Assembly: GCA_938003855.1 (NCBI GenBank)
Contig: CALKXD010000026.1
Coordinates: 1 to 47,112, forward strand
Source of the DNA: an uncultured Granulosicoccaceae bacterium
GTDB taxonomy: Bacteria > Pseudomonadota > Gammaproteobacteria > Granulosicoccales > Granulosicoccaceae
Reading direction: 5' to 3'
DNA: 47,112 nt
Positions within the stretch are counted from its first letter, which is position 1; every line of letters starts with the position of its first letter. Made by a program: the position numbers and the translations under genes. Under the pieces are notes generated by a model. The model ran no database searches and was not told where the DNA came from. It saw only the letters and a program-made list of their open reading frames with translations. Shown here one piece after another: positions 1 to 47,112 of the stretch.

Positions 1-392
1 GGTTAATTAAAGGTTGTTGACAATTTGGGGCTGTAGTTTTTTGTAACTGAATTGCCGTGTGTTGCAGAGATCTTAGCCGTCTATAGACAGAGTACATAAA
101 TTTCATGCAGGGGGCAGACCAGCATTGACGTTACCGGCGACGGCTGAGGTGCGGTGTCACAGCGCTTTTTTTTAAGCTGATTGAGCTCGGCAATGAAACT
201 ATCGCCGACGCCATACAACTCCCTGTCAACATCGTAGCTGTGATAGCACAGCGGTCTGAGGGTATGATAAGCGACGTGAGCACAGTCGGATGCCATGCAG
301 CCCGGTCAGCCGCCGATCTGTCTGTGGTAGCCTGTGTTCTTTACCTGATAAAAATACCGGTCTGGCCATCTGTGCTCTGGAGTGACGTTTAA
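1..392. other. Gene-free left edge
   Basis: I see no credible gene here. The two minus-strand open frames in this stretch have no recognisable domain, overlap each other and look like chance. A TTGACA hexamer lies at 17-22, but no convincing -10 box follows at normal spacing. The only clear functional signal is a GGAG about ten bases before the ATG at 393. Confidence 0.5.
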
Positions 393-1181
393 ATGAACTT
401 TGAAACCCTGACATTCGATATTGCCAATAATATCGCCACTATTACTCTCAACCGGCCCGATGATGCCAACGCCTTGAATGAGAGCATGGCCGAAGAGCTA
501 TTTGAAGTCTCTGTCCTTTGCAGCAGTGATCCGCAAGTGCGCGCGGTAGTCTGGACTGGTAACGGCAAGATGTTCTGTGCCGGAGGTGATCTGCGTGATA
601 TGCACTCACAGGGGGATAAAAAGCCTGCTCATCTGGTGCGAATGGCCACACGCCTGCACGGAGCGGTTATCCGTTTAAATCAAATGGACGCGCCCGTGGT
701 GATGGCTATCAATGGTACCGCGGCGGGCGGTGGTTTCTCGATGGCGTTGTCGGGTGATTTTGTTTTTGCCTCGGAGAAAGCCAAATTTATATCCGCCTAC
801 ACGGCGTCCGGGTTAACACCGGATGGTTCGTCCACCTATTTTCTAGCCAAGCATGTCGGTCTAATGCGCGCAAAAGAACTATTGTTTACTAATCGTATGC
901 TCACGGCGCAGGAAGCGATGGACTGGGGGATAGTTAACCGTGTGGTCGCCCCGGATGAGCTGTTAACCGAGGCTAACAAAATGGCGGCTGTATTCGCAGC
1001 CGGGCCGACAAAAGCCTATGGTGGACTTAAAAAACTGTTACTCGGTGCCTACGACGCACCGATGGAGCAGCAACTGGAAAGAGAGACTCAGGGAATCTCC
1101 GGCATGATGCGAACACACGACGGCCCGCACGGACTGGAATCGTTCCTTAATAAAAAGACTCCGGTTTTTAAAGGCGAGTAA
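393..1181 (+). CDS. Enoyl-CoA hydratase/isomerase (crotonase) family protein, PaaG-like
   Basis: This is a 262-residue crotonase-fold acyl-CoA enzyme, a normal length for the family. The two oxyanion-hole segments are visible: FCAGGDL at residues 61-67 and GTAAGGGFSMAL at 108-119. The usual first catalytic Glu of true hydratases is missing (Ala in TASGL, 137-141), while Asp144 in the following PDG is kept. That is the pattern of the PaaG/dienoyl-CoA isomerase branch rather than classical enoyl-CoA hydratase. The protein should be cytosolic and act on a CoA thioester in fatty-acid or aromatic-acid breakdown; the substrate is not readable. GGAG lies about ten bases before the ATG. It stands alone and converges on the adenine deaminase gene. 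The family call is firm, the reaction uncertain. Confidence 0.9.
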   Translation: MNFETLTFDIANNIATITLNRPDDANALNESMAEELFEVSVLCSSDPQVRAVVWTGNGKMFCAGGDLRDMHSQGDKKPAHLVRMATRLHGAVIRLNQMDAPVVMAINGTAAGGGFSMALSGDFVFASEKAKFISAYTASGLTPDGSSTYFLAKHVGLMRAKELLFTNRMLTAQEAMDWGIVNRVVAPDELLTEANKMAAVFAAGPTKAYGGLKKLLLGAYDAPMEQQLERETQGISGMMRTHDGPHGLESFLNKKTPVFKGE

Positions 1182-1198
1182 TCGCTCGCAAAGCACAT

Positions 1199-1212
1199 GG
1201 GCAGGTCTGCCC
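1199..1212. terminator. Small hairpin between convergent genes
   Basis: GGGCA and TGCCC form a five-base stem around a four-base loop between the crotonase stop (1181) and the adenine deaminase stop (1218). A short AT-rich run follows on the plus strand but there is no real T-tract, so it is at best a weak terminator. Confidence 0.3.
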
Positions 1213-1217
1213 TATAT

Positions 1218-3002
1218 TTATATCGGGCTGCCCAGTGGGGTTGGCTGCTGATGCTGAAGACCGGTATCAACGATGCCCAGGTCACTCAAATGGGGCCCGG
1301 CGTTACACACCAGTGAAGCGCCGAAGCAGGCTTTAAAAACCAGATACGGCGGTTGCCATTCGACGACCTGGTCCATCGCATCTCTAATGGCTCTGAACTG
1401 CGCTGCCATTGTTGCGGTCGGCTGTTCGCTGACGAGTCCGGCAATCGGCAGTGCCAGGCTGGCCAGCACAACGCCGTTTTGTATCACAGCCAGTCCACCG
1501 CCCATGGCAGCGACGGCATTGGCGGCGCTGGCGATATCGTTTTCATTGCTGCCGAATATCGTCAGGTTGTGTGAGTCATGAGAGACCGTGGTGGCGAATG
1601 CGCCGCACCAGGTCCCCCATTGTCCCAGATAGGCAATACGTGGCAGTGAATCCGCCTTGAATCGATTGATGATCGCCATCCGCAGCAGATCATCGGGTGC
1701 CTGTACTATCCCGTCGCTTACTGCCAGTTCGCGTTTACCCCATTCGGTGAATCGTGGTTTTTCGATAACCGATACCGTCGCTGTGGATCCGGCTGCGGCG
1801 ACCCGGAAATCACTGGCCTGCCAGTTGCCCCTGAGAGTGGTATTGGTCAGTGCCGGGTGCATCGGCACGACCGCAGGGGTGTCGAGAAGTCGGCCGTCGC
1901 GGGCGACGCACGTGCCGTTGGCAATAGTGGCTTTGGCATTGAATTGCTGCAGCGAATCAAACAGCACCAGATCGGCTCTTTTGCCTGCCGCCACCAACCC
2001 TAGATCGGGTCGGCGCAGCCGATTAGCCGCGTTAAAGGTGGCCGCCTGTAAGGCTTGCACCGGATCAAGCCCGTAGCCTACCAGTCGGCGGACGACGTCA
2101 TCGAGGCCGCCTTTGTGCAGAAGATCATCGACAAACACATCATCGGTGCAGAGCGTCAGTGTTTGTGGCATGAAGCCAAGCGTGTTGAGCGCGTCGACAA
2201 ACTCGGGCAGCAGGTGATCGTGAGAGCCGCGCAACTCGATGGTGAGTCCGGCTTGAAGCTTCTGCATCAGATCGGTGGCAGAGGTAAGCTCGTGATCTGT
2301 TTCAATGCCGGCGGCTGCGTAGGCATTTAGCGACTGACCGGTGAGTCCACGTGCATGACCGCAGACGCGCTTACCGGTATCGAGGCCGGCCTGCACTATA
2401 CCGCGGAATCTGGTGTCGTTATCGAGCACCGCCTGCATCGACATTACCTCTCCGATGCCGTGGGTATCGCTGCATGACAGCAGTGAGGCGACGATCTCCG
2501 GGGTGAAGTCAGCACCGGTGGTCTCGTAGCCGGGCGCTGATGGCACACAGGACGGCACCAGCGTCAGTATGCGCAGTAGGCTGGCGCGTGCAGCGTCAAT
2601 AGCGTAGTCCATACCATCACTACCGCAGGTGTTGGCGTACTCATGGGGGTCCCAGACAATGGTGGTAACACCGCGCGGCAGAACCTGCTCGGCGTAGGCG
2701 GCCGGGGTAATCATAGAGCTTTCAATATGCAGGTGAGTGTCGATCAGGCCCGGTGTGATAAAGCAGCCAGTGGCATCAATAGTTTCATGTGCTGCGCTGA
2801 ATTCCCCCGAGCTGTGTACGCTTGCGATCAGTGATCCGATCAGTCCTATATCTGCAGCACGCAGGCGACTGGTAACCATGTCGACCACCGTGCCACCGGT
2901 AATCAGCACATCGAAGGGCTGCCTGCCCTGTGCGGCGCTGACGGCGGCAATGCGAAGCTCGGCGTTGTTGATGTCTTCGTCCGGTCGTGCGGCATCGGTC
3001 AT
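1218..3002 (-). CDS. ade: Adenine deaminase
   Basis: This 594-residue amidohydrolase converts adenine to hypoxanthine and ammonia. The metal-binding motifs of the adenine deaminase branch are all present: GLIDTHLHIESS with His90 and His92, DPHEYANT with His120 and Glu121, GHARGL, CTDD, and the C-terminal SHDSHN typical of the family. Length matches the usual 570-600 residues. A perfect AGGAGG lies five bases before the ATG. It is the last gene of the minus-strand operon, 39 bp after the nucleoside hydrolase stop. That hydrolase would supply adenine from adenosine, so the pair forms a salvage route yielding ammonia and hypoxanthine. This is one of the safest calls in the window. Confidence 0.95.
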   Translation of the reverse strand: MTDAARPDEDINNAELRIAAVSAAQGRQPFDVLITGGTVVDMVTSRLRAADIGLIGSLIASVHSSGEFSAAHETIDATGCFITPGLIDTHLHIESSMITPAAYAEQVLPRGVTTIVWDPHEYANTCGSDGMDYAIDAARASLLRILTLVPSCVPSAPGYETTGADFTPEIVASLLSCSDTHGIGEVMSMQAVLDNDTRFRGIVQAGLDTGKRVCGHARGLTGQSLNAYAAAGIETDHELTSATDLMQKLQAGLTIELRGSHDHLLPEFVDALNTLGFMPQTLTLCTDDVFVDDLLHKGGLDDVVRRLVGYGLDPVQALQAATFNAANRLRRPDLGLVAAGKRADLVLFDSLQQFNAKATIANGTCVARDGRLLDTPAVVPMHPALTNTTLRGNWQASDFRVAAAGSTATVSVIEKPRFTEWGKRELAVSDGIVQAPDDLLRMAIINRFKADSLPRIAYLGQWGTWCGAFATTVSHDSHNLTIFGSNENDIASAANAVAAMGGGLAVIQNGVVLASLALPIAGLVSEQPTATMAAQFRAIRDAMDQVVEWQPPYLVFKACFGASLVCNAGPHLSDLGIVDTGLQHQQPTPLGSPI

Positions 3003-3041
3003 GGGGGCCTCCTGTTTAATGGTGCTGCAACAGCATCGGGG

Positions 3042-3947
3042 TTAGTTGTTGATCAGCGCTGCCATGCAAGTGTCGCGGGCGGCAGCCTGGTCAATGCCGA
3101 CCGCCAGCTGAAATTGCGAATCGGGTCGGTCGTTTATCACTGTGCGCCCGTAGGTTTTACCGCGATCAGTGTCGACAAACAAGCTGGCGTTTTCAAAAGT
3201 GACAGACGCAGTGTCTGCGACAGCGAGTGCCGCGATTGGATCGTAGATTGACATTGATGGCCGCTGTCGTTGAAGGGCAATATCCAGATAGCCACCGAGC
3301 AGATCGCTTAGCAGTTGTCGGTTAGGTCCGGTCATCTCCGGTATGTCCTGCTCGCTAAATCCGACGCCCCGGCAGAGCTCAAGTTCTATCATTCTAAACG
3401 GACAAGCCAGTGAACTGACGATTGCCAGTGACTCCGGGTCGGCCAGCGCATTGTATTCTGCGAACTGTGAATGGTTGCCCCGGCCACGGCTGCCGCCCAT
3501 CCAGGTAATCTGTTCTATCCTTGCGATGACCGTGGGGTACTGCTGCGCCAGTGTTGCCAGATTTGTCAGCGGCCCCAGGGCAAGAATCTGATGATCGCTA
3601 CCTTGCATAAGCCACTTTGCCAGCGCATCTACCGCGTTAGTTGAATGTGGTTTGCTGGCGGATGCCGCCTCGTAAGGCAGTTGCCGACCGCGTGTGCGCA
3701 TGCCGTGTTCGCCTAGCACGCGCACTGCGGTTTCCGGTGTGCGCTGCAGTGGTGTAGCGGCGCCGCTGTAGACCGGCCAGCTGAAATCGAATGTCAGCTT
3801 TGCGCTGAGCGCATTTTTTTCAACCTGTGTCAGCGGGGTATTGCCGGCCACCAGTGAAACGCCGCCGACAGAGCACTTTAGATGGCGCAGCAGCAGCAGC
3901 GCCCATAGGTCGTCAAAGCCAAAATCGGTATCAACCCAGAGAGCCAT
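3042..3947 (-). CDS. Inosine/uridine-type nucleoside N-ribohydrolase
   Basis: This 301-residue protein belongs to the IUNH family, which cleaves the N-glycosidic bond of ribonucleosides to give free base and ribose. The calcium-binding N-terminal signature is present as DTDFGFDD at residues 6-13, next to the start where the family has it. ALGPLTNLA (the usual conserved centre) is near residues 120-130, and a YDPIAA segment with the C-terminal metal Asp lies further on. There is no signal peptide, so it is cytosolic. Its ATG overlaps the ATPase stop as TAATG, implying translational coupling to the transporter. Context suggests purine nucleosides as substrates; the sequence does not fix base preference. 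Confidence 0.92.
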   Translation of the reverse strand: MALWVDTDFGFDDLWALLLLRHLKCSVGGVSLVAGNTPLTQVEKNALSAKLTFDFSWPVYSGAATPLQRTPETAVRVLGEHGMRTRGRQLPYEAASASKPHSTNAVDALAKWLMQGSDHQILALGPLTNLATLAQQYPTVIARIEQITWMGGSRGRGNHSQFAEYNALADPESLAIVSSLACPFRMIELELCRGVGFSEQDIPEMTGPNRQLLSDLLGGYLDIALQRQRPSMSIYDPIAALAVADTASVTFENASLFVDTDRGKTYGRTVINDRPDSQFQLAVGIDQAAARDTCMAALINN

Positions 3948-4990
3948 TACGGTTGAGCGGTGATGAGTCTTGCGCTGGATAGCGGCAGGTCAAAGCGGAT
4001 AGTATCTCCGACGGCAACCGGCGTTACCGACGCATCGATGTCTGCTTTGATCACCCCCGCGTCGGTATCGATGACATACTCGCGCTGCTGTCCGGCAAAG
4101 GCGACAGCCGCGACGGTTCCGTGGTGTCCACCGCTGCCAATGACAACGCCGGTCGGCCGCCAGGCGATATGATCAGCTGCCACCGGGTAGTCGAGCTGCA
4201 GCTGTCCGTGTGGGTTTTTAATGGTACAGCGGTCAGGGGTGGCGGTGGTTGACGGTAGCACGGCAAAGATATTTTCGTAGCCGACAAAATCTGCAGCAAA
4301 CACACTTTGCGGTTGGTTATAGAGTGATTCAGGTGAGCCGATCTGCTCAATGCGTCCGTCTTTCATCAGTACAATGCGGTCCGACAATGCCAGTGCTTCG
4401 GATTGATCGTGGGTGACAAAAACCATCGTGATACCGGTTTGACGCTGCAGCCGTTGCAACTCGGTACGCATCTCCAGGCGCAGTCTTGCATCAAGGTTTG
4501 AAAGTGGTTCATCCAGTAACAGCACCTTCGGTTTCATCACCAGTGAACGTGCCAGTGACAGTCGTTGCTGCTGTCCGCCGGAGAGCTCGGCGGGTTTGCG
4601 ATCTGCCAGGTGCGCCATGCCGACCAGCTGCAAACCGGCCTCGACCCGCCGGGTGATTTCCGCCTCGGGTGTTTTCCTGACACGAAGGCCAAAGGCAACA
4701 TTTTCAAAGCCGGATAAATGCGGGAATAAAGCGTATGACTGAAATACCAGTCCGACTTCGCGTTTGTTGGGTGGTACCCGGGTGACGTCTGTGTTATCGA
4801 TGAGTATCTGTCCGGCGGTCGGGGTCATTAATCCGGCAATGGCTCGCATGGTAGTGGTTTTGCCGCACCCGGATGGCCCGAGCAGGGCGATCAGTTCACC
4901 GCGATGAATGTCGAGGTTCAGGTCGGGCACGGCGACCGTATCGCCATAGGCGAGTGTCAGGTCTTTTAGTGATACAGCGATGTCAGACAT
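3947..4990 (-). CDS. ABC transporter ATP-binding protein, PotA/FbpC type
   Basis: This 347-residue protein is the ATPase of an importer with PotABCD/Fbp architecture. Walker A is GPSGCGKTT at residues 38-46, the Q-loop lies in VFQSYALFP, the signature is LSGGQQQ from 136, Walker B is VLLLDEP near 156-162, and the switch His is in VTHDQSEA. A C-terminal regulatory TOBE-type domain fills the last ~110 residues, as in spermidine and iron importers. I chose the start at MSDIAV rather than an upstream in-frame ATG at 5071. The chosen ATG overlaps the permease stop by eight bases (ATGTCTGA), typical of coupled ABC genes, while the upstream extension lies inside the permease gene and looks non-coding. 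Substrate cannot be read from it. Confidence 0.92.
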   Translation of the reverse strand: MSDIAVSLKDLTLAYGDTVAVPDLNLDIHRGELIALLGPSGCGKTTTMRAIAGLMTPTAGQILIDNTDVTRVPPNKREVGLVFQSYALFPHLSGFENVAFGLRVRKTPEAEITRRVEAGLQLVGMAHLADRKPAELSGGQQQRLSLARSLVMKPKVLLLDEPLSNLDARLRLEMRTELQRLQRQTGITMVFVTHDQSEALALSDRIVLMKDGRIEQIGSPESLYNQPQSVFAADFVGYENIFAVLPSTTATPDRCTIKNPHGQLQLDYPVAADHIAWRPTGVVIGSGGHHGTVAAVAFAGQQREYVIDTDAGVIKADIDASVTPVAVGDTIRFDLPLSSARLITAQP

Positions 4991-5762
4991 AGCGTGAAAA
5001 CCCCAGTGTTTTCTCGGCAATAAATACGATCGCGATAGATAAAAATGCCAGCAGCGCAGACAGGGCGGCAACCGACGGGTCGTAAGTGATTTCCATATAC
5101 GCGAGCATATCTATGGGCAGTGTACGAACCCCCGGGCCGGACAGAAATAAAGACACTGGCACTTGGTTGAAGCTGGTGACAAACCCTAGAATAAAAGCCG
5201 CTAGAATGCCGCTTTTTATGTTCGGCAGCACGGCTTTGGTAAATGCCTGCAGGCGGGTACAGCCCAGCAGTATGGCGGCTTCTTCGATATCGGTACGCAG
5301 GTTCTCCAGTGTCGCTGTTACCACGCGCACGGCATACGGCAGAACCAGCGCGGTGTGGGCCAGAAACAAGGCCAGCGTCACGGTAAAGTTCAGTGGCACC
5401 ACCAGATACCGAAGCAACGCAAGCCCGACAATAATACCCGGCACAATAATGGGCGCCGCGACTATGAGTTTGATTGTTTCAGCGCCGGGTATTTTATAGC
5501 GGCAAATAGCGTAGGCCGCCGGTACGCCAAGTAGCAGTGCCGTCAGCGTTCCAAAAACCGCAAGCAACATAGACAGCATAAAACTCTGTCGGAAACTCTC
5601 GACACTGAAGACCGCCAGATACCATTTCAGTGACAGTCCATCCGGTGGAAATGACAGCGTTGAACCTGCTGACAGTCCGGCGAATATAATAATGAAAAAC
5701 GGTCCGATCAAAAATAGCAGTGTGAGTGAAAGGATAACGCGCGATGCCCAGGTCTGTGACAT
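4983..5762 (-). CDS. ABC transporter permease, PotC-like
   Basis: This 259-residue inner-membrane protein has about six hydrophobic segments and the EAA cytoplasmic loop (EEAAILLGC, about residues 160-168, followed by the conserved LPNIKSG) that docks on the ATPase. Size and layout match the PotC half of polyamine/thiamine/iron-type importers. It starts five bases after the first permease gene stops and overlaps the ATPase start by eight bases, so expression is coupled. The ligand is unknown; the neighbouring nucleoside hydrolase and adenine deaminase suggest a purine compound. Confidence 0.9.
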   Translation of the reverse strand: MSQTWASRVILSLTLLFLIGPFFIIIFAGLSAGSTLSFPPDGLSLKWYLAVFSVESFRQSFMLSMLLAVFGTLTALLLGVPAAYAICRYKIPGAETIKLIVAAPIIVPGIIVGLALLRYLVVPLNFTVTLALFLAHTALVLPYAVRVVTATLENLRTDIEEAAILLGCTRLQAFTKAVLPNIKSGILAAFILGFVTSFNQVPVSLFLSGPGVRTLPIDMLAYMEITYDPSVAALSALLAFLSIAIVFIAEKTLGFSRYV

Positions 5763-5767
5763 ATCGA

Positions 5768-6583
5768 TCAGGCCTTTGCCAGGCGACGCAGGACGACATT
5801 GGCGCCAAAACTCATCACAATAAGGATGGTGGCGATAATACCTGCTGAGACATAGTCGTTGGAGACGTTAACGCGCTGGTATAATAGTGTTTCGAGCATC
5901 AGAACTTTTGATCCACCAAGAATCGCCGGAGTAATGTAGGCGGTCAGCGCGCCGGTAAATACCAGCGTGCCTCCCAGCACCAGGCCTTCGCGGGTGAGCG
6001 GCAGAATCACTCGTGTGAACACCTGAAACCAGTTGGCGCCAAGCACACGGGCAGCTGCAATGGCATCTTTGGGCATGTTTTCCATTGAGCTGATCAGCGC
6101 GATAATCATCAATGGCATGAACAACTGCAACAGTCCCAGAAACACCGCAGTTTCGGTGAATAGAAAGCGAATGGGCGTATCGCTTATGCCGAGCCCGACA
6201 AGGGTGTTGTTAACAATGCCGGTCCGTCCCAGAATCACAATCCATGCATAGGTACGGGCAACTGGCGAGATCATTAGCGGTAGTATGATCAGCCCGAACA
6301 TCCTGCCGCGTTTGGCCGGTTCCAGATTGACAATGCAGAACGCAGCGGCATATCCCACTACCGCACTGACCAACACCACCAGCGCGCCCAGTTTCAGTGT
6401 GCGAAAAAACACAGTGCGGTTCAGAGGCTTTGAGATAAAGTCGGCATAGCCTGCCAGTGACCATTCGCCACCGACTTTAAAGGCCTCTGACAACAAAATA
6501 GCCACAGGCACTAGAAAGAGGGCTGCGGTAAATACCGCCGCGGGCAGTACCAGCGCCAGACCCTCATTGCGATTCTGGAACAG
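5768..6583 (-). CDS. ABC transporter permease, PotB-like, with a probable CTG start
   Basis: This inner-membrane permease pairs with the PotC-like protein. The first GTG in frame is at 6511, but starting there would cut off the first membrane helix. The reading frame stays open upstream to a stop near 6598 and encodes the missing helix (LALVLPAAVFTAALFLVP). No ATG, GTG or TTG lies in that extension. A CTG at 6583 sits five bases after AGGAGAG, so I infer CTG initiation, giving 271 residues. The EAA-loop region (AIAAARVLGANWFQVF, followed by VILPLTREG) is clear. It lies 29 bases after the binding-protein gene. The family call is firm, the exact start moderate. Confidence 0.85.
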   Translation of the reverse strand: MFQNRNEGLALVLPAAVFTAALFLVPVAILLSEAFKVGGEWSLAGYADFISKPLNRTVFFRTLKLGALVVLVSAVVGYAAAFCIVNLEPAKRGRMFGLIILPLMISPVARTYAWIVILGRTGIVNNTLVGLGISDTPIRFLFTETAVFLGLLQLFMPLMIIALISSMENMPKDAIAAARVLGANWFQVFTRVILPLTREGLVLGGTLVFTGALTAYITPAILGGSKVLMLETLLYQRVNVSNDYVSAGIIATILIVMSFGANVVLRRLAKA

Positions 6584-6612
6584 ATCGCTCTCCTGTTATA
6601 CGCCAGCGGGCT

Positions 6613-7635
6613 CTATTGAATGACGTTGCTGTTCCATTGTTCGACCCAGGAATCGCGGTTATCAATGATATCGTCCGGCGATATCATGTTGAGGGAGTTG
6701 ATCAGATCAGCGCCATACGTCAGGCTGTCGGCGATATCAGCGCTGACCTCGACTTTGCTGTTAGCCGGGCTGTCGATTTTTGCATTGGCCACGCGGGTCT
6801 GTACCTCGGCTGACAGCCAGTAGTCCATCAGTTTATAGGCAAGCTCTTCGTTGCCGTTGCCTTTGGTCATGAGCATTACATTCATGCCGCCGGTCTGGCC
6901 TTCCGCCGGCTCTGCCCATTTAAAAGGAAGATCTGATCCGGAAAATCGGCTCCAGGCAAAGCGCCCGACCGGTGCGGCAATGACTTCTTCCTGCTGCATC
7001 AGTTGCGCAAGCTGTGATGAGCGCACGTAGAAAGTCACAATATCATCGGCTTTTTCGCCAATGGCGTTGATGGTGTCAGTGAAGTCGATGCCTTCATGTC
7101 CCAGAGCCTGGCTGAGCATATGCAACGTGAGCGGTCCCTGTGTGCCCGTGATGTTGGGAAGTGCCACACGACCGGCGACGGCGGGTTGCAGAAGATCGCC
7201 CCAGCTTTTGATGTCGACCAGATCAGAGCGGTAGACGATGGAGCTGGCGTAGAAGGTGTAGCCGACTGCCATGTTGTCACCAATCGGATCTTTGGCGGCG
7301 TCGTATAAGTCGTTGAAGCTTGCGAGCTTGCTGGTGTCGAGCTTTTGCAATAAGCCCTTGCGCGCCAATGCCAGTGCGTCGTGAGAAGACATCACTGCCA
7401 TATCGATCACCGGATTGGCCGCATTGGCTTCAATCTTGGCCATTCGCTCGACGCTGTTTCCGGTCTCAATAACCAGTTCACAGTCGCAGATTTCTTCGAA
7501 GGGGTCGTACAGCGCTTCCTTGTAGGCGTCCTGTGCAAATGAGTAGACCGAGATGGTCAGCTTGTCTTTTGCAAATACAGAAGATGAAGCGAGTAGTGCT
7601 CCTATGGATAATGGCAGCAGATACTTCAAAGTCAT
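6613..7635 (-). CDS. Periplasmic substrate-binding protein, PotD/FbpA type
   Basis: This 340-residue protein has a clean signal peptide (MTLKYLLPLSIGALL..., probable cleavage after VFA near residue 22) and the two-lobed layout of the PotD/FbpA binding-protein class, with NSVERMAKIEAN and FYASSIVYRSDL in the first lobe. It is the first gene of the six-gene operon and would deliver the ligand to the two permeases and ATPase downstream. Two Cys (EICDCEL, residues 48-51) could form a local disulfide. The ligand is not determined by sequence. The downstream enzymes suggest nucleosides or related purines, whereas the class is better known for polyamines, thiamine and ferric iron. Confidence 0.88.
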   Translation of the reverse strand: MTLKYLLPLSIGALLASSSVFAKDKLTISVYSFAQDAYKEALYDPFEEICDCELVIETGNSVERMAKIEANAANPVIDMAVMSSHDALALARKGLLQKLDTSKLASFNDLYDAAKDPIGDNMAVGYTFYASSIVYRSDLVDIKSWGDLLQPAVAGRVALPNITGTQGPLTLHMLSQALGHEGIDFTDTINAIGEKADDIVTFYVRSSQLAQLMQQEEVIAAPVGRFAWSRFSGSDLPFKWAEPAEGQTGGMNVMLMTKGNGNEELAYKLMDYWLSAEVQTRVANAKIDSPANSKVEVSADIADSLTYGADLINSLNMISPDDIIDNRDSWVEQWNSNVIQ

Positions 7636-7904
7636 TGGTGTCTCCAGTCTGGTGTCCGGCGTTAGCTCTGCCGGAAAGTTCCGGGGCGTGGTCTGTCGGA
7701 ACTCAAGCCCGCATTGATCATACGAATATTCTGACCAAAAAGCAGTATCGATACGCAGAAACCCGCCAAATAACGCGCCGCGCAGGTTGTGCAGGCTTAG
7801 TGGCAGCGGTTGCAGATCAAAGCAGTGTCGCGCAACCTGACTGTGATTGACAGCAGCCTGATCCGGCCGCTATTGTTTTCAATCTACCGCCGGAAACATC
7901 CCTG
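7636..7904. promoter_or_regulatory. Divergent promoter region between two ABC loci
   Basis: This 269-bp spacer must hold promoters for the minus-strand purine-type operon and the plus-strand permease pair. A seven-base inverted repeat with arms CAGGTTG and CAACCTG spans the middle (about 7790-7840). GC-rich short repeats (GCCGG/CCGGC) lie near the minus-strand start. I could not pick a sigma-70 or sigma-54 promoter with confidence, and no NtrC-like box is visible. Confidence 0.4.
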
Positions 7905-8780
7905 ATGCACAACTTCCGTCAGGCCCGCGTGGCATGGCTCTATCTACTGCCGTCATTGCTGGTGCTGCTGGTGGCCGGAGTTTTACCTATCGTCTTTGTA
8001 GGTTTTTACTCGCTGCACGATACTTTCGGCGGTAATGTTTTTGTCTGGGTTGGCGCACAGTGGTTCAGCGAGGTACTGCGATCTGTCGAGTTCTATCAGG
8101 CACTGCTGCGCAGTCTGGGTTTTTCGCTGCTGGTACTGTCTGTGCAGATTCCACTGGGTATTGCCGTGGCATTGCGGATGCCGGGACCGGGCATGCTGAC
8201 CACAGTCTATATAGTGCTTCTGGCTATTCCCCTGTTGACTCCGACTATTGTTGTTGGCTATCTATGGAAGGTAATGATCCAGCCTGGCTCCGGCTTACTG
8301 TATGAATCGCTGTCTGCTGTCGGTATAACGCTGGATATGACCAGCGTCGTCTGGACCTGGGCGGTGCTACTGCTGATGGATACATGGCACTGGACCGGGC
8401 TGGTGGTGCTGCTGTGCTATGCACGGCTGCGGACAATCCCCGATCCATTCTATCAGGCCGCCGCAATAGACGGGGCCAGTCGCTGGGCGGTATTCCGTTA
8501 TATACAGTTGCCGCGTTTGAAGCTGGTGCTGGCTATTGCTGTGTTGTTGCGGTTTATGGACAGCTTTACGTTATACACAGAGCCCTACGTGATCACTCGC
8601 GGCGGACCGGGTGTCAGCACGACGTTTCTCTCTCATGAGCTCGTGCAAACCGGGCTTATACAATTTGATCTCGGGCAGGCCGGAGCGATGGCCGTAATCT
8701 ACTTTCTGATCGTGCTGCTGGTGTCGGCGTGTTTCTACCGGCTGATAGTACCGGCCGGTAAAAGCCGGAGCAATGGATGA
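7905..8780 (+). CDS. Sugar-type ABC transporter permease (MalF/UgpA family)
   Basis: This 291-residue inner-membrane protein has a first helix at residues 10-35 and about five more, plus the EAA loop of the carbohydrate CUT1 family (YQAAAIDGAS followed by the conserved FRYIQLP). The segment YVITRGGPGVSTT near residue 225 is typical of MalF/UgpA proteins. It overlaps the next permease by ATGA. No binding protein or ATPase is encoded beside it, so it must borrow these from elsewhere or be a remnant. The substrate is probably a sugar or polyol by family, not by direct evidence. Confidence 0.9.
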   Translation: MHNFRQARVAWLYLLPSLLVLLVAGVLPIVFVGFYSLHDTFGGNVFVWVGAQWFSEVLRSVEFYQALLRSLGFSLLVLSVQIPLGIAVALRMPGPGMLTTVYIVLLAIPLLTPTIVVGYLWKVMIQPGSGLLYESLSAVGITLDMTSVVWTWAVLLLMDTWHWTGLVVLLCYARLRTIPDPFYQAAAIDGASRWAVFRYIQLPRLKLVLAIAVLLRFMDSFTLYTEPYVITRGGPGVSTTFLSHELVQTGLIQFDLGQAGAMAVIYFLIVLLVSACFYRLIVPAGKSRSNG

Positions 8781-9580
8781 CTCGTCGTTTTGCCGTAACG
8801 CCAGCGGTTTTTGTAATACTGGTGATGATTCCAATCTACTGGCTGGTGACAATAAGTCTTCAGGGCAGGGGTGGCCTAAGTGGAAAACTGGTGCTGTTTC
8901 CTGCGCACCCGACGCTGCAGAATTTTACATTTATCATGTCGGACCCGGACTGGTATCTGGGTTATGTCAACGCGCTGGTTTATGTCACCATCAATGTCAT
9001 TATCTCTATGCTGGTGGCAGTCCCTGCGGCCTACGCGTTTTCCCGTTACCGGTTTGCCGGGAGACGGGGGTTGTTCTTCGGCTTGCTGATGCTGCGAATG
9101 ATGGTGCCGGCTATTTTACTGGTGCCGTTTGTGCAGATATTTTCGGCGGTCAATTTAATAGATACTCACATTGCTGTGGCCATTGCGCACTGCTTTTTCA
9201 CCGTGCCTCTGGCGATTTGGATACTCGAGGGTTTCATCTCTGAAGTTCCGCGTGAGGTCGATGAAAGTGCGGCCATCGATGGCTATGGTGTTATCAGCTT
9301 TTTCCGGTATTTTCTGCTACCACAGATTGCCACCGGTATTGCCGTTGCGGCTTTTTTCTGCTTTATGTTTTCGTGGGTAGAGTTTCTCCTGTCAAACGCG
9401 CTTACTACCATCTACGCCAAGCCTTTTGGCGGCATCATGACTCGTGCCGGCAGTGTGATGAGCGCGAACATCCCGCTACTGGCTGCCGCCGGAGTGCTGG
9501 GTCTGATACCCGGTGTGCTGCTGGCTATTGTTGTTCGACATCATCTGGCCAGAGGCTTTTCATTGGGACGGGTTGCCTAA
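8777..9580 (+). CDS. Sugar-type ABC transporter permease (MalG/UgpE family)
   Basis: This is the 267-residue partner of the preceding permease, overlapping it by four bases (ATGA). It has about six membrane helices and the EAA loop DESAAIDGYG followed by FRYFLLP near residues 162-183. Family members form heterodimers with MalF-like subunits and bind one shared ATPase dimer. CUT1 permeases often share an ATPase encoded elsewhere, which may explain the absence of one here. A HAD phosphatase follows 82 bp later and may act on the imported compound after phosphorylation. Confidence 0.9.
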   Translation: MTRRFAVTPAVFVILVMIPIYWLVTISLQGRGGLSGKLVLFPAHPTLQNFTFIMSDPDWYLGYVNALVYVTINVIISMLVAVPAAYAFSRYRFAGRRGLFFGLLMLRMMVPAILLVPFVQIFSAVNLIDTHIAVAIAHCFFTVPLAIWILEGFISEVPREVDESAAIDGYGVISFFRYFLLPQIATGIAVAAFFCFMFSWVEFLLSNALTTIYAKPFGGIMTRAGSVMSANIPLLAAAGVLGLIPGVLLAIVVRHHLARGFSLGRVA

Positions 9581-9662
9581 CCACCTGTGTGGCGGCGATA
9601 GCTACGATGTTTTCCAGATTGATTTTTTCTCTCTCTTTTCATCCGATAGTAAAAGGACACCT

Positions 9663-10466
9663 ATGCATGGCAAATGGCTGATAGCTGTCGATCTTGATGG
9701 CACGTTGTTCGGTGCTGATCATTGCCTGTCAACGCGCACCGTCGATACGATGTATGCGGTGGTCGAGCGTGGACATGCGATTGTTATTGTCACCGGCAGG
9801 AGTGCGCACTCGGCGATTCCGAAGCTTGAGGCAATCCCACCCGGAGTGCGAGTGATCTGCTCCAATGGTGCCTACGAATATAGTCGCAGTGCTGATCGTA
9901 TTGTCTGGTCACAGGCGTTATCCGCCGCGGTGGCTGTGGAAATCCGCCAGAGCATCGTCGAGCAGTTGCCTGGTGTAAGCTTTGGTTGGGAGTCGTCAAC
10001 GGGTCTTGGCTTTGATGAGCAATTTGCACAGCAGGCCGGCGGTGTGCAGACCCTGGAGCGGGGTGGCAAAAGCGAGGTGTTTGGTCAGGACGATGTGCTT
10101 AAGCTCTATGTAAGATCACTAGAGTGTTCGTGCGCCGAGTTGCAGCAGCGGTTGTCCACGCTGCTGGCGGGGCGGGCGGAGGTCTCTACGTCAGGCGCGC
10201 CGTTTGTTGAACTGACAGCGCCCGGTGTCAATAAAAGCACGGGACTTGCGCGTGTGGCGGCCGATCTCGGATTTAGTGTGGACCGTACAATAGCATTTGG
10301 AGATAATCATAATGATCTGCCGATGTTACGCTGGGTGCATGAAGCGGTTGCTATGGGCAATGCTGTGGATGAAGTCAGAGCAGTGGCCGACACAGTAACC
10401 GATAGCAACGCAGATGACGGGGTCGCTAAACTGCTGGAAAATCGATTTCTAGAAAAGCCTGATTAA
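9663..10466 (+). CDS. HAD-superfamily (Cof-type, class IIB) phosphatase
   Basis: This 267-residue cytosolic phosphatase of the Cof family has motif I as DLDGT with nucleophile Asp10 and Asp12, motif II in VTGRS, a conserved Lys in VNKSTGL, and motif IV as GDNHNDLPML. Members hydrolyse sugar phosphates and similar small phosphoesters. I placed the start at 9663, where AAAGGA precedes the ATG by seven bases. The open frame extends upstream to 9513 inside the permease, but that part shows no homology. It follows the two sugar-type permeases in the same direction and is probably co-transcribed. The substrate is unknown. Confidence 0.88.
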   Translation: MHGKWLIAVDLDGTLFGADHCLSTRTVDTMYAVVERGHAIVIVTGRSAHSAIPKLEAIPPGVRVICSNGAYEYSRSADRIVWSQALSAAVAVEIRQSIVEQLPGVSFGWESSTGLGFDEQFAQQAGGVQTLERGGKSEVFGQDDVLKLYVRSLECSCAELQQRLSTLLAGRAEVSTSGAPFVELTAPGVNKSTGLARVAADLGFSVDRTIAFGDNHNDLPMLRWVHEAVAMGNAVDEVRAVADTVTDSNADDGVAKLLENRFLEKPD

Positions 10467-10825
10467 ACCCCGCTGTTATCCCTGATTAGTTGTGCTGCTC
10501 GCTGTGGCTGTCTTTTATGGTTGTGATGTTCTGTGGCGATGAAAGCCTGGCGGGTTACTGTATTCGCAGTGGTGAAGGGGTACCGGTTTTTGTGTTGGTT
10601 CTGTACCTGGCGCGTGTTGCCCGGGTCATCATTGCCGGCAACTGAGTCGGGGTTCTTGTTTCAGTGCGCTTGAGGGAAGCGTGCACCTGGGTCTGTGTTG
10701 ATCATCCCATCTGGCTCTAAAGTCAGTGATGGAATGGATTGGCTAATGCCTGTAACATGGGGAATTGCAGTGACGTAACACTGTCATCCTAATTGGCACA
10801 TTTAAAGTTCGGCGAATATTTTTCC
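10467..10825. other. Intergenic region before the GntR gene
   Basis: No convincing gene is present. A 42-codon open frame at 10517-10645 (plus) lacks a good ribosome site and recognisable features. The final 40 bases hold short inverted GTGAC/GTCAT arms that could be a regulator site. No terminator is evident after the HAD gene. Confidence 0.4.
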
Positions 10826-11542
10826 GTGATCTGGAACACACAATCCAATGCAGTCGGTGGAAGCGCCGGGATTCTTCAATCAGCACGCCGTACAGTAGCC
10901 GGTGAGGTCTTTGATAAGTTACACGCCGATATCGTCACGCTGCGTTTATTGCCCGGCGCAAAAGTATCCGAACTCGAAATCGCCAGGCAAAGTGGCGTAT
11001 CACGCCAACCGGTGCGTGAGGCGTTTATTCAACTGAACAATATGGGGTTGTTGCAGATACGCCCCCAGAAAGCCACGCTGGTGCGTAAAATTTCTAATCG
11101 CGAAATCCTCAACGCCCGCTTTATACGCACAGCGGTAGAAGTTGAAGTGATCAGAAAAGCCTGTGAAAGTGCGACCGTCGCGCATTTTAATCAGTTTGAT
11201 CAAAACCTGAAAGCGCAAAAAAAGGCCGCTCGTAAAAACGATGCTGACACTTTTCATGCACTGGACTACGATTTTCACCGGTTGATTTGCATCTCTGCAG
11301 ATGCCGGGTTTGCGTTTTCCACCATTGCTGAAAACAAATCCCAGGTCGACAGACTGTGCATGTTATGCCTCACCAAAAAGAGCAGCATGCTCGAGTTAAT
11401 AGACGATCACAGTCAGATCATCGAAGCGCTCCAGCAACGCAATTCAAACACCGCGATTGATCTGGCTCGATCACATCTGTCCCGACTCGACAGCACCTTG
11501 AAGTTTGCTCGCGAAGAGCACAGTGAGTATTTCGAAGACTAG
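10826..11542 (+). CDS. GntR-family transcriptional regulator, FadR/FCD subgroup
   Basis: The first ~75 residues hold a winged helix-turn-helix (EIARQSGVSRQPVREA is the recognition region). The rest is an all-helical FCD ligand domain with the metal-type Asp and His residues in DYDFHRL and in the later HSQI and RSHLS segments. Such proteins usually sense organic or sugar acids and repress a nearby transport or catabolic operon. The TRAP operon starting at 12027 is the obvious target. The start is unsure: GTG at 10826 gives about 238 residues, while a TTG at 10793 would add eleven. Neither has a good ribosome site. Confidence 0.88.
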   Translation: MIWNTQSNAVGGSAGILQSARRTVAGEVFDKLHADIVTLRLLPGAKVSELEIARQSGVSRQPVREAFIQLNNMGLLQIRPQKATLVRKISNREILNARFIRTAVEVEVIRKACESATVAHFNQFDQNLKAQKKAARKNDADTFHALDYDFHRLICISADAGFAFSTIAENKSQVDRLCMLCLTKKSSMLELIDDHSQIIEALQQRNSNTAIDLARSHLSRLDSTLKFAREEHSEYFED

Positions 11543-12026
11543 CGCTACCTTGTGCAGGCGGTTTTCATGGTCTGTTAACAGCGTGCGCTGATAATTTTGC
11601 AACAGTGTCAAAGCGTCTATGTGCCTTTTCAGTTTAAGCATGCAGGCACTGAATCTATAATTAAATGATAAAAAAAGCTTTTCTGCTGAAGCCAGCCTGC
11701 AACATCCGGTGTGTGCAGACAGGTATCCCTTCCAGGCCGGCACCACTGCCTGGTCAATAAGTAAAACCTGCAGTGACTGACACTACTTTTTATTGTTTCA
11801 CTTTACTTTCTCGCTTTTTTGTTTCTGCATTGCGCAGGCTTGATACGACCGATCTTGAGCTGACCAAAAGGTTGTAGGCAGGCTTGGATTTAAGGCGTAT
11901 TAGTGCGAGCGCTGTGCCCTGTGCCTGATGTTGCCCCGATTTATCTTTTGTGGTCTACTACCATACCAGATGTGTTCTGCAGCTGGTATTGCGATTGTTT
12001 ATACTGAAAACTCAGGAGGATAATTC
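11543..12026. promoter_or_regulatory. Regulatory region upstream of the TRAP operon
   Basis: This 484-bp region without a gene lies between the regulator and dctP. At 11951-11963 is TGGTCTACTACCA, with TGGT/ACCA arms reminiscent of FadR-group operators, although the five-base spacer is longer than the usual three. This is a candidate site for the GntR protein next door. A perfect AGGAGG followed by ATAATTC precedes the dctP ATG. The middle is AT-rich and could carry the promoter, but no clear -35/-10 pair stands out. Confidence 0.4.
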
Positions 12027-13016
12027 ATGTTCCAACGACTCAGGAATATCGCTGGTACGACCGCTCTTGTGGTCGCGGCACTGGCGGGTAACGCGCAGGC
12101 CGCCGATGTGACACTGCGTGGCGCCAGTTTGTTTGATAACGATCATGCCTACAGTAAAACTCTGATTAAATTCAGTGAGTTGGTCAATGAGTATTACGAC
12201 GGTGATGTTGCGTTTGATCTGCGCGGAAACAGCGAGCTTGGCATCGAACCGGACTACGTTAACTTTTTAACGCAGGGTGTCGCCATCGATTACGCGATCA
12301 TCGCTCCGTCTAATCTGGCACGCTTTGCCCCTTCGGTGCCACTGATGGATATGCCGTTTGTATTCCGTGACCTTGATCATTGGAATGCCGTGTTGTCCAG
12401 TGATGTTCTGTCCCCGCTGGAAACCGTTCTGCTCGATAAAGCCGATCTGCGCATCATTGGTTATGCCGGTGGTGGTACCCGTAACCTGATCTCTAACAAG
12501 GTTATCTCTAACCTTGCCGAGCTTGAAGGGCACAAAATGCGAGTGATGGGTGCACCGATTCAGGCGCGTGTTTTTGAAGCGGCGACAGCAGCACCGGCAG
12601 CGATTGCCTACTCAGAAGTCTATAACGCTATTCAAACAGGCGTTGTTGATGGTCTTGAAAATGAAGCAGCAAGTCTGCTGCAGTATAAGTTTTTCGAGGT
12701 TGCACCAAACATCACACTGACTCAGCATTCTATCACCGTGCGCCCGATAATCTTCAGCAACAAATCTTTCGTAAAACTGCCCGAAGCACTACAGGCAGCA
12801 ATCATGAAAGCTGGCAAGGAAGCGGGAGACTACGGTCGTGAAATAGAGTCTCGTGAAGACGGTGAAAAGCTGCAGCAAATGTCTGATGCGGGACAGATAA
12901 AAGTACAGGAGTTTGCTGATCGTGAAAAACTTCTCGAGCTGGTGATACCCGTGCACGATGCCTATGCCGCAGAGCTCGGTGCCGAGGACCTGCTGAAAGC
13001 AATTCGTTCCAAGTAG
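12027..13016 (+). CDS. TRAP transporter substrate-binding protein (DctP family)
   Basis: This 329-residue periplasmic protein has a signal peptide cleaved after AQA near residue 26. It carries the core TRAP signature: GGGTRNLISNK, the carboxylate-binding Arg in HKMRVMGAP, and the YNAIQTGVVDGLENE segment at about residues 200-215. DctP proteins bind organic acids, usually through that Arg, and pass them to the DctQM membrane part encoded downstream. AGGAGG precedes the ATG. A strong hairpin follows the stop. The substrate cannot be named; a sugar acid or dicarboxylate is likely from family habit and the FCD-type regulator. Confidence 0.92.
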   Translation: MFQRLRNIAGTTALVVAALAGNAQAADVTLRGASLFDNDHAYSKTLIKFSELVNEYYDGDVAFDLRGNSELGIEPDYVNFLTQGVAIDYAIIAPSNLARFAPSVPLMDMPFVFRDLDHWNAVLSSDVLSPLETVLLDKADLRIIGYAGGGTRNLISNKVISNLAELEGHKMRVMGAPIQARVFEAATAAPAAIAYSEVYNAIQTGVVDGLENEAASLLQYKFFEVAPNITLTQHSITVRPIIFSNKSFVKLPEALQAAIMKAGKEAGDYGREIESREDGEKLQQMSDAGQIKVQEFADREKLLELVIPVHDAYAAELGAEDLLKAIRSK

Positions 13017-13025
13017 CTGACGAGC

Positions 13026-13070
13026 CAGGTCTTCCATCGTTTGTCTGATGGGAGACCTGATTGTGTTTTT
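13026..13070 (+). terminator. Hairpin/attenuator between dctP and dctQ
   Basis: CAGGTCTTCCATC at 13026-13038 pairs with GATGGGAGACCTG at 13047-13059. This makes a 13-bp stem with one T-G pair and an eight-base loop, followed by ATTGTG and five Ts. Inside an operon this would act as a partial terminator or 3-prime stabiliser, making more binding protein than membrane subunits. Confidence 0.7.
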
Positions 13071-13097
13071 CACTATGCAGGCCGGTGATCCATCACT

Positions 13098-13592
13098 ATG
13101 ATTGAACGATTTCTAGAGGGATTCTGCCAGCTGTTGCGGGTTCTGGTCGGTTTGTTGATCGCAGCGCTGATTGTACCGGTATTCATGCAGGTTCTGGCCC
13201 GCTACACCGGGCTTATCCCAACCTACCTCTGGACTGAAGAGCTGGCGAAGTTTATTTTTATCTGGATTGTGATGCTTGGCTCGATGGTCGCCGTATGGGA
13301 AAACACGCACTTTGATGTACGCGTAATTCCTGATGCGCAAACTCCGCTGGGTAAACTGTTGCAAGTCGGTTTTGTGCTGCTGATGGTATGCAGCTTCGCG
13401 CTGCTGTTTGCCTGGTTCGGTATCGGCTATGCCAAGTTCGGATCCATTCAAACCTCGGTGATGATGCAGATCAACATGCTGTGGATTTATCTAAGTGTTC
13501 CGCTTGCCGGTTTTGTCTGGTTTGTCTTTGCATTCTTCAGGCTTTGTCAGGTGGTGCAATCCTACCGTGTGCAGTCACGGGGGGTGTCGTGA
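13098..13592 (+). CDS. TRAP transporter small permease (DctQ family)
   Basis: This 164-residue protein has four hydrophobic segments, the standard DctQ plan. TRYxG-like and WTEELAKFIFIW motifs near residues 30-55 are typical of the family. It forms the membrane complex with DctM and supports sodium-driven uptake with the binding protein. It lies 81 bp after dctP, across the hairpin, and its stop overlaps the dctM start (GTGA). Confidence 0.9.
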   Translation: MIERFLEGFCQLLRVLVGLLIAALIVPVFMQVLARYTGLIPTYLWTEELAKFIFIWIVMLGSMVAVWENTHFDVRVIPDAQTPLGKLLQVGFVLLMVCSFALLFAWFGIGYAKFGSIQTSVMMQINMLWIYLSVPLAGFVWFVFAFFRLCQVVQSYRVQSRGVS

Positions 13593-14899
13593 TTCTCTCT
13601 GCGGGCGTTGCCTGCCTGATTCTGGTTGGCGGTTTTATCACACTGGTACTGCTGCGTGTACCGGTGGCGTTTGCTCTGGGTATCGCGACAATGCCGGTCG
13701 TCGCACTGGACCTGCGGCTCACGCCGTTTTTAATTCTGGATCGAATGTTCCAGTCCTATAATTCTTTTATTCTGCTGGCGGTGCCGTTTTTCCTGCTGGC
13801 CGCCAATCTCATGAACGCCGGACGTATGACGGATCGTCTGATTGAGTTCGCCCGTGTGCTTACCGGCTGGATGCCGGGCGGTCTCGGCCAGGTGAACGTG
13901 GCCGTTTCGATGCTGTTTGCGGGTATTTCAGGGTCATCAACAGCCGATGCTGCCGGCTGCGGCAAGATACTGATTCCCGCAATGATAGAGAAAGGCTATT
14001 CACCTCGCTTTGCCGTTGCGATAACGGCTTGCTCTTCGGTGATGGGCGTTATCATCCCGCCGAGTATCCTGATGGTTGTGTGGGGTGGGGTAATGTCTAT
14101 TTCCGTCGGTGCACTATTCCTTGCCGGGGCGGTGCCGGGGTTGCTTATTGCAATGGCGCTGATGGGTACGGTTTACGGTTATGCCAAGGTCTATAACTAT
14201 CCAACGGCAGGTAAGCCATCAATGGCTGAATTTATCAGCGCTTTGAAAGGTGCGGGATTAGCGCTGTTGACGCCGGTGTTTGTAATCGGCGGCATTGTCG
14301 GGGGCATTGTGACGCCGACAGAATCGGCCATCATTGCGGCTTTTTATTCGTTTATTTTAGGGTTTTTTGTGTATCGCACAATCAACGGCCGGGAGGTCGT
14401 CGGTATTCTGTACGAGACCGGACGCTTCTCGTCTATCTCGTTGTTTGCTATCGGCACTGCGTCGGCGTTTGGCTGGATGCTGTCTTTTTATAATGTACCG
14501 CGTTTGATCGTCGGTGCGCTGACAGCACTTGAGTTCGGTGCTTTCGGTACGTCGTTAATTATCGCGGCACTGTTTCTGTTGTTTGGTCTGTTTATTGACG
14601 CGATTCCGGCAATTATCATATTGGGTACCGTCCTGTTGCCAGTGGCTCAGGCGGCCGAGATTCATCCGGTGGCGTTTGCCATTATCGGTATTATTTCGCT
14701 TGCGTTTGGTCTGGTGACGCCGCCGTATGGGCTGTGTCTTTTGATTTCATCATCTATTGCGGGTCTCAATGTAGTGCAGGTAATGCGGGATGTGGCGATT
14801 GTGCTAGTGCCGATGCTGCTAATTCTGCTGCTGATTATAGTCTTTCCGGAAATCGCACTCTGGCTTCCAAAAACACTGATGCCTGCGACCTTTAAATAA
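13589..14899 (+). CDS. TRAP transporter large permease (DctM family)
   Basis: This 436-residue polytopic inner-membrane protein has about twelve helices. FAGISGSSTADAAG near residues 110-125 and IPPSILMVVWGG are family hallmarks, as is the GLVTPPYGLCL motif near the C terminus. I set the start at the GTG at 13589, which overlaps the dctQ stop as GTGA and gives the normal DctM length. The frame is open further back to 13388, but that part lies inside dctQ and is not DctM-like. The protein carries the ion-coupled translocation pathway. Confidence 0.92.
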   Translation: MILSAGVACLILVGGFITLVLLRVPVAFALGIATMPVVALDLRLTPFLILDRMFQSYNSFILLAVPFFLLAANLMNAGRMTDRLIEFARVLTGWMPGGLGQVNVAVSMLFAGISGSSTADAAGCGKILIPAMIEKGYSPRFAVAITACSSVMGVIIPPSILMVVWGGVMSISVGALFLAGAVPGLLIAMALMGTVYGYAKVYNYPTAGKPSMAEFISALKGAGLALLTPVFVIGGIVGGIVTPTESAIIAAFYSFILGFFVYRTINGREVVGILYETGRFSSISLFAIGTASAFGWMLSFYNVPRLIVGALTALEFGAFGTSLIIAALFLLFGLFIDAIPAIIILGTVLLPVAQAAEIHPVAFAIIGIISLAFGLVTPPYGLCLLISSSIAGLNVVQVMRDVAIVLVPMLLILLLIIVFPEIALWLPKTLMPATFK

Positions 14900-14956
14900 A
14901 CTGTGTGTGGTCAGTTTGTTTTAGCCGATGTTTAACGCAAAGGGCTAAAGCTGCCG

Positions 14957-14976
14957 GTTGTTGACGGTCGCGACTG
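14957..14976. repeat. Copy 1 of a dispersed 20-bp motif
   Basis: GTTGTTGACGGTCG-C-GACTG recurs at 31893-31912 with one change. Both copies are intergenic and next to gene ends. Two copies are too few to name a repeat family. Confidence 0.4.
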
Positions 14977-14990
14977 CGATTTCTGCCAGG

Positions 14991-15020
14991 CAAAAAAAAT
15001 CCCCGCACCTGGCGGGGATT
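14991..15020 (-). terminator. Intrinsic terminator of the glutamine synthetase gene
   Basis: AATCCCCGC (14998-15006) and GCGGGGATT (15012-15020) form a perfect nine-base stem with a five-base loop. Read on the minus strand the stem runs straight into eight Ts. It lies 48 bp past the minus-strand stop codon and is a strong textbook terminator. On the plus strand no T-run follows. Confidence 0.85.
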
Positions 15021-15067
15021 AACAAGGTTGCATCGGGTAGCTGTTGCCGCCCGGTTGGTTACACCGA

Positions 15068-16078
15068 CTAAGCCAGGGCTTCCGTTGTCGTTTTGATGAT
15101 CGCTGCTGCCACTTTGTATGGATCGGCATTAGATGCCGGGCGACGATCTTCAAGGCGGCCTTTCCAGCCATCTTCAACGGTGCCCACCGGAACCCGGATA
15201 GATGCACCACGGTCAGAGACACCGTAACTGAACTGATTGATCGACTGCGTTTCGTGCTTGCCGGTCAGACGCTGATCGTTGTCCGCGCCATAGACGCTGA
15301 TGTGTCGCTCGATGTTTTTTCCGAACTCTTCACAGATTTTGTTGAAGATGTCTTCGCTGCCAGCAGTACGCATAGGGCCGTTGGAGAAATTAGCGTGCAT
15401 GCCCGAACCGTTCCAGTCTGTGTCGCCCAGTGGCTTTGGATGCAGGTCGACCGATACGCCATACTTCTCTGCAGTGCGCTCTATCAGATAGCGAGCCAGC
15501 CAGATTTCATCCCCGGCGCGCTTTGCACCCTTTGCGAAGATCTGGTACTCCCATTGACCGGCTGCCACTTCGGCGTTGATGCCTTCAACGTTTAGCCCGG
15601 CTTCGAGGCAAAGGTCCAGGTGTTCTTCAATGATCTCTCGACCAAATGTATTTTTGCCGCCCACTGAGCAGTAGTACGGGCCTTGTGGTCCCGGGAAACC
15701 GTTTGCAGGGAAACCCAGAGGCAGGTTGGTTTCTGTATCGATCAGGAAGTATTCCTGCTCAAATCCGAACCAGAAATCGTCGTTGTCTTCTTCGATGGTA
15801 GCGCGACCATTTGAAGGATGCGGCGTACCGTCGGAGTTCAGTACTTCTGTCATCACGAGGTAGCTGTTTTTACGATCCGGATCAGGAATAATCGCCACGG
15901 GTTTCAGCAGGCAGTCAGAATCGTTACCTTCTGCTTGCTCGGTAGAGCTGCCGTCGAATGACCAGCCGGGGCAGTCTTCAAGTTTGCCGCTGAAGTCATT
16001 TCTGACCATTGTCTTGCTGCGAAGGCTTTGAGTTGGCTGGTAACCGTCTAGCCAGATATATTCTAACTTGCTTTTCAT
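15068..16078 (-). CDS. glnII: Glutamine synthetase, type II (eukaryote-like)
   Basis: At 336 residues this is the short GSII form, not the ~470-residue GSI of most bacteria. It joins ammonia to glutamate using ATP. The beta-grasp start (YIWLDGYQ, SKTMV), FGFEQEYFLID with metal Glu residues, NAEVAAGQWEYQI, the GSGMHANFS His-Asn pair, and DRGASIRVP plus EDRRPASNADPY are all present. I chose the start at MKSKLEY (16078), where GSII proteins begin. The frame is open 61 codons further, but that stretch looks non-coding. An NtrC-like box lies 235 bp upstream and a strong terminator downstream, so it is a single-gene unit. Confidence 0.93.
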   Translation of the reverse strand: MKSKLEYIWLDGYQPTQSLRSKTMVRNDFSGKLEDCPGWSFDGSSTEQAEGNDSDCLLKPVAIIPDPDRKNSYLVMTEVLNSDGTPHPSNGRATIEEDNDDFWFGFEQEYFLIDTETNLPLGFPANGFPGPQGPYYCSVGGKNTFGREIIEEHLDLCLEAGLNVEGINAEVAAGQWEYQIFAKGAKRAGDEIWLARYLIERTAEKYGVSVDLHPKPLGDTDWNGSGMHANFSNGPMRTAGSEDIFNKICEEFGKNIERHISVYGADNDQRLTGKHETQSINQFSYGVSDRGASIRVPVGTVEDGWKGRLEDRRPASNADPYKVAAAIIKTTTEALA

Positions 16079-16588
16079 GGTCGGATTTTCCAAATGAAGG
16101 TGTTGTGGTACTAACCGGCTATGGGAGCAATCAGTCAGTCTCAGCGACCCGGACGACCTTCGTGTTTGGCGAAAGCACCGATACTGAAAATGCTGGTTGC
16201 TGCCATAGACCAAGTGTTTGGCAAACAGCGAGGTGACACAGCAACTAAATGCGCTCATCAACGCCGATGCTGGAAGGTACTATTTTGTCGCCGTGTTGTA
16301 ATGTGCTAATTATGCACCATGGCGCTGCAAAAAATGCATCACCCTGATGCCGGATTGACTCAATCGGCGTCTACGGGCTGAAAACCGCTAATATGTCACA
16401 AAAAACCGCCGCATTGTTAAAAAACAAGGTGTTATGTCATTGCCTGTCGTGCTTCCACACGCATCAGCGCGCGCTACCAGTGCCAACCGCGCTGTAAATT
16501 GAGTTGTTACCACCAGGGCTTTCGCGAATCTGCCAGCCGTACTGGTCGGGCGAAGTGGATCCGCCAGGTTTGTTTTTTGAGGCCGGGT
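16079..16588. promoter_or_regulatory. Regulatory region upstream of glnII and downstream of the kinase
   Basis: This 510-bp region has no supported gene. It holds the NtrC-like box at 16313-16329. I searched the minus strand between the box and the glnII ATG for a GG-N10-GC sigma-54 element. I found only near misses with nine-base spacing (for example TGGCAGCAACCAGC), so the promoter is not assigned. Confidence 0.5.
16313..16329. promoter_or_regulatory. NtrC-like enhancer box of glnII
   Basis: TGCACC-N5-GCTGCA matches the NtrC consensus TGCACC-N5-GGTGCA at 11 of 12 positions. It lies 235 bp before the glutamine synthetase ATG, a normal distance for an enhancer. A second site of equal quality precedes amt. 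Confidence 0.65.
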
Positions 16589-17542
16589 TCAGATTAATGA
16601 CCAGTTCTGTTGCAGCAGTCGAATCAGTTCAGCTGAGGTTTGCACCCGGTTGTCGGCCTGTTTGTTCAGGCATCTCATGACGGTGTCTTCAAGCATCGGC
16701 GGGATATTGCGGGTGAGTGTCGACGGCTTTGGCGGATCGTCGTTCAAGGTGCTGTGAATGACTTCATCAATGAGCTCACCCTGCGCCGGTGTGCGACCGG
16801 TTAATGCTTCGTACAAAACGATGCCGAGGCTATAGATGTCGGTGCGTGAATCGATCCCGGGGTCTCGTTCAATTTGCTCCGGAGACATGTAGAACAGCGT
16901 GCCCTGTAATTTCTGATGGCCGGTCATGGCCAGGTCTTCTGATTCACGCTGTGGAATCTCATCTTCTATTGGCGATTGGCGGCCTTTCTGATCCCAGACT
17001 TTGGCCAGGCCCCAATCCAGCAGCAGCACTTCGCCGTACGGCCCGACAAGAATATTCTCGGGTTTTATATCGCGATGGATCACTCCGTGTGAATGTGCAC
17101 ACCCCAATGCGCGCGCTACCTGCACGATAATCTCGACCAGTTGGCCGAGATCGTAGCGTTCTCTGTAGTCAAAAATCTCGCGCAAGGTATAACCGTGCAC
17201 CAGCTTCATGGTGAAATAATAGTGGCCCTTATTGTCACGGCCCAGTTCGTAAGTTGGCACTGTATTGGGATGCTGCAGAATTGCCGAAACCCGTGCTTCA
17301 CGCAGCAGCCGTTTCTGCTCGATCGCATCATCGGCAAACTCCGGCAGCAGTGATTTGTAACAGATGATGCGGTTCAGGTGCATGTCTTTGCACGATTGAA
17401 TAAGCGACTTTCCACCTTTGGCTATGGTTTTAAAATACGCGTAGCGAAAATTGCCGTCGTTCTTTTTTGCCAGGTCTTTATCGGTTTGCTCGATAAAGAG
17501 TGTTGGAAAATCGGGTAGCTTGAATTTGGGATATTCACTCAT
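16589..17542 (-). CDS. Soluble Hanks-type serine/threonine protein kinase
   Basis: This 317-residue protein is almost only a kinase domain. Catalytic parts are visible: the ATP Lys in CYKSL (Lys63), the alpha-C Glu in REAR (Glu82), catalytic loop HRDIKPEN (156-163) with Asp158, metal motif DWG (176-178) in place of DFG, GTLFYMSPEQ, and the C-lobe DIYSLGIVLYEALTGRTP. The glycine loop is degenerate (AKGGKSLIQ, 41-49). There is no membrane helix or sensor domain, so it is cytosolic. The long loop after DWG holds acidic and Ser/Thr residues. No partner phosphatase is adjacent and targets are unknown. It lies upstream of glnII in the same direction, separated by 510 bp. Confidence 0.92.
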   Translation of the reverse strand: MSEYPKFKLPDFPTLFIEQTDKDLAKKNDGNFRYAYFKTIAKGGKSLIQSCKDMHLNRIICYKSLLPEFADDAIEQKRLLREARVSAILQHPNTVPTYELGRDNKGHYYFTMKLVHGYTLREIFDYRERYDLGQLVEIIVQVARALGCAHSHGVIHRDIKPENILVGPYGEVLLLDWGLAKVWDQKGRQSPIEDEIPQRESEDLAMTGHQKLQGTLFYMSPEQIERDPGIDSRTDIYSLGIVLYEALTGRTPAQGELIDEVIHSTLNDDPPKPSTLTRNIPPMLEDTVMRCLNKQADNRVQTSAELIRLLQQNWSLI

Positions 17543-17969
17543 CGTAGGGGTCCCGTTCCAGTACAGTTTAAAACAGTGTATCTCAAACCCTGCCGTAGTT
17601 TTCGGGCATCACTGACTCCTTAGCTGCCGATGGTCGCTGCATTTGTAACCCGCTGGCACGGTTAACACCGCTGCATTGCGGCTGGCACTGGCCGTGTACG
17701 GCCGCCTGAAGTCAGTGGCCAGCTGAACTGGAACAGCGTGGCTGATCTGTTGGATAATCACGGTACAAAAACGTGTAGCCTGTCTGGCCGTAAACCGGAT
17801 AATTTGATGCGTCGGTAGCCGCGTGCCTGCAGGGTAGCGTGGTTGATGACTTTGACACTGCTTTGACCGTGAAATAACAACACAACGGCTGCTGCAGATT
17901 CGCTGCCGTATCTTAAAATGACAATAGCAGCACTGTTGCACGCAGACGTTTGACCGGGACTGAAAAAAT
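17543..17969. other. Intergenic region between kinase and small conserved gene
   Basis: This 427-bp region has no gene I can support. Two overlapping minus-strand open frames (17609-17998 and 17758-18111) are Arg/Cys-rich without domain features and run into the real plus-strand gene. Promoters for the divergent kinase and small gene must lie here but are not evident. Confidence 0.45.
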
Positions 17970-18275
17970 ATGGCGCGAAAAGATCGACCGCAAACCACCG
18001 ACCATCGCTATCTGGTGTCGCGTGGCGTATTAAAGCGATGTACCGATCCATCACTTGCAGATTCTGACCGGCGTAAAGCGGTGAAAGCATTGATGCAGGC
18101 GCGTATGGCAAAAGATCCGGCAGCGGTGCTCAAGGCAAAGGTCGCCCTCGGTGAAGCGGGGCCGGTCTGGTGGGACGATGGCACACCGGATTACAGTGGC
18201 AGTATCCCTGCGGACACGCCCTATGCAGACTGGTGGCAGACGCTGTCAAAAGCACAGCAGGATCAGGGAATGTAG
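17970..18275 (+). CDS. Small conserved protein of unknown function
   Basis: This 101-residue soluble protein is basic at the N terminus (ARKDRPQTTDHRYLVSRG) and ends with a Trp-rich block, GPVWWDDGTPDY followed by PYADWWQTL. The composition and the clear switch from Lys/Arg/Ala-rich helix to an aromatic acidic tail look like a genuine folded protein. I believe similar proteins occur in other proteobacteria, but I cannot name the family. There is no signal peptide or membrane segment. The ribosome site is weak. It precedes the dehydroquinase-like gene by 121 bp on the same strand. Confidence 0.65.
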   Translation: MARKDRPQTTDHRYLVSRGVLKRCTDPSLADSDRRKAVKALMQARMAKDPAAVLKAKVALGEAGPVWWDDGTPDYSGSIPADTPYADWWQTLSKAQQDQGM

Positions 18276-18396
18276 GCCCCTGCCCACTGTGCATTGGACC
18301 GGGTTGTGATTTCCGGTACTGCCGGGCATCACCGATGATTTCCATGTAATCTAACGTAGCCTTAAATTGTGCGCTGACTAAACAGCAGGGGAAAAT

Positions 18397-18822
18397 ATGT
18401 CCAAGTCGATTCTTGTGATTCATGGTGCCGGAATGAACATGCGTGGCATCGCCCAGGTGGAGGTCTTCGGCCCGATGACCTTGCCGGAGTATGACGCCGC
18501 GATCACAGGCTTTGCAGCGCAGGCCGGAGTGCAGCTTGAAATCTACCATTCAAATATTGAGGGTGAAATCATCAATAAGCTGTATCAGGCGCATTCGGCG
18601 GCAATTGATGGCGCTGTGATCAATCCGGCCGGGTTTACCACAGGGTATCCGGCACTCTGTGCCGCAATCACGCAGGTGAGCTTTCCGGTGTACGAACTAC
18701 ACATGACCAACCCCGCTGTGCGTGGTCGTATCTCCGACATCGGGCGGGTGACAAAAGGCGTGATTTCCGGTTTTGGAATTGAAGGGTATCGTCTGGCACT
18801 GGACGGTTTGCTGCATCAATAG
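18397..18822 (+). CDS. Type II 3-dehydroquinase-like protein lacking key catalytic residues
   Basis: This 141-residue protein has the full AroQ (type II dehydroquinase) flavodoxin-like fold pattern: ILVIHGAGMN at the start, YHSNIEGEIIN (50-60), INPAGFTTG (75-83), YELHMTN (99-105) and GVISGFGIEGY (121-131). The catalytic residues do not fit, however. The essential Tyr is Phe24, the Arg five residues before it is Ala19, and the active-site His of the NPxxxTH loop is Thr82. Glu100, His102 and Arg109 remain. It probably keeps a related ligand site but does not run the normal dehydration. No other shikimate gene is near. The family is certain; dehydroquinase activity is doubtful. Confidence 0.85.
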   Translation: MSKSILVIHGAGMNMRGIAQVEVFGPMTLPEYDAAITGFAAQAGVQLEIYHSNIEGEIINKLYQAHSAAIDGAVINPAGFTTGYPALCAAITQVSFPVYELHMTNPAVRGRISDIGRVTKGVISGFGIEGYRLALDGLLHQ

Positions 18823-19198
18823 TCCCGGCTTGATTTACAGATCTGCGGCTGGCTGCTCTGGTACAGGCAGCCATGGCCTATAGTTGAGTGGCGGGTATGT
18901 CGGGTGCTGCAAGCAAAGCAGGGTGGTCTGCCCGGTGTTGACGCAATAGTCTTCCGGCAGATTGTCAGGCTATCCCGATCAAACCCGACTTGCCGATAGA
19001 AGAGCCGCCTGTTCTATTGATCCTTAGACAATTTCGTGGTGCTGTTAACCCCTTTTCCGGCACTCAGACGATTAAGCAACAGGACATGCCGGAAAAAACT
19101 AACGCTACTATTTCCAGCACAGGCCGTCAGTCGGGGTCAGTTGCGTTTTATGCGCGACGCCTTGCATCATTTCACTTGTCTACGAGCAGGTTCACGCC
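18823..19198. other. Intergenic region before the macroglobulin gene
   Basis: No gene is supported in these 376 bp. Just after the dehydroquinase-like stop, GGCTGC and GCAGCC arms (about 18851-18872) can form a six-base hairpin without a T-run. A plus-strand frame at 18990-19202 has no recognisable features. Confidence 0.4.
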
Positions 19199-22100
19199 AT
19201 GAGAATACATCGTTCTGTAGCAGCTTCATGCTGGGTATCCCTGATCAGTGTGCTGTTGTACGCCACACTAACGCGGGCGGCCGGCGCGCCCGAGCCCGTG
19301 TCGGCTGATGAGCTTGGCGGCGCGGACCGCTACCTTGCCTATATCAGTACCGATAAACCCGTCTATCGGGAAGGCGAAAACGTCTATTTGCGCACCGTCA
19401 TTCTGCACGCCGCCGACAACACACCGCTGCCAACCGGTCAGAACGTACTGCAGGTAAAAATTACCGGCCCCAAGGGCGATGTGGTCCATGAGGGGTCTGT
19501 GCAGGATACTGAAAGTGTCATCGGATATCGCTGGACGGTGCCGGATGGAGCGGTTGGCGGCGCCTATACCGCTAAAGTCACCAGCCCGACACTGGTATTG
19601 CCCGAAGCACAGCGTAGCTTCGATATTCGCGCTTTCCGCGCGCCACGGATAAAATCACAGATTCAATTCACCCGTGACGGCTATGGGCCCGGCGATCAGG
19701 TCAGAGCCAGTGTATCGATAGAGCGTGCCGAGGGCGGTGTGCCGACCGGGGCCCGCGTCAGGGCCATTGCACGGGTTGACGGCGCGGAGGTTTATCGCGG
19801 GCCTGAGGTACCGGTCACGGACAGCGGTGTGATTGATACTGCCTTTACGCTGCCGACGCAGATTGACACTGGGGAGGGTAGTCTGTCGTTTATTATTGAA
19901 GACGGCGGCATTGTCGAAACGGCCGCAAAGTCATTGCCGATACTGCTCAGTAAACTGGCTATAGAATTTTACCCCGAAGGCGGTGAGCTGGTGGCCGGGC
20001 AGCAAAGCCGGGTCTATTTTCAAGCGCTGCTCACCAATGGCAAGCCCGCTGATGTGCAGGGTCATATTGTAACGCTGGACGGCGATACCCCCGGTAGCAA
20101 AATCATTGCAGAATTTAAATCAAGCCATGAAGGGCGCGGGTATTTTTTGATCACACCGCAAAACGGCAAGCGATATGCCGCCGTGTTCACGGCACCCTCC
20201 GGCATCAGTGTTCCGGCTGAACTGCCGGTGGCCAGTCAAACCGGCACAGTGATCAGCAGCAGTAAAGCCTCGTTCGACTACACAGATTCTATAGAGTTTA
20301 CCGTTGCATCAAATTCCAGCCAGGCCCCCGCACGGCTGACGCTGTATAAGCGCGATGTACTGATTGACAGTCAGGTTGTCAGTGGTAACCATCGGGTGAC
20401 ACTGGATGGCAAAGACGCCGAAGGTGTTTTGATGGTCACTGCCTGGGACAAACAGGGTAATCCACTGGCCGAAAGACTCATTTATAGACACCCGAAATAT
20501 GCCGTCAACGTAGCGCTGGAATTATCAGACGGCCCGTATGTGCCCGGCGCTGAAGTCAGTGTTGATGTGCTCACCACAGACAGCAGCGGCAACCCGGTTG
20601 AAGCGGTGGTCGGCTTGACGGTTACCGATGACACCGTGCTTGAGTTGATCGAAAAAAGACAGCAGGCGCCAAGGCTGCCTGTCATGGTTTATCTGGAAAA
20701 TGAAGTGCTGGATCTGGCTGACGCCCATGTATACCTGGATCGCACCGACCCCATGGCCGATGCCGCCATCGATCTGCTGTTGGCCACGCAAGGGTGGCGG
20801 CGTTTTATTCTGGTGGATTACCCGGGCCTTAAAAAGCAGTACCCGGAATCCGCCGCACGTGCGCTGGCACAGGCCAGTCGACCAAGGCCGATAGTGCGAC
20901 GAGCCAGAATGCTTGAAAGAGCAGTCGCACAAATGAACGTGCAGATGATGGCGGTTGCAGAGAATCAAGTGGAAGCTGTCATGGATGATGCGGCGGTGGC
21001 AGAAGCCGCAGCCGAGCCATCACCACCGGTGCCTGTCGCAGCGGAACTGCCTGTGCCGAATCTGCCTGTACCGAATCTGCAAGGGGTGGCTGATGAGCCC
21101 GAACCGGCTGCCAATGAAGAGCAAGGGGCCGCGGTTGAGATGGCTAAAGCAGACATTGCCGGTGATATGGCGATGATAATGCCAATGCCTGTGGCTGTTG
21201 GCTATAGTCGGGAGTTTGCGTATCAGGTCCGTGCTGATCGCAAACCCGGTGATCGCATAGATTTCAGTGAAACGCTGTACTGGAACACCGGTATAAAAAC
21301 CGGCCCGCGTGATGGTCGTGCCACGGTTACTTTTTCCCTGTCTGACAGCGTCACTACTTTTCGGGTGCTGGCTGATGCGTTCGGGCGCAATGGCGGGCTA
21401 GGCTCAGGTGATACCATGATCGCATCGCTGGAGCCATTCTATATTGCCACCAAAATGCCGCTGTATGCACTTAGTGCTGATGTTATAGAGCTGCCCGTGA
21501 CAATGGTCAATACCACAGCCAGTGCCATTGCCGACGCCCGCATCCGTGTCAGCGGCGAAGGTATTGCCAGTGCTGAAACCAAAGCGGTTACGCTGGCACC
21601 CGGTGAGCGGTATCGCAGTACAGTTAAAGTAACCACACCGGTTGCTGGTACTTTCCCGATCACTGTCAGCGCACAGGCGGGGCCCTACAGTGACACGGTC
21701 ACTCGCAATCTGTCTGTGCAGCCGGCCGGGTTTCCTGTCAGCATCACAGAGGGCGGGCTGCTATCGTCGTCATCTGATTTCAGTACCACTATTAATATTC
21801 CTGCTGAGGTAACACCAGGCAGCATGGTGGCCACCGCAAAGGTCTATCCGTCACCACTGGCCAGTATGGAAGAAGCCCTGAGCGCACTGCTGCGTGAGCC
21901 GCATGGTTGCTTTGAGCAAACCAGTTCTACCAATTACCCGCTGGTGATGGCACAGCAATACTTCGACAGCCACACCGGCGTAGATCCGGAAAAAATAGCC
22001 AGATCTCAATCGCTGTTGAAAGCCGGTTACAGCAAACTGATTAGCTTCGAATCACAAGACAACGGATACGAGTGGTTTGGCGCCAACCCCGCGCATGAAG

Positions 22101-23326
22101 CACTGACCGCCTATGGTCTGATGGAATTTACCGATATGGCGAAAGTCATGCAGGTCGATAACGCCATGATCTCCAGAACCCGTGACTGGTTACTAGGCCG
22201 GCGCGATGGTCAGGGCGGCTTCAAGCGCAACGACCGTGCGCTGGATAGTTTCGGACGGGCGCCAGCGCCGACGACCGATGCTTATATCGTCTGGTCACTT
22301 CTGGAAAGCGGGCAGAACCCGCGCTCGCTGGCCAAAGAAATCGAGCAGGTCAAGGCAAAGGCGTTTGGCGGTAATGACAGTTACATCGATGCGTTGGTGG
22401 CCAATATTCTGCACCTCGCCGGTGACCACGTCAGTGCCGGTCTGTTGTCTGAAAAACTGGCCGCAGCCACCAGTGACAACGGTGCGGTGGAAGGTGCCAG
22501 CACCTCTATTACCGGTTCCGGTGGCGACGCACTAACAATAGAAACCACCAGTCTGGCCTTGCTGGCCTGGCTGAAAGACGACGACCAGTGGGCGGCCCGG
22601 GTAGAACAATCGATTCAGTGGTTGTTCGAAACAAGCAAGTCGGGTCGCTTCGGGTCGACACAATCAACGGTGCTGGCGCTGAAGGCGATTAATGCCTATG
22701 ACGCCGCGCGCGCTGTACCAAAGCAACCCGGTTCCGTTCAGCTGTATGTTAACGGCGACCCTTTTGGTGCCGTATCGATGTTCACCCGCGAGTCCAAAGG
22801 TGCAATCGAGTTGCCGGATTTCACCCGGGTATTGTCTGCCGGTCAGCACAAGATAGAGTTACGCATGACTGATGGCAGCAAAATGCCGTTTGCTTTAGAG
22901 ATCACCTACAACACACCGGTGCCGGCAAACGCCGTTACCACCCCGGTAATGCTTTCAACGGCGCTCAGTCACCAACAGGTGCCCGAAGGCGAGCCGGTGG
23001 AGCTAAGCGCTACGGTTAGTGTGGCAGACAGCAATGTGCCAACCCCCGTCGCCATAATAGGGATTCCGGCCGGGCTTGAGCTGCGTCATGATCAATTAAA
23101 GGAGCTGGTTGGTGCGGGTAGTATCAGTGCCTATGAGGTCAGGGGGGCGGAGCTTGTGTTGTACTGGCGGGCATTGAGGGCCGGGGAGACGCGTGTTGTG
23201 CCGATCAATCTCACGGCTGAGATCCCCGGGCATTTCACCGCTCCGGCCAGTCGTGTGTATCCGTATTACACCGATGAACAAAAACTGTGGCAACCCGGTC
23301 ACTCGATTGAAATCGTTGCCCGGTAA
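19199..23326 (+). CDS. Secreted bacterial alpha-2-macroglobulin with thioester motif
   Basis: This 1375-residue protein has an N-terminal signal peptide (to about residue 28) without a lipobox, so it is probably periplasmic and soluble. After it come MG domains; the MG2-type start RYLAYISTDKPVYREGENV is at about 44-62. Residues ~560-665 are a flexible Ala/Pro/Glu/Met-rich stretch with the doubled PVPNL unit, a plausible bait region. The alpha2M-family core starts at about 670. The thioester site is GCFEQ with Cys904 and Gln907, in the helical toroid domain (to ~1130), then receptor-like C-terminal domains. Such proteins trap proteases by a bait-triggered covalent thioester. No pbpC (PBP1C) gene is adjacent, unlike the classical bacterial pair. 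Confidence 0.93.
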   Translation: MRIHRSVAASCWVSLISVLLYATLTRAAGAPEPVSADELGGADRYLAYISTDKPVYREGENVYLRTVILHAADNTPLPTGQNVLQVKITGPKGDVVHEGSVQDTESVIGYRWTVPDGAVGGAYTAKVTSPTLVLPEAQRSFDIRAFRAPRIKSQIQFTRDGYGPGDQVRASVSIERAEGGVPTGARVRAIARVDGAEVYRGPEVPVTDSGVIDTAFTLPTQIDTGEGSLSFIIEDGGIVETAAKSLPILLSKLAIEFYPEGGELVAGQQSRVYFQALLTNGKPADVQGHIVTLDGDTPGSKIIAEFKSSHEGRGYFLITPQNGKRYAAVFTAPSGISVPAELPVASQTGTVISSSKASFDYTDSIEFTVASNSSQAPARLTLYKRDVLIDSQVVSGNHRVTLDGKDAEGVLMVTAWDKQGNPLAERLIYRHPKYAVNVALELSDGPYVPGAEVSVDVLTTDSSGNPVEAVVGLTVTDDTVLELIEKRQQAPRLPVMVYLENEVLDLADAHVYLDRTDPMADAAIDLLLATQGWRRFILVDYPGLKKQYPESAARALAQASRPRPIVRRARMLERAVAQMNVQMMAVAENQVEAVMDDAAVAEAAAEPSPPVPVAAELPVPNLPVPNLQGVADEPEPAANEEQGAAVEMAKADIAGDMAMIMPMPVAVGYSREFAYQVRADRKPGDRIDFSETLYWNTGIKTGPRDGRATVTFSLSDSVTTFRVLADAFGRNGGLGSGDTMIASLEPFYIATKMPLYALSADVIELPVTMVNTTASAIADARIRVSGEGIASAETKAVTLAPGERYRSTVKVTTPVAGTFPITVSAQAGPYSDTVTRNLSVQPAGFPVSITEGGLLSSSSDFSTTINIPAEVTPGSMVATAKVYPSPLASMEEALSALLREPHGCFEQTSSTNYPLVMAQQYFDSHTGVDPEKIARSQSLLKAGYSKLISFESQDNGYEWFGANPAHEALTAYGLMEFTDMAKVMQVDNAMISRTRDWLLGRRDGQGGFKRNDRALDSFGRAPAPTTDAYIVWSLLESGQNPRSLAKEIEQVKAKAFGGNDSYIDALVANILHLAGDHVSAGLLSEKLAAATSDNGAVEGASTSITGSGGDALTIETTSLALLAWLKDDDQWAARVEQSIQWLFETSKSGRFGSTQSTVLALKAINAYDAARAVPKQPGSVQLYVNGDPFGAVSMFTRESKGAIELPDFTRVLSAGQHKIELRMTDGSKMPFALEITYNTPVPANAVTTPVMLSTALSHQQVPEGEPVELSATVSVADSNVPTPVAIIGIPAGLELRHDQLKELVGAGSISAYEVRGAELVLYWRALRAGETRVVPINLTAEIPGHFTAPASRVYPYYTDEQKLWQPGHSIEIVAR

Positions 23327-23393
23327 GCAACGGCGGTGAGCCTGCGCCGGCGGCACGTCCGGGTGATTTTGTGCCGCACCGTCGGCGCGCAAA

Positions 23394-23425
23394 AAAAAAG
23401 CCGGAACAGTAGTTCCGGCTTTTTT
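23394..23425. terminator. Bidirectional terminator between macroglobulin and csp genes
   Basis: GCCGGAAC (23400-23407) and GTTCCGGC (23412-23419) form a perfect eight-base stem with loop AGTA. It is flanked by nine As on the left and six Ts on the right. It can stop transcription from both convergent genes. Confidence 0.9.
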
Positions 23426-23457
23426 AACAATTTTACTGCGTACTACATTGGCAAATG

Positions 23458-23664
23458 CTAGATAGCCTGTACCTTGTTAGCACATGGGCCTTTCTGGCCT
23501 TCACCAACTTCGAATTCTACGGCCTGGCCGTCATTCAGTGTTGCGAATCCACCGCCGGCTTGAATTTCGGAGTGGTGAACAAACAGATCTTTGCCGCCAT
23601 CTTCCGGGGTAATAAAGCCAAAGCCTTTATCAGCGTTGAACCACTTAACTGTACCTTTACTCAT
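23458..23664 (-). CDS. Cold-shock protein (CspA family)
   Basis: This 68-residue single cold-shock domain binds single-stranded RNA and DNA and acts as an RNA chaperone. RNP1 is KGFGFI at residues 13-18 and RNP2 is DLFVHHS at about 26-32. The start [16 protein letters not shown] is diagnostic. Length is standard. It shares the bidirectional terminator with the macroglobulin gene. A long upstream region without genes could supply a long leader as in other csp genes, but I see no recognisable cold box. Confidence 0.95.
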
Positions 23665-24424
23665 ACTTGTACTCTTTAATTCGGTGAAAATATAAGTACT
23701 ACCTGGCTATCACCATCGCGAAAGTAGTGTGTTTCATTGCTCGCCGCAGTCACGGTTGAATCCCGGGTGCAGCCGGCAATGATTGGTGCGGGCCGTAATG
23801 GCGTCGCTCACAGCAGTATAAGGGGATTATTCTGAATAACTACCCCGGTGTTGGCTTTTTTGTTAATTTCTGACAATTTACACAGAGCCCACATAGCGCC
23901 CTTATTAAGTTGAATGGGCATCCTTTCGGTCGAAGTGCCGGCCTCTGAGGGGGCAGTCAGCGCGTGTAGAGCACGGCAAATAGCGCGCTGTAGACGATAG
24001 AGTCTCAAGCGGAGCACCAGCAGTGACGATGTCATCGTCAGTCTGTGGTTGATGTAACCCGGGTCTGACTTAGTCCCCTGTGATGTACGAGTCAACCTAT
24101 CGGCGGGTTTCTGACAAATTTTTTCTTGCTCGAATGTGCCATTTTTGTGCAAAAAAAATAAACAGATTCGGTTCAGCGTGGGCAAACGGCCTGGCGAGAT
24201 GGGTTGGCTTCCTTGCGTTTGCGGACAAAACCAAAGCCATTGGTGGAATGGCCAGACGCGATTGCCAGATCTGTGCACCGATCTGGTGCGCGCAGTGATC
24301 TCTTTTGGTGCGGTCCAATGGGTCAAATGGCTATGCCACTTTGGTAAAGTGGCCGGCTACGCATGACAAACGTACACAAATAACCGATTTTTAAACCGGG
24401 TGCTGACACCTGAGAGGAACAGAG
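23665..24424. promoter_or_regulatory. Divergent regulatory region between csp and amt
   Basis: These 760 bp have no gene that I accept; the minus-strand frame at 23808-24326 has no family features. The right part holds the NtrC-like box (24274-24290). A GG-N10-GC sigma-54 element was looked for between the box and the amt ATG and not found: TTGGTAAAGTGGCCGGC has eleven and TGGCCGGCTACGCA eight bases between. AGAGGA lies seven to eight bases before the amt ATG. Confidence 0.5.
24274..24290. promoter_or_regulatory. NtrC-like enhancer box of amt
   Basis: TGCACC-GATCT-GGTGCG matches TGCACC-N5-GGTGCA at 11 of 12 positions and lies 134 bp before the ammonium transporter ATG. It overlaps a second perfect inverted repeat, CCAGATC (24265-24271) with GATCTGG (24280-24286). 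Confidence 0.7.
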
Positions 24425-25606
24425 ATGGTTGGGGCAGATACCGCTTGGATAATAGTAGCGACAGCGTTGGTCTTGTTTATGACGCTGCCGGGTCTGGCGC
24501 TTTTTTACGGCGGGCTGGTGCGGTCGCGAAATGTCCTTAGTGTCTTTATGCACTGCTTTTCCATAGCGTGTTTAATGAGCATTCTATGGCTAGCGGTGGG
24601 GTATTCAATTGCTTTCGGTGATGGCAACGCTTACTGGGGTGGTTTAGGTAAGGCGTTTTTGCAAGGTGTCGATGCCGATACGCTGTCGGGCACCATTCCT
24701 GAGGTGCTGTTCTTTGCGTTTCAAATGACGTTTGCCATTATTACCCCGGCGCTGATCGTCGGTGCCTATGTCGAGCGAATCGGTTATGGTTTTGTTCTGG
24801 TGTTTTCAAGTTTGTGGATGCTGCTGTGTTATGCGCCGGTAGCTCACTGGATCTGGGGTGGCGGGCTTTTGGCCGGTGAGGAATGGAGCCTGTTTGAAAA
24901 TGGCGTCAATGATTTTGCCGGTGGCATTGTGGTTCACCAGACTGCCGGTCTGGCAGCGCTTGTGCTGGCGGCGTTTCTTGGTGGCCGGAAGCAAAAATCT
25001 ATACCGCCACACAACCCCGGCATGGTAATGATCGGCGCGGCGATGTTATGGGTCGGTTGGTTTGGTTTTAACGGGGGTTCTCAATTGGCAGCAGACGGTG
25101 GTGCTGCCATGGCATTGACAGTAACGCACATATCCGCCGCTGCTGCCTCACTGACCTGGGCGTTGTGGGAGCGGTTGCGCCACGGCAAAGCGTCATTGAT
25201 CGGAATGGTGACAGGCACTATCGCGGGGCTAGCCTCGATCACACCGGCATCGGGTTCTGTTGATCCCGTACAAGCGCTTATTATCGGTTCAATTGCCGGC
25301 GTCTTTTGTCAGGTGATGTGTGGTCTGGTAAAAAATGTGATCAACATAGACGACACCCTCGATGTCTTTGCGGTTCACGGAGTTGGCGGGATGTTCGGTA
25401 TAGCTATGCTGGTGGTGTTTGGCCATGCAGGGGCGACTGAGCAGTTTGGTGGCTTGCTGGTTGTTGGTGTCTTCACGCTGGTGATGACCACGGCTATTGT
25501 TCTAGTGACCAGGCTGATCACGCCGCTGCGCGTCAGTGAAGAGGATGAAGAACTGGGTCTTGATCTGGTGACTCACGGTGAGCGTGCTTACAACATAACC
25601 TCCTAG
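24425..25606 (+). CDS. amt: Ammonium transporter (Amt/MEP family)
   Basis: This 393-residue protein has eleven predicted membrane helices and conducts ammonium or ammonia into the cell as a trimer. The pore twin-His pair is present (His171 in DFAGGIVVHQTAG, His318 in VFAVHGVGG), as are the Phe gate residues Phe103 (QMTFA) and Phe215 (FGFNGGS) and the recruitment Asp163. Unlike E. coli AmtB there is no cleaved signal peptide; the chain begins directly with helix 1. No glnK gene is next to it, which is unusual because amt and glnK are most often paired. The NtrC-like box upstream implies nitrogen-starvation control, and a palindromic element begins six bases after the stop. Confidence 0.95.
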   Translation: MVGADTAWIIVATALVLFMTLPGLALFYGGLVRSRNVLSVFMHCFSIACLMSILWLAVGYSIAFGDGNAYWGGLGKAFLQGVDADTLSGTIPEVLFFAFQMTFAIITPALIVGAYVERIGYGFVLVFSSLWMLLCYAPVAHWIWGGGLLAGEEWSLFENGVNDFAGGIVVHQTAGLAALVLAAFLGGRKQKSIPPHNPGMVMIGAAMLWVGWFGFNGGSQLAADGGAAMALTVTHISAAAASLTWALWERLRHGKASLIGMVTGTIAGLASITPASGSVDPVQALIIGSIAGVFCQVMCGLVKNVINIDDTLDVFAVHGVGGMFGIAMLVVFGHAGATEQFGGLLVVGVFTLVMTTAIVLVTRLITPLRVSEEDEELGLDLVTHGERAYNITS

Positions 25607-25611
25607 ATTAA

Positions 25612-25775
25612 TTAGTGCCCATCCAGAAACAAGCGCTACTGCGTACCACTCAGGCGCGCAATCTTTTGCCGACCACATGGTGTTACTTAAGAACAACTAA
25701 GCGCCTACATGTGGTAGGCAAAATCTCACGCACCTGAATGATCCTCGCGACACCCTGTTTCTGGATCGGCACTAA
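25612..25775. mobile_element. MITE-like palindromic element, 164 bp
   Basis: The two ends are near-identical inverted repeats: the outer 20 bases agree at 19 positions (TTAGTGCC-C/G-ATCCAGAAACA). Similarity continues inward, including TCAGG, TTTTGCC and ACCACATG on both arms. About 55 of the 80 paired positions match in total. No transposase is encoded. The structure suggests a miniature transposable element or a fold-back repeat. It begins six bases after the amt stop and as RNA would form a long hairpin, so it may double as a terminator. No clear target-site duplication is visible. Confidence 0.65.
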
Positions 25776-25963
25776 CTAGCGTCACCTGCGTAGTGCTGCC
25801 GGTGAATCTTAACCCGGCAGCCTGACTCGAAAGTTTAAAATGTATAAGTCTATGCGCTGGCCGATGCGGCCGGCCCGGCACATAGACGATTTGCAGCGCA
25901 GCATACCGGGTTGTGGTCCGGCGTTGATGATGGCGCTGGTATTATCCGGCGTGCATAGCGCTG
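25776..25963. other. Spacer after the palindromic element
   Basis: These bases lie between the MITE-like element and the GlyGly-CTERM gene, and I see no gene or clear signal in them. The whole gene-free stretch from 25607 is 357 bp. Confidence 0.4.
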
Positions 25964-26983
25964 CTAGTGCGGCCTGCCGGTAAGCCTGCGTCTATAGATA
26001 AAAAGCACCAGAAAAACTAATGACAGGCTTGCAGGAGCAGAGCCGCCACCAGCGATGGCCGGCTGGCTTTCAGGTTCGGGGACAAGTGCAGCGACAGCGT
26101 CAGGGGTATCTATCGTGCTGTCCGTCCCTGCCGGACCACCGTAACACCCGGGGTTGCCAGCGCCGCACAATATTTCGGCAGGGATGATTTCGGCGAGTAA
26201 CTGAGTTTCGTTGTCGGACGGTTCCTGATCAGGTTGAGTGGAGGTCGCATAGGCCTGAATTGTTGCGTCGGCGTCGAGCGAGACCGGGTTCAGCGCAAAA
26301 GTGGTGGTAGCCGACAGCCCGGGTGCCAGGGACTCCACGTTGCAACGCAAAACCTGTTCGCTCGCAGTGCAGGTGTCACTGGTATAGAAAGCAAAGCTCT
26401 CCGGTATCGCAATCTCAATAACAGGCGCCACTGCCGTGTTTGTTGTGTGATGGTTGCTTGTGAGTACCGTAAAGCTGGCAAGACGACTAATCAGCTGAGT
26501 CTCGGAAGTTGCGCTTAATGTAATGGCCAGATCCACCGGGGTTGTGTTGACCGTTGTTGTTTGCGCAGATACCGCAATGATGCTCGAGTCGGAATCGTCG
26601 GTGTTGTCTGTATCGAATGCAGCAGAGGTAATCGCGGCACCAAATTTATAGTGCCCCTCATGGGGGGTACTTGCTGTGAAGCTGAGTGTTGTAATTGATT
26701 GCGGGCTCAGCTCGGCCAGCGTGCAAAGCAGGGTGGCAGTAGTAGATGCTATACAGTCCGCACTGATGATGTCGGTGGTGCCTTCAGGTAGGCGCACAGT
26801 GACCACGCCGTTGCTTGTTACTGTTGACGGATTGTCTACAGTGATAGCAAACGTGACTGAATCACCCGGGTATATTCTGTCCCTGTCCGGCGTCAGCTCT
26901 ATCGATAGATTTGTGTACAAGTACAGATTGGCCCAACCCGGCGGCGTCAGCAGCAGAGCGCTAATCAGCAGAAGACATTTCAT
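25964..26983 (-). CDS. Secreted protein with DUF11-type repeats and GlyGly-CTERM sorting tail
   Basis: This 339-residue protein has a signal peptide (MKCLLLISALLL..., cleavage after GWA near residue 18). Two similar beta-rich domains follow (about 24-140 and 145-270); each has the TVDNPS/TVLTSN opening, an E-I-P or L-P-E-G turn and a paired Cys region (DCIASTTATLLC, TCTASEQVLRC). These resemble DUF11/CARDB surface repeats. After a Pro-rich linker the C terminus is AGGGSAPASLSLVFLVLFIY followed by RRR, the GlyGly-CTERM signature processed by rhombosortase. It is therefore probably surface-exposed or exported by the type II system. Biological role is unknown. No rhombosortase gene is in the window. 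Confidence 0.85.
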   Translation of the reverse strand: MKCLLLISALLLTPPGWANLYLYTNLSIELTPDRDRIYPGDSVTFAITVDNPSTVTSNGVVTVRLPEGTTDIISADCIASTTATLLCTLAELSPQSITTLSFTASTPHEGHYKFGAAITSAAFDTDNTDDSDSSIIAVSAQTTTVNTTPVDLAITLSATSETQLISRLASFTVLTSNHHTTNTAVAPVIEIAIPESFAFYTSDTCTASEQVLRCNVESLAPGLSATTTFALNPVSLDADATIQAYATSTQPDQEPSDNETQLLAEIIPAEILCGAGNPGCYGGPAGTDSTIDTPDAVAALVPEPESQPAIAGGGSAPASLSLVFLVLFIYRRRLTGRPH

Positions 26984-27560
26984 GGGCAGGTGTGCTGAGT
27001 TCAGTGATGTGTTCCTGTGAGAATCGATCAGGGTAGTGGCGTTAGTGTCCGCCCGGCTGTCGCTGTGGGTACTCCAGGGTGTGAGTACCGCGGTGGTCAG
27101 GTTGCCGTGTGGGCAGAGTCAACGCTGAGGGCGGTATCGGCACTGGTTCGGAAAACACAAATATAAAAACACCGGTGCAGACCTGCTGTATTGTTTTGAA
27201 TGCTGATACTAGCGGGCCATAAAGATGGCTTCAGCGGCAATGCAAAAGGATAGCCCTGTGAAGCGGGTCGGTAATCGAGTTCACAGGTGGCCTCATCACA
27301 CTGCGTGCCGCGGGTGATCTGTGCAGGGCAGACGGCATACCGATGCGCGCCGCAGACGGCCGGGTTGGTGCTCGAAGGCAGCTACGTTAGAGAGTTACGT
27401 AACTTTGTATCGATAAGCGTGGGCCGCGCACGAATACCCGCCCGGCTGTGCGGATAATAGGTCCGCTGCTATAATATTGACATCCTGAAAATCAATGCCA
27501 ATGATAATCGTCCGCTGACACGTGTGTCAGTATTCAGGGCACACCCGTGAGAATCGCTAA
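26984..27560. promoter_or_regulatory. Divergent regulatory region with several palindromes
   Basis: These 577 bp have no supported gene. GGTACTC/GAGTACC arms with an eight-base spacer lie at 27068-27089, 85 bp before the GlyGly-CTERM gene start. AGTTACGTAACT, a perfect 12-bp palindrome, is at 27393-27404. TTGACA is at 27477-27482. CTGACAC-GT-GTGTCAG is at 27515-27530, just upstream of the SET-domain gene. Confidence 0.5.
27515..27530. promoter_or_regulatory. Operator-like inverted repeat before the SET gene
   Basis: CTGACAC and GTGTCAG are perfect seven-base arms around a two-base centre, 30 bp before the TTG start. TTGACA at 27477-27482 could be a -35 box with a poor -10 just before this palindrome, so a repressor bound here would block the promoter. 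Confidence 0.5.
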
Positions 27561-28007
27561 TTGAGCAAGAAAAACCCCCGGAAGCTGCAAGACAAGCTGA
27601 AGGTAAAAAGCAGTGAGCATGGCTATGGGCTGTTTGCAAAAACAGACTTTGCCAAAGACTCGGTTATCGGACGAATCAAAGGTAAAGTGGTCAGCGACGA
27701 GAAGCACGACCCCCGCTACGTGATGGAAATGGGGAACGATAAACTACTGGTTCCCAAAGCACCGTTTCGCTACCTTAACCACAGCTGCCGCCCTAACTGC
27801 GAATTGTTTGACTGGGAAGATGAGCCACCCAACCCGAAAACCGGCGTCAAGGATCTTTATCTGGGTGCGATTCGCAAGATCAAGAGTGGCGCTGAACTCA
27901 CTATCGACTACTCCTGGCCGGCAAGTTTTGCCATTCCCTGTCATTGTGGCAGCAAAAAATGTCGCGGGTTTATTGTCTCGGAAGAAGAACGGCATCTGGT
28001 CGCCTGA
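27561..28007 (+). CDS. SET-domain protein with post-SET zinc motif
   Basis: This 148-residue protein is essentially a minimal SET domain, the lysine-methyltransferase fold. It begins with VKSSEHGYGLFAKTDFAKDSVIG (about 15-37), carries the pseudoknot motif RYLNHSCRPNC (about 70-80), then ELTIDYSW, and ends with the post-SET cluster CHCGSKKCRGF whose Cys residues should bind zinc with the NHSC-region Cys. In eukaryotes these motifs bind S-adenosylmethionine and the target lysine. In-frame TAA directly precedes the TTG at 27561, so TTG is the only possible early start. The bacterial target is unknown; small SET proteins occur scattered in bacteria. Confidence 0.9.
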   Translation: MSKKNPRKLQDKLKVKSSEHGYGLFAKTDFAKDSVIGRIKGKVVSDEKHDPRYVMEMGNDKLLVPKAPFRYLNHSCRPNCELFDWEDEPPNPKTGVKDLYLGAIRKIKSGAELTIDYSWPASFAIPCHCGSKKCRGFIVSEEERHLVA

Positions 28008-28355
28008 TTTGTGGCGGGCGGCTTACCGGTGTCTGGCTTTGCTGTGGCACTGCCGCTGAGGCGGCCGATACACACGGCAGTCTGAAAGCTCTATTGCGCC
28101 ACTTCACAATGGTTTGATCGCCTTTTATCAGGGCATCGCTTATGCAACGTATGCTCTGCCGGCACCGGGTGGTGATGGCGTCTACCAGACTGGATGGCCG
28201 CAACCGGACTAACCTGCCGGGGTAAATCCCGATTCAGCATCCGGCGCACAGCCGTCGGTGGTAGAGTGCATTGCCCCGTCGTCTGCCTGTTGCCCTGATC
28301 GGCCAGCGGTTGCTGATTGGTTCTGGTATTTCTTAACCCGTAGAACAAAATCGCT
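28008..28355. other. Intergenic region before the EamA gene
   Basis: I see no gene, terminator or convincing promoter in these 348 bp. Minus-strand frames here are short, Arg/Thr-rich and lack features. Confidence 0.4.
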
Positions 28356-29303
28356 ATGTCAGGTAACACCAACTCCGGTACCTACCGCCAATACGTCACT
28401 GGCAGTCTGATTCTGCTGGTCACCGCCATTATATGGGGGGTGCAGTTTCCGATCGCCAAGGCAGCGTTCGAGACGGTAAATGCGTTTCATGCTGCGGTGT
28501 TCCGGTTTGGTGTGGCGGCCGTGATACTTGCGGTTGTGCTGTATGCGGTCGAGGGGGCAGCGTCGTTTCGAATTAATCGCGAATCCTTGAACGTCTGGTT
28601 AATCGGGGTGATTGGTATGTGCGGCGCGCCGACGCTTATCTTTGGCGGGCTGATGTTTACCCGTCCCGAGATCGCCGCCATCATTGTTGCCACGCAACCG
28701 ATCATGGCGGTACTGCTGCAGCGTTTTGCCGGTGGTGATCTGCCCGGTTGGCGCACCACCTCCTGTGTGCTGCTGGCTTTTCTTGGTGTGATTACTGTGG
28801 TCACGGAATGGAAGCCCGATCTATTCCAGTCGCCGGTAGAATTAGCAGGCGACCTCATGGTTCTGGTGGGGGCATTGTGCTGGGTGCTCTACACCATAGC
28901 CTGTGGCCGATACCAGCACTGGTCCAACCTCCGGCTGACCAGCTGGTCGATGATGTCAGGGGCATTTGCCAACACCGTGGTGGTGGTGCTGCTGATAAGC
29001 GCCGGACTAATCACCCACCCGTCACCTGATGACTGGTATCAGGCCAGGTATGAGATACTGTTTCTGACGTTCATCGGTGTGTTGATCGGCATGTTTGCCT
29101 GGACGGTTGGGTCACGGCTGGTCGGACCGCTCAACGCTATGCTGTTTACCAATCTGATACCCGTGGTAACCTTTTTTATTCGCTATATGCAGGGATATCG
29201 ATTTTCCTGGATCGAACTATCAGGGGCGATGATGGTTATCAGTGCATTGGTTTTGCAGAATATGGTGTTGCGTCACCGCCATCGACAGGGCTTGTCAGCC
29301 TAG
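28356..29303 (+). CDS. EamA/DMT-superfamily membrane transporter
   Basis: This 315-residue protein has ten hydrophobic segments in two five-helix halves, the drug/metabolite-transporter plan. AIIWGVQFPIAKAAF at about 24-38 and the second-half ALCWVLYTIACGR at about 178-190 are the two EamA repeats. TQPIMAVLLQR and FTNLIPVVTFFI mark the fourth helices of each half. Members export amino acids, metabolites or drugs. The substrate is unknown. It is followed after 59 bp by a GST gene on the same strand, possibly co-transcribed. Confidence 0.9.
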   Translation: MSGNTNSGTYRQYVTGSLILLVTAIIWGVQFPIAKAAFETVNAFHAAVFRFGVAAVILAVVLYAVEGAASFRINRESLNVWLIGVIGMCGAPTLIFGGLMFTRPEIAAIIVATQPIMAVLLQRFAGGDLPGWRTTSCVLLAFLGVITVVTEWKPDLFQSPVELAGDLMVLVGALCWVLYTIACGRYQHWSNLRLTSWSMMSGAFANTVVVVLLISAGLITHPSPDDWYQARYEILFLTFIGVLIGMFAWTVGSRLVGPLNAMLFTNLIPVVTFFIRYMQGYRFSWIELSGAMMVISALVLQNMVLRHRHRQGLSA

Positions 29304-29362
29304 GTTGTTGCGTCGATGTTTTACCGGCAATATCATGGTTTGCCTAAAGCAGGAGTTATCTG

Positions 29363-29995
29363 TTGGTCACACTATACGCAGCAAAAGGCACCGGTTCGGT
29401 TGCTCCGCAGGCAGTACTGGCCTGTGCCGGTGCCGAGCACAACATTATCTGGATTGATTATGATGCCAATGAAAATCACTCTGCAAAATTTCTGGCGATA
29501 AACCCGCGTGGCCAGTTGCCGGCAATAGCGCTTGAGGATGGCACCATAGTCACGGAGTCGGCTGCCATTATGCTGCATCTGGCAGATTGCTATCCGGCTG
29601 CCAACCTGATTCCACAAACGGCAACGGTTTTGCGGGCGCAAATGTATCGGTGGATGGCATTCATGGCAACCAATGTCTACGAAGATTTTCTTCGCATGGC
29701 GTATCCGGCAAACTACACCAGTGACAGCGCAGCCGAGGCCAATGTTTCTGCGTCTGGTGCGGCCTCGATGGATCGGTCCTGGGGCATACTGAATGAAGCG
29801 CTCGCAGGCCGGCGATGTCTTGTGGGTGATAGCCTGACGATTGCAGATATCTATATGGCGATGTTGTATTCATGGCCGCATGGTCGCGATATGCACTATG
29901 CACACTACCAGAACCTTCTACCGGCGCTTCAGCATACGCTGTCCATCCCGACTATAAAAAAAGTGTTTGATGAAAACGAGTGTTTCTGTTTTTAA
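29363..29995 (+). CDS. Glutathione S-transferase family protein
   Basis: This 210-residue cytosolic GST has a thioredoxin-like N domain with NPRGQLPAIAL (cis-Pro that binds the glutathione backbone), TESAAIMLHLAD (the Glu-Ser that binds its glutamyl end), and a helical C domain with the conserved SLTIADIYMAM capping box. The first residues YAAKGTGSV carry Tyr and Ser candidates for thiol activation. The start is a TTG placed seven bases after AGGAG, which decides it over later ATGs. It follows the EamA transporter by 59 bp. The substrate is unknown. Confidence 0.88.
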   Translation: MVTLYAAKGTGSVAPQAVLACAGAEHNIIWIDYDANENHSAKFLAINPRGQLPAIALEDGTIVTESAAIMLHLADCYPAANLIPQTATVLRAQMYRWMAFMATNVYEDFLRMAYPANYTSDSAAEANVSASGAASMDRSWGILNEALAGRRCLVGDSLTIADIYMAMLYSWPHGRDMHYAHYQNLLPALQHTLSIPTIKKVFDENECFCF

Positions 29996-30330
29996 GGGCC
30001 GGGGCTTTATTAATCTGCCGGGTGCTCCTCAGAGATTATCGTTGTATGAATCGCTACCCGGGTCGTCCTGTGCACATCGGTCAATGCTGCACAATGGCTG
30101 ATAAACGGTATTGCTGCGGGATGGCAGGCGCTTGACAGCAAACGGATAGCCGGTGGGTTGCTTTCTGACGCCTCTGTGCCGGGGCCGGGGTTCAGCCAAA
30201 GATGCCAGTCACAGCGATGTGTGGTTTGTTGCTGGTGGGCTTATCTTTACTGGTCGTGATTTATATCAGTGGCGTTTCCGCACGCAGCACAATGGCAGGC
30301 GGCAGAATCCCGCTGCCTGCCTCTGAATCC
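29996..30330. other. Intergenic region with a hairpin at its right end
   Basis: No gene is supported. A 74-codon plus-strand frame at 30202 overlaps the end of the real minus-strand kinase gene. At 30294-30321 GGCAG and CTGCC arms with inner GCAG/CTGC form a hairpin just past the kinase-like gene stop. On the minus strand it is not followed by a long T-run, so it is a weak terminator candidate. Confidence 0.4.
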
Positions 30331-31257
30331 CTAGTCCTGCTGGCGTCGTGCTTCGATGAGATCCCGCACAATAACCCGTGGTACGCCCAGTGCCCGCAAG
30401 GCCGTGGCGACCACATTGTTAATTGAATCCTGCAGCTTAAACTCGCGCTTGCCGTCGTTATCAGCGTAGGCTGGCTGGTGCGCATCGATTAGCGCGATTG
30501 TCGCGCCACCCAGTTCTGTTTTAAGGTAGTCAACGGATGGCTGGACATTCTCGACATAAAACTCAAAGCGGCTGCGTAATGCTTCGGCGTGATCATCCGC
30601 GCGGCCGCGCTTGCCGGCTCGTGCGCTCATCTCGGCCTTACTGATCGACAAATGCAGCACTTTCAGTACCGGCACATTGACGCCGCGCAGGTAACCCAGC
30701 AAGTGCTCGGCCGCTATTTCGGTTCTTGGGTAGCCATCGAGAATGAACGGGCAGTTATATCCATCGGTACCGTCTTCGGTTGGTGTCTGCAGGATGACAT
30801 CAATAGCCGCAGCGATCAGATCCTGAGTCCAGCGGTTTGGGATCAGCAGCCCGCGCGCGGTGCAGAACTCCAGCCATTCCAGCTGGCTGGCATCGTCAGC
30901 GTCCTTTGGTCGACCGAAGTAGGCTTGCAGCTCGGGCAGGTAGCGGCGCACCTTTTCTGACAATTCATCCGAAGTGTCAATGCTATCGAACATGCTAACG
31001 CGTTGAGACAGTGAGTATTTGTCTTCCAGTAACGTGGCAAATTTGCTGTCGTCGCGAGCGCGATCAATGGTGGTGCGCAGAATGACGCCCATCGACAAAT
31101 GGCGTTCGGGATTTATCGACAGCATCTCGCAAAGCGCGTTGGCAACTTCACCCTTGCCGCAACTTGAGGGGCCGGTCAGGATCACCACGCCCGGGCCGTT
31201 TAGTGCGATTTTCTCGACCCGAACTATCGATGGGGGCAAATAAGGCATTTGGTTCAT
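30331..31257 (-). CDS. Adenylate-kinase-like nucleoside monophosphate kinase, enlarged
   Basis: This 308-residue protein has the P-loop GPSSCGKGE at 29-37, the adenylate-kinase motif ILDGYPRT at about 172-179, and a Lid-side Arg/Asp cluster RAGKRGRADD (213-222) with a later RSRFEFY. That is the adenylate kinase order, so it should move phosphate from ATP to a nucleotide or related acceptor. It differs from housekeeping Adk (~215 residues): about 140 residues separate the P-loop from DGYPRT instead of about 50, and the P-loop replaces GxPGxGKGT by GPSSCGKGE. Acceptor specificity is therefore open. It is cytosolic and a single gene. Confidence 0.8.
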   Translation of the reverse strand: MNQMPYLPPSIVRVEKIALNGPGVVILTGPSSCGKGEVANALCEMLSINPERHLSMGVILRTTIDRARDDSKFATLLEDKYSLSQRVSMFDSIDTSDELSEKVRRYLPELQAYFGRPKDADDASQLEWLEFCTARGLLIPNRWTQDLIAAAIDVILQTPTEDGTDGYNCPFILDGYPRTEIAAEHLLGYLRGVNVPVLKVLHLSISKAEMSARAGKRGRADDHAEALRSRFEFYVENVQPSVDYLKTELGGATIALIDAHQPAYADNDGKREFKLQDSINNVVATALRALGVPRVIVRDLIEARRQQD

Positions 31258-31974
31258 GGGTTATTTCAATTGCAGGTTCGTGGAAAAATTCTGGTTCAAT
31301 ATGGACGAGGGTAAAGGAACCATAAGCCGCTGTTCGTTGCCAGGTTGCCACACACACGCTGTCACCGGCCTGACCGGTAAAAACGTCGTCGGTTGTCCGT
31401 CTGTAAGCGTTTGTCCTGCAGCGTTGCAAATGCCCTGTGGCTGGTCGCGTGGTGATTAAAGTCTGTGTCGATCAGCCCGGTCGTTACTATGCGCAGTCGC
31501 CGCCCCACTGAACATTGCAGCCAACGCCTGGCAATTACCGCTGCGAGACGGAGTGCGTGTCAACCTGCATTTATCGATCCGGCCGGGGACTAACATTACG
31601 GCGTTCGGTGGTTGGCTGCTAGTGGCAAGTGCTGCTTCCGTGTAGCGTAAGCCACATGCTTGCGGTCCTGGTGGCTTCCGGCTTTTTTGCAGCATCGGAC
31701 GTTGTGCGCCGGGCGGCGCAATCATGGATGGGGCAGTGACAGGCAGAGCAGTGACAGGTCGGGGGTGGGTAGCGATTGTCTGCAATTACCGGCTGTGGCT
31801 ATGGGTGCTGTGCTTGGCGTAAAGTAGTGCCGGTGATCAAGCCGGGTTAATCCGGCGTTCGATGTTAACCTGTGGCAGTTAACGGCCCGACCGTTGTTGA
31901 CGGTCGGGACTGTTCTGTTGCTGCCCGGTGCGCATTCAAGTGCGCCACTCACAGCCGTAACAATGGGCCGGGTT
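31258..31974. other. 717-bp gene-free region
   Basis: No frame on either strand looks like a gene; the small ones are rich in Ala/Arg/Pro and overlap each other. The region contains a perfect nine-base hairpin (31886-31908) that holds one copy of a dispersed 20-bp motif, described separately. Confidence 0.45.
31886..31912. repeat. Hairpin containing copy 2 of a dispersed 20-bp motif
   Basis: CCCGACCGT and ACGGTCGGG form a perfect nine-base stem with loop TGTTG, 67 bp past the stop of the metallo-hydrolase gene on the minus strand. No T-run follows. The stretch 31893-31912 matches 14957-14976 at 19 of 20 bases. Confidence 0.5.
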
Positions 31975-32817
31975 TTAGTTAGCTTGCCCGCTCGCTACCA
32001 GAAAACCTGCCATCCCTTCTATATTTAATGGCAGCCAGTTCAGGTAGTTTGACCAGTCTTTGTAATCACTCATGGTGACTGTCTGTTTCAGCTGGTCGAT
32101 CGACTTGCCTTCTTTAAGACCGGCGAGTACCGCTGATCTCAGTTGTTCCATATAAACACGTGCATCGGTGGCATCGGCCTTGACGCCTACATTGCCATGT
32201 GCCGGAGCAAAGATTTCAAAGTCCAGCGATTCGACCTTGCGCACCTGATCAATCCATTGATCGATATTAGCACCGCCCATGTTTCTCCAGGGCAGGCGTT
32301 TGGGTGCTGCGGCATCGGTGATAAAGGCCACATTTGCCGGTCTGACGACCACCGCGATCAGGTCTTCGCCGTGACCGGGGCCGAGCCAGGTAAGCTCGAA
32401 CGTTTTATCACCCTGGGTAAACTCATGGGTATCCTCAAAGCGCAATGTCGGTGTTACGCCGTCAATCTGGTCCGGTGCATTGGCCTGCGCAATAACTGTA
32501 GCGTCAGTGGCCAGCACCGCGCCGCCGGAGGCATGATCGCCGTGGCTGTGGCTGTAAATAAGGTGGGAGACCGGTTTGTCAGTCAGTTTGGCGACTTCGG
32601 TTTTGATCCATGCTGCAGCATCAGCGTTTATCGGGTCAGTGACGACCGCACCTTCGCCCGTGATGACCACCATCGAGTAATGGAAATTATTTTGCAGTCG
32701 ATAGACGTCGGGGGCAATTTCAGTGACAGAGCGCTTTGCATCAGACTGGGCGAGCGCAGACGGGCCCTGTGCCAGCAGCAGTGTCGCAACAGCGATGGAC
32801 GAGAACAGTGCTTTCAT
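31975..32817 (-). CDS. Periplasmic metallo-beta-lactamase-fold hydrolase
   Basis: This 280-residue protein has a signal peptide cleaved after ALAQ near residue 24 and a metallo-beta-lactamase domain. The zinc ligands are visible: SHSHGDH with His90, His92, Asp94 and His95, then GPGHG (His149), ITDAA (Asp168) and APAHG (His207), so both metal sites look complete. The PDVYRLQNNFHYSMV start resembles the SoxH / quinoprotein-relay group of periplasmic hydrolases rather than true beta-lactamases. The substrate is unknown. It is a single gene. Confidence 0.9.
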   Translation of the reverse strand: MKALFSSIAVATLLLAQGPSALAQSDAKRSVTEIAPDVYRLQNNFHYSMVVITGEGAVVTDPINADAAAWIKTEVAKLTDKPVSHLIYSHSHGDHASGGAVLATDATVIAQANAPDQIDGVTPTLRFEDTHEFTQGDKTFELTWLGPGHGEDLIAVVVRPANVAFITDAAAPKRLPWRNMGGANIDQWIDQVRKVESLDFEIFAPAHGNVGVKADATDARVYMEQLRSAVLAGLKEGKSIDQLKQTVTMSDYKDWSNYLNWLPLNIEGMAGFLVASGQAN

Positions 32818-33167
32818 TTCCGTGATTCCTGTGGTCGATAGGGTGCTTGTTATGGCTCTTCTGCGGTGGTTGGACCGGGTCCGGCCCTGTTTTGTTCCTC
32901 AAGCGAGCAGTGGGTTGGCGATTGCACAACAAACGCATTGATGTGTGATTCGGGCTTGCTTACTTCGTACCCTTTGGCCGCCGGATTGGCGGCGCTGTGA
33001 TAATGTGGCGTTTGGCGGCTGTCAGTCGACAGTCATGAAACCGGTTGGCTTACCTGCGTGCGCGATACCGGCTTTCATATGATCGTTGTGACGCACCTAT
33101 ACGGATTTGCGCCGACTGGAATACTCGAGGTAACGATTCCCCCGGGTGCTGGCATCCCCCGTGTCAG
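32818..33167. other. Intergenic region
   Basis: In 350 bp I see no gene. A GGACC-G-GGTCC palindrome lies about 32873-32883 in the likely promoter area of the metallo-hydrolase gene, and CTGTC-AGTC-GACAG lies near 33018-33031. Neither is convincing as a known site. Confidence 0.35.
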
Positions 33168-34616
33168 TCAGGCATCGTTCCAGGTCAGGCCGTTTTCCTG
33201 TGTCCAGCGGCGAAGCGCCAATGCCTCGGTGTTGGTCGGCAGGCGATTGCGTTTACCACGCACCTGATACAACACACGGTGCTTGCGGCTGACCTCTATG
33301 GTTAACAGCTTGCGCTCCCCTGCTTTGTCACGTACATCCATCGTGTAGATTGCACTTGCTCCACTGGCGCACGAAGCGGCATAGCTTGCCACGCAATGCT
33401 TTTGCTTTCTCCCTTCAGCCACCAGTTCTTTACTCGACAACAGTTCTCTAATAAACCAGACGCGACTGTTGTCGGTAGTCTGATTCCCTTCCACAAAACG
33501 GTAGTCGTCAATCACCCATCGATTCCAGCGACAGTCGCCGGCATGAAGCGTGACTCGCCCTAATCGACGATGCCACGCGTCCACCTGAGCCAGCAGCGAA
33601 TCCCCGCTTCGGCCTCGCATGGTGAAGTTAGGCTGTGCCGGACCGGTGTTTTGCAGTCTGCCGTCTGCATCATAGTCTTGTTGATCCACGTACTTTTCAT
33701 TCCAGATAAAGTCGATTATCGGGTGTACATGCGTGCGATCAAGCAACGGGTTATCAACAAAAAACCGCAAAACGCTCAACCAGAAATCGTTGTCTTTGAA
33801 GCGTCTGGCGAGCTGCGTGCCGGCAATAGCATCGCTAAGGCAGCTGTCGCCACCCAGTGACTGCACCTGCGCCCAGCGAAACGCCGTCAGCACCGTATAG
33901 CGGTCCGGCGCCTGTAAATAGTGGTGGGCCATCTTTTTGGTCAGCGGAACTGGCAATCCATCGGCAGTGCGAATGTTGTGTCCACTGCCAATGTGTATAA
34001 ACCAGTCCTGATGTTTTTTCCGGCCCGAAAACCAAACGCTATCCATAAACGCCGGCACATCGAAGCTGGTCAACAGATGCCGTGCCAGAGAGCCAAACTG
34101 ACGACGAACGTTATGCTGCATTGGTCGCCACTGATCCAGTGGCCGCTTCCAGCCCGGATAGTGAGCAACAAGCGCCACAATGCCCCGAATATACTGCGCG
34201 TCTGACATCAATTTTGATCGTCGTTCAAGATGCAGCAGCGTATCCAGCAGTACCTTCGGGTTTCGGCATTTCTTAAAACCGACAGATATCTCCACAAGCA
34301 ACTCGCATTTAGGCGGCGGGTGGGTTAATTCCCCGCTGCTAAACTTCATTATTTGAAAGCGAAGTTTGCTTTCACTGCTGTGCTGACGCAGTCGTTGCAG
34401 GGATGCATTCTGCGCGTGTTTTTCCCGCTCGCGCTGTCGCTGTGTGTCTGTTTTAACTAAGCTTGCACTAAAGCCATGCAGGGTACACCAGCTTTTGTAG
34501 TCTTCTTTAGTGCGCAGGTTCAGTCGCGCAATATGTCGCAACAGCGTAGCTTCATTGATCCGGGCTTTACAGTGTTTATTCCGGGGTGTTTTAGCGGTGT
34601 TCTTATTCCGTGCCAT
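33168..34616 (-). CDS. PcfJ-like protein of unknown function
   Basis: This 482-residue soluble protein has a very basic start (ARNKNTAKTPRNKHCKAR) and a C-terminal block that fits the PcfJ family: WFIRELLSSKELVAEG, then RKQKHCVASYAASCASG, then an IYTMDV beta strand and an RKHRVLYQVRGKRN end. The conserved His-Cys-Val-x-x-Tyr core is clear. PcfJ was first seen on enterococcal plasmids, but chromosomal relatives are common and uncharacterised. I chose the ATG at 34616 because the domain-like sequence begins there; an open frame continues to 34715. GGAAAGG lies only two bases before that ATG, so the start is uncertain. It stands alone. Confidence 0.75.
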   Translation of the reverse strand: MARNKNTAKTPRNKHCKARINEATLLRHIARLNLRTKEDYKSWCTLHGFSASLVKTDTQRQREREKHAQNASLQRLRQHSSESKLRFQIMKFSSGELTHPPPKCELLVEISVGFKKCRNPKVLLDTLLHLERRSKLMSDAQYIRGIVALVAHYPGWKRPLDQWRPMQHNVRRQFGSLARHLLTSFDVPAFMDSVWFSGRKKHQDWFIHIGSGHNIRTADGLPVPLTKKMAHHYLQAPDRYTVLTAFRWAQVQSLGGDSCLSDAIAGTQLARRFKDNDFWLSVLRFFVDNPLLDRTHVHPIIDFIWNEKYVDQQDYDADGRLQNTGPAQPNFTMRGRSGDSLLAQVDAWHRRLGRVTLHAGDCRWNRWVIDDYRFVEGNQTTDNSRVWFIRELLSSKELVAEGRKQKHCVASYAASCASGASAIYTMDVRDKAGERKLLTIEVSRKHRVLYQVRGKRNRLPTNTEALALRRWTQENGLTWNDA

Positions 34617-35275
34617 GTCCTTTCCATTGGCGCATCTCCAGGCAGCCATTGCCTGGCAATTGCGCCATAAACTGAACAGGCAGGGCGAAAGCTGTGCATA
34701 GAGCCGCGCACGCAATGCATCTATTCAGGTTTAGGGGTGTCGGACATCTACGGGTAAGCGGGGTTACCACGCCGTGATCGGCGGATACCCGGGTAGACGA
34801 CAGTTAACTCTAAAGAGAATTAACGGTTGGCCAACGTCGCAGAGGCCGACAATATATTTTTTCCGTGATAACTACACATTGATGACCTCCTATAAATGGC
34901 CGTGGGGAAAAGAGCCGCGCACTTTAATGGATATTTATCACCATTGCAACAGCGGTGGTCATAGATTGTGATCATGGTGGGATACGGCCGGAATGTTCCG
35001 GAGCTAGCTCAAGCGCTGGTGGAAAACGGTCCGCGGATTCGAGCGCGATTGAGGTTAAGACAGTTTTCCAGCTGTCCCTGCATGATTGTACTTCCCCTGG
35101 CGAAACCGATAATGATTGCATCGTTGGACTGGTGTAACAGGGGCACTTTAGCCTGAAATAATTTTATAACAGGCGTAGGATCAGAATGGCAGGGTCTGCA
35201 GCCTTGAAAGTAACCGGCGGCAGAAACGTTGGTAAAAGTGCAAATAGAGGATGTGCAACAGAGGAGAAACCTAAC
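34617..35275. other. Intergenic region between PcfJ-like and DUF899-like genes
   Basis: About 660 bp without a supported gene. Three short overlapping plus-strand frames (34774-35156) lack features. The frame of the next gene is open back to 35186, but those 30 codons look non-coding. The region is AT-richer than its neighbours around 34850-34930, which may hold the promoter. Confidence 0.4.
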
Positions 35276-35878
35276 ATGGCAACTAATGAAATTGCAGAGC
35301 TGCAACAGCAGATTATGGAAAATACAATGCGCCTTCGCGAGCTGGAAGCCGCTTTGCCGGGTGAGGAAGTTGCAAACTATAGCTTCGATACGCTGGAGGG
35401 CAAAGTCACGCTACGCGATCTGTTTGCCGGCAATGAAAAACTGCTGCTGATACATAATATGGGGCAGGCCTGTCGCTACTGTACATTGTGGGGTGACGGG
35501 CTGAACCCGTTTGTCGCACATCTGGAATCTGTGCTGTCTGTGGCGATGGTGTCAAAAGATTCGCCGGACGTGCAGCGCAACTTTGCCAATTCCCGTCACT
35601 GGCGATTTCGCATGGCATCGCATGGAGGTGGCCGGTACATGTCCGAGCAAGTGGCAGCGGAAGGCATGGGTAATATGCCGGGGGCTGTTGTCTATGAGCT
35701 CTCAGGCGACAAAATCCTGCGTAAGGCCAGCACCTGGTTTGGCCCCGGGGACCTCTATTGCTCGCAGTGGCATTTCCTGGGGCTTGCCGGTATCGGGCTC
35801 GATGAATGGACGCCGCAGTATGCGTATTGGCAGAGACCCGAGGCAATGGAAGATGGCGGGGCCGATCTGCCAGACTGA
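35276..35878 (+). CDS. DUF899-like thioredoxin-fold protein
   Basis: This 200-residue cytosolic protein begins with a short coiled-coil-like helix (EIAELQQQIMENTMRLRELE) and continues as a thioredoxin/AhpC-like fold. The motif MGQACRYCTLWGDGLN (about 63-78) has a CxxC pair at the place where DUF899 proteins carry their redox Cys. GPGDLYCSQWHFLGL follows near the end. DUF899 proteins are predicted peroxiredoxin-like or disulfide-handling enzymes of unknown substrate. I took the ATG at 35276, about ten bases after GGAG. Confidence 0.78.
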   Translation: MATNEIAELQQQIMENTMRLRELEAALPGEEVANYSFDTLEGKVTLRDLFAGNEKLLLIHNMGQACRYCTLWGDGLNPFVAHLESVLSVAMVSKDSPDVQRNFANSRHWRFRMASHGGGRYMSEQVAAEGMGNMPGAVVYELSGDKILRKASTWFGPGDLYCSQWHFLGLAGIGLDEWTPQYAYWQRPEAMEDGGADLPD

Positions 35879-37210
35879 TACGACACTGGCGGGTGTTTCC
35901 AGAAATCGACCTGCCAGTCATTACTGCAGGTAAGGCAAGCCTGATTGCCCTGTGAAATACCTATGTGAAATACCTCTGTGGACGCCGGGTCACTCACTTA
36001 GATCAGTCCGCGGCTTTGATTAACGCTCTGAGATTGCCGGTGCGGGCGCGGTGAGCCGATAGGATTGACAGGCTTACGAGGGTGTTGCTCGTGCTTGCTT
36101 AGTGGCATTGCTTGCTGGTGATAATGTTTCTGCACAGCCAGATTTCACGGTGGCATGAATTTCTATTGAGCTTGTGGTAAATGATCTGCGTCATTCCTGT
36201 GACCACGCTTATTGCTTGCCGATGTAAATTCCAGAATTGGGCAGTTGACTTACCCGTCGTGCAAATCCAGGGGGTAACCCTCCGGGTGTTATGCCAGTGA
36301 GCGTTGACACGCCTGTCGGTCTGAAACCTTAACAGGGCGGGTTAATCGATGTCCTTCCTCTGTGATGTTGTAAGCCGGAGTAGTTGCGATTACTGTTGTC
36401 CAAGTCTTGAGGTTGTTTCTACTGTTTTGTCAAACCACGTAAGGTTTTTTCCCGGCCGTATTGCGGCAGCTTTTTTCTGGCGTAGAGCCCGGGATTAAAA
36501 AGCCGGGCTGTAATCCGGTGTTTGGTGTCATCTGTCGGTACTCACATCTAAATTAATAAAAATAAACTAAAACGACAGTAATTAACCGGGACCGTACAGG
36601 AAGTTCCCCCGTTGCAGCCACAACGCTCTGCTGCTGATAACGATGTTGCTGAAATTTACTTACTGGCACAGACGAATACGGATAGAAGAAGAGGAGTCGG
36701 TTCAAGCGTGCAAGAAGTAGAAGTCAGCTATCGCCGTGGGGGTGGGGCGGGGTGGTAGTGCTGCGCTATAAATAGACGATGTTTTGATCAAATGGCTAAG
36801 TTGAAAACTGCCGCGGTAACTCATCGCCCCATACGTGATATAGCCTGAGAGTACTAAATATTAGCCGCGCGTATGCTCGATACGTTGCTTTCAGGAGTAC
36901 ACTAAAGTTTCGTCGTGCCGAAAACAGTGCGTGTATGTGCATTGGTTTTTACAGGGTTTACTCTGATAAATTATGCTCAGTTAAGTGCCATAGCTATCTA
37001 AAATAGCTGGTCTGCTTCAGCTTATTTAGTCTCTGCCTCTCTATGCAGGACGCGTAGCGACCAATGGTGCAAGGGTTAGTCATACAGATAGACGCCGGCT
37101 CATGCGATATTCCTGTGCGCCAATGAACGCTGTTTGACTTGCAACTCGTAATGTTTATACCCTGAGTAGTGGATTCATGGATAGCCATTGCGCTCGGGGA
37201 GGGAAATATA
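35879..37210. other. 1.3-kb gene-poor region
   Basis: No gene is supported on either strand. Just after the DUF899-like stop, CTGGCGGGT (35886-35894) and ACCTGCCAG (35909-35917) form a nine-base stem with one G-T pair, a possible weak terminator. AGCCCGG/CCGGGCT arms with a ten-base loop lie near 36486-36509. A G-rich run GTGGGGGTGGGGCGGGGTGG sits at 36737-36756. The stretch ends at a decayed binding-protein fragment, so it may be the scar of an earlier locus. Confidence 0.45.
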
Positions 37211-37396
37211 ATGAAAAAATGCATAACTCAGCTAACCACAGCGGCAAAGTGTCTGGTTGCGGCAGGCTTGTTAAGTGTCAGTTCAATCGGGTCAGCGGAA
37301 GTTACAATACCGGGCTGGCCCGGCGGGCCGGAAGAAACAGCGCTCCGCGCGGCGGCGGAAACCTACAGCGGTCGAACAGGCAGCCCCGCGGCTTAG
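37211..37396 (+). pseudogene. N-terminal fragment of an ABC-type extracellular binding protein
   Basis: These 61 codons begin after a good ribosome site (GGAGGG) and encode a complete signal peptide (KKCITQLTTAAKCLVAAGLL, cleavage after GSA) followed by EVTIPGWPGGPEETALRAAA and ETYSGRTG. This is the usual start of a family-1 solute-binding protein of about 420 residues. It stops at TAG after GSPAA, with the convergent MOSC gene beginning 16 bases later, so the other ~85 percent of the gene is missing. I read it as a deletion remnant. A free small secreted peptide is possible but unlikely. Confidence 0.7.
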
Positions 37397-37412
37397 CGAC
37401 ATTATCTGATCG

Positions 37413-38186
37413 CTATAAAAATTCGATAGCATCGCCCATCGTTATTGCACCCCCCTCCAGAACTTCGGCGTAAATGCCCATGTCTTTGTGCTCATAGCTT
37501 TCCTGCAGTAAGCCCGGAACGTCCAGGTCCCGCTCGCCGGTACTCAGATCAACCTCGGTAGCCGGGCATCGCTTTGTGCGCTTTACAAATTTGAACCGTG
37601 CTGTGCCGATAGCTATTTGCTGGCCAACCATTTCAAGCTCGGAAAAAGGCGATAAACCGCTTAGATGTATGTTGCCGCGAAATCTGCCCGGGTCTATGTC
37701 ACGACCAATTGATGCTGCAAACGCATTTACACTATCCAGATTGATGAAGGATACGGCGTTCATCATTTCGGTGGAGACAACGGACACGTCAGTAAATCGA
37801 TGCGGAGATGCTTCGAACAGTTGCGGTGTCTCGTCATCCGGTAAGCCCAGGTACGATTTGAGCCACTGTCCTGCCTGTTGTTTGCCTTCAGGAGTCGCAA
37901 TAGTAAACCGGCCGCTCTGATCAGCTGATGACATCGACAGCACACCCGTCTGGTCATCGAATTCGGTGCGGAGTAACGCCAGGCTTGCGTCGCGTGCAAG
38001 CATGTAGAATTTCGATTTCGGCAGTGGTCTGGGATTGCCCGGGTCAAAGCCGCTATCAGGACGCGCAAACCCGAATTGACGGTCACAGGGGAAGCCCTGC
38101 CCGGGGGACAGTTGGACGCTGTCCATCGATTGGCCGCTCAGGCCTTTGACCGGGTAACGGATTAGTGCTTCGATCATCGTGGCCAC
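37413..38186 (-). CDS. MOSC-domain protein
   Basis: This ~257-residue protein has an N-terminal MOSC beta-barrel (IEALIRYPVKGLSGQSMDSVQL, then LARDASLALLRTEFD) and a C-terminal MOSC domain with FRGNIHL and FKFVKRTKRCPATEVDLSTGE. The conserved Cys in RCPATEVD is the residue that handles sulfur or molybdenum cofactor in Moco sulfurase C-terminal domains and mARC-like enzymes. It is probably involved in molybdenum-cofactor-dependent reduction or sulfur transfer. I favour the GTG at 38186, eight bases after AAGGA, over an ATG three codons later, whose ribosome site would be too far. It converges on the truncated binding-protein gene. Confidence 0.85.
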   Translation of the reverse strand: MATMIEALIRYPVKGLSGQSMDSVQLSPGQGFPCDRQFGFARPDSGFDPGNPRPLPKSKFYMLARDASLALLRTEFDDQTGVLSMSSADQSGRFTIATPEGKQQAGQWLKSYLGLPDDETPQLFEASPHRFTDVSVVSTEMMNAVSFINLDSVNAFAASIGRDIDPGRFRGNIHLSGLSPFSELEMVGQQIAIGTARFKFVKRTKRCPATEVDLSTGERDLDVPGLLQESYEHKDMGIYAEVLEGGAITMGDAIEFL

Positions 38187-38358
38187 GGGTTCAGTCCTTT
38201 TCCTTAGTTTAGGTGTTGTTGATGGTAACAGTGTCAGGGGATGATGCGGTAGATGTCCGGTGGACACCCCGGTGTTGCGGCAGTGTGGACAAAAATATCG
38301 AGTATACTGCGTATAAAGCCTGTGGCATTGTCAATAACAGTACTTCTCGGAGCAGCAG

Positions 38359-39036
38359 ATGCCTGGTACGTTTAAAATCGTTGGTCTAATTTTACTAGGC
38401 GTCTGGGCGGGGGCAGCCGGTGCGTCGACTTGTCCGGAGTTTTTCAGGTTTGTTGATTTTGGACAAACCGGGCGGGATGGTTTTGTCTACCGTGGTGGCA
38501 GCTTTTTTCGAGCCGAAGGTCTCGACGGCACACCGTTGTTGTCCAGGCAGCGTACACAATGTCTGCCGGTGACTGACCTGGGAAAAGACGGGCGCGGCAA
38601 TCCGATACCGGTCGTGCAGAGTATTCACTACAACCCCGAAGTCCTGCCAGCAGGCATTGAGGCAATGAGTGTAAGCTCCTTTACCAATGCAATAGCGGCC
38701 GCTGAAGAAAGCGCTGAGCGCCACCGCACCAGGTTGAATCAGCCGGGTATAAAAACCCTGCGTGGAGATAACTATCTTTGCCTGACTGATGATACAAAAG
38801 CGCTGTTAAGTTGCCAGGTGGCCTCTCCATACGCAGAGAATGCCGCGCTAGTCGCCTATTGCGAGGGCGGGCATTGTAGAATGCCCCTGATGCTGGTCGA
38901 TAAACAGATAGCAGTCAGTGCGGTTTGGTCCCTGCGTGGTTCAGATGACAGCAGTGATGCCGGGGCTGCCGATGTTGTTGACAGAATAGGGGGGATACAT
39001 ACGTTTTTATCGCCACTTATTTCGTTGAGTCCCTAG
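38359..39036 (+). CDS. Secreted protein of unknown function
   Basis: This 225-residue protein has a signal peptide (FKIVGLILLGVWAGA, cleavage after GAS near residue 23). The mature part starts with CPEFFRFVDFGQ and contains six Cys (including CLPV, YLCLTDD, LLSCQV and YCEGGHC), so disulfides in the periplasm are likely. I do not recognise the family. GGAG precedes the ATG by about six bases and an excellent terminator follows, so it is a monocistronic gene. Confidence 0.75.
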   Translation: MPGTFKIVGLILLGVWAGAAGASTCPEFFRFVDFGQTGRDGFVYRGGSFFRAEGLDGTPLLSRQRTQCLPVTDLGKDGRGNPIPVVQSIHYNPEVLPAGIEAMSVSSFTNAIAAAEESAERHRTRLNQPGIKTLRGDNYLCLTDDTKALLSCQVASPYAENAALVAYCEGGHCRMPLMLVDKQIAVSAVWSLRGSDDSSDAGAADVVDRIGGIHTFLSPLISLSP

Positions 39037-39160
39037 AGCTACTGCACCTTGTAGCCCCGGTCAGGCATAACCTAACCGACCGGGTGGCGCTAGTATTTGC
39101 CTGGTGGTCGTAACCGTCTGCAACGACCAACAGAAGCCGGGCTGTTAAGCGCTAAAGCCA

Positions 39161-39191
39161 GGCAAAAAGCCTGATGCCTTTTTGCCTTTTT
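39161..39191 (+). terminator. Intrinsic terminator of the secreted-protein gene
   Basis: GGCAAAAAG (39161-39169) and CTTTTTGCC (39178-39186) form a nine-base stem with an eight-base loop, followed by five Ts. It lies 125 bp past the plus-strand stop. Another inverted repeat (CCCGGTC/GACCGGG) lies between stop and terminator. Confidence 0.75.
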
Positions 39192-39257
39192 GTCTGTCGG
39201 TATTGCTATTGCAGTGCTGACCTAAGCGTGTGGATGCGGTATTTTTTATCCTTCAGG

Positions 39258-40007
39258 TCAACCTGCATTCCGCTTGCTGAATATTGATTTTTTTACACCG
39301 TGTTCCTCTTTGTCGGACGCTCTGTTGGAAGCCTCCTCGAGGTCGTTGACGTCGACTTTGGTAACTCTTGGTGTCGCGATTAACTCATGAAGAAGTTTTT
39401 TGCGCCTGGCAGCCGGCGGGTCGGTAACTCGCCTGCCGGAAATCCCGACTTTAATCCGGTGAATGCCCAGGATAAAGCATAGCGATACCACCAAAGTAAC
39501 ACATAGAAAGATGGCATAGGTTTCGAGCAGGGCCTGGAAAGATACTTGACTGAGTGACGCGGTCTTACCAACAAAGGCAGCCAGTAGCCAGTGGCTGGTG
39601 CTCAGTGCACCGGTAACAGAAAGTAGCGCGGCTTCGGCGTAAGAGACAGTTACTGTGTCTCGTTCCAGTATTGGAAACGATATGTAATGAAGGATCAGGC
39701 CATTGGCCGTCAGTACCAGAACGCAGATAAGTTTTAATAATAACTTGCTTTTATCCATGAGCACATCAGGATTAAAACCGGTGTCAAAATAAACGACGGT
39801 TAACCCGGTTACCCAAAGTGCCACCAGCAATAGAAATATGCGTTTACTGTCTTTCTCAATCTCCCTGCTGGAAATCCTTGAGATGACCATTTTGATGTCT
39901 GCTCTCAATACCGCCGTCAGTGCGAAAGCAGCAACGATAATGTGGCTGTAAACGACAAAGATTCTGAGCCATTCCGGAGCCGAAATGGTGTTGACTAATT
40001 CATACAT
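39258..40007 (-). CDS. Multi-pass membrane protein of unknown function
   Basis: This 249-residue protein has about six hydrophobic segments (near residues 15-35, 55-73, 85-105, 122-140, 145-160 and 170-190) and a soluble charged C-terminal tail of ~50 residues rich in Lys, Arg and Glu. The loop ADIKMVISRISSREIEKDSK is strongly charged. I do not recognise a named family. I chose the ATG at 40007, before MYELVNTISAPEWL; a TTG eleven codons earlier is possible. Confidence 0.7.
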   Translation of the reverse strand: MYELVNTISAPEWLRIFVVYSHIIVAAFALTAVLRADIKMVISRISSREIEKDSKRIFLLLVALWVTGLTVVYFDTGFNPDVLMDKSKLLLKLICVLVLTANGLILHYISFPILERDTVTVSYAEAALLSVTGALSTSHWLLAAFVGKTASLSQVSFQALLETYAIFLCVTLVVSLCFILGIHRIKVGISGRRVTDPPAARRKKLLHELIATPRVTKVDVNDLEEASNRASDKEEHGVKKSIFSKRNAG

Positions 40008-40412
40008 AAATCTACTGCCAATACAAAGTATAATGAGCAAACGGCATGCAGCAGGTATTCTTTAACTGTCTATTTTAACAGTCAATATTAGAGCAACTTT
40101 ACAAGTTGACAACTCATTTAGATTGAAAAAATCCGGCGTTGCGTCGATGGTGGAAAGCGTTTGTTTGCAAAGAGAATAGTGTTCTTGAAGCGCCGTATCA
40201 GGGGTGATGATTGTAATGTCAATTTAATTTCAGGTGACGTAACTTTCAAAGGTTGGGCGTCTGGTTTGTCAGAGAGTAGCAATGGTTGTTTCACCAGAGC
40301 ATCAGTGTGGTGTAGACTTTACAAGTTTATGTTGCAGTCACTGAAGCTGCATTACTGATGACCGACGGCCACGGTAATTGACGCTGCGCGCCAAATCCAG
40401 ACAAAGGTAAAC
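40008..40412. promoter_or_regulatory. Divergent AT-rich regulatory region
   Basis: 405 bp without a gene. AGTTG-A-CAACT (about 40105-40115) is a perfect short palindrome overlapping a TTGACA hexamer, and AACTGT/ACAGT arms lie about 40065-40082. These could serve promoters of the membrane-protein gene or the ABM gene. Base composition is clearly more AT-rich than the coding parts nearby. Confidence 0.35.
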
Positions 40413-40712
40413 ATGACCGACAACCGTAGAATATTAATCGCTGAACTGATGGCACGTAACGGCTGCGAGGAGGAGGTTCGAGCGATACTCTCAGCATACG
40501 CAATTGATGTCCGCGCCGAGTCTGGTAACCAGGTTTTCGAATGCTATCAGACCCGGGACGAGCCACGTAAATTTGTAGTCTATGAAATTTACACTGACGA
40601 AGCAGCGTTTCAGGCGCATCTGTCAGCGCCAAAGAACGCAGAGATTAACTACCGTCTTTCATCTGTGACTGAAGGGGGTTCTTCCCTGACGTTTCTGGCA
40701 CCGTTCACTTGA
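40413..40712 (+). CDS. Antibiotic-biosynthesis-monooxygenase (ABM) domain protein
   Basis: This 99-residue protein has the ferredoxin-like ABM fold seen in YgiN-type quinol monooxygenases: ILIAELMARNGCEEEVRAIL, then VFECYQTRDEPRKFVVYEIY and TDEAAFQAHLSAP. The FxxHL segment near residues 68-72 is the typical His region. It is a single-domain dimer in the family and acts on small quinols or polyketide-like compounds; the substrate is unknown. AAAGGT precedes the ATG. It converges on the GlcG/HbpS gene. Confidence 0.85.
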   Translation: MTDNRRILIAELMARNGCEEEVRAILSAYAIDVRAESGNQVFECYQTRDEPRKFVVYEIYTDEAAFQAHLSAPKNAEINYRLSSVTEGGSSLTFLAPFT

Positions 40713-40895
40713 TTTCAGCAGGGAGGGTGCTGGCAAAGAGCGTTGATATTGACGACGAGGATGGGATGTTGGAGTGCCGGTGGCATAAAGTTATCTATGC
40801 CTCTGGTTTGAGATCTGGCTGCCAAAGTATTGATTGCGGCCGGGCAATTATAAAAGGCCCGGTGGCTGGCACTTGGTAACAATAAGGCCAGCGCA

Positions 40896-41321
40896 TCAAG
40901 CGTGTGTAAATCCGCTTGCAACCACACCTGCTATGCAAATGGCTTCATCCTGATCACCGGTACCACCACTGGCGCCTGCAGCACCTAGAATCGTGCCGTC
41001 AGTATTTTTTATAAGCACTGCGCCTGTTTGCGGAATAAAGTGCTGTGAGGTAGAGCTTGCCAGGGTTGAGAAAAATACCGGTATTTTAGTTTGAAGCTCT
41101 GTTAGCGCCCGACTGCTACAGCCCATACCTACCGAGGCTACTGCCTTACCCATCGCTATATCAAAGCGCAATGCTGTCGCACCATCTTCCCGTAAAAACG
41201 CTTTAATCTGGCCGGCAGCATCCACTATAGCGACCCCCATCGGTGGGCAGCCGGTAGATTTTGCGTGGGCTAATGCTGCGGCGATTATCTGCTTGGCTTT
41301 ATCTGACGTTAGTTGGTTCAT
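40896..41321 (-). CDS. GlcG/HbpS-family protein
   Basis: This 141-residue protein has the DUF336 fold: MGVAIVDAAGQIKAFLREDGA at about 28-48, then the DIAMGKAVASVGMG helix, and GAAGASGGTGDQDEAICIAG near residues 112-131. Relatives include GlcG (of the glycolate operon) and the heme-degrading HbpS protein of Streptomyces. It is probably cytosolic as there is no signal peptide. Its role here is open. A TGATAA/TTATCA inverted repeat (41391-41407) lies 70 bp upstream. Confidence 0.88.
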   Translation of the reverse strand: MNQLTSDKAKQIIAAALAHAKSTGCPPMGVAIVDAAGQIKAFLREDGATALRFDIAMGKAVASVGMGCSSRALTELQTKIPVFFSTLASSTSQHFIPQTGAVLIKNTDGTILGAAGASGGTGDQDEAICIAGVVASGFTHA

Positions 41322-41789
41322 GTCGGGTACGTTGGTTACCTGATGAGTTGATGAGTTGTCCGTTTCCGGTCAAATGTCGGTCTTTTGTTTTGATAATACA
41401 CTTATCAGATAAATAGTCGCCGGTGGTTCGGAGGGGCTACGGGTCAGTTGAAAAACAGGCGGCTATTGATCAAGGGGCATTGTGCGATATCGGACACTGC
41501 ACAATGATAGTTGTTCTGTCGGTTTTCGACTAGTCGATAATAATAACCCGGGTTGACGAGCCGGCCTTCCTGGCCTGCTTCTTTAAAAAGTGTTCTTCCG
41601 TAAAGTTGCTGATCGCAACTGATCAAAATTCACAAATAGAACCACCGCTATCCTGAATGGTTTTGTGTTTGACCGTGGGTTTCCGATGAAGTTGTGCATA
41701 TTATAGATGCCTGTGTCACGTGGAAAGTAGTCGCTTACTCAAAGGCATCTGTGTTGGAGGTCCAGCGGACAGTCTTGCGCAGAGTGCGA
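41322..41789. promoter_or_regulatory. Intergenic region with operator-like repeat
   Basis: 468 bp without a supported gene. TGATAA-TACAC-TTATCA at 41391-41407 is a perfect six-base inverted repeat at a promoter-like distance before the GlcG/HbpS gene. The minus-strand frame at 41444-41626 has no features. Confidence 0.4.
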
Positions 41790-42158
41790 CTATGCTTCGG
41801 CACGTTGATTCAAAAACGCAATAATATCACCTGACTCATACAGCCAGCGCACGCTGTTGTTATCTTCGATTCGAAGGCAGGGTACTGTGACTCGACCTCC
41901 GCCTTGTTGCAGTTCTTCGCGATAGGTAAGGTTTTTGTTGATATCGCGTAACTCAATATCAACACCCAGTGCATGGATAGCGCGGCGGGTTTTGACACAA
42001 AACGGGCAGGCATTAAACTGATACAAAGACAAACCATCCATCGCTGATTGAACCCGTTGTTGTTCATCCGGGGTGCGATCGACAGTCTTCGGACGGGAAA
42101 CCCGGTCCACAAACATAATAACCGCACCAAGTGCGTTTCGTACAAACTTTAGTAGCAT
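41790..42158 (-). CDS. Glutaredoxin-family protein with N-terminal hydrophobic segment
   Basis: This 122-residue protein has a glutaredoxin/NrdH-type domain from about residue 42. LYQFNACPFCVKTRRAIHA carries the active CPFC (Cys51, Cys54), and RVTVPCLRIED gives the cis-Pro. The first 20 residues (LLKFVRNALGAVIMFVDRV) form an amphipathic or membrane helix followed by a charged linker, so the domain may be anchored at the membrane. It acts as a thiol-disulfide reductant. The extra Cys after the cis-Pro (VPCL) is unusual. Confidence 0.88.
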   Translation of the reverse strand: MLLKFVRNALGAVIMFVDRVSRPKTVDRTPDEQQRVQSAMDGLSLYQFNACPFCVKTRRAIHALGVDIELRDINKNLTYREELQQGGGRVTVPCLRIEDNNSVRWLYESGDIIAFLNQRAEA

Positions 42159-42566
42159 AGGAAGTCTTTAGTAGTGGTCCAAACTGACGCACTGTAACCA
42201 ACCGGACGAGCGGTGTAAAGCGCTTCACAAGGAAGTGTTCGGGTGGTCTTTCAGGCGGGTTGTTGATGATTGCCCACACGTCGCTTTAGGCTAGGCTCTC
42301 AATTATGTGCAGTGGCGTGCGGTGTTGATATCGCGTGTCTGTGGCAAGCTTACTGGATGTGTTTCAGTCAAAGTGGAAGTGACAAACTACCCGGTAGTTA
42401 TTGCCGCTTACTGTTTAAATATTTCCGTGTAATACACGGTCATCCGCATGGCTCAAATAAAGGTGCTGGATAACTGCCGGGTTATCTGCCCCGCAGAATA
42501 ACCACAAGTAACAGGGGTCAATACGTAACGGAATTTTGATTGCGGGGCCTGAATGCCAGTCTGTCT
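42159..42566. other. Intergenic region
   Basis: I see no gene, repeat or clear signal in these 408 bp. A plus-strand frame at 42270-42473 is Cys/Gly-rich but has no ribosome site or family features. Confidence 0.4.
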
Positions 42567-43253
42567 CTAGTCAGTCATTAACGCGGCGGCCAACGGACAA
42601 CTTTGCGGTCTTTCAGTGCCGTTGCGGTAGTCATTCAACAACTGTTTTGACCGTCGGGCTAATTGCTGTCGAACTTCACGGCGCTGTCCTTTGACCCGTG
42701 GGATAACCATGTCGTCATAGGCCGTGGTCTGATGCCGCATCCAGGCAATTGTCGCGGCTTCTGCTCGCTGCTCTATCGATATCCGTTTTGTGCGTGCTAC
42801 CGTACCGCTGCCCACCGGGGTGGCATGATCGGCAATCTGTCTGGCCATTACTGTTGCAAGTGCTGCGTAGGCGGGTGCGAAAGATAAATAATCGAGCACA
42901 GAGCTTTCAAAATCAGCCGCGTAGGCCACTTGTTCTTTTTCGCGGCGTTTTCGACCGGCGTCGAGCTTTTTTTGATAGGACGGATCGAGGCGTTCCTGCT
43001 CCAGGCTGGCGCGAAGTGCTGCAATTCTATCAGCCGGCGCCCAGATTCCTTTTGAAAAAAGACGCCTGCCTTTTTTTTCTTTCATGGTCCAGCTGGGTCC
43101 GTCCTTCTTGATCCGTCGGCTCAGCGCCGCATCGCCGGGTTCAAGCAGTGACCAGCCGTCGGGGATTTTTATCGTATTACCTTTGGCATTGACAACGTGG
43201 CCCGGCTTTGAAGAGGGGCTAACCTCCAGCGTCTCATTACTCATCGATCCCAT
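42567..43253 (-). CDS. DUF2293-domain protein
   Basis: This protein of about 228 residues matches the DUF2293 pattern: GPSWTMKEKKGRRLFSKGIW near the middle of the first half, then a basic helix rich in RKRREKEQ, and the conserved C-terminal block with HATPVGSGTVARTKRI, AEAATIAWMRHQTTAYD and RVKGQRREVRQQLA. It is basic and soluble, and the arginine-rich C terminus suggests nucleic-acid contact, but function is unknown for the family. The start is uncertain between ATGs at 43253 and 43244; GGGATCG before the second is a weak ribosome site. Confidence 0.82.
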   Translation of the reverse strand: MGSMSNETLEVSPSSKPGHVVNAKGNTIKIPDGWSLLEPGDAALSRRIKKDGPSWTMKEKKGRRLFSKGIWAPADRIAALRASLEQERLDPSYQKKLDAGRKRREKEQVAYAADFESSVLDYLSFAPAYAALATVMARQIADHATPVGSGTVARTKRISIEQRAEAATIAWMRHQTTAYDDMVIPRVKGQRREVRQQLARRSKQLLNDYRNGTERPQSCPLAAALMTD

Positions 43254-43388
43254 CACTATATTTTTGTTAAACACAACCAACGCAAGGCGCGGTTTTTTGC
43301 CGAATCATCCAGCACAAGTCAAAAGTATAAAGCGAGAGTTGGCAACGATGTACAAGAAATGATTTTCCGTGGCGTAATGTGGTCATTA

Positions 43389-43420
43389 CACTCAGTCGCA
43401 CCACTCTGAGTGGGCTTTTC
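43389..43420. other. Hairpin between DUF2293 and zincin-like genes
   Basis: CACTCAG (43389-43395) and CTGAGTG (43406-43412) form a seven-base stem with a ten-base loop, followed by GGCTTTTC. It lies in the divergent promoter region, so it is more likely a leader structure or operator than a terminator. Confidence 0.35.
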
Positions 43421-43513
43421 TGGCGGCTATGCCGCTCTTTGAAGTGACAGGGGGACTTACCGGGCAGGATGTTGATATGATGGCTTTTCCTCTTGCTATA
43501 TTCTGATCACATC

Positions 43514-44305
43514 ATGGTTTTCGGGCTCTTTAACAAGCAACCTGTCATTGATTCTTTCTCATCCGAATGGATTTTCAGTGCCTATGGCTGGGCGCAGCAG
43601 AATTTTAATGCTGACTTGTTTTACACCGATACCGTGCTGGTGTGCCCCACTAACGAGTTTTTTCCCGATAAGGTGAACAGCGTTCATGGCATGGCGGAGT
43701 CTATTTTTGAGCGCGTCAAGGTTTATGCAGGTATCAGTCACTGGCCAACACTGGTGCAGGATCAGAGTGTGTGTCAGTTAACCGGGTCTCAGCGGGTTCT
43801 GATTCAAGGGGCATTGCGAGGACCTGCGGGGATTGCAGACCAATCCGTTGATGACAGTCAACGATTGGTCATCCCCTATAACCCGCAGCAGATCAATAAT
43901 CCCGAGGGGATGATTGCCACTTATGCTCATATTCTGTCACATCACATGGGGCAGATGGCGAAAACCCCGCCCCCGGGGGGTATTGATTACTGGCCTCAGG
44001 CGACCGAACTGCTAGCGGTATTTTTTGGGTTCGGGCTGATGTTTGCCAATAGTGCATACAATTTCCGCGGTGGTTGCGGCAGCTGTTACAACCCTTATGC
44101 GCAGCGTGATGCCTACCTCTCGGAAACGGAAGCCACCTATGCATTGGCGTTGTTCAGTGTGCTGAAAGGTATCCCGAATTCTGACGTAACGCCCCATTTA
44201 AAAAGTCACTTGCGTGGTATCTACCGTAAATCTGTCAAGGAGATTTCAACTAAAGTGGAAGAGGTTGATCGCCTTAAGCAGATGCCGCTTAAATTGCAAT
44301 CGTAA
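43514..44305 (+). CDS. Zincin-like conserved protein lacking the catalytic Glu
   Basis: This 263-residue cytosolic protein resembles conserved proteobacterial proteins without a name. The central block IATYAHILSHHMGQ has His139 and His143 at HExxH spacing but Ile in place of the catalytic Glu, and TELLAVFFGFG (Glu165) follows where a third metal ligand of gluzincins would be. Downstream are RGGCGSC and EATYALALFSVLKGIP. The N-terminal half has VLVCPTNEFFP. It may bind a metal without protease activity. I chose the ATG at 43514 (MVFGLFNK) over one seven codons upstream because the conserved part starts there. Confidence 0.72.
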   Translation: MVFGLFNKQPVIDSFSSEWIFSAYGWAQQNFNADLFYTDTVLVCPTNEFFPDKVNSVHGMAESIFERVKVYAGISHWPTLVQDQSVCQLTGSQRVLIQGALRGPAGIADQSVDDSQRLVIPYNPQQINNPEGMIATYAHILSHHMGQMAKTPPPGGIDYWPQATELLAVFFGFGLMFANSAYNFRGGCGSCYNPYAQRDAYLSETEATYALALFSVLKGIPNSDVTPHLKSHLRGIYRKSVKEISTKVEEVDRLKQMPLKLQS

Positions 44306-44383
44306 GTGCAACTATATATAAAGGCCTTAAATTGGCGGTGTAGTATTTGATTTCGGCCTAGATATCTGCGTGTTGCCGGGCAA

Positions 44384-46159
44384 TCATGATGAACAGCTAT
44401 AATGCGACAATCCGCCGATCTCGAAGAACTCAGAGGGTTTAAGCCTATAGTATTTTTCTTCCATTTCCTTTGACTGCTCGGCGTATGGCTGCGTCATGAC
44501 TTCCTGCAGTTCCCGGACCAGAGAGTAATTGCCCCCGGCCGCTTGCTGATACGCAGGTACAATCAACCACCCTCGCAAACTGTATTTCGGGTTGACGAGT
44601 TTCATCTGCCTGGAGATCTCCTCGCGGGAGCGGGGCGCCGTAGCAGCCACGTCTGCCGTGGTGTCACTGCCGATGAGCGAGTTCCATTTTTCCAGCCACT
44701 CAGACCACCGCGCCTCGATACCTTCGGGGTCTGTTTCATAGGTCGAGTACCTCGAAGCCCTGTTTTGTCCGGGTCCTTTATAGAAGCTTTTTTTGAGCGG
44801 GCCGATGTCGGCAGGTACCGTCGAGAGTTCGCGGAAGAAGAGCGTGTAATCGACAGGCGTTTGCACCATCAGCGTTGCCAGTTCACTGAACAGTGCCGGG
44901 TGAAAAGCATCAAGCCCGAGTTTGGTGGCCCACATTTTTTCCATTTTTGCTTGCATTACTGACGAAAAGCCCCGTCCAATCTCTTCAAGTTGCTGCAGAT
45001 GGTCCTGATTCGATGTCAGCAGCATCCCTATTGCGGTTAAAAACATGTGGAAGTTGCGTTCCGCAGCCAATGGCTGGTATAGAAATCCGAAGTGCTGCCC
45101 GCCTCTCGCCCATGGTTGGTAGTCCGGGTTGAAGTCGTCACAGAAACCGAACGGACCATAGTCGAGTGTGAAGCCACCCGCCGCGCAGTTGTCGCTATTG
45201 AAGTTGGCCTGGCAGTAGCCGACGCGGATCCAGTTCGCCACAAGCGACGTCAAACGGCAGCGGTACTCGCGTGCCAGCGCAAGGACTTTCGCAGCGGTGG
45301 TTAGTGTTTCATCAATGACGTCGCTGTACTCGCGGTCGATCAGGTGCAACACTATTTTTTCTAGCTCTTCCATGGCTTTGGGGTGTTCGTTATTGCGGGC
45401 ACGGCGACCGAACAGTTCCAGCTGACCGACCCGGATGAACGACGGCGCGACCCGTGTCGAGATAGCGACCGCTTCCGATACCAGCGTATCGGGATCCATC
45501 GAGCGCGACCCTTCCGAATACCACGGTCGCTCGACCGTCTCCGTTTTAGAAACGTACAAACTCAGAGACCGCGACGTTGGCACACCCAGCGCATGCATGT
45601 GCTCCTGCGCCAGAAACTCCCGAATACTCGACCGCAGCACCGCGCGACCATCCGCCCCACGGCAGTAGGGCGTGGGACCACCACCTTTTAGCTGCATTTC
45701 CCAGCGCTGGCCGTTGATAACTGCCTCAAGCACCGAAACAGCCCGGCCATCGCCGTATCCGTTACCGGTTTGGAACGGGCACTGCTGGACGTACTCAGTG
45801 CCAAAGATGGACAGTGTGTACCCGCAGGCCCAGCCGACCTTGCGCATCGGTTCAGGCAGGTTCGAGAGGTCGCCGGAGAACAGGCTGACAAAGTCGGCTG
45901 ATTGCGCCATCCCGTCAGAGAAGCCAAGCTCGTGAAAAAGGTGTCGGCTGTGCGTGACGTACTCGGGGTCTTTGATTGCGGTGGGATTGACGGGTACATA
46001 ATGGCCGCTGAAGACTTGTCGCGGCCTGTGGTCGGCACCGTTTGCGGTCGCGTCAGGATCGCAGTTAAGCGTGTCGACAAGGGAGTAGTTCGCCAGTTGT
46101 GCGAGGTCGTCGAGCGTCGCTACGGTTGCAGTGGTTTCCCGGGGCAGTGGATTTTTCAT
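44384..46159 (-). CDS. selO: Protein adenylyltransferase SelO (YdiU family)
   Basis: At 591 residues this is the long, eukaryote-like form of SelO (E. coli YdiU is ~480). SelO is a pseudokinase-fold enzyme that transfers AMP from ATP to Ser/Thr/Tyr of proteins, including redox proteins. Family motifs are clear: [45 protein letters not shown], and [13 protein letters not shown] with TLDYGPFGF (metal Asn/Asp residues). It ends in SCSS; Cys589 takes the place of the C-terminal selenocysteine of animal SelO. It is a single gene with AMP-target proteins unknown. Confidence 0.95.
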
Positions 46160-46349
46160 AGTGTTTTCGTGTGTATGACCAAAACTGAGCCGTGTGACGG
46201 TTCAGGAAGACAATGCTTATTTCCTGTTGAGCACCTGAGGGTTACTATAGCGCTGTTGATGGGGTCTGGTGGTGTAAATGCGCTACTCCACACCGGACCC
46301 ACGCTTTGGCATATTGTATGGTCGACTGATTTTAGTCAGCAGTTTTGAA

Positions 46350-46739
46350 TTATTGTGCGGTTCCGGCAGCCGCATAACCGCCCGCCAGGTAATTGATGAC
46401 ACCCGGATAATCAAGCATCAATGAAACCACTATGACCGCAGAATCCACACAGATGACAAGCCTTGCAAGCGTCGGTACTTCTGGTGAACGGATCTTGTAA
46501 ACGAGAAAGATCATCAAAGGCGTCCAGACAACAATATGGGGTGATCCAGAGAGCTTTACGTAGCCCATCTTCATGTACAGCAAGCTCGGTGCGAAGCCGC
46601 CAATAAACGATGCCATCAGGCAAATGACAGCAGTTATGCGCGTTGACTTCCAAATCAGTAGCACGCCCGGAAGTATGAAGGCTCCCGCAAACAGACCAGG
46701 TAGGCATAGGTTAAGCCATTCCGGGCCATACCCTGCCAT
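46350..46739 (-). CDS. Small four-helix membrane protein of unknown function
   Basis: This 129-residue protein has four hydrophobic segments (about 8-30, 33-55, 65-80 and 92-115). I recognise no family motif. Hydrophobic periodicity, the positive residues after helix 1 (WKSTR) and helix 3 (YKIRSPE), and its isolation between two real gaps support a true gene. The ATG at 46739 has no strong ribosome site. Confidence 0.6.
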   Translation of the reverse strand: MAGYGPEWLNLCLPGLFAGAFILPGVLLIWKSTRITAVICLMASFIGGFAPSLLYMKMGYVKLSGSPHIVVWTPLMIFLVYKIRSPEVPTLARLVICVDSAVIVVSLMLDYPGVINYLAGGYAAAGTAQ

Positions 46740-47112
46740 TGCTTCGTTAAGTGTTGTGGTTGTCTATTGGGAAACTGGTACGTTGTGTCAATCTGATCGA
46801 TGACCCGGCAGGCTTCCCATGCCGCATACTACAATAACAGGTATTCCGTTTTTGCCGGAAATTTAATCCGGGTGTCCGGTCGGTGCATGCTTTACATGCG
46901 CAGCAGACATCTGTCGTATTTTAAGCATCGCGAAAAGTCCCTGTCCCGCTAAGTCTGCCGACCGTATCGAACGAAATAGCAACATTGAACAATGCCGGAA
47001 TAATAAGCGGACAGATAGGCGGGTTAACCTGAAGAAGAGAGTTATTCCGGTAGTCACGGGTAAAGATTAGTTCCCGTATGAGGTACTATTCACTCCATGA
47101 TTACAGAGCTAC
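46740..47112. other. Right edge, no gene seen
   Basis: The last 373 bp contain a minus-strand frame at 46863-47057 rich in Arg/Leu/Ser without features. I see no terminator, repeat or promoter that I would defend. Confidence 0.4.

Follow-up and report, generated by a model that had tools for sequence, protein, structure and literature searches.

An AroQ-fold protein without key catalytic residues of type II dehydroquinase belongs to an undescribed PF01220 subfamily

An AroQ-like gene stands alone in its window

The window, a stretch of 47,112 nucleotides from an uncultured Granulosicoccaceae bacterium, contains an AroQ-like gene that stands alone, with a kinase and a glutamine synthetase gene upstream on the minus strand and an alpha-2-macroglobulin gene downstream (table 1). 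Conservation among congeners starts only at about the Shine-Dalgarno-like motif that precedes the start codon. A scan for promoters and terminators gave no signal exceeding chance, and the 101-aa open reading frame at 17970-18275 was not found in the loci of relatives. The first-pass annotation had called an open reading frame with AroQ fold at this place and had noticed no shikimate gene nearby. The coordinates, the PF01220 match and the PDB matches agree with the former, and a survey of the window's larger open reading frames found no shikimate gene among them.

Elsewhere in the window, the glutamine synthetase (15068-16261, minus strand), which the kinase gene adjoins, looks by eye like the eukaryote-like type II form, and an ammonium-transporter-like gene lies at 24425-25606. 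The alpha-2-macroglobulin (19199-23326) is a large bacterial protein with MG2, A2M and TED domains. An adenine-deaminase-like amidohydrolase, a nucleoside hydrolase and an ABC transporter set (1218-7635, minus strand) likely form an operon for nucleoside uptake and salvage. A TRAP transporter set (12027-14899), made up of DctP and DctQ by Pfam and then a gene resembling DctM and the DctM-type genes of loci L027 and L028, lies 3.5 kb from the AroQ-like gene. An operon joining it to this gene was considered and rejected, as minus-strand genes intervene. Sinorhizobium medicae does have a TRAP-AroQ operon, which belongs to another lineage.

Table 1. Coordinates of the AroQ-like gene and of codons at active-site positions (residues numbered as in the window protein; counts refer to the 80 aligned subfamily members unless canonical AroQ is named).
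Feature	Position	Strand	Observation
Shine-Dalgarno-like AGGGGA	18387..18392	+	4 nt 5' of ATG; read from sequence
AroQ-like protein CDS	18397..18822	+	141 aa, stop codon included; ORF call, PF01220 match, purifying selection
His9 codon, new invariant	18421..18423	+	His 80/80; Asn in 20/23 canonical AroQ
Gly12 codon at catalytic Asn12 position	18430..18432	+	Gly 80/80
Arg16 codon, new invariant, lid base	18442..18444	+	Arg 80/80; fixed Leu in canonical AroQ
Ala19 codon at essential lid Arg19	18451..18453	+	Arg 0/80
Phe24 codon at catalytic base Tyr24	18466..18468	+	Phe 79/80
His51 codon, near-invariant	18547..18549	+	His 77/80; Gln 23/23 canonical
Asn76 codon, equal to Asn75, kept	18622..18624	+	80/80; carboxylate and C1-OH binding in AroQ
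Thr82 codon at substrate-binding His81	18640..18642	+	His 0/80
Ala89 codon at essential Asp88'	18661..18663	+	Asp 0/80; Ala 71/80
Glu100-His102-Thr104 codons, kept proton-donor pair and carboxylate clamp	18694..18708	+	alignment, literature roles
Arg109 and 3-residue deletion site, Arg112 absent	18721..18732	+	gap 80/80; canonical Arg or His

The protein has the AroQ fold

The PF01220 match spans the full protein (E = 5e-30, 104.4 bits against a gathering score of 23.3), and every one of its best PDB matches is a type II dehydroquinase. An AlphaFold2 model, for which relatives taken from the loci served as the input alignment, has a mean pLDDT of 96 and superposes on 6hs9 with a Z score of 25.2 at 1.0 Å. 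The expectation that automatic annotation would name the gene AroQ is right for the Pfam domain but wrong for the NCBIfam aroQ equivalog TIGR01088, where the protein reaches 104.2 bits and falls about 65 bits short of the cut-off of 169.85. Genes of this type match only the dehydroquinase class II domain and will probably be mislabelled as shikimate enzymes, which would bring false dehydroquinases into metabolic models and drug-target lists.

The tyrosinate half of the active site is lost

In type II dehydroquinases, Asp88' (the prime marks a residue from the neighbouring subunit) deprotonates Tyr24, Arg19 orients Tyr24 and Asn12 holds the enolate water. The C4 and C5 hydroxyls are held by His81, Arg112 and Asp88', the carboxylate by Asn75, Ser103 and the backbone, and the leaving C1 hydroxyl is protonated by His101/Glu99 (PMC6011038; PMC10772564). 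Arg19, Tyr24 and Asp88' have been termed essential (PMC6011038), and single alanine mutants of N12, R19, Y24, H81 and R112 in the C. glutamicum enzyme lose all or nearly all activity (PMC10772564).

Residue counts come from 80 subfamily members (the window protein and 79 homologues) aligned with 23 canonical AroQ sequences, with the M. tuberculosis and C. glutamicum enzymes as reference numbering. All of N12, R19, Y24, H81, D88' and R112 are absent from the window protein, which supports the earlier judgement that the known mechanism is probably closed to it. Across the subfamily, the Arg19 position is taken by Val, Ala, Thr, Ser and others, and the His81 position by Thr, Ser, Arg and others. 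The three-residue deletion falls after residue 111 of the window protein and removes Arg112, one of the two loop arginines; depending on gap placement, the retained Arg109 is equivalent to 108 or 112, and just one loop arginine survives. Asn75, Glu99, His101, Asn104 and this arginine are kept in all 80 members, and Ser/Thr103 is also kept (M. tuberculosis numbering). The residues that hold the carboxylate and the C1 hydroxyl in AroQ are those retained (PMC6011038). In terms of the AroQ mechanism, the six losses thus take away the base and the side of the site that faces the ring, and leave the acid and the hydroxy-carboxylate side in place.

Phe24, Ala19, Thr82, Glu100, His102 and Arg109, the residues that the first-pass annotation had named, are each correct by alignment; it had missed Gly12, Ala89, Arg16, His51 and the deletion that removes Arg112. 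Its reading of the change from Tyr24 to Phe as a mark of lost catalysis holds in part. Phe24 is present, but it does not disqualify an enzyme by itself, since B. subtilis AroQ, which has Phe at this position, shows weak activity (PMC4314829). What decides the matter is the loss of all these residues together.

The subfamily is a single clade under purifying selection

The 80 sequences share one residue pattern, relatives being about 52-87% identical, and form a single clade on the tree (support 100/99). The bins that contain members belong to Rokubacteria, Chloroflexi, the alpha-, beta- and gammaproteobacteria and other groups; MAG labels such as Asaia and Bordetella among them are bin names and unreliable. 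One member comes from the cultured strain Plastoroseomonas hellenica LMG 31523. In Gammaproteobacteria the subfamily is rare (1/274 sampled genomes), which suggests that the gene entered the window's genus by transfer. Between congeners, dN/dS is 0.03-0.09, and 0.03-0.06 where the window gene is compared with its congeners, a rough ratio because dS is close to saturation; it denotes strong purifying selection, and a pseudogene was rejected on this ground. Chance is also rejected, as 79 homologues carry the same replacements. With the pattern fixed in 80 sequences of one clade, new invariant residues and strong purifying selection, the change is neither a one-off loss nor decay.

Among the matches listed from the plasmid collection there was no clear subfamily member; they were canonical or sister-type AroQ at ≤42%. 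A literature search found no paper on a divergent PF01220 subfamily or on a hydantoinase link. The subfamily is undescribed and new, within the known family PF01220.

Nearly all host genomes encode another dehydroquinase

At 98% completeness, the window's genome contains a single PF01220 gene, the window's own, and one intact type I AroD (PF01487; G000:C113). Read by eye, the translation of this AroD has the motifs GIKIV, with the Schiff-base Lys, and SYHD, with the catalytic His, as well as that of the substrate Arg. The separate aroD or aroQ that the first-pass annotation had proposed to look for is therefore found. Of the 50 member-carrying genomes, 44 have a second, full canonical AroQ and one more has a truncated one; in these 50 genomes canonical copies score 177-211 bits and subfamily members 97-123 bits. 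AroD and canonical AroQ are alternatives across the window's genus, and the subfamily gene is found with either. In two congeneric drafts, G009 and G011 (87-89% complete), chorismate synthase and the subfamily gene are present and neither AroD nor canonical AroQ was found, likely as a result of incomplete assembly.

The presence of another, normal dehydroquinase in nearly all hosts, together with the lost residues, indicates that the subfamily probably has a different job. The window protein is very probably not a working dehydroquinase, and the same combination of residue loss and a separate dehydroquinase in the genome supports the earlier suggestion that it has been repurposed.

Neighbouring genes give a weak link to carboxylates

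Several subfamily genes have close co-directional neighbours of diverse kinds that act on organic or sugar acids. A 2-hydroxyacid dehydrogenase (L023) and a Gfo/Idh/MocA oxidoreductase (L063) each overlap the subfamily gene by 4 bp, TctC carboxylate receptors (L018, L067) are separated from it by a gap of about 4 bp, an MR/MLE-family sugar-acid dehydratase (L043) lies 18 bp upstream, and SMP-30/gluconolactonase is a close neighbour in L060. Some other neighbours are amidohydrolases or N-formylglutamate amidohydrolase. Clustering of about 1,100 neighbouring open reading frames from the window and the 79 loci revealed no partner gene common to several clades. Pfam searches on about 240 neighbours returned a suggestive mixture, most frequently TctC, HpcH/HpaI, SDR and alpha/beta hydrolase, as counts without a background rate. 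Both TctC and HpcH/HpaI genes occur widely in these lineages, so the link to carboxylates is weak. Assignment of a function from operons was rejected, given mixed neighbourhoods with no partner across clades.

A sister clade keeps some of the old catalytic residues

We found a sister clade within PF01220, here called GAN, that consists of six sequences: those of L153, L154 and L155, a second copy in L043, and the genes of Cupriavidus pRK1-1 (L151) and Ponticoccus p-SCP2 (L148). The subfamily and GAN share a joint branch (100/96), each being a separate clade with support of 100/97 or better, and the window protein falls outside GAN. GAN sequences carry the motif QGAN[ML]..LG..[EQ]PE.YG and keep Arg19, Tyr24 and Asp88, but mostly not His81 and Arg112. 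The L043 copy (11629-12090, minus strand) forms a row with two genes of the amidohydrolase superfamily, and the Cupriavidus gene is flanked by MFS transporter/DUF4286 and SDR genes.

A further AroQ, noticed on pSymA of Sinorhizobium medicae (L150, 3094-6432), has Phe in place of His81, and its gene comes immediately after those of a GntR regulator and a DctP-DctQ-DctM TRAP transporter. The arrangement looks like a catabolic operon, and the protein lies on a canonical-side branch shared with L152.

A repurposed enzyme of carboxylic-acid catabolism is the favoured reading

We favour, with a probability of roughly one half, a repurposed enzyme of carboxylic-acid catabolism outside the shikimate pathway; this estimate covers the reading as a whole, including a 2-hydroxy or 2-oxo carboxylate substrate and acid-assisted chemistry. 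The substrate, a 2-hydroxy (or 2-oxo) carboxylate that is smaller or acyclic, would bind in the retained half of the site, with Asn76, Ser/Thr104 and the backbone of 103-104 clamping the carboxylate and the adjacent hydroxyl. When citrate, a 2-hydroxy acid, binds canonical AroQ, its carboxyl and hydroxyl lie exactly in the site that the subfamily retains (PMC10772564), which shows that a 2-hydroxy acid without a ring fits this half. The lid would be rebuilt round the invariant Arg16 and His9/His51. His102 with Glu100, in AroQ the acid for the leaving hydroxyl, may perform acid-assisted lyase/dehydratase or isomerase chemistry. A further proposal, to which we give even odds, is an undescribed enzyme family with a new reaction on the AroQ scaffold, in which the invariant His9/Arg16/His51 set replaces the tyrosinate half, the His/Glu acid stays along with the carboxylate clamp, and the reaction would serve a catabolic step in several phyla. 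Against the favoured reading stand the heterogeneous neighbourhoods, the isolation of the window gene, the failure to find a new catalytic base and a conserved pocket that would suit a binding protein too.

Such a binding protein would be a non-catalytic pseudoenzyme, a sensor, storage protein or regulatory partner whose retained pocket binds a carboxylate metabolite. The loss of six essential residues from a fold and carboxylate pocket otherwise kept, and a fixed operon partner that was not found, are what such a protein would lead one to expect. However, the His102/Glu100 proton-donor pair is kept in all 80 members, the equivalent Glu99 and His101 take part in AroQ catalysis (PMC10772564), and several members lie within catabolic operons, so we regard a pseudoenzyme as a tentative alternative. 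Chemistry unrelated to hydroxy acids, for example that of a hydrolase or that of cyclic amides, with the use of His9, Arg16 and His51, would explain the new invariant residues, and amidohydrolase genes beside the L043 GAN copy and near some members point in this direction. It is nevertheless unlikely, as no amidohydrolase partner recurs in the subfamily, and GAN chemistry need not be shared by proteins without the Arg19, Tyr24 and Asp88 that GAN keeps.

Slow 3-dehydroquinate dehydration, with other residues substituting, can appeal to the active Phe24 enzyme of B. subtilis (PMC4314829), to the remaining His101, Glu99, Asn75 and one Arg, and to G009 and G011, which leave it a small opening. We consider it very improbable: the losses extend to N12, R19, H81, D88' and R112, none of which the enzyme can spare (PMC6011038; PMC10772564), nearly all hosts have another dehydroquinase, the two exceptional drafts are just 87-89% complete, and most species of the class lack the subfamily. 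The lost catalytic residues might also be expected of a functionless decaying duplicate, yet the low dN/dS, the intact frames, the identity maintained across phyla and the residues fixed in all 80 members leave this reading with hardly any credit.

Comparison with dehydroquinases and the sister clade

Type I AroD, which covers the dehydroquinate dehydratase step in the window's genome, has an unrelated fold and a Schiff-base mechanism. With AroQ (C. glutamicum 8idu, M. tuberculosis, B. subtilis 1gqo), the window protein shares the whole fold, of flavodoxin-like architecture (Z 22-25, 1.0-1.6 Å), as well as Asn75, Glu99, His101, Ser/Thr103 and one loop arginine, and it has Phe24 in common with the B. 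subtilis enzyme. The subfamily differs from AroQ by the six absent residues, the shortened loop and the newly fixed His9, Arg16 and His51, and its gene coexists with a true AroQ or AroD. Should the protein be an enzyme, the subfamily would offer a clear example of an old biosynthetic fold turned to other chemistry.

The GAN clade has GAxM, Ile-Tyr, NPAGF and a mostly shortened loop in common with the subfamily, and its copies in the L153-L155 genomes are likewise additional, beside canonical AroQ. It differs by the catalytic residues that it keeps and by the amidohydrolases, SDRs or CoA transferase that adjoin it in the loci seen. Since GAN keeps Arg19, Tyr24 and the Asp but is mostly changed at His81 and in the loop, one can partly see in which order the residues were lost. 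If the subfamily protein is an enzyme, this intermediate clade would make the path of change from AroQ to the subfamily directly testable.
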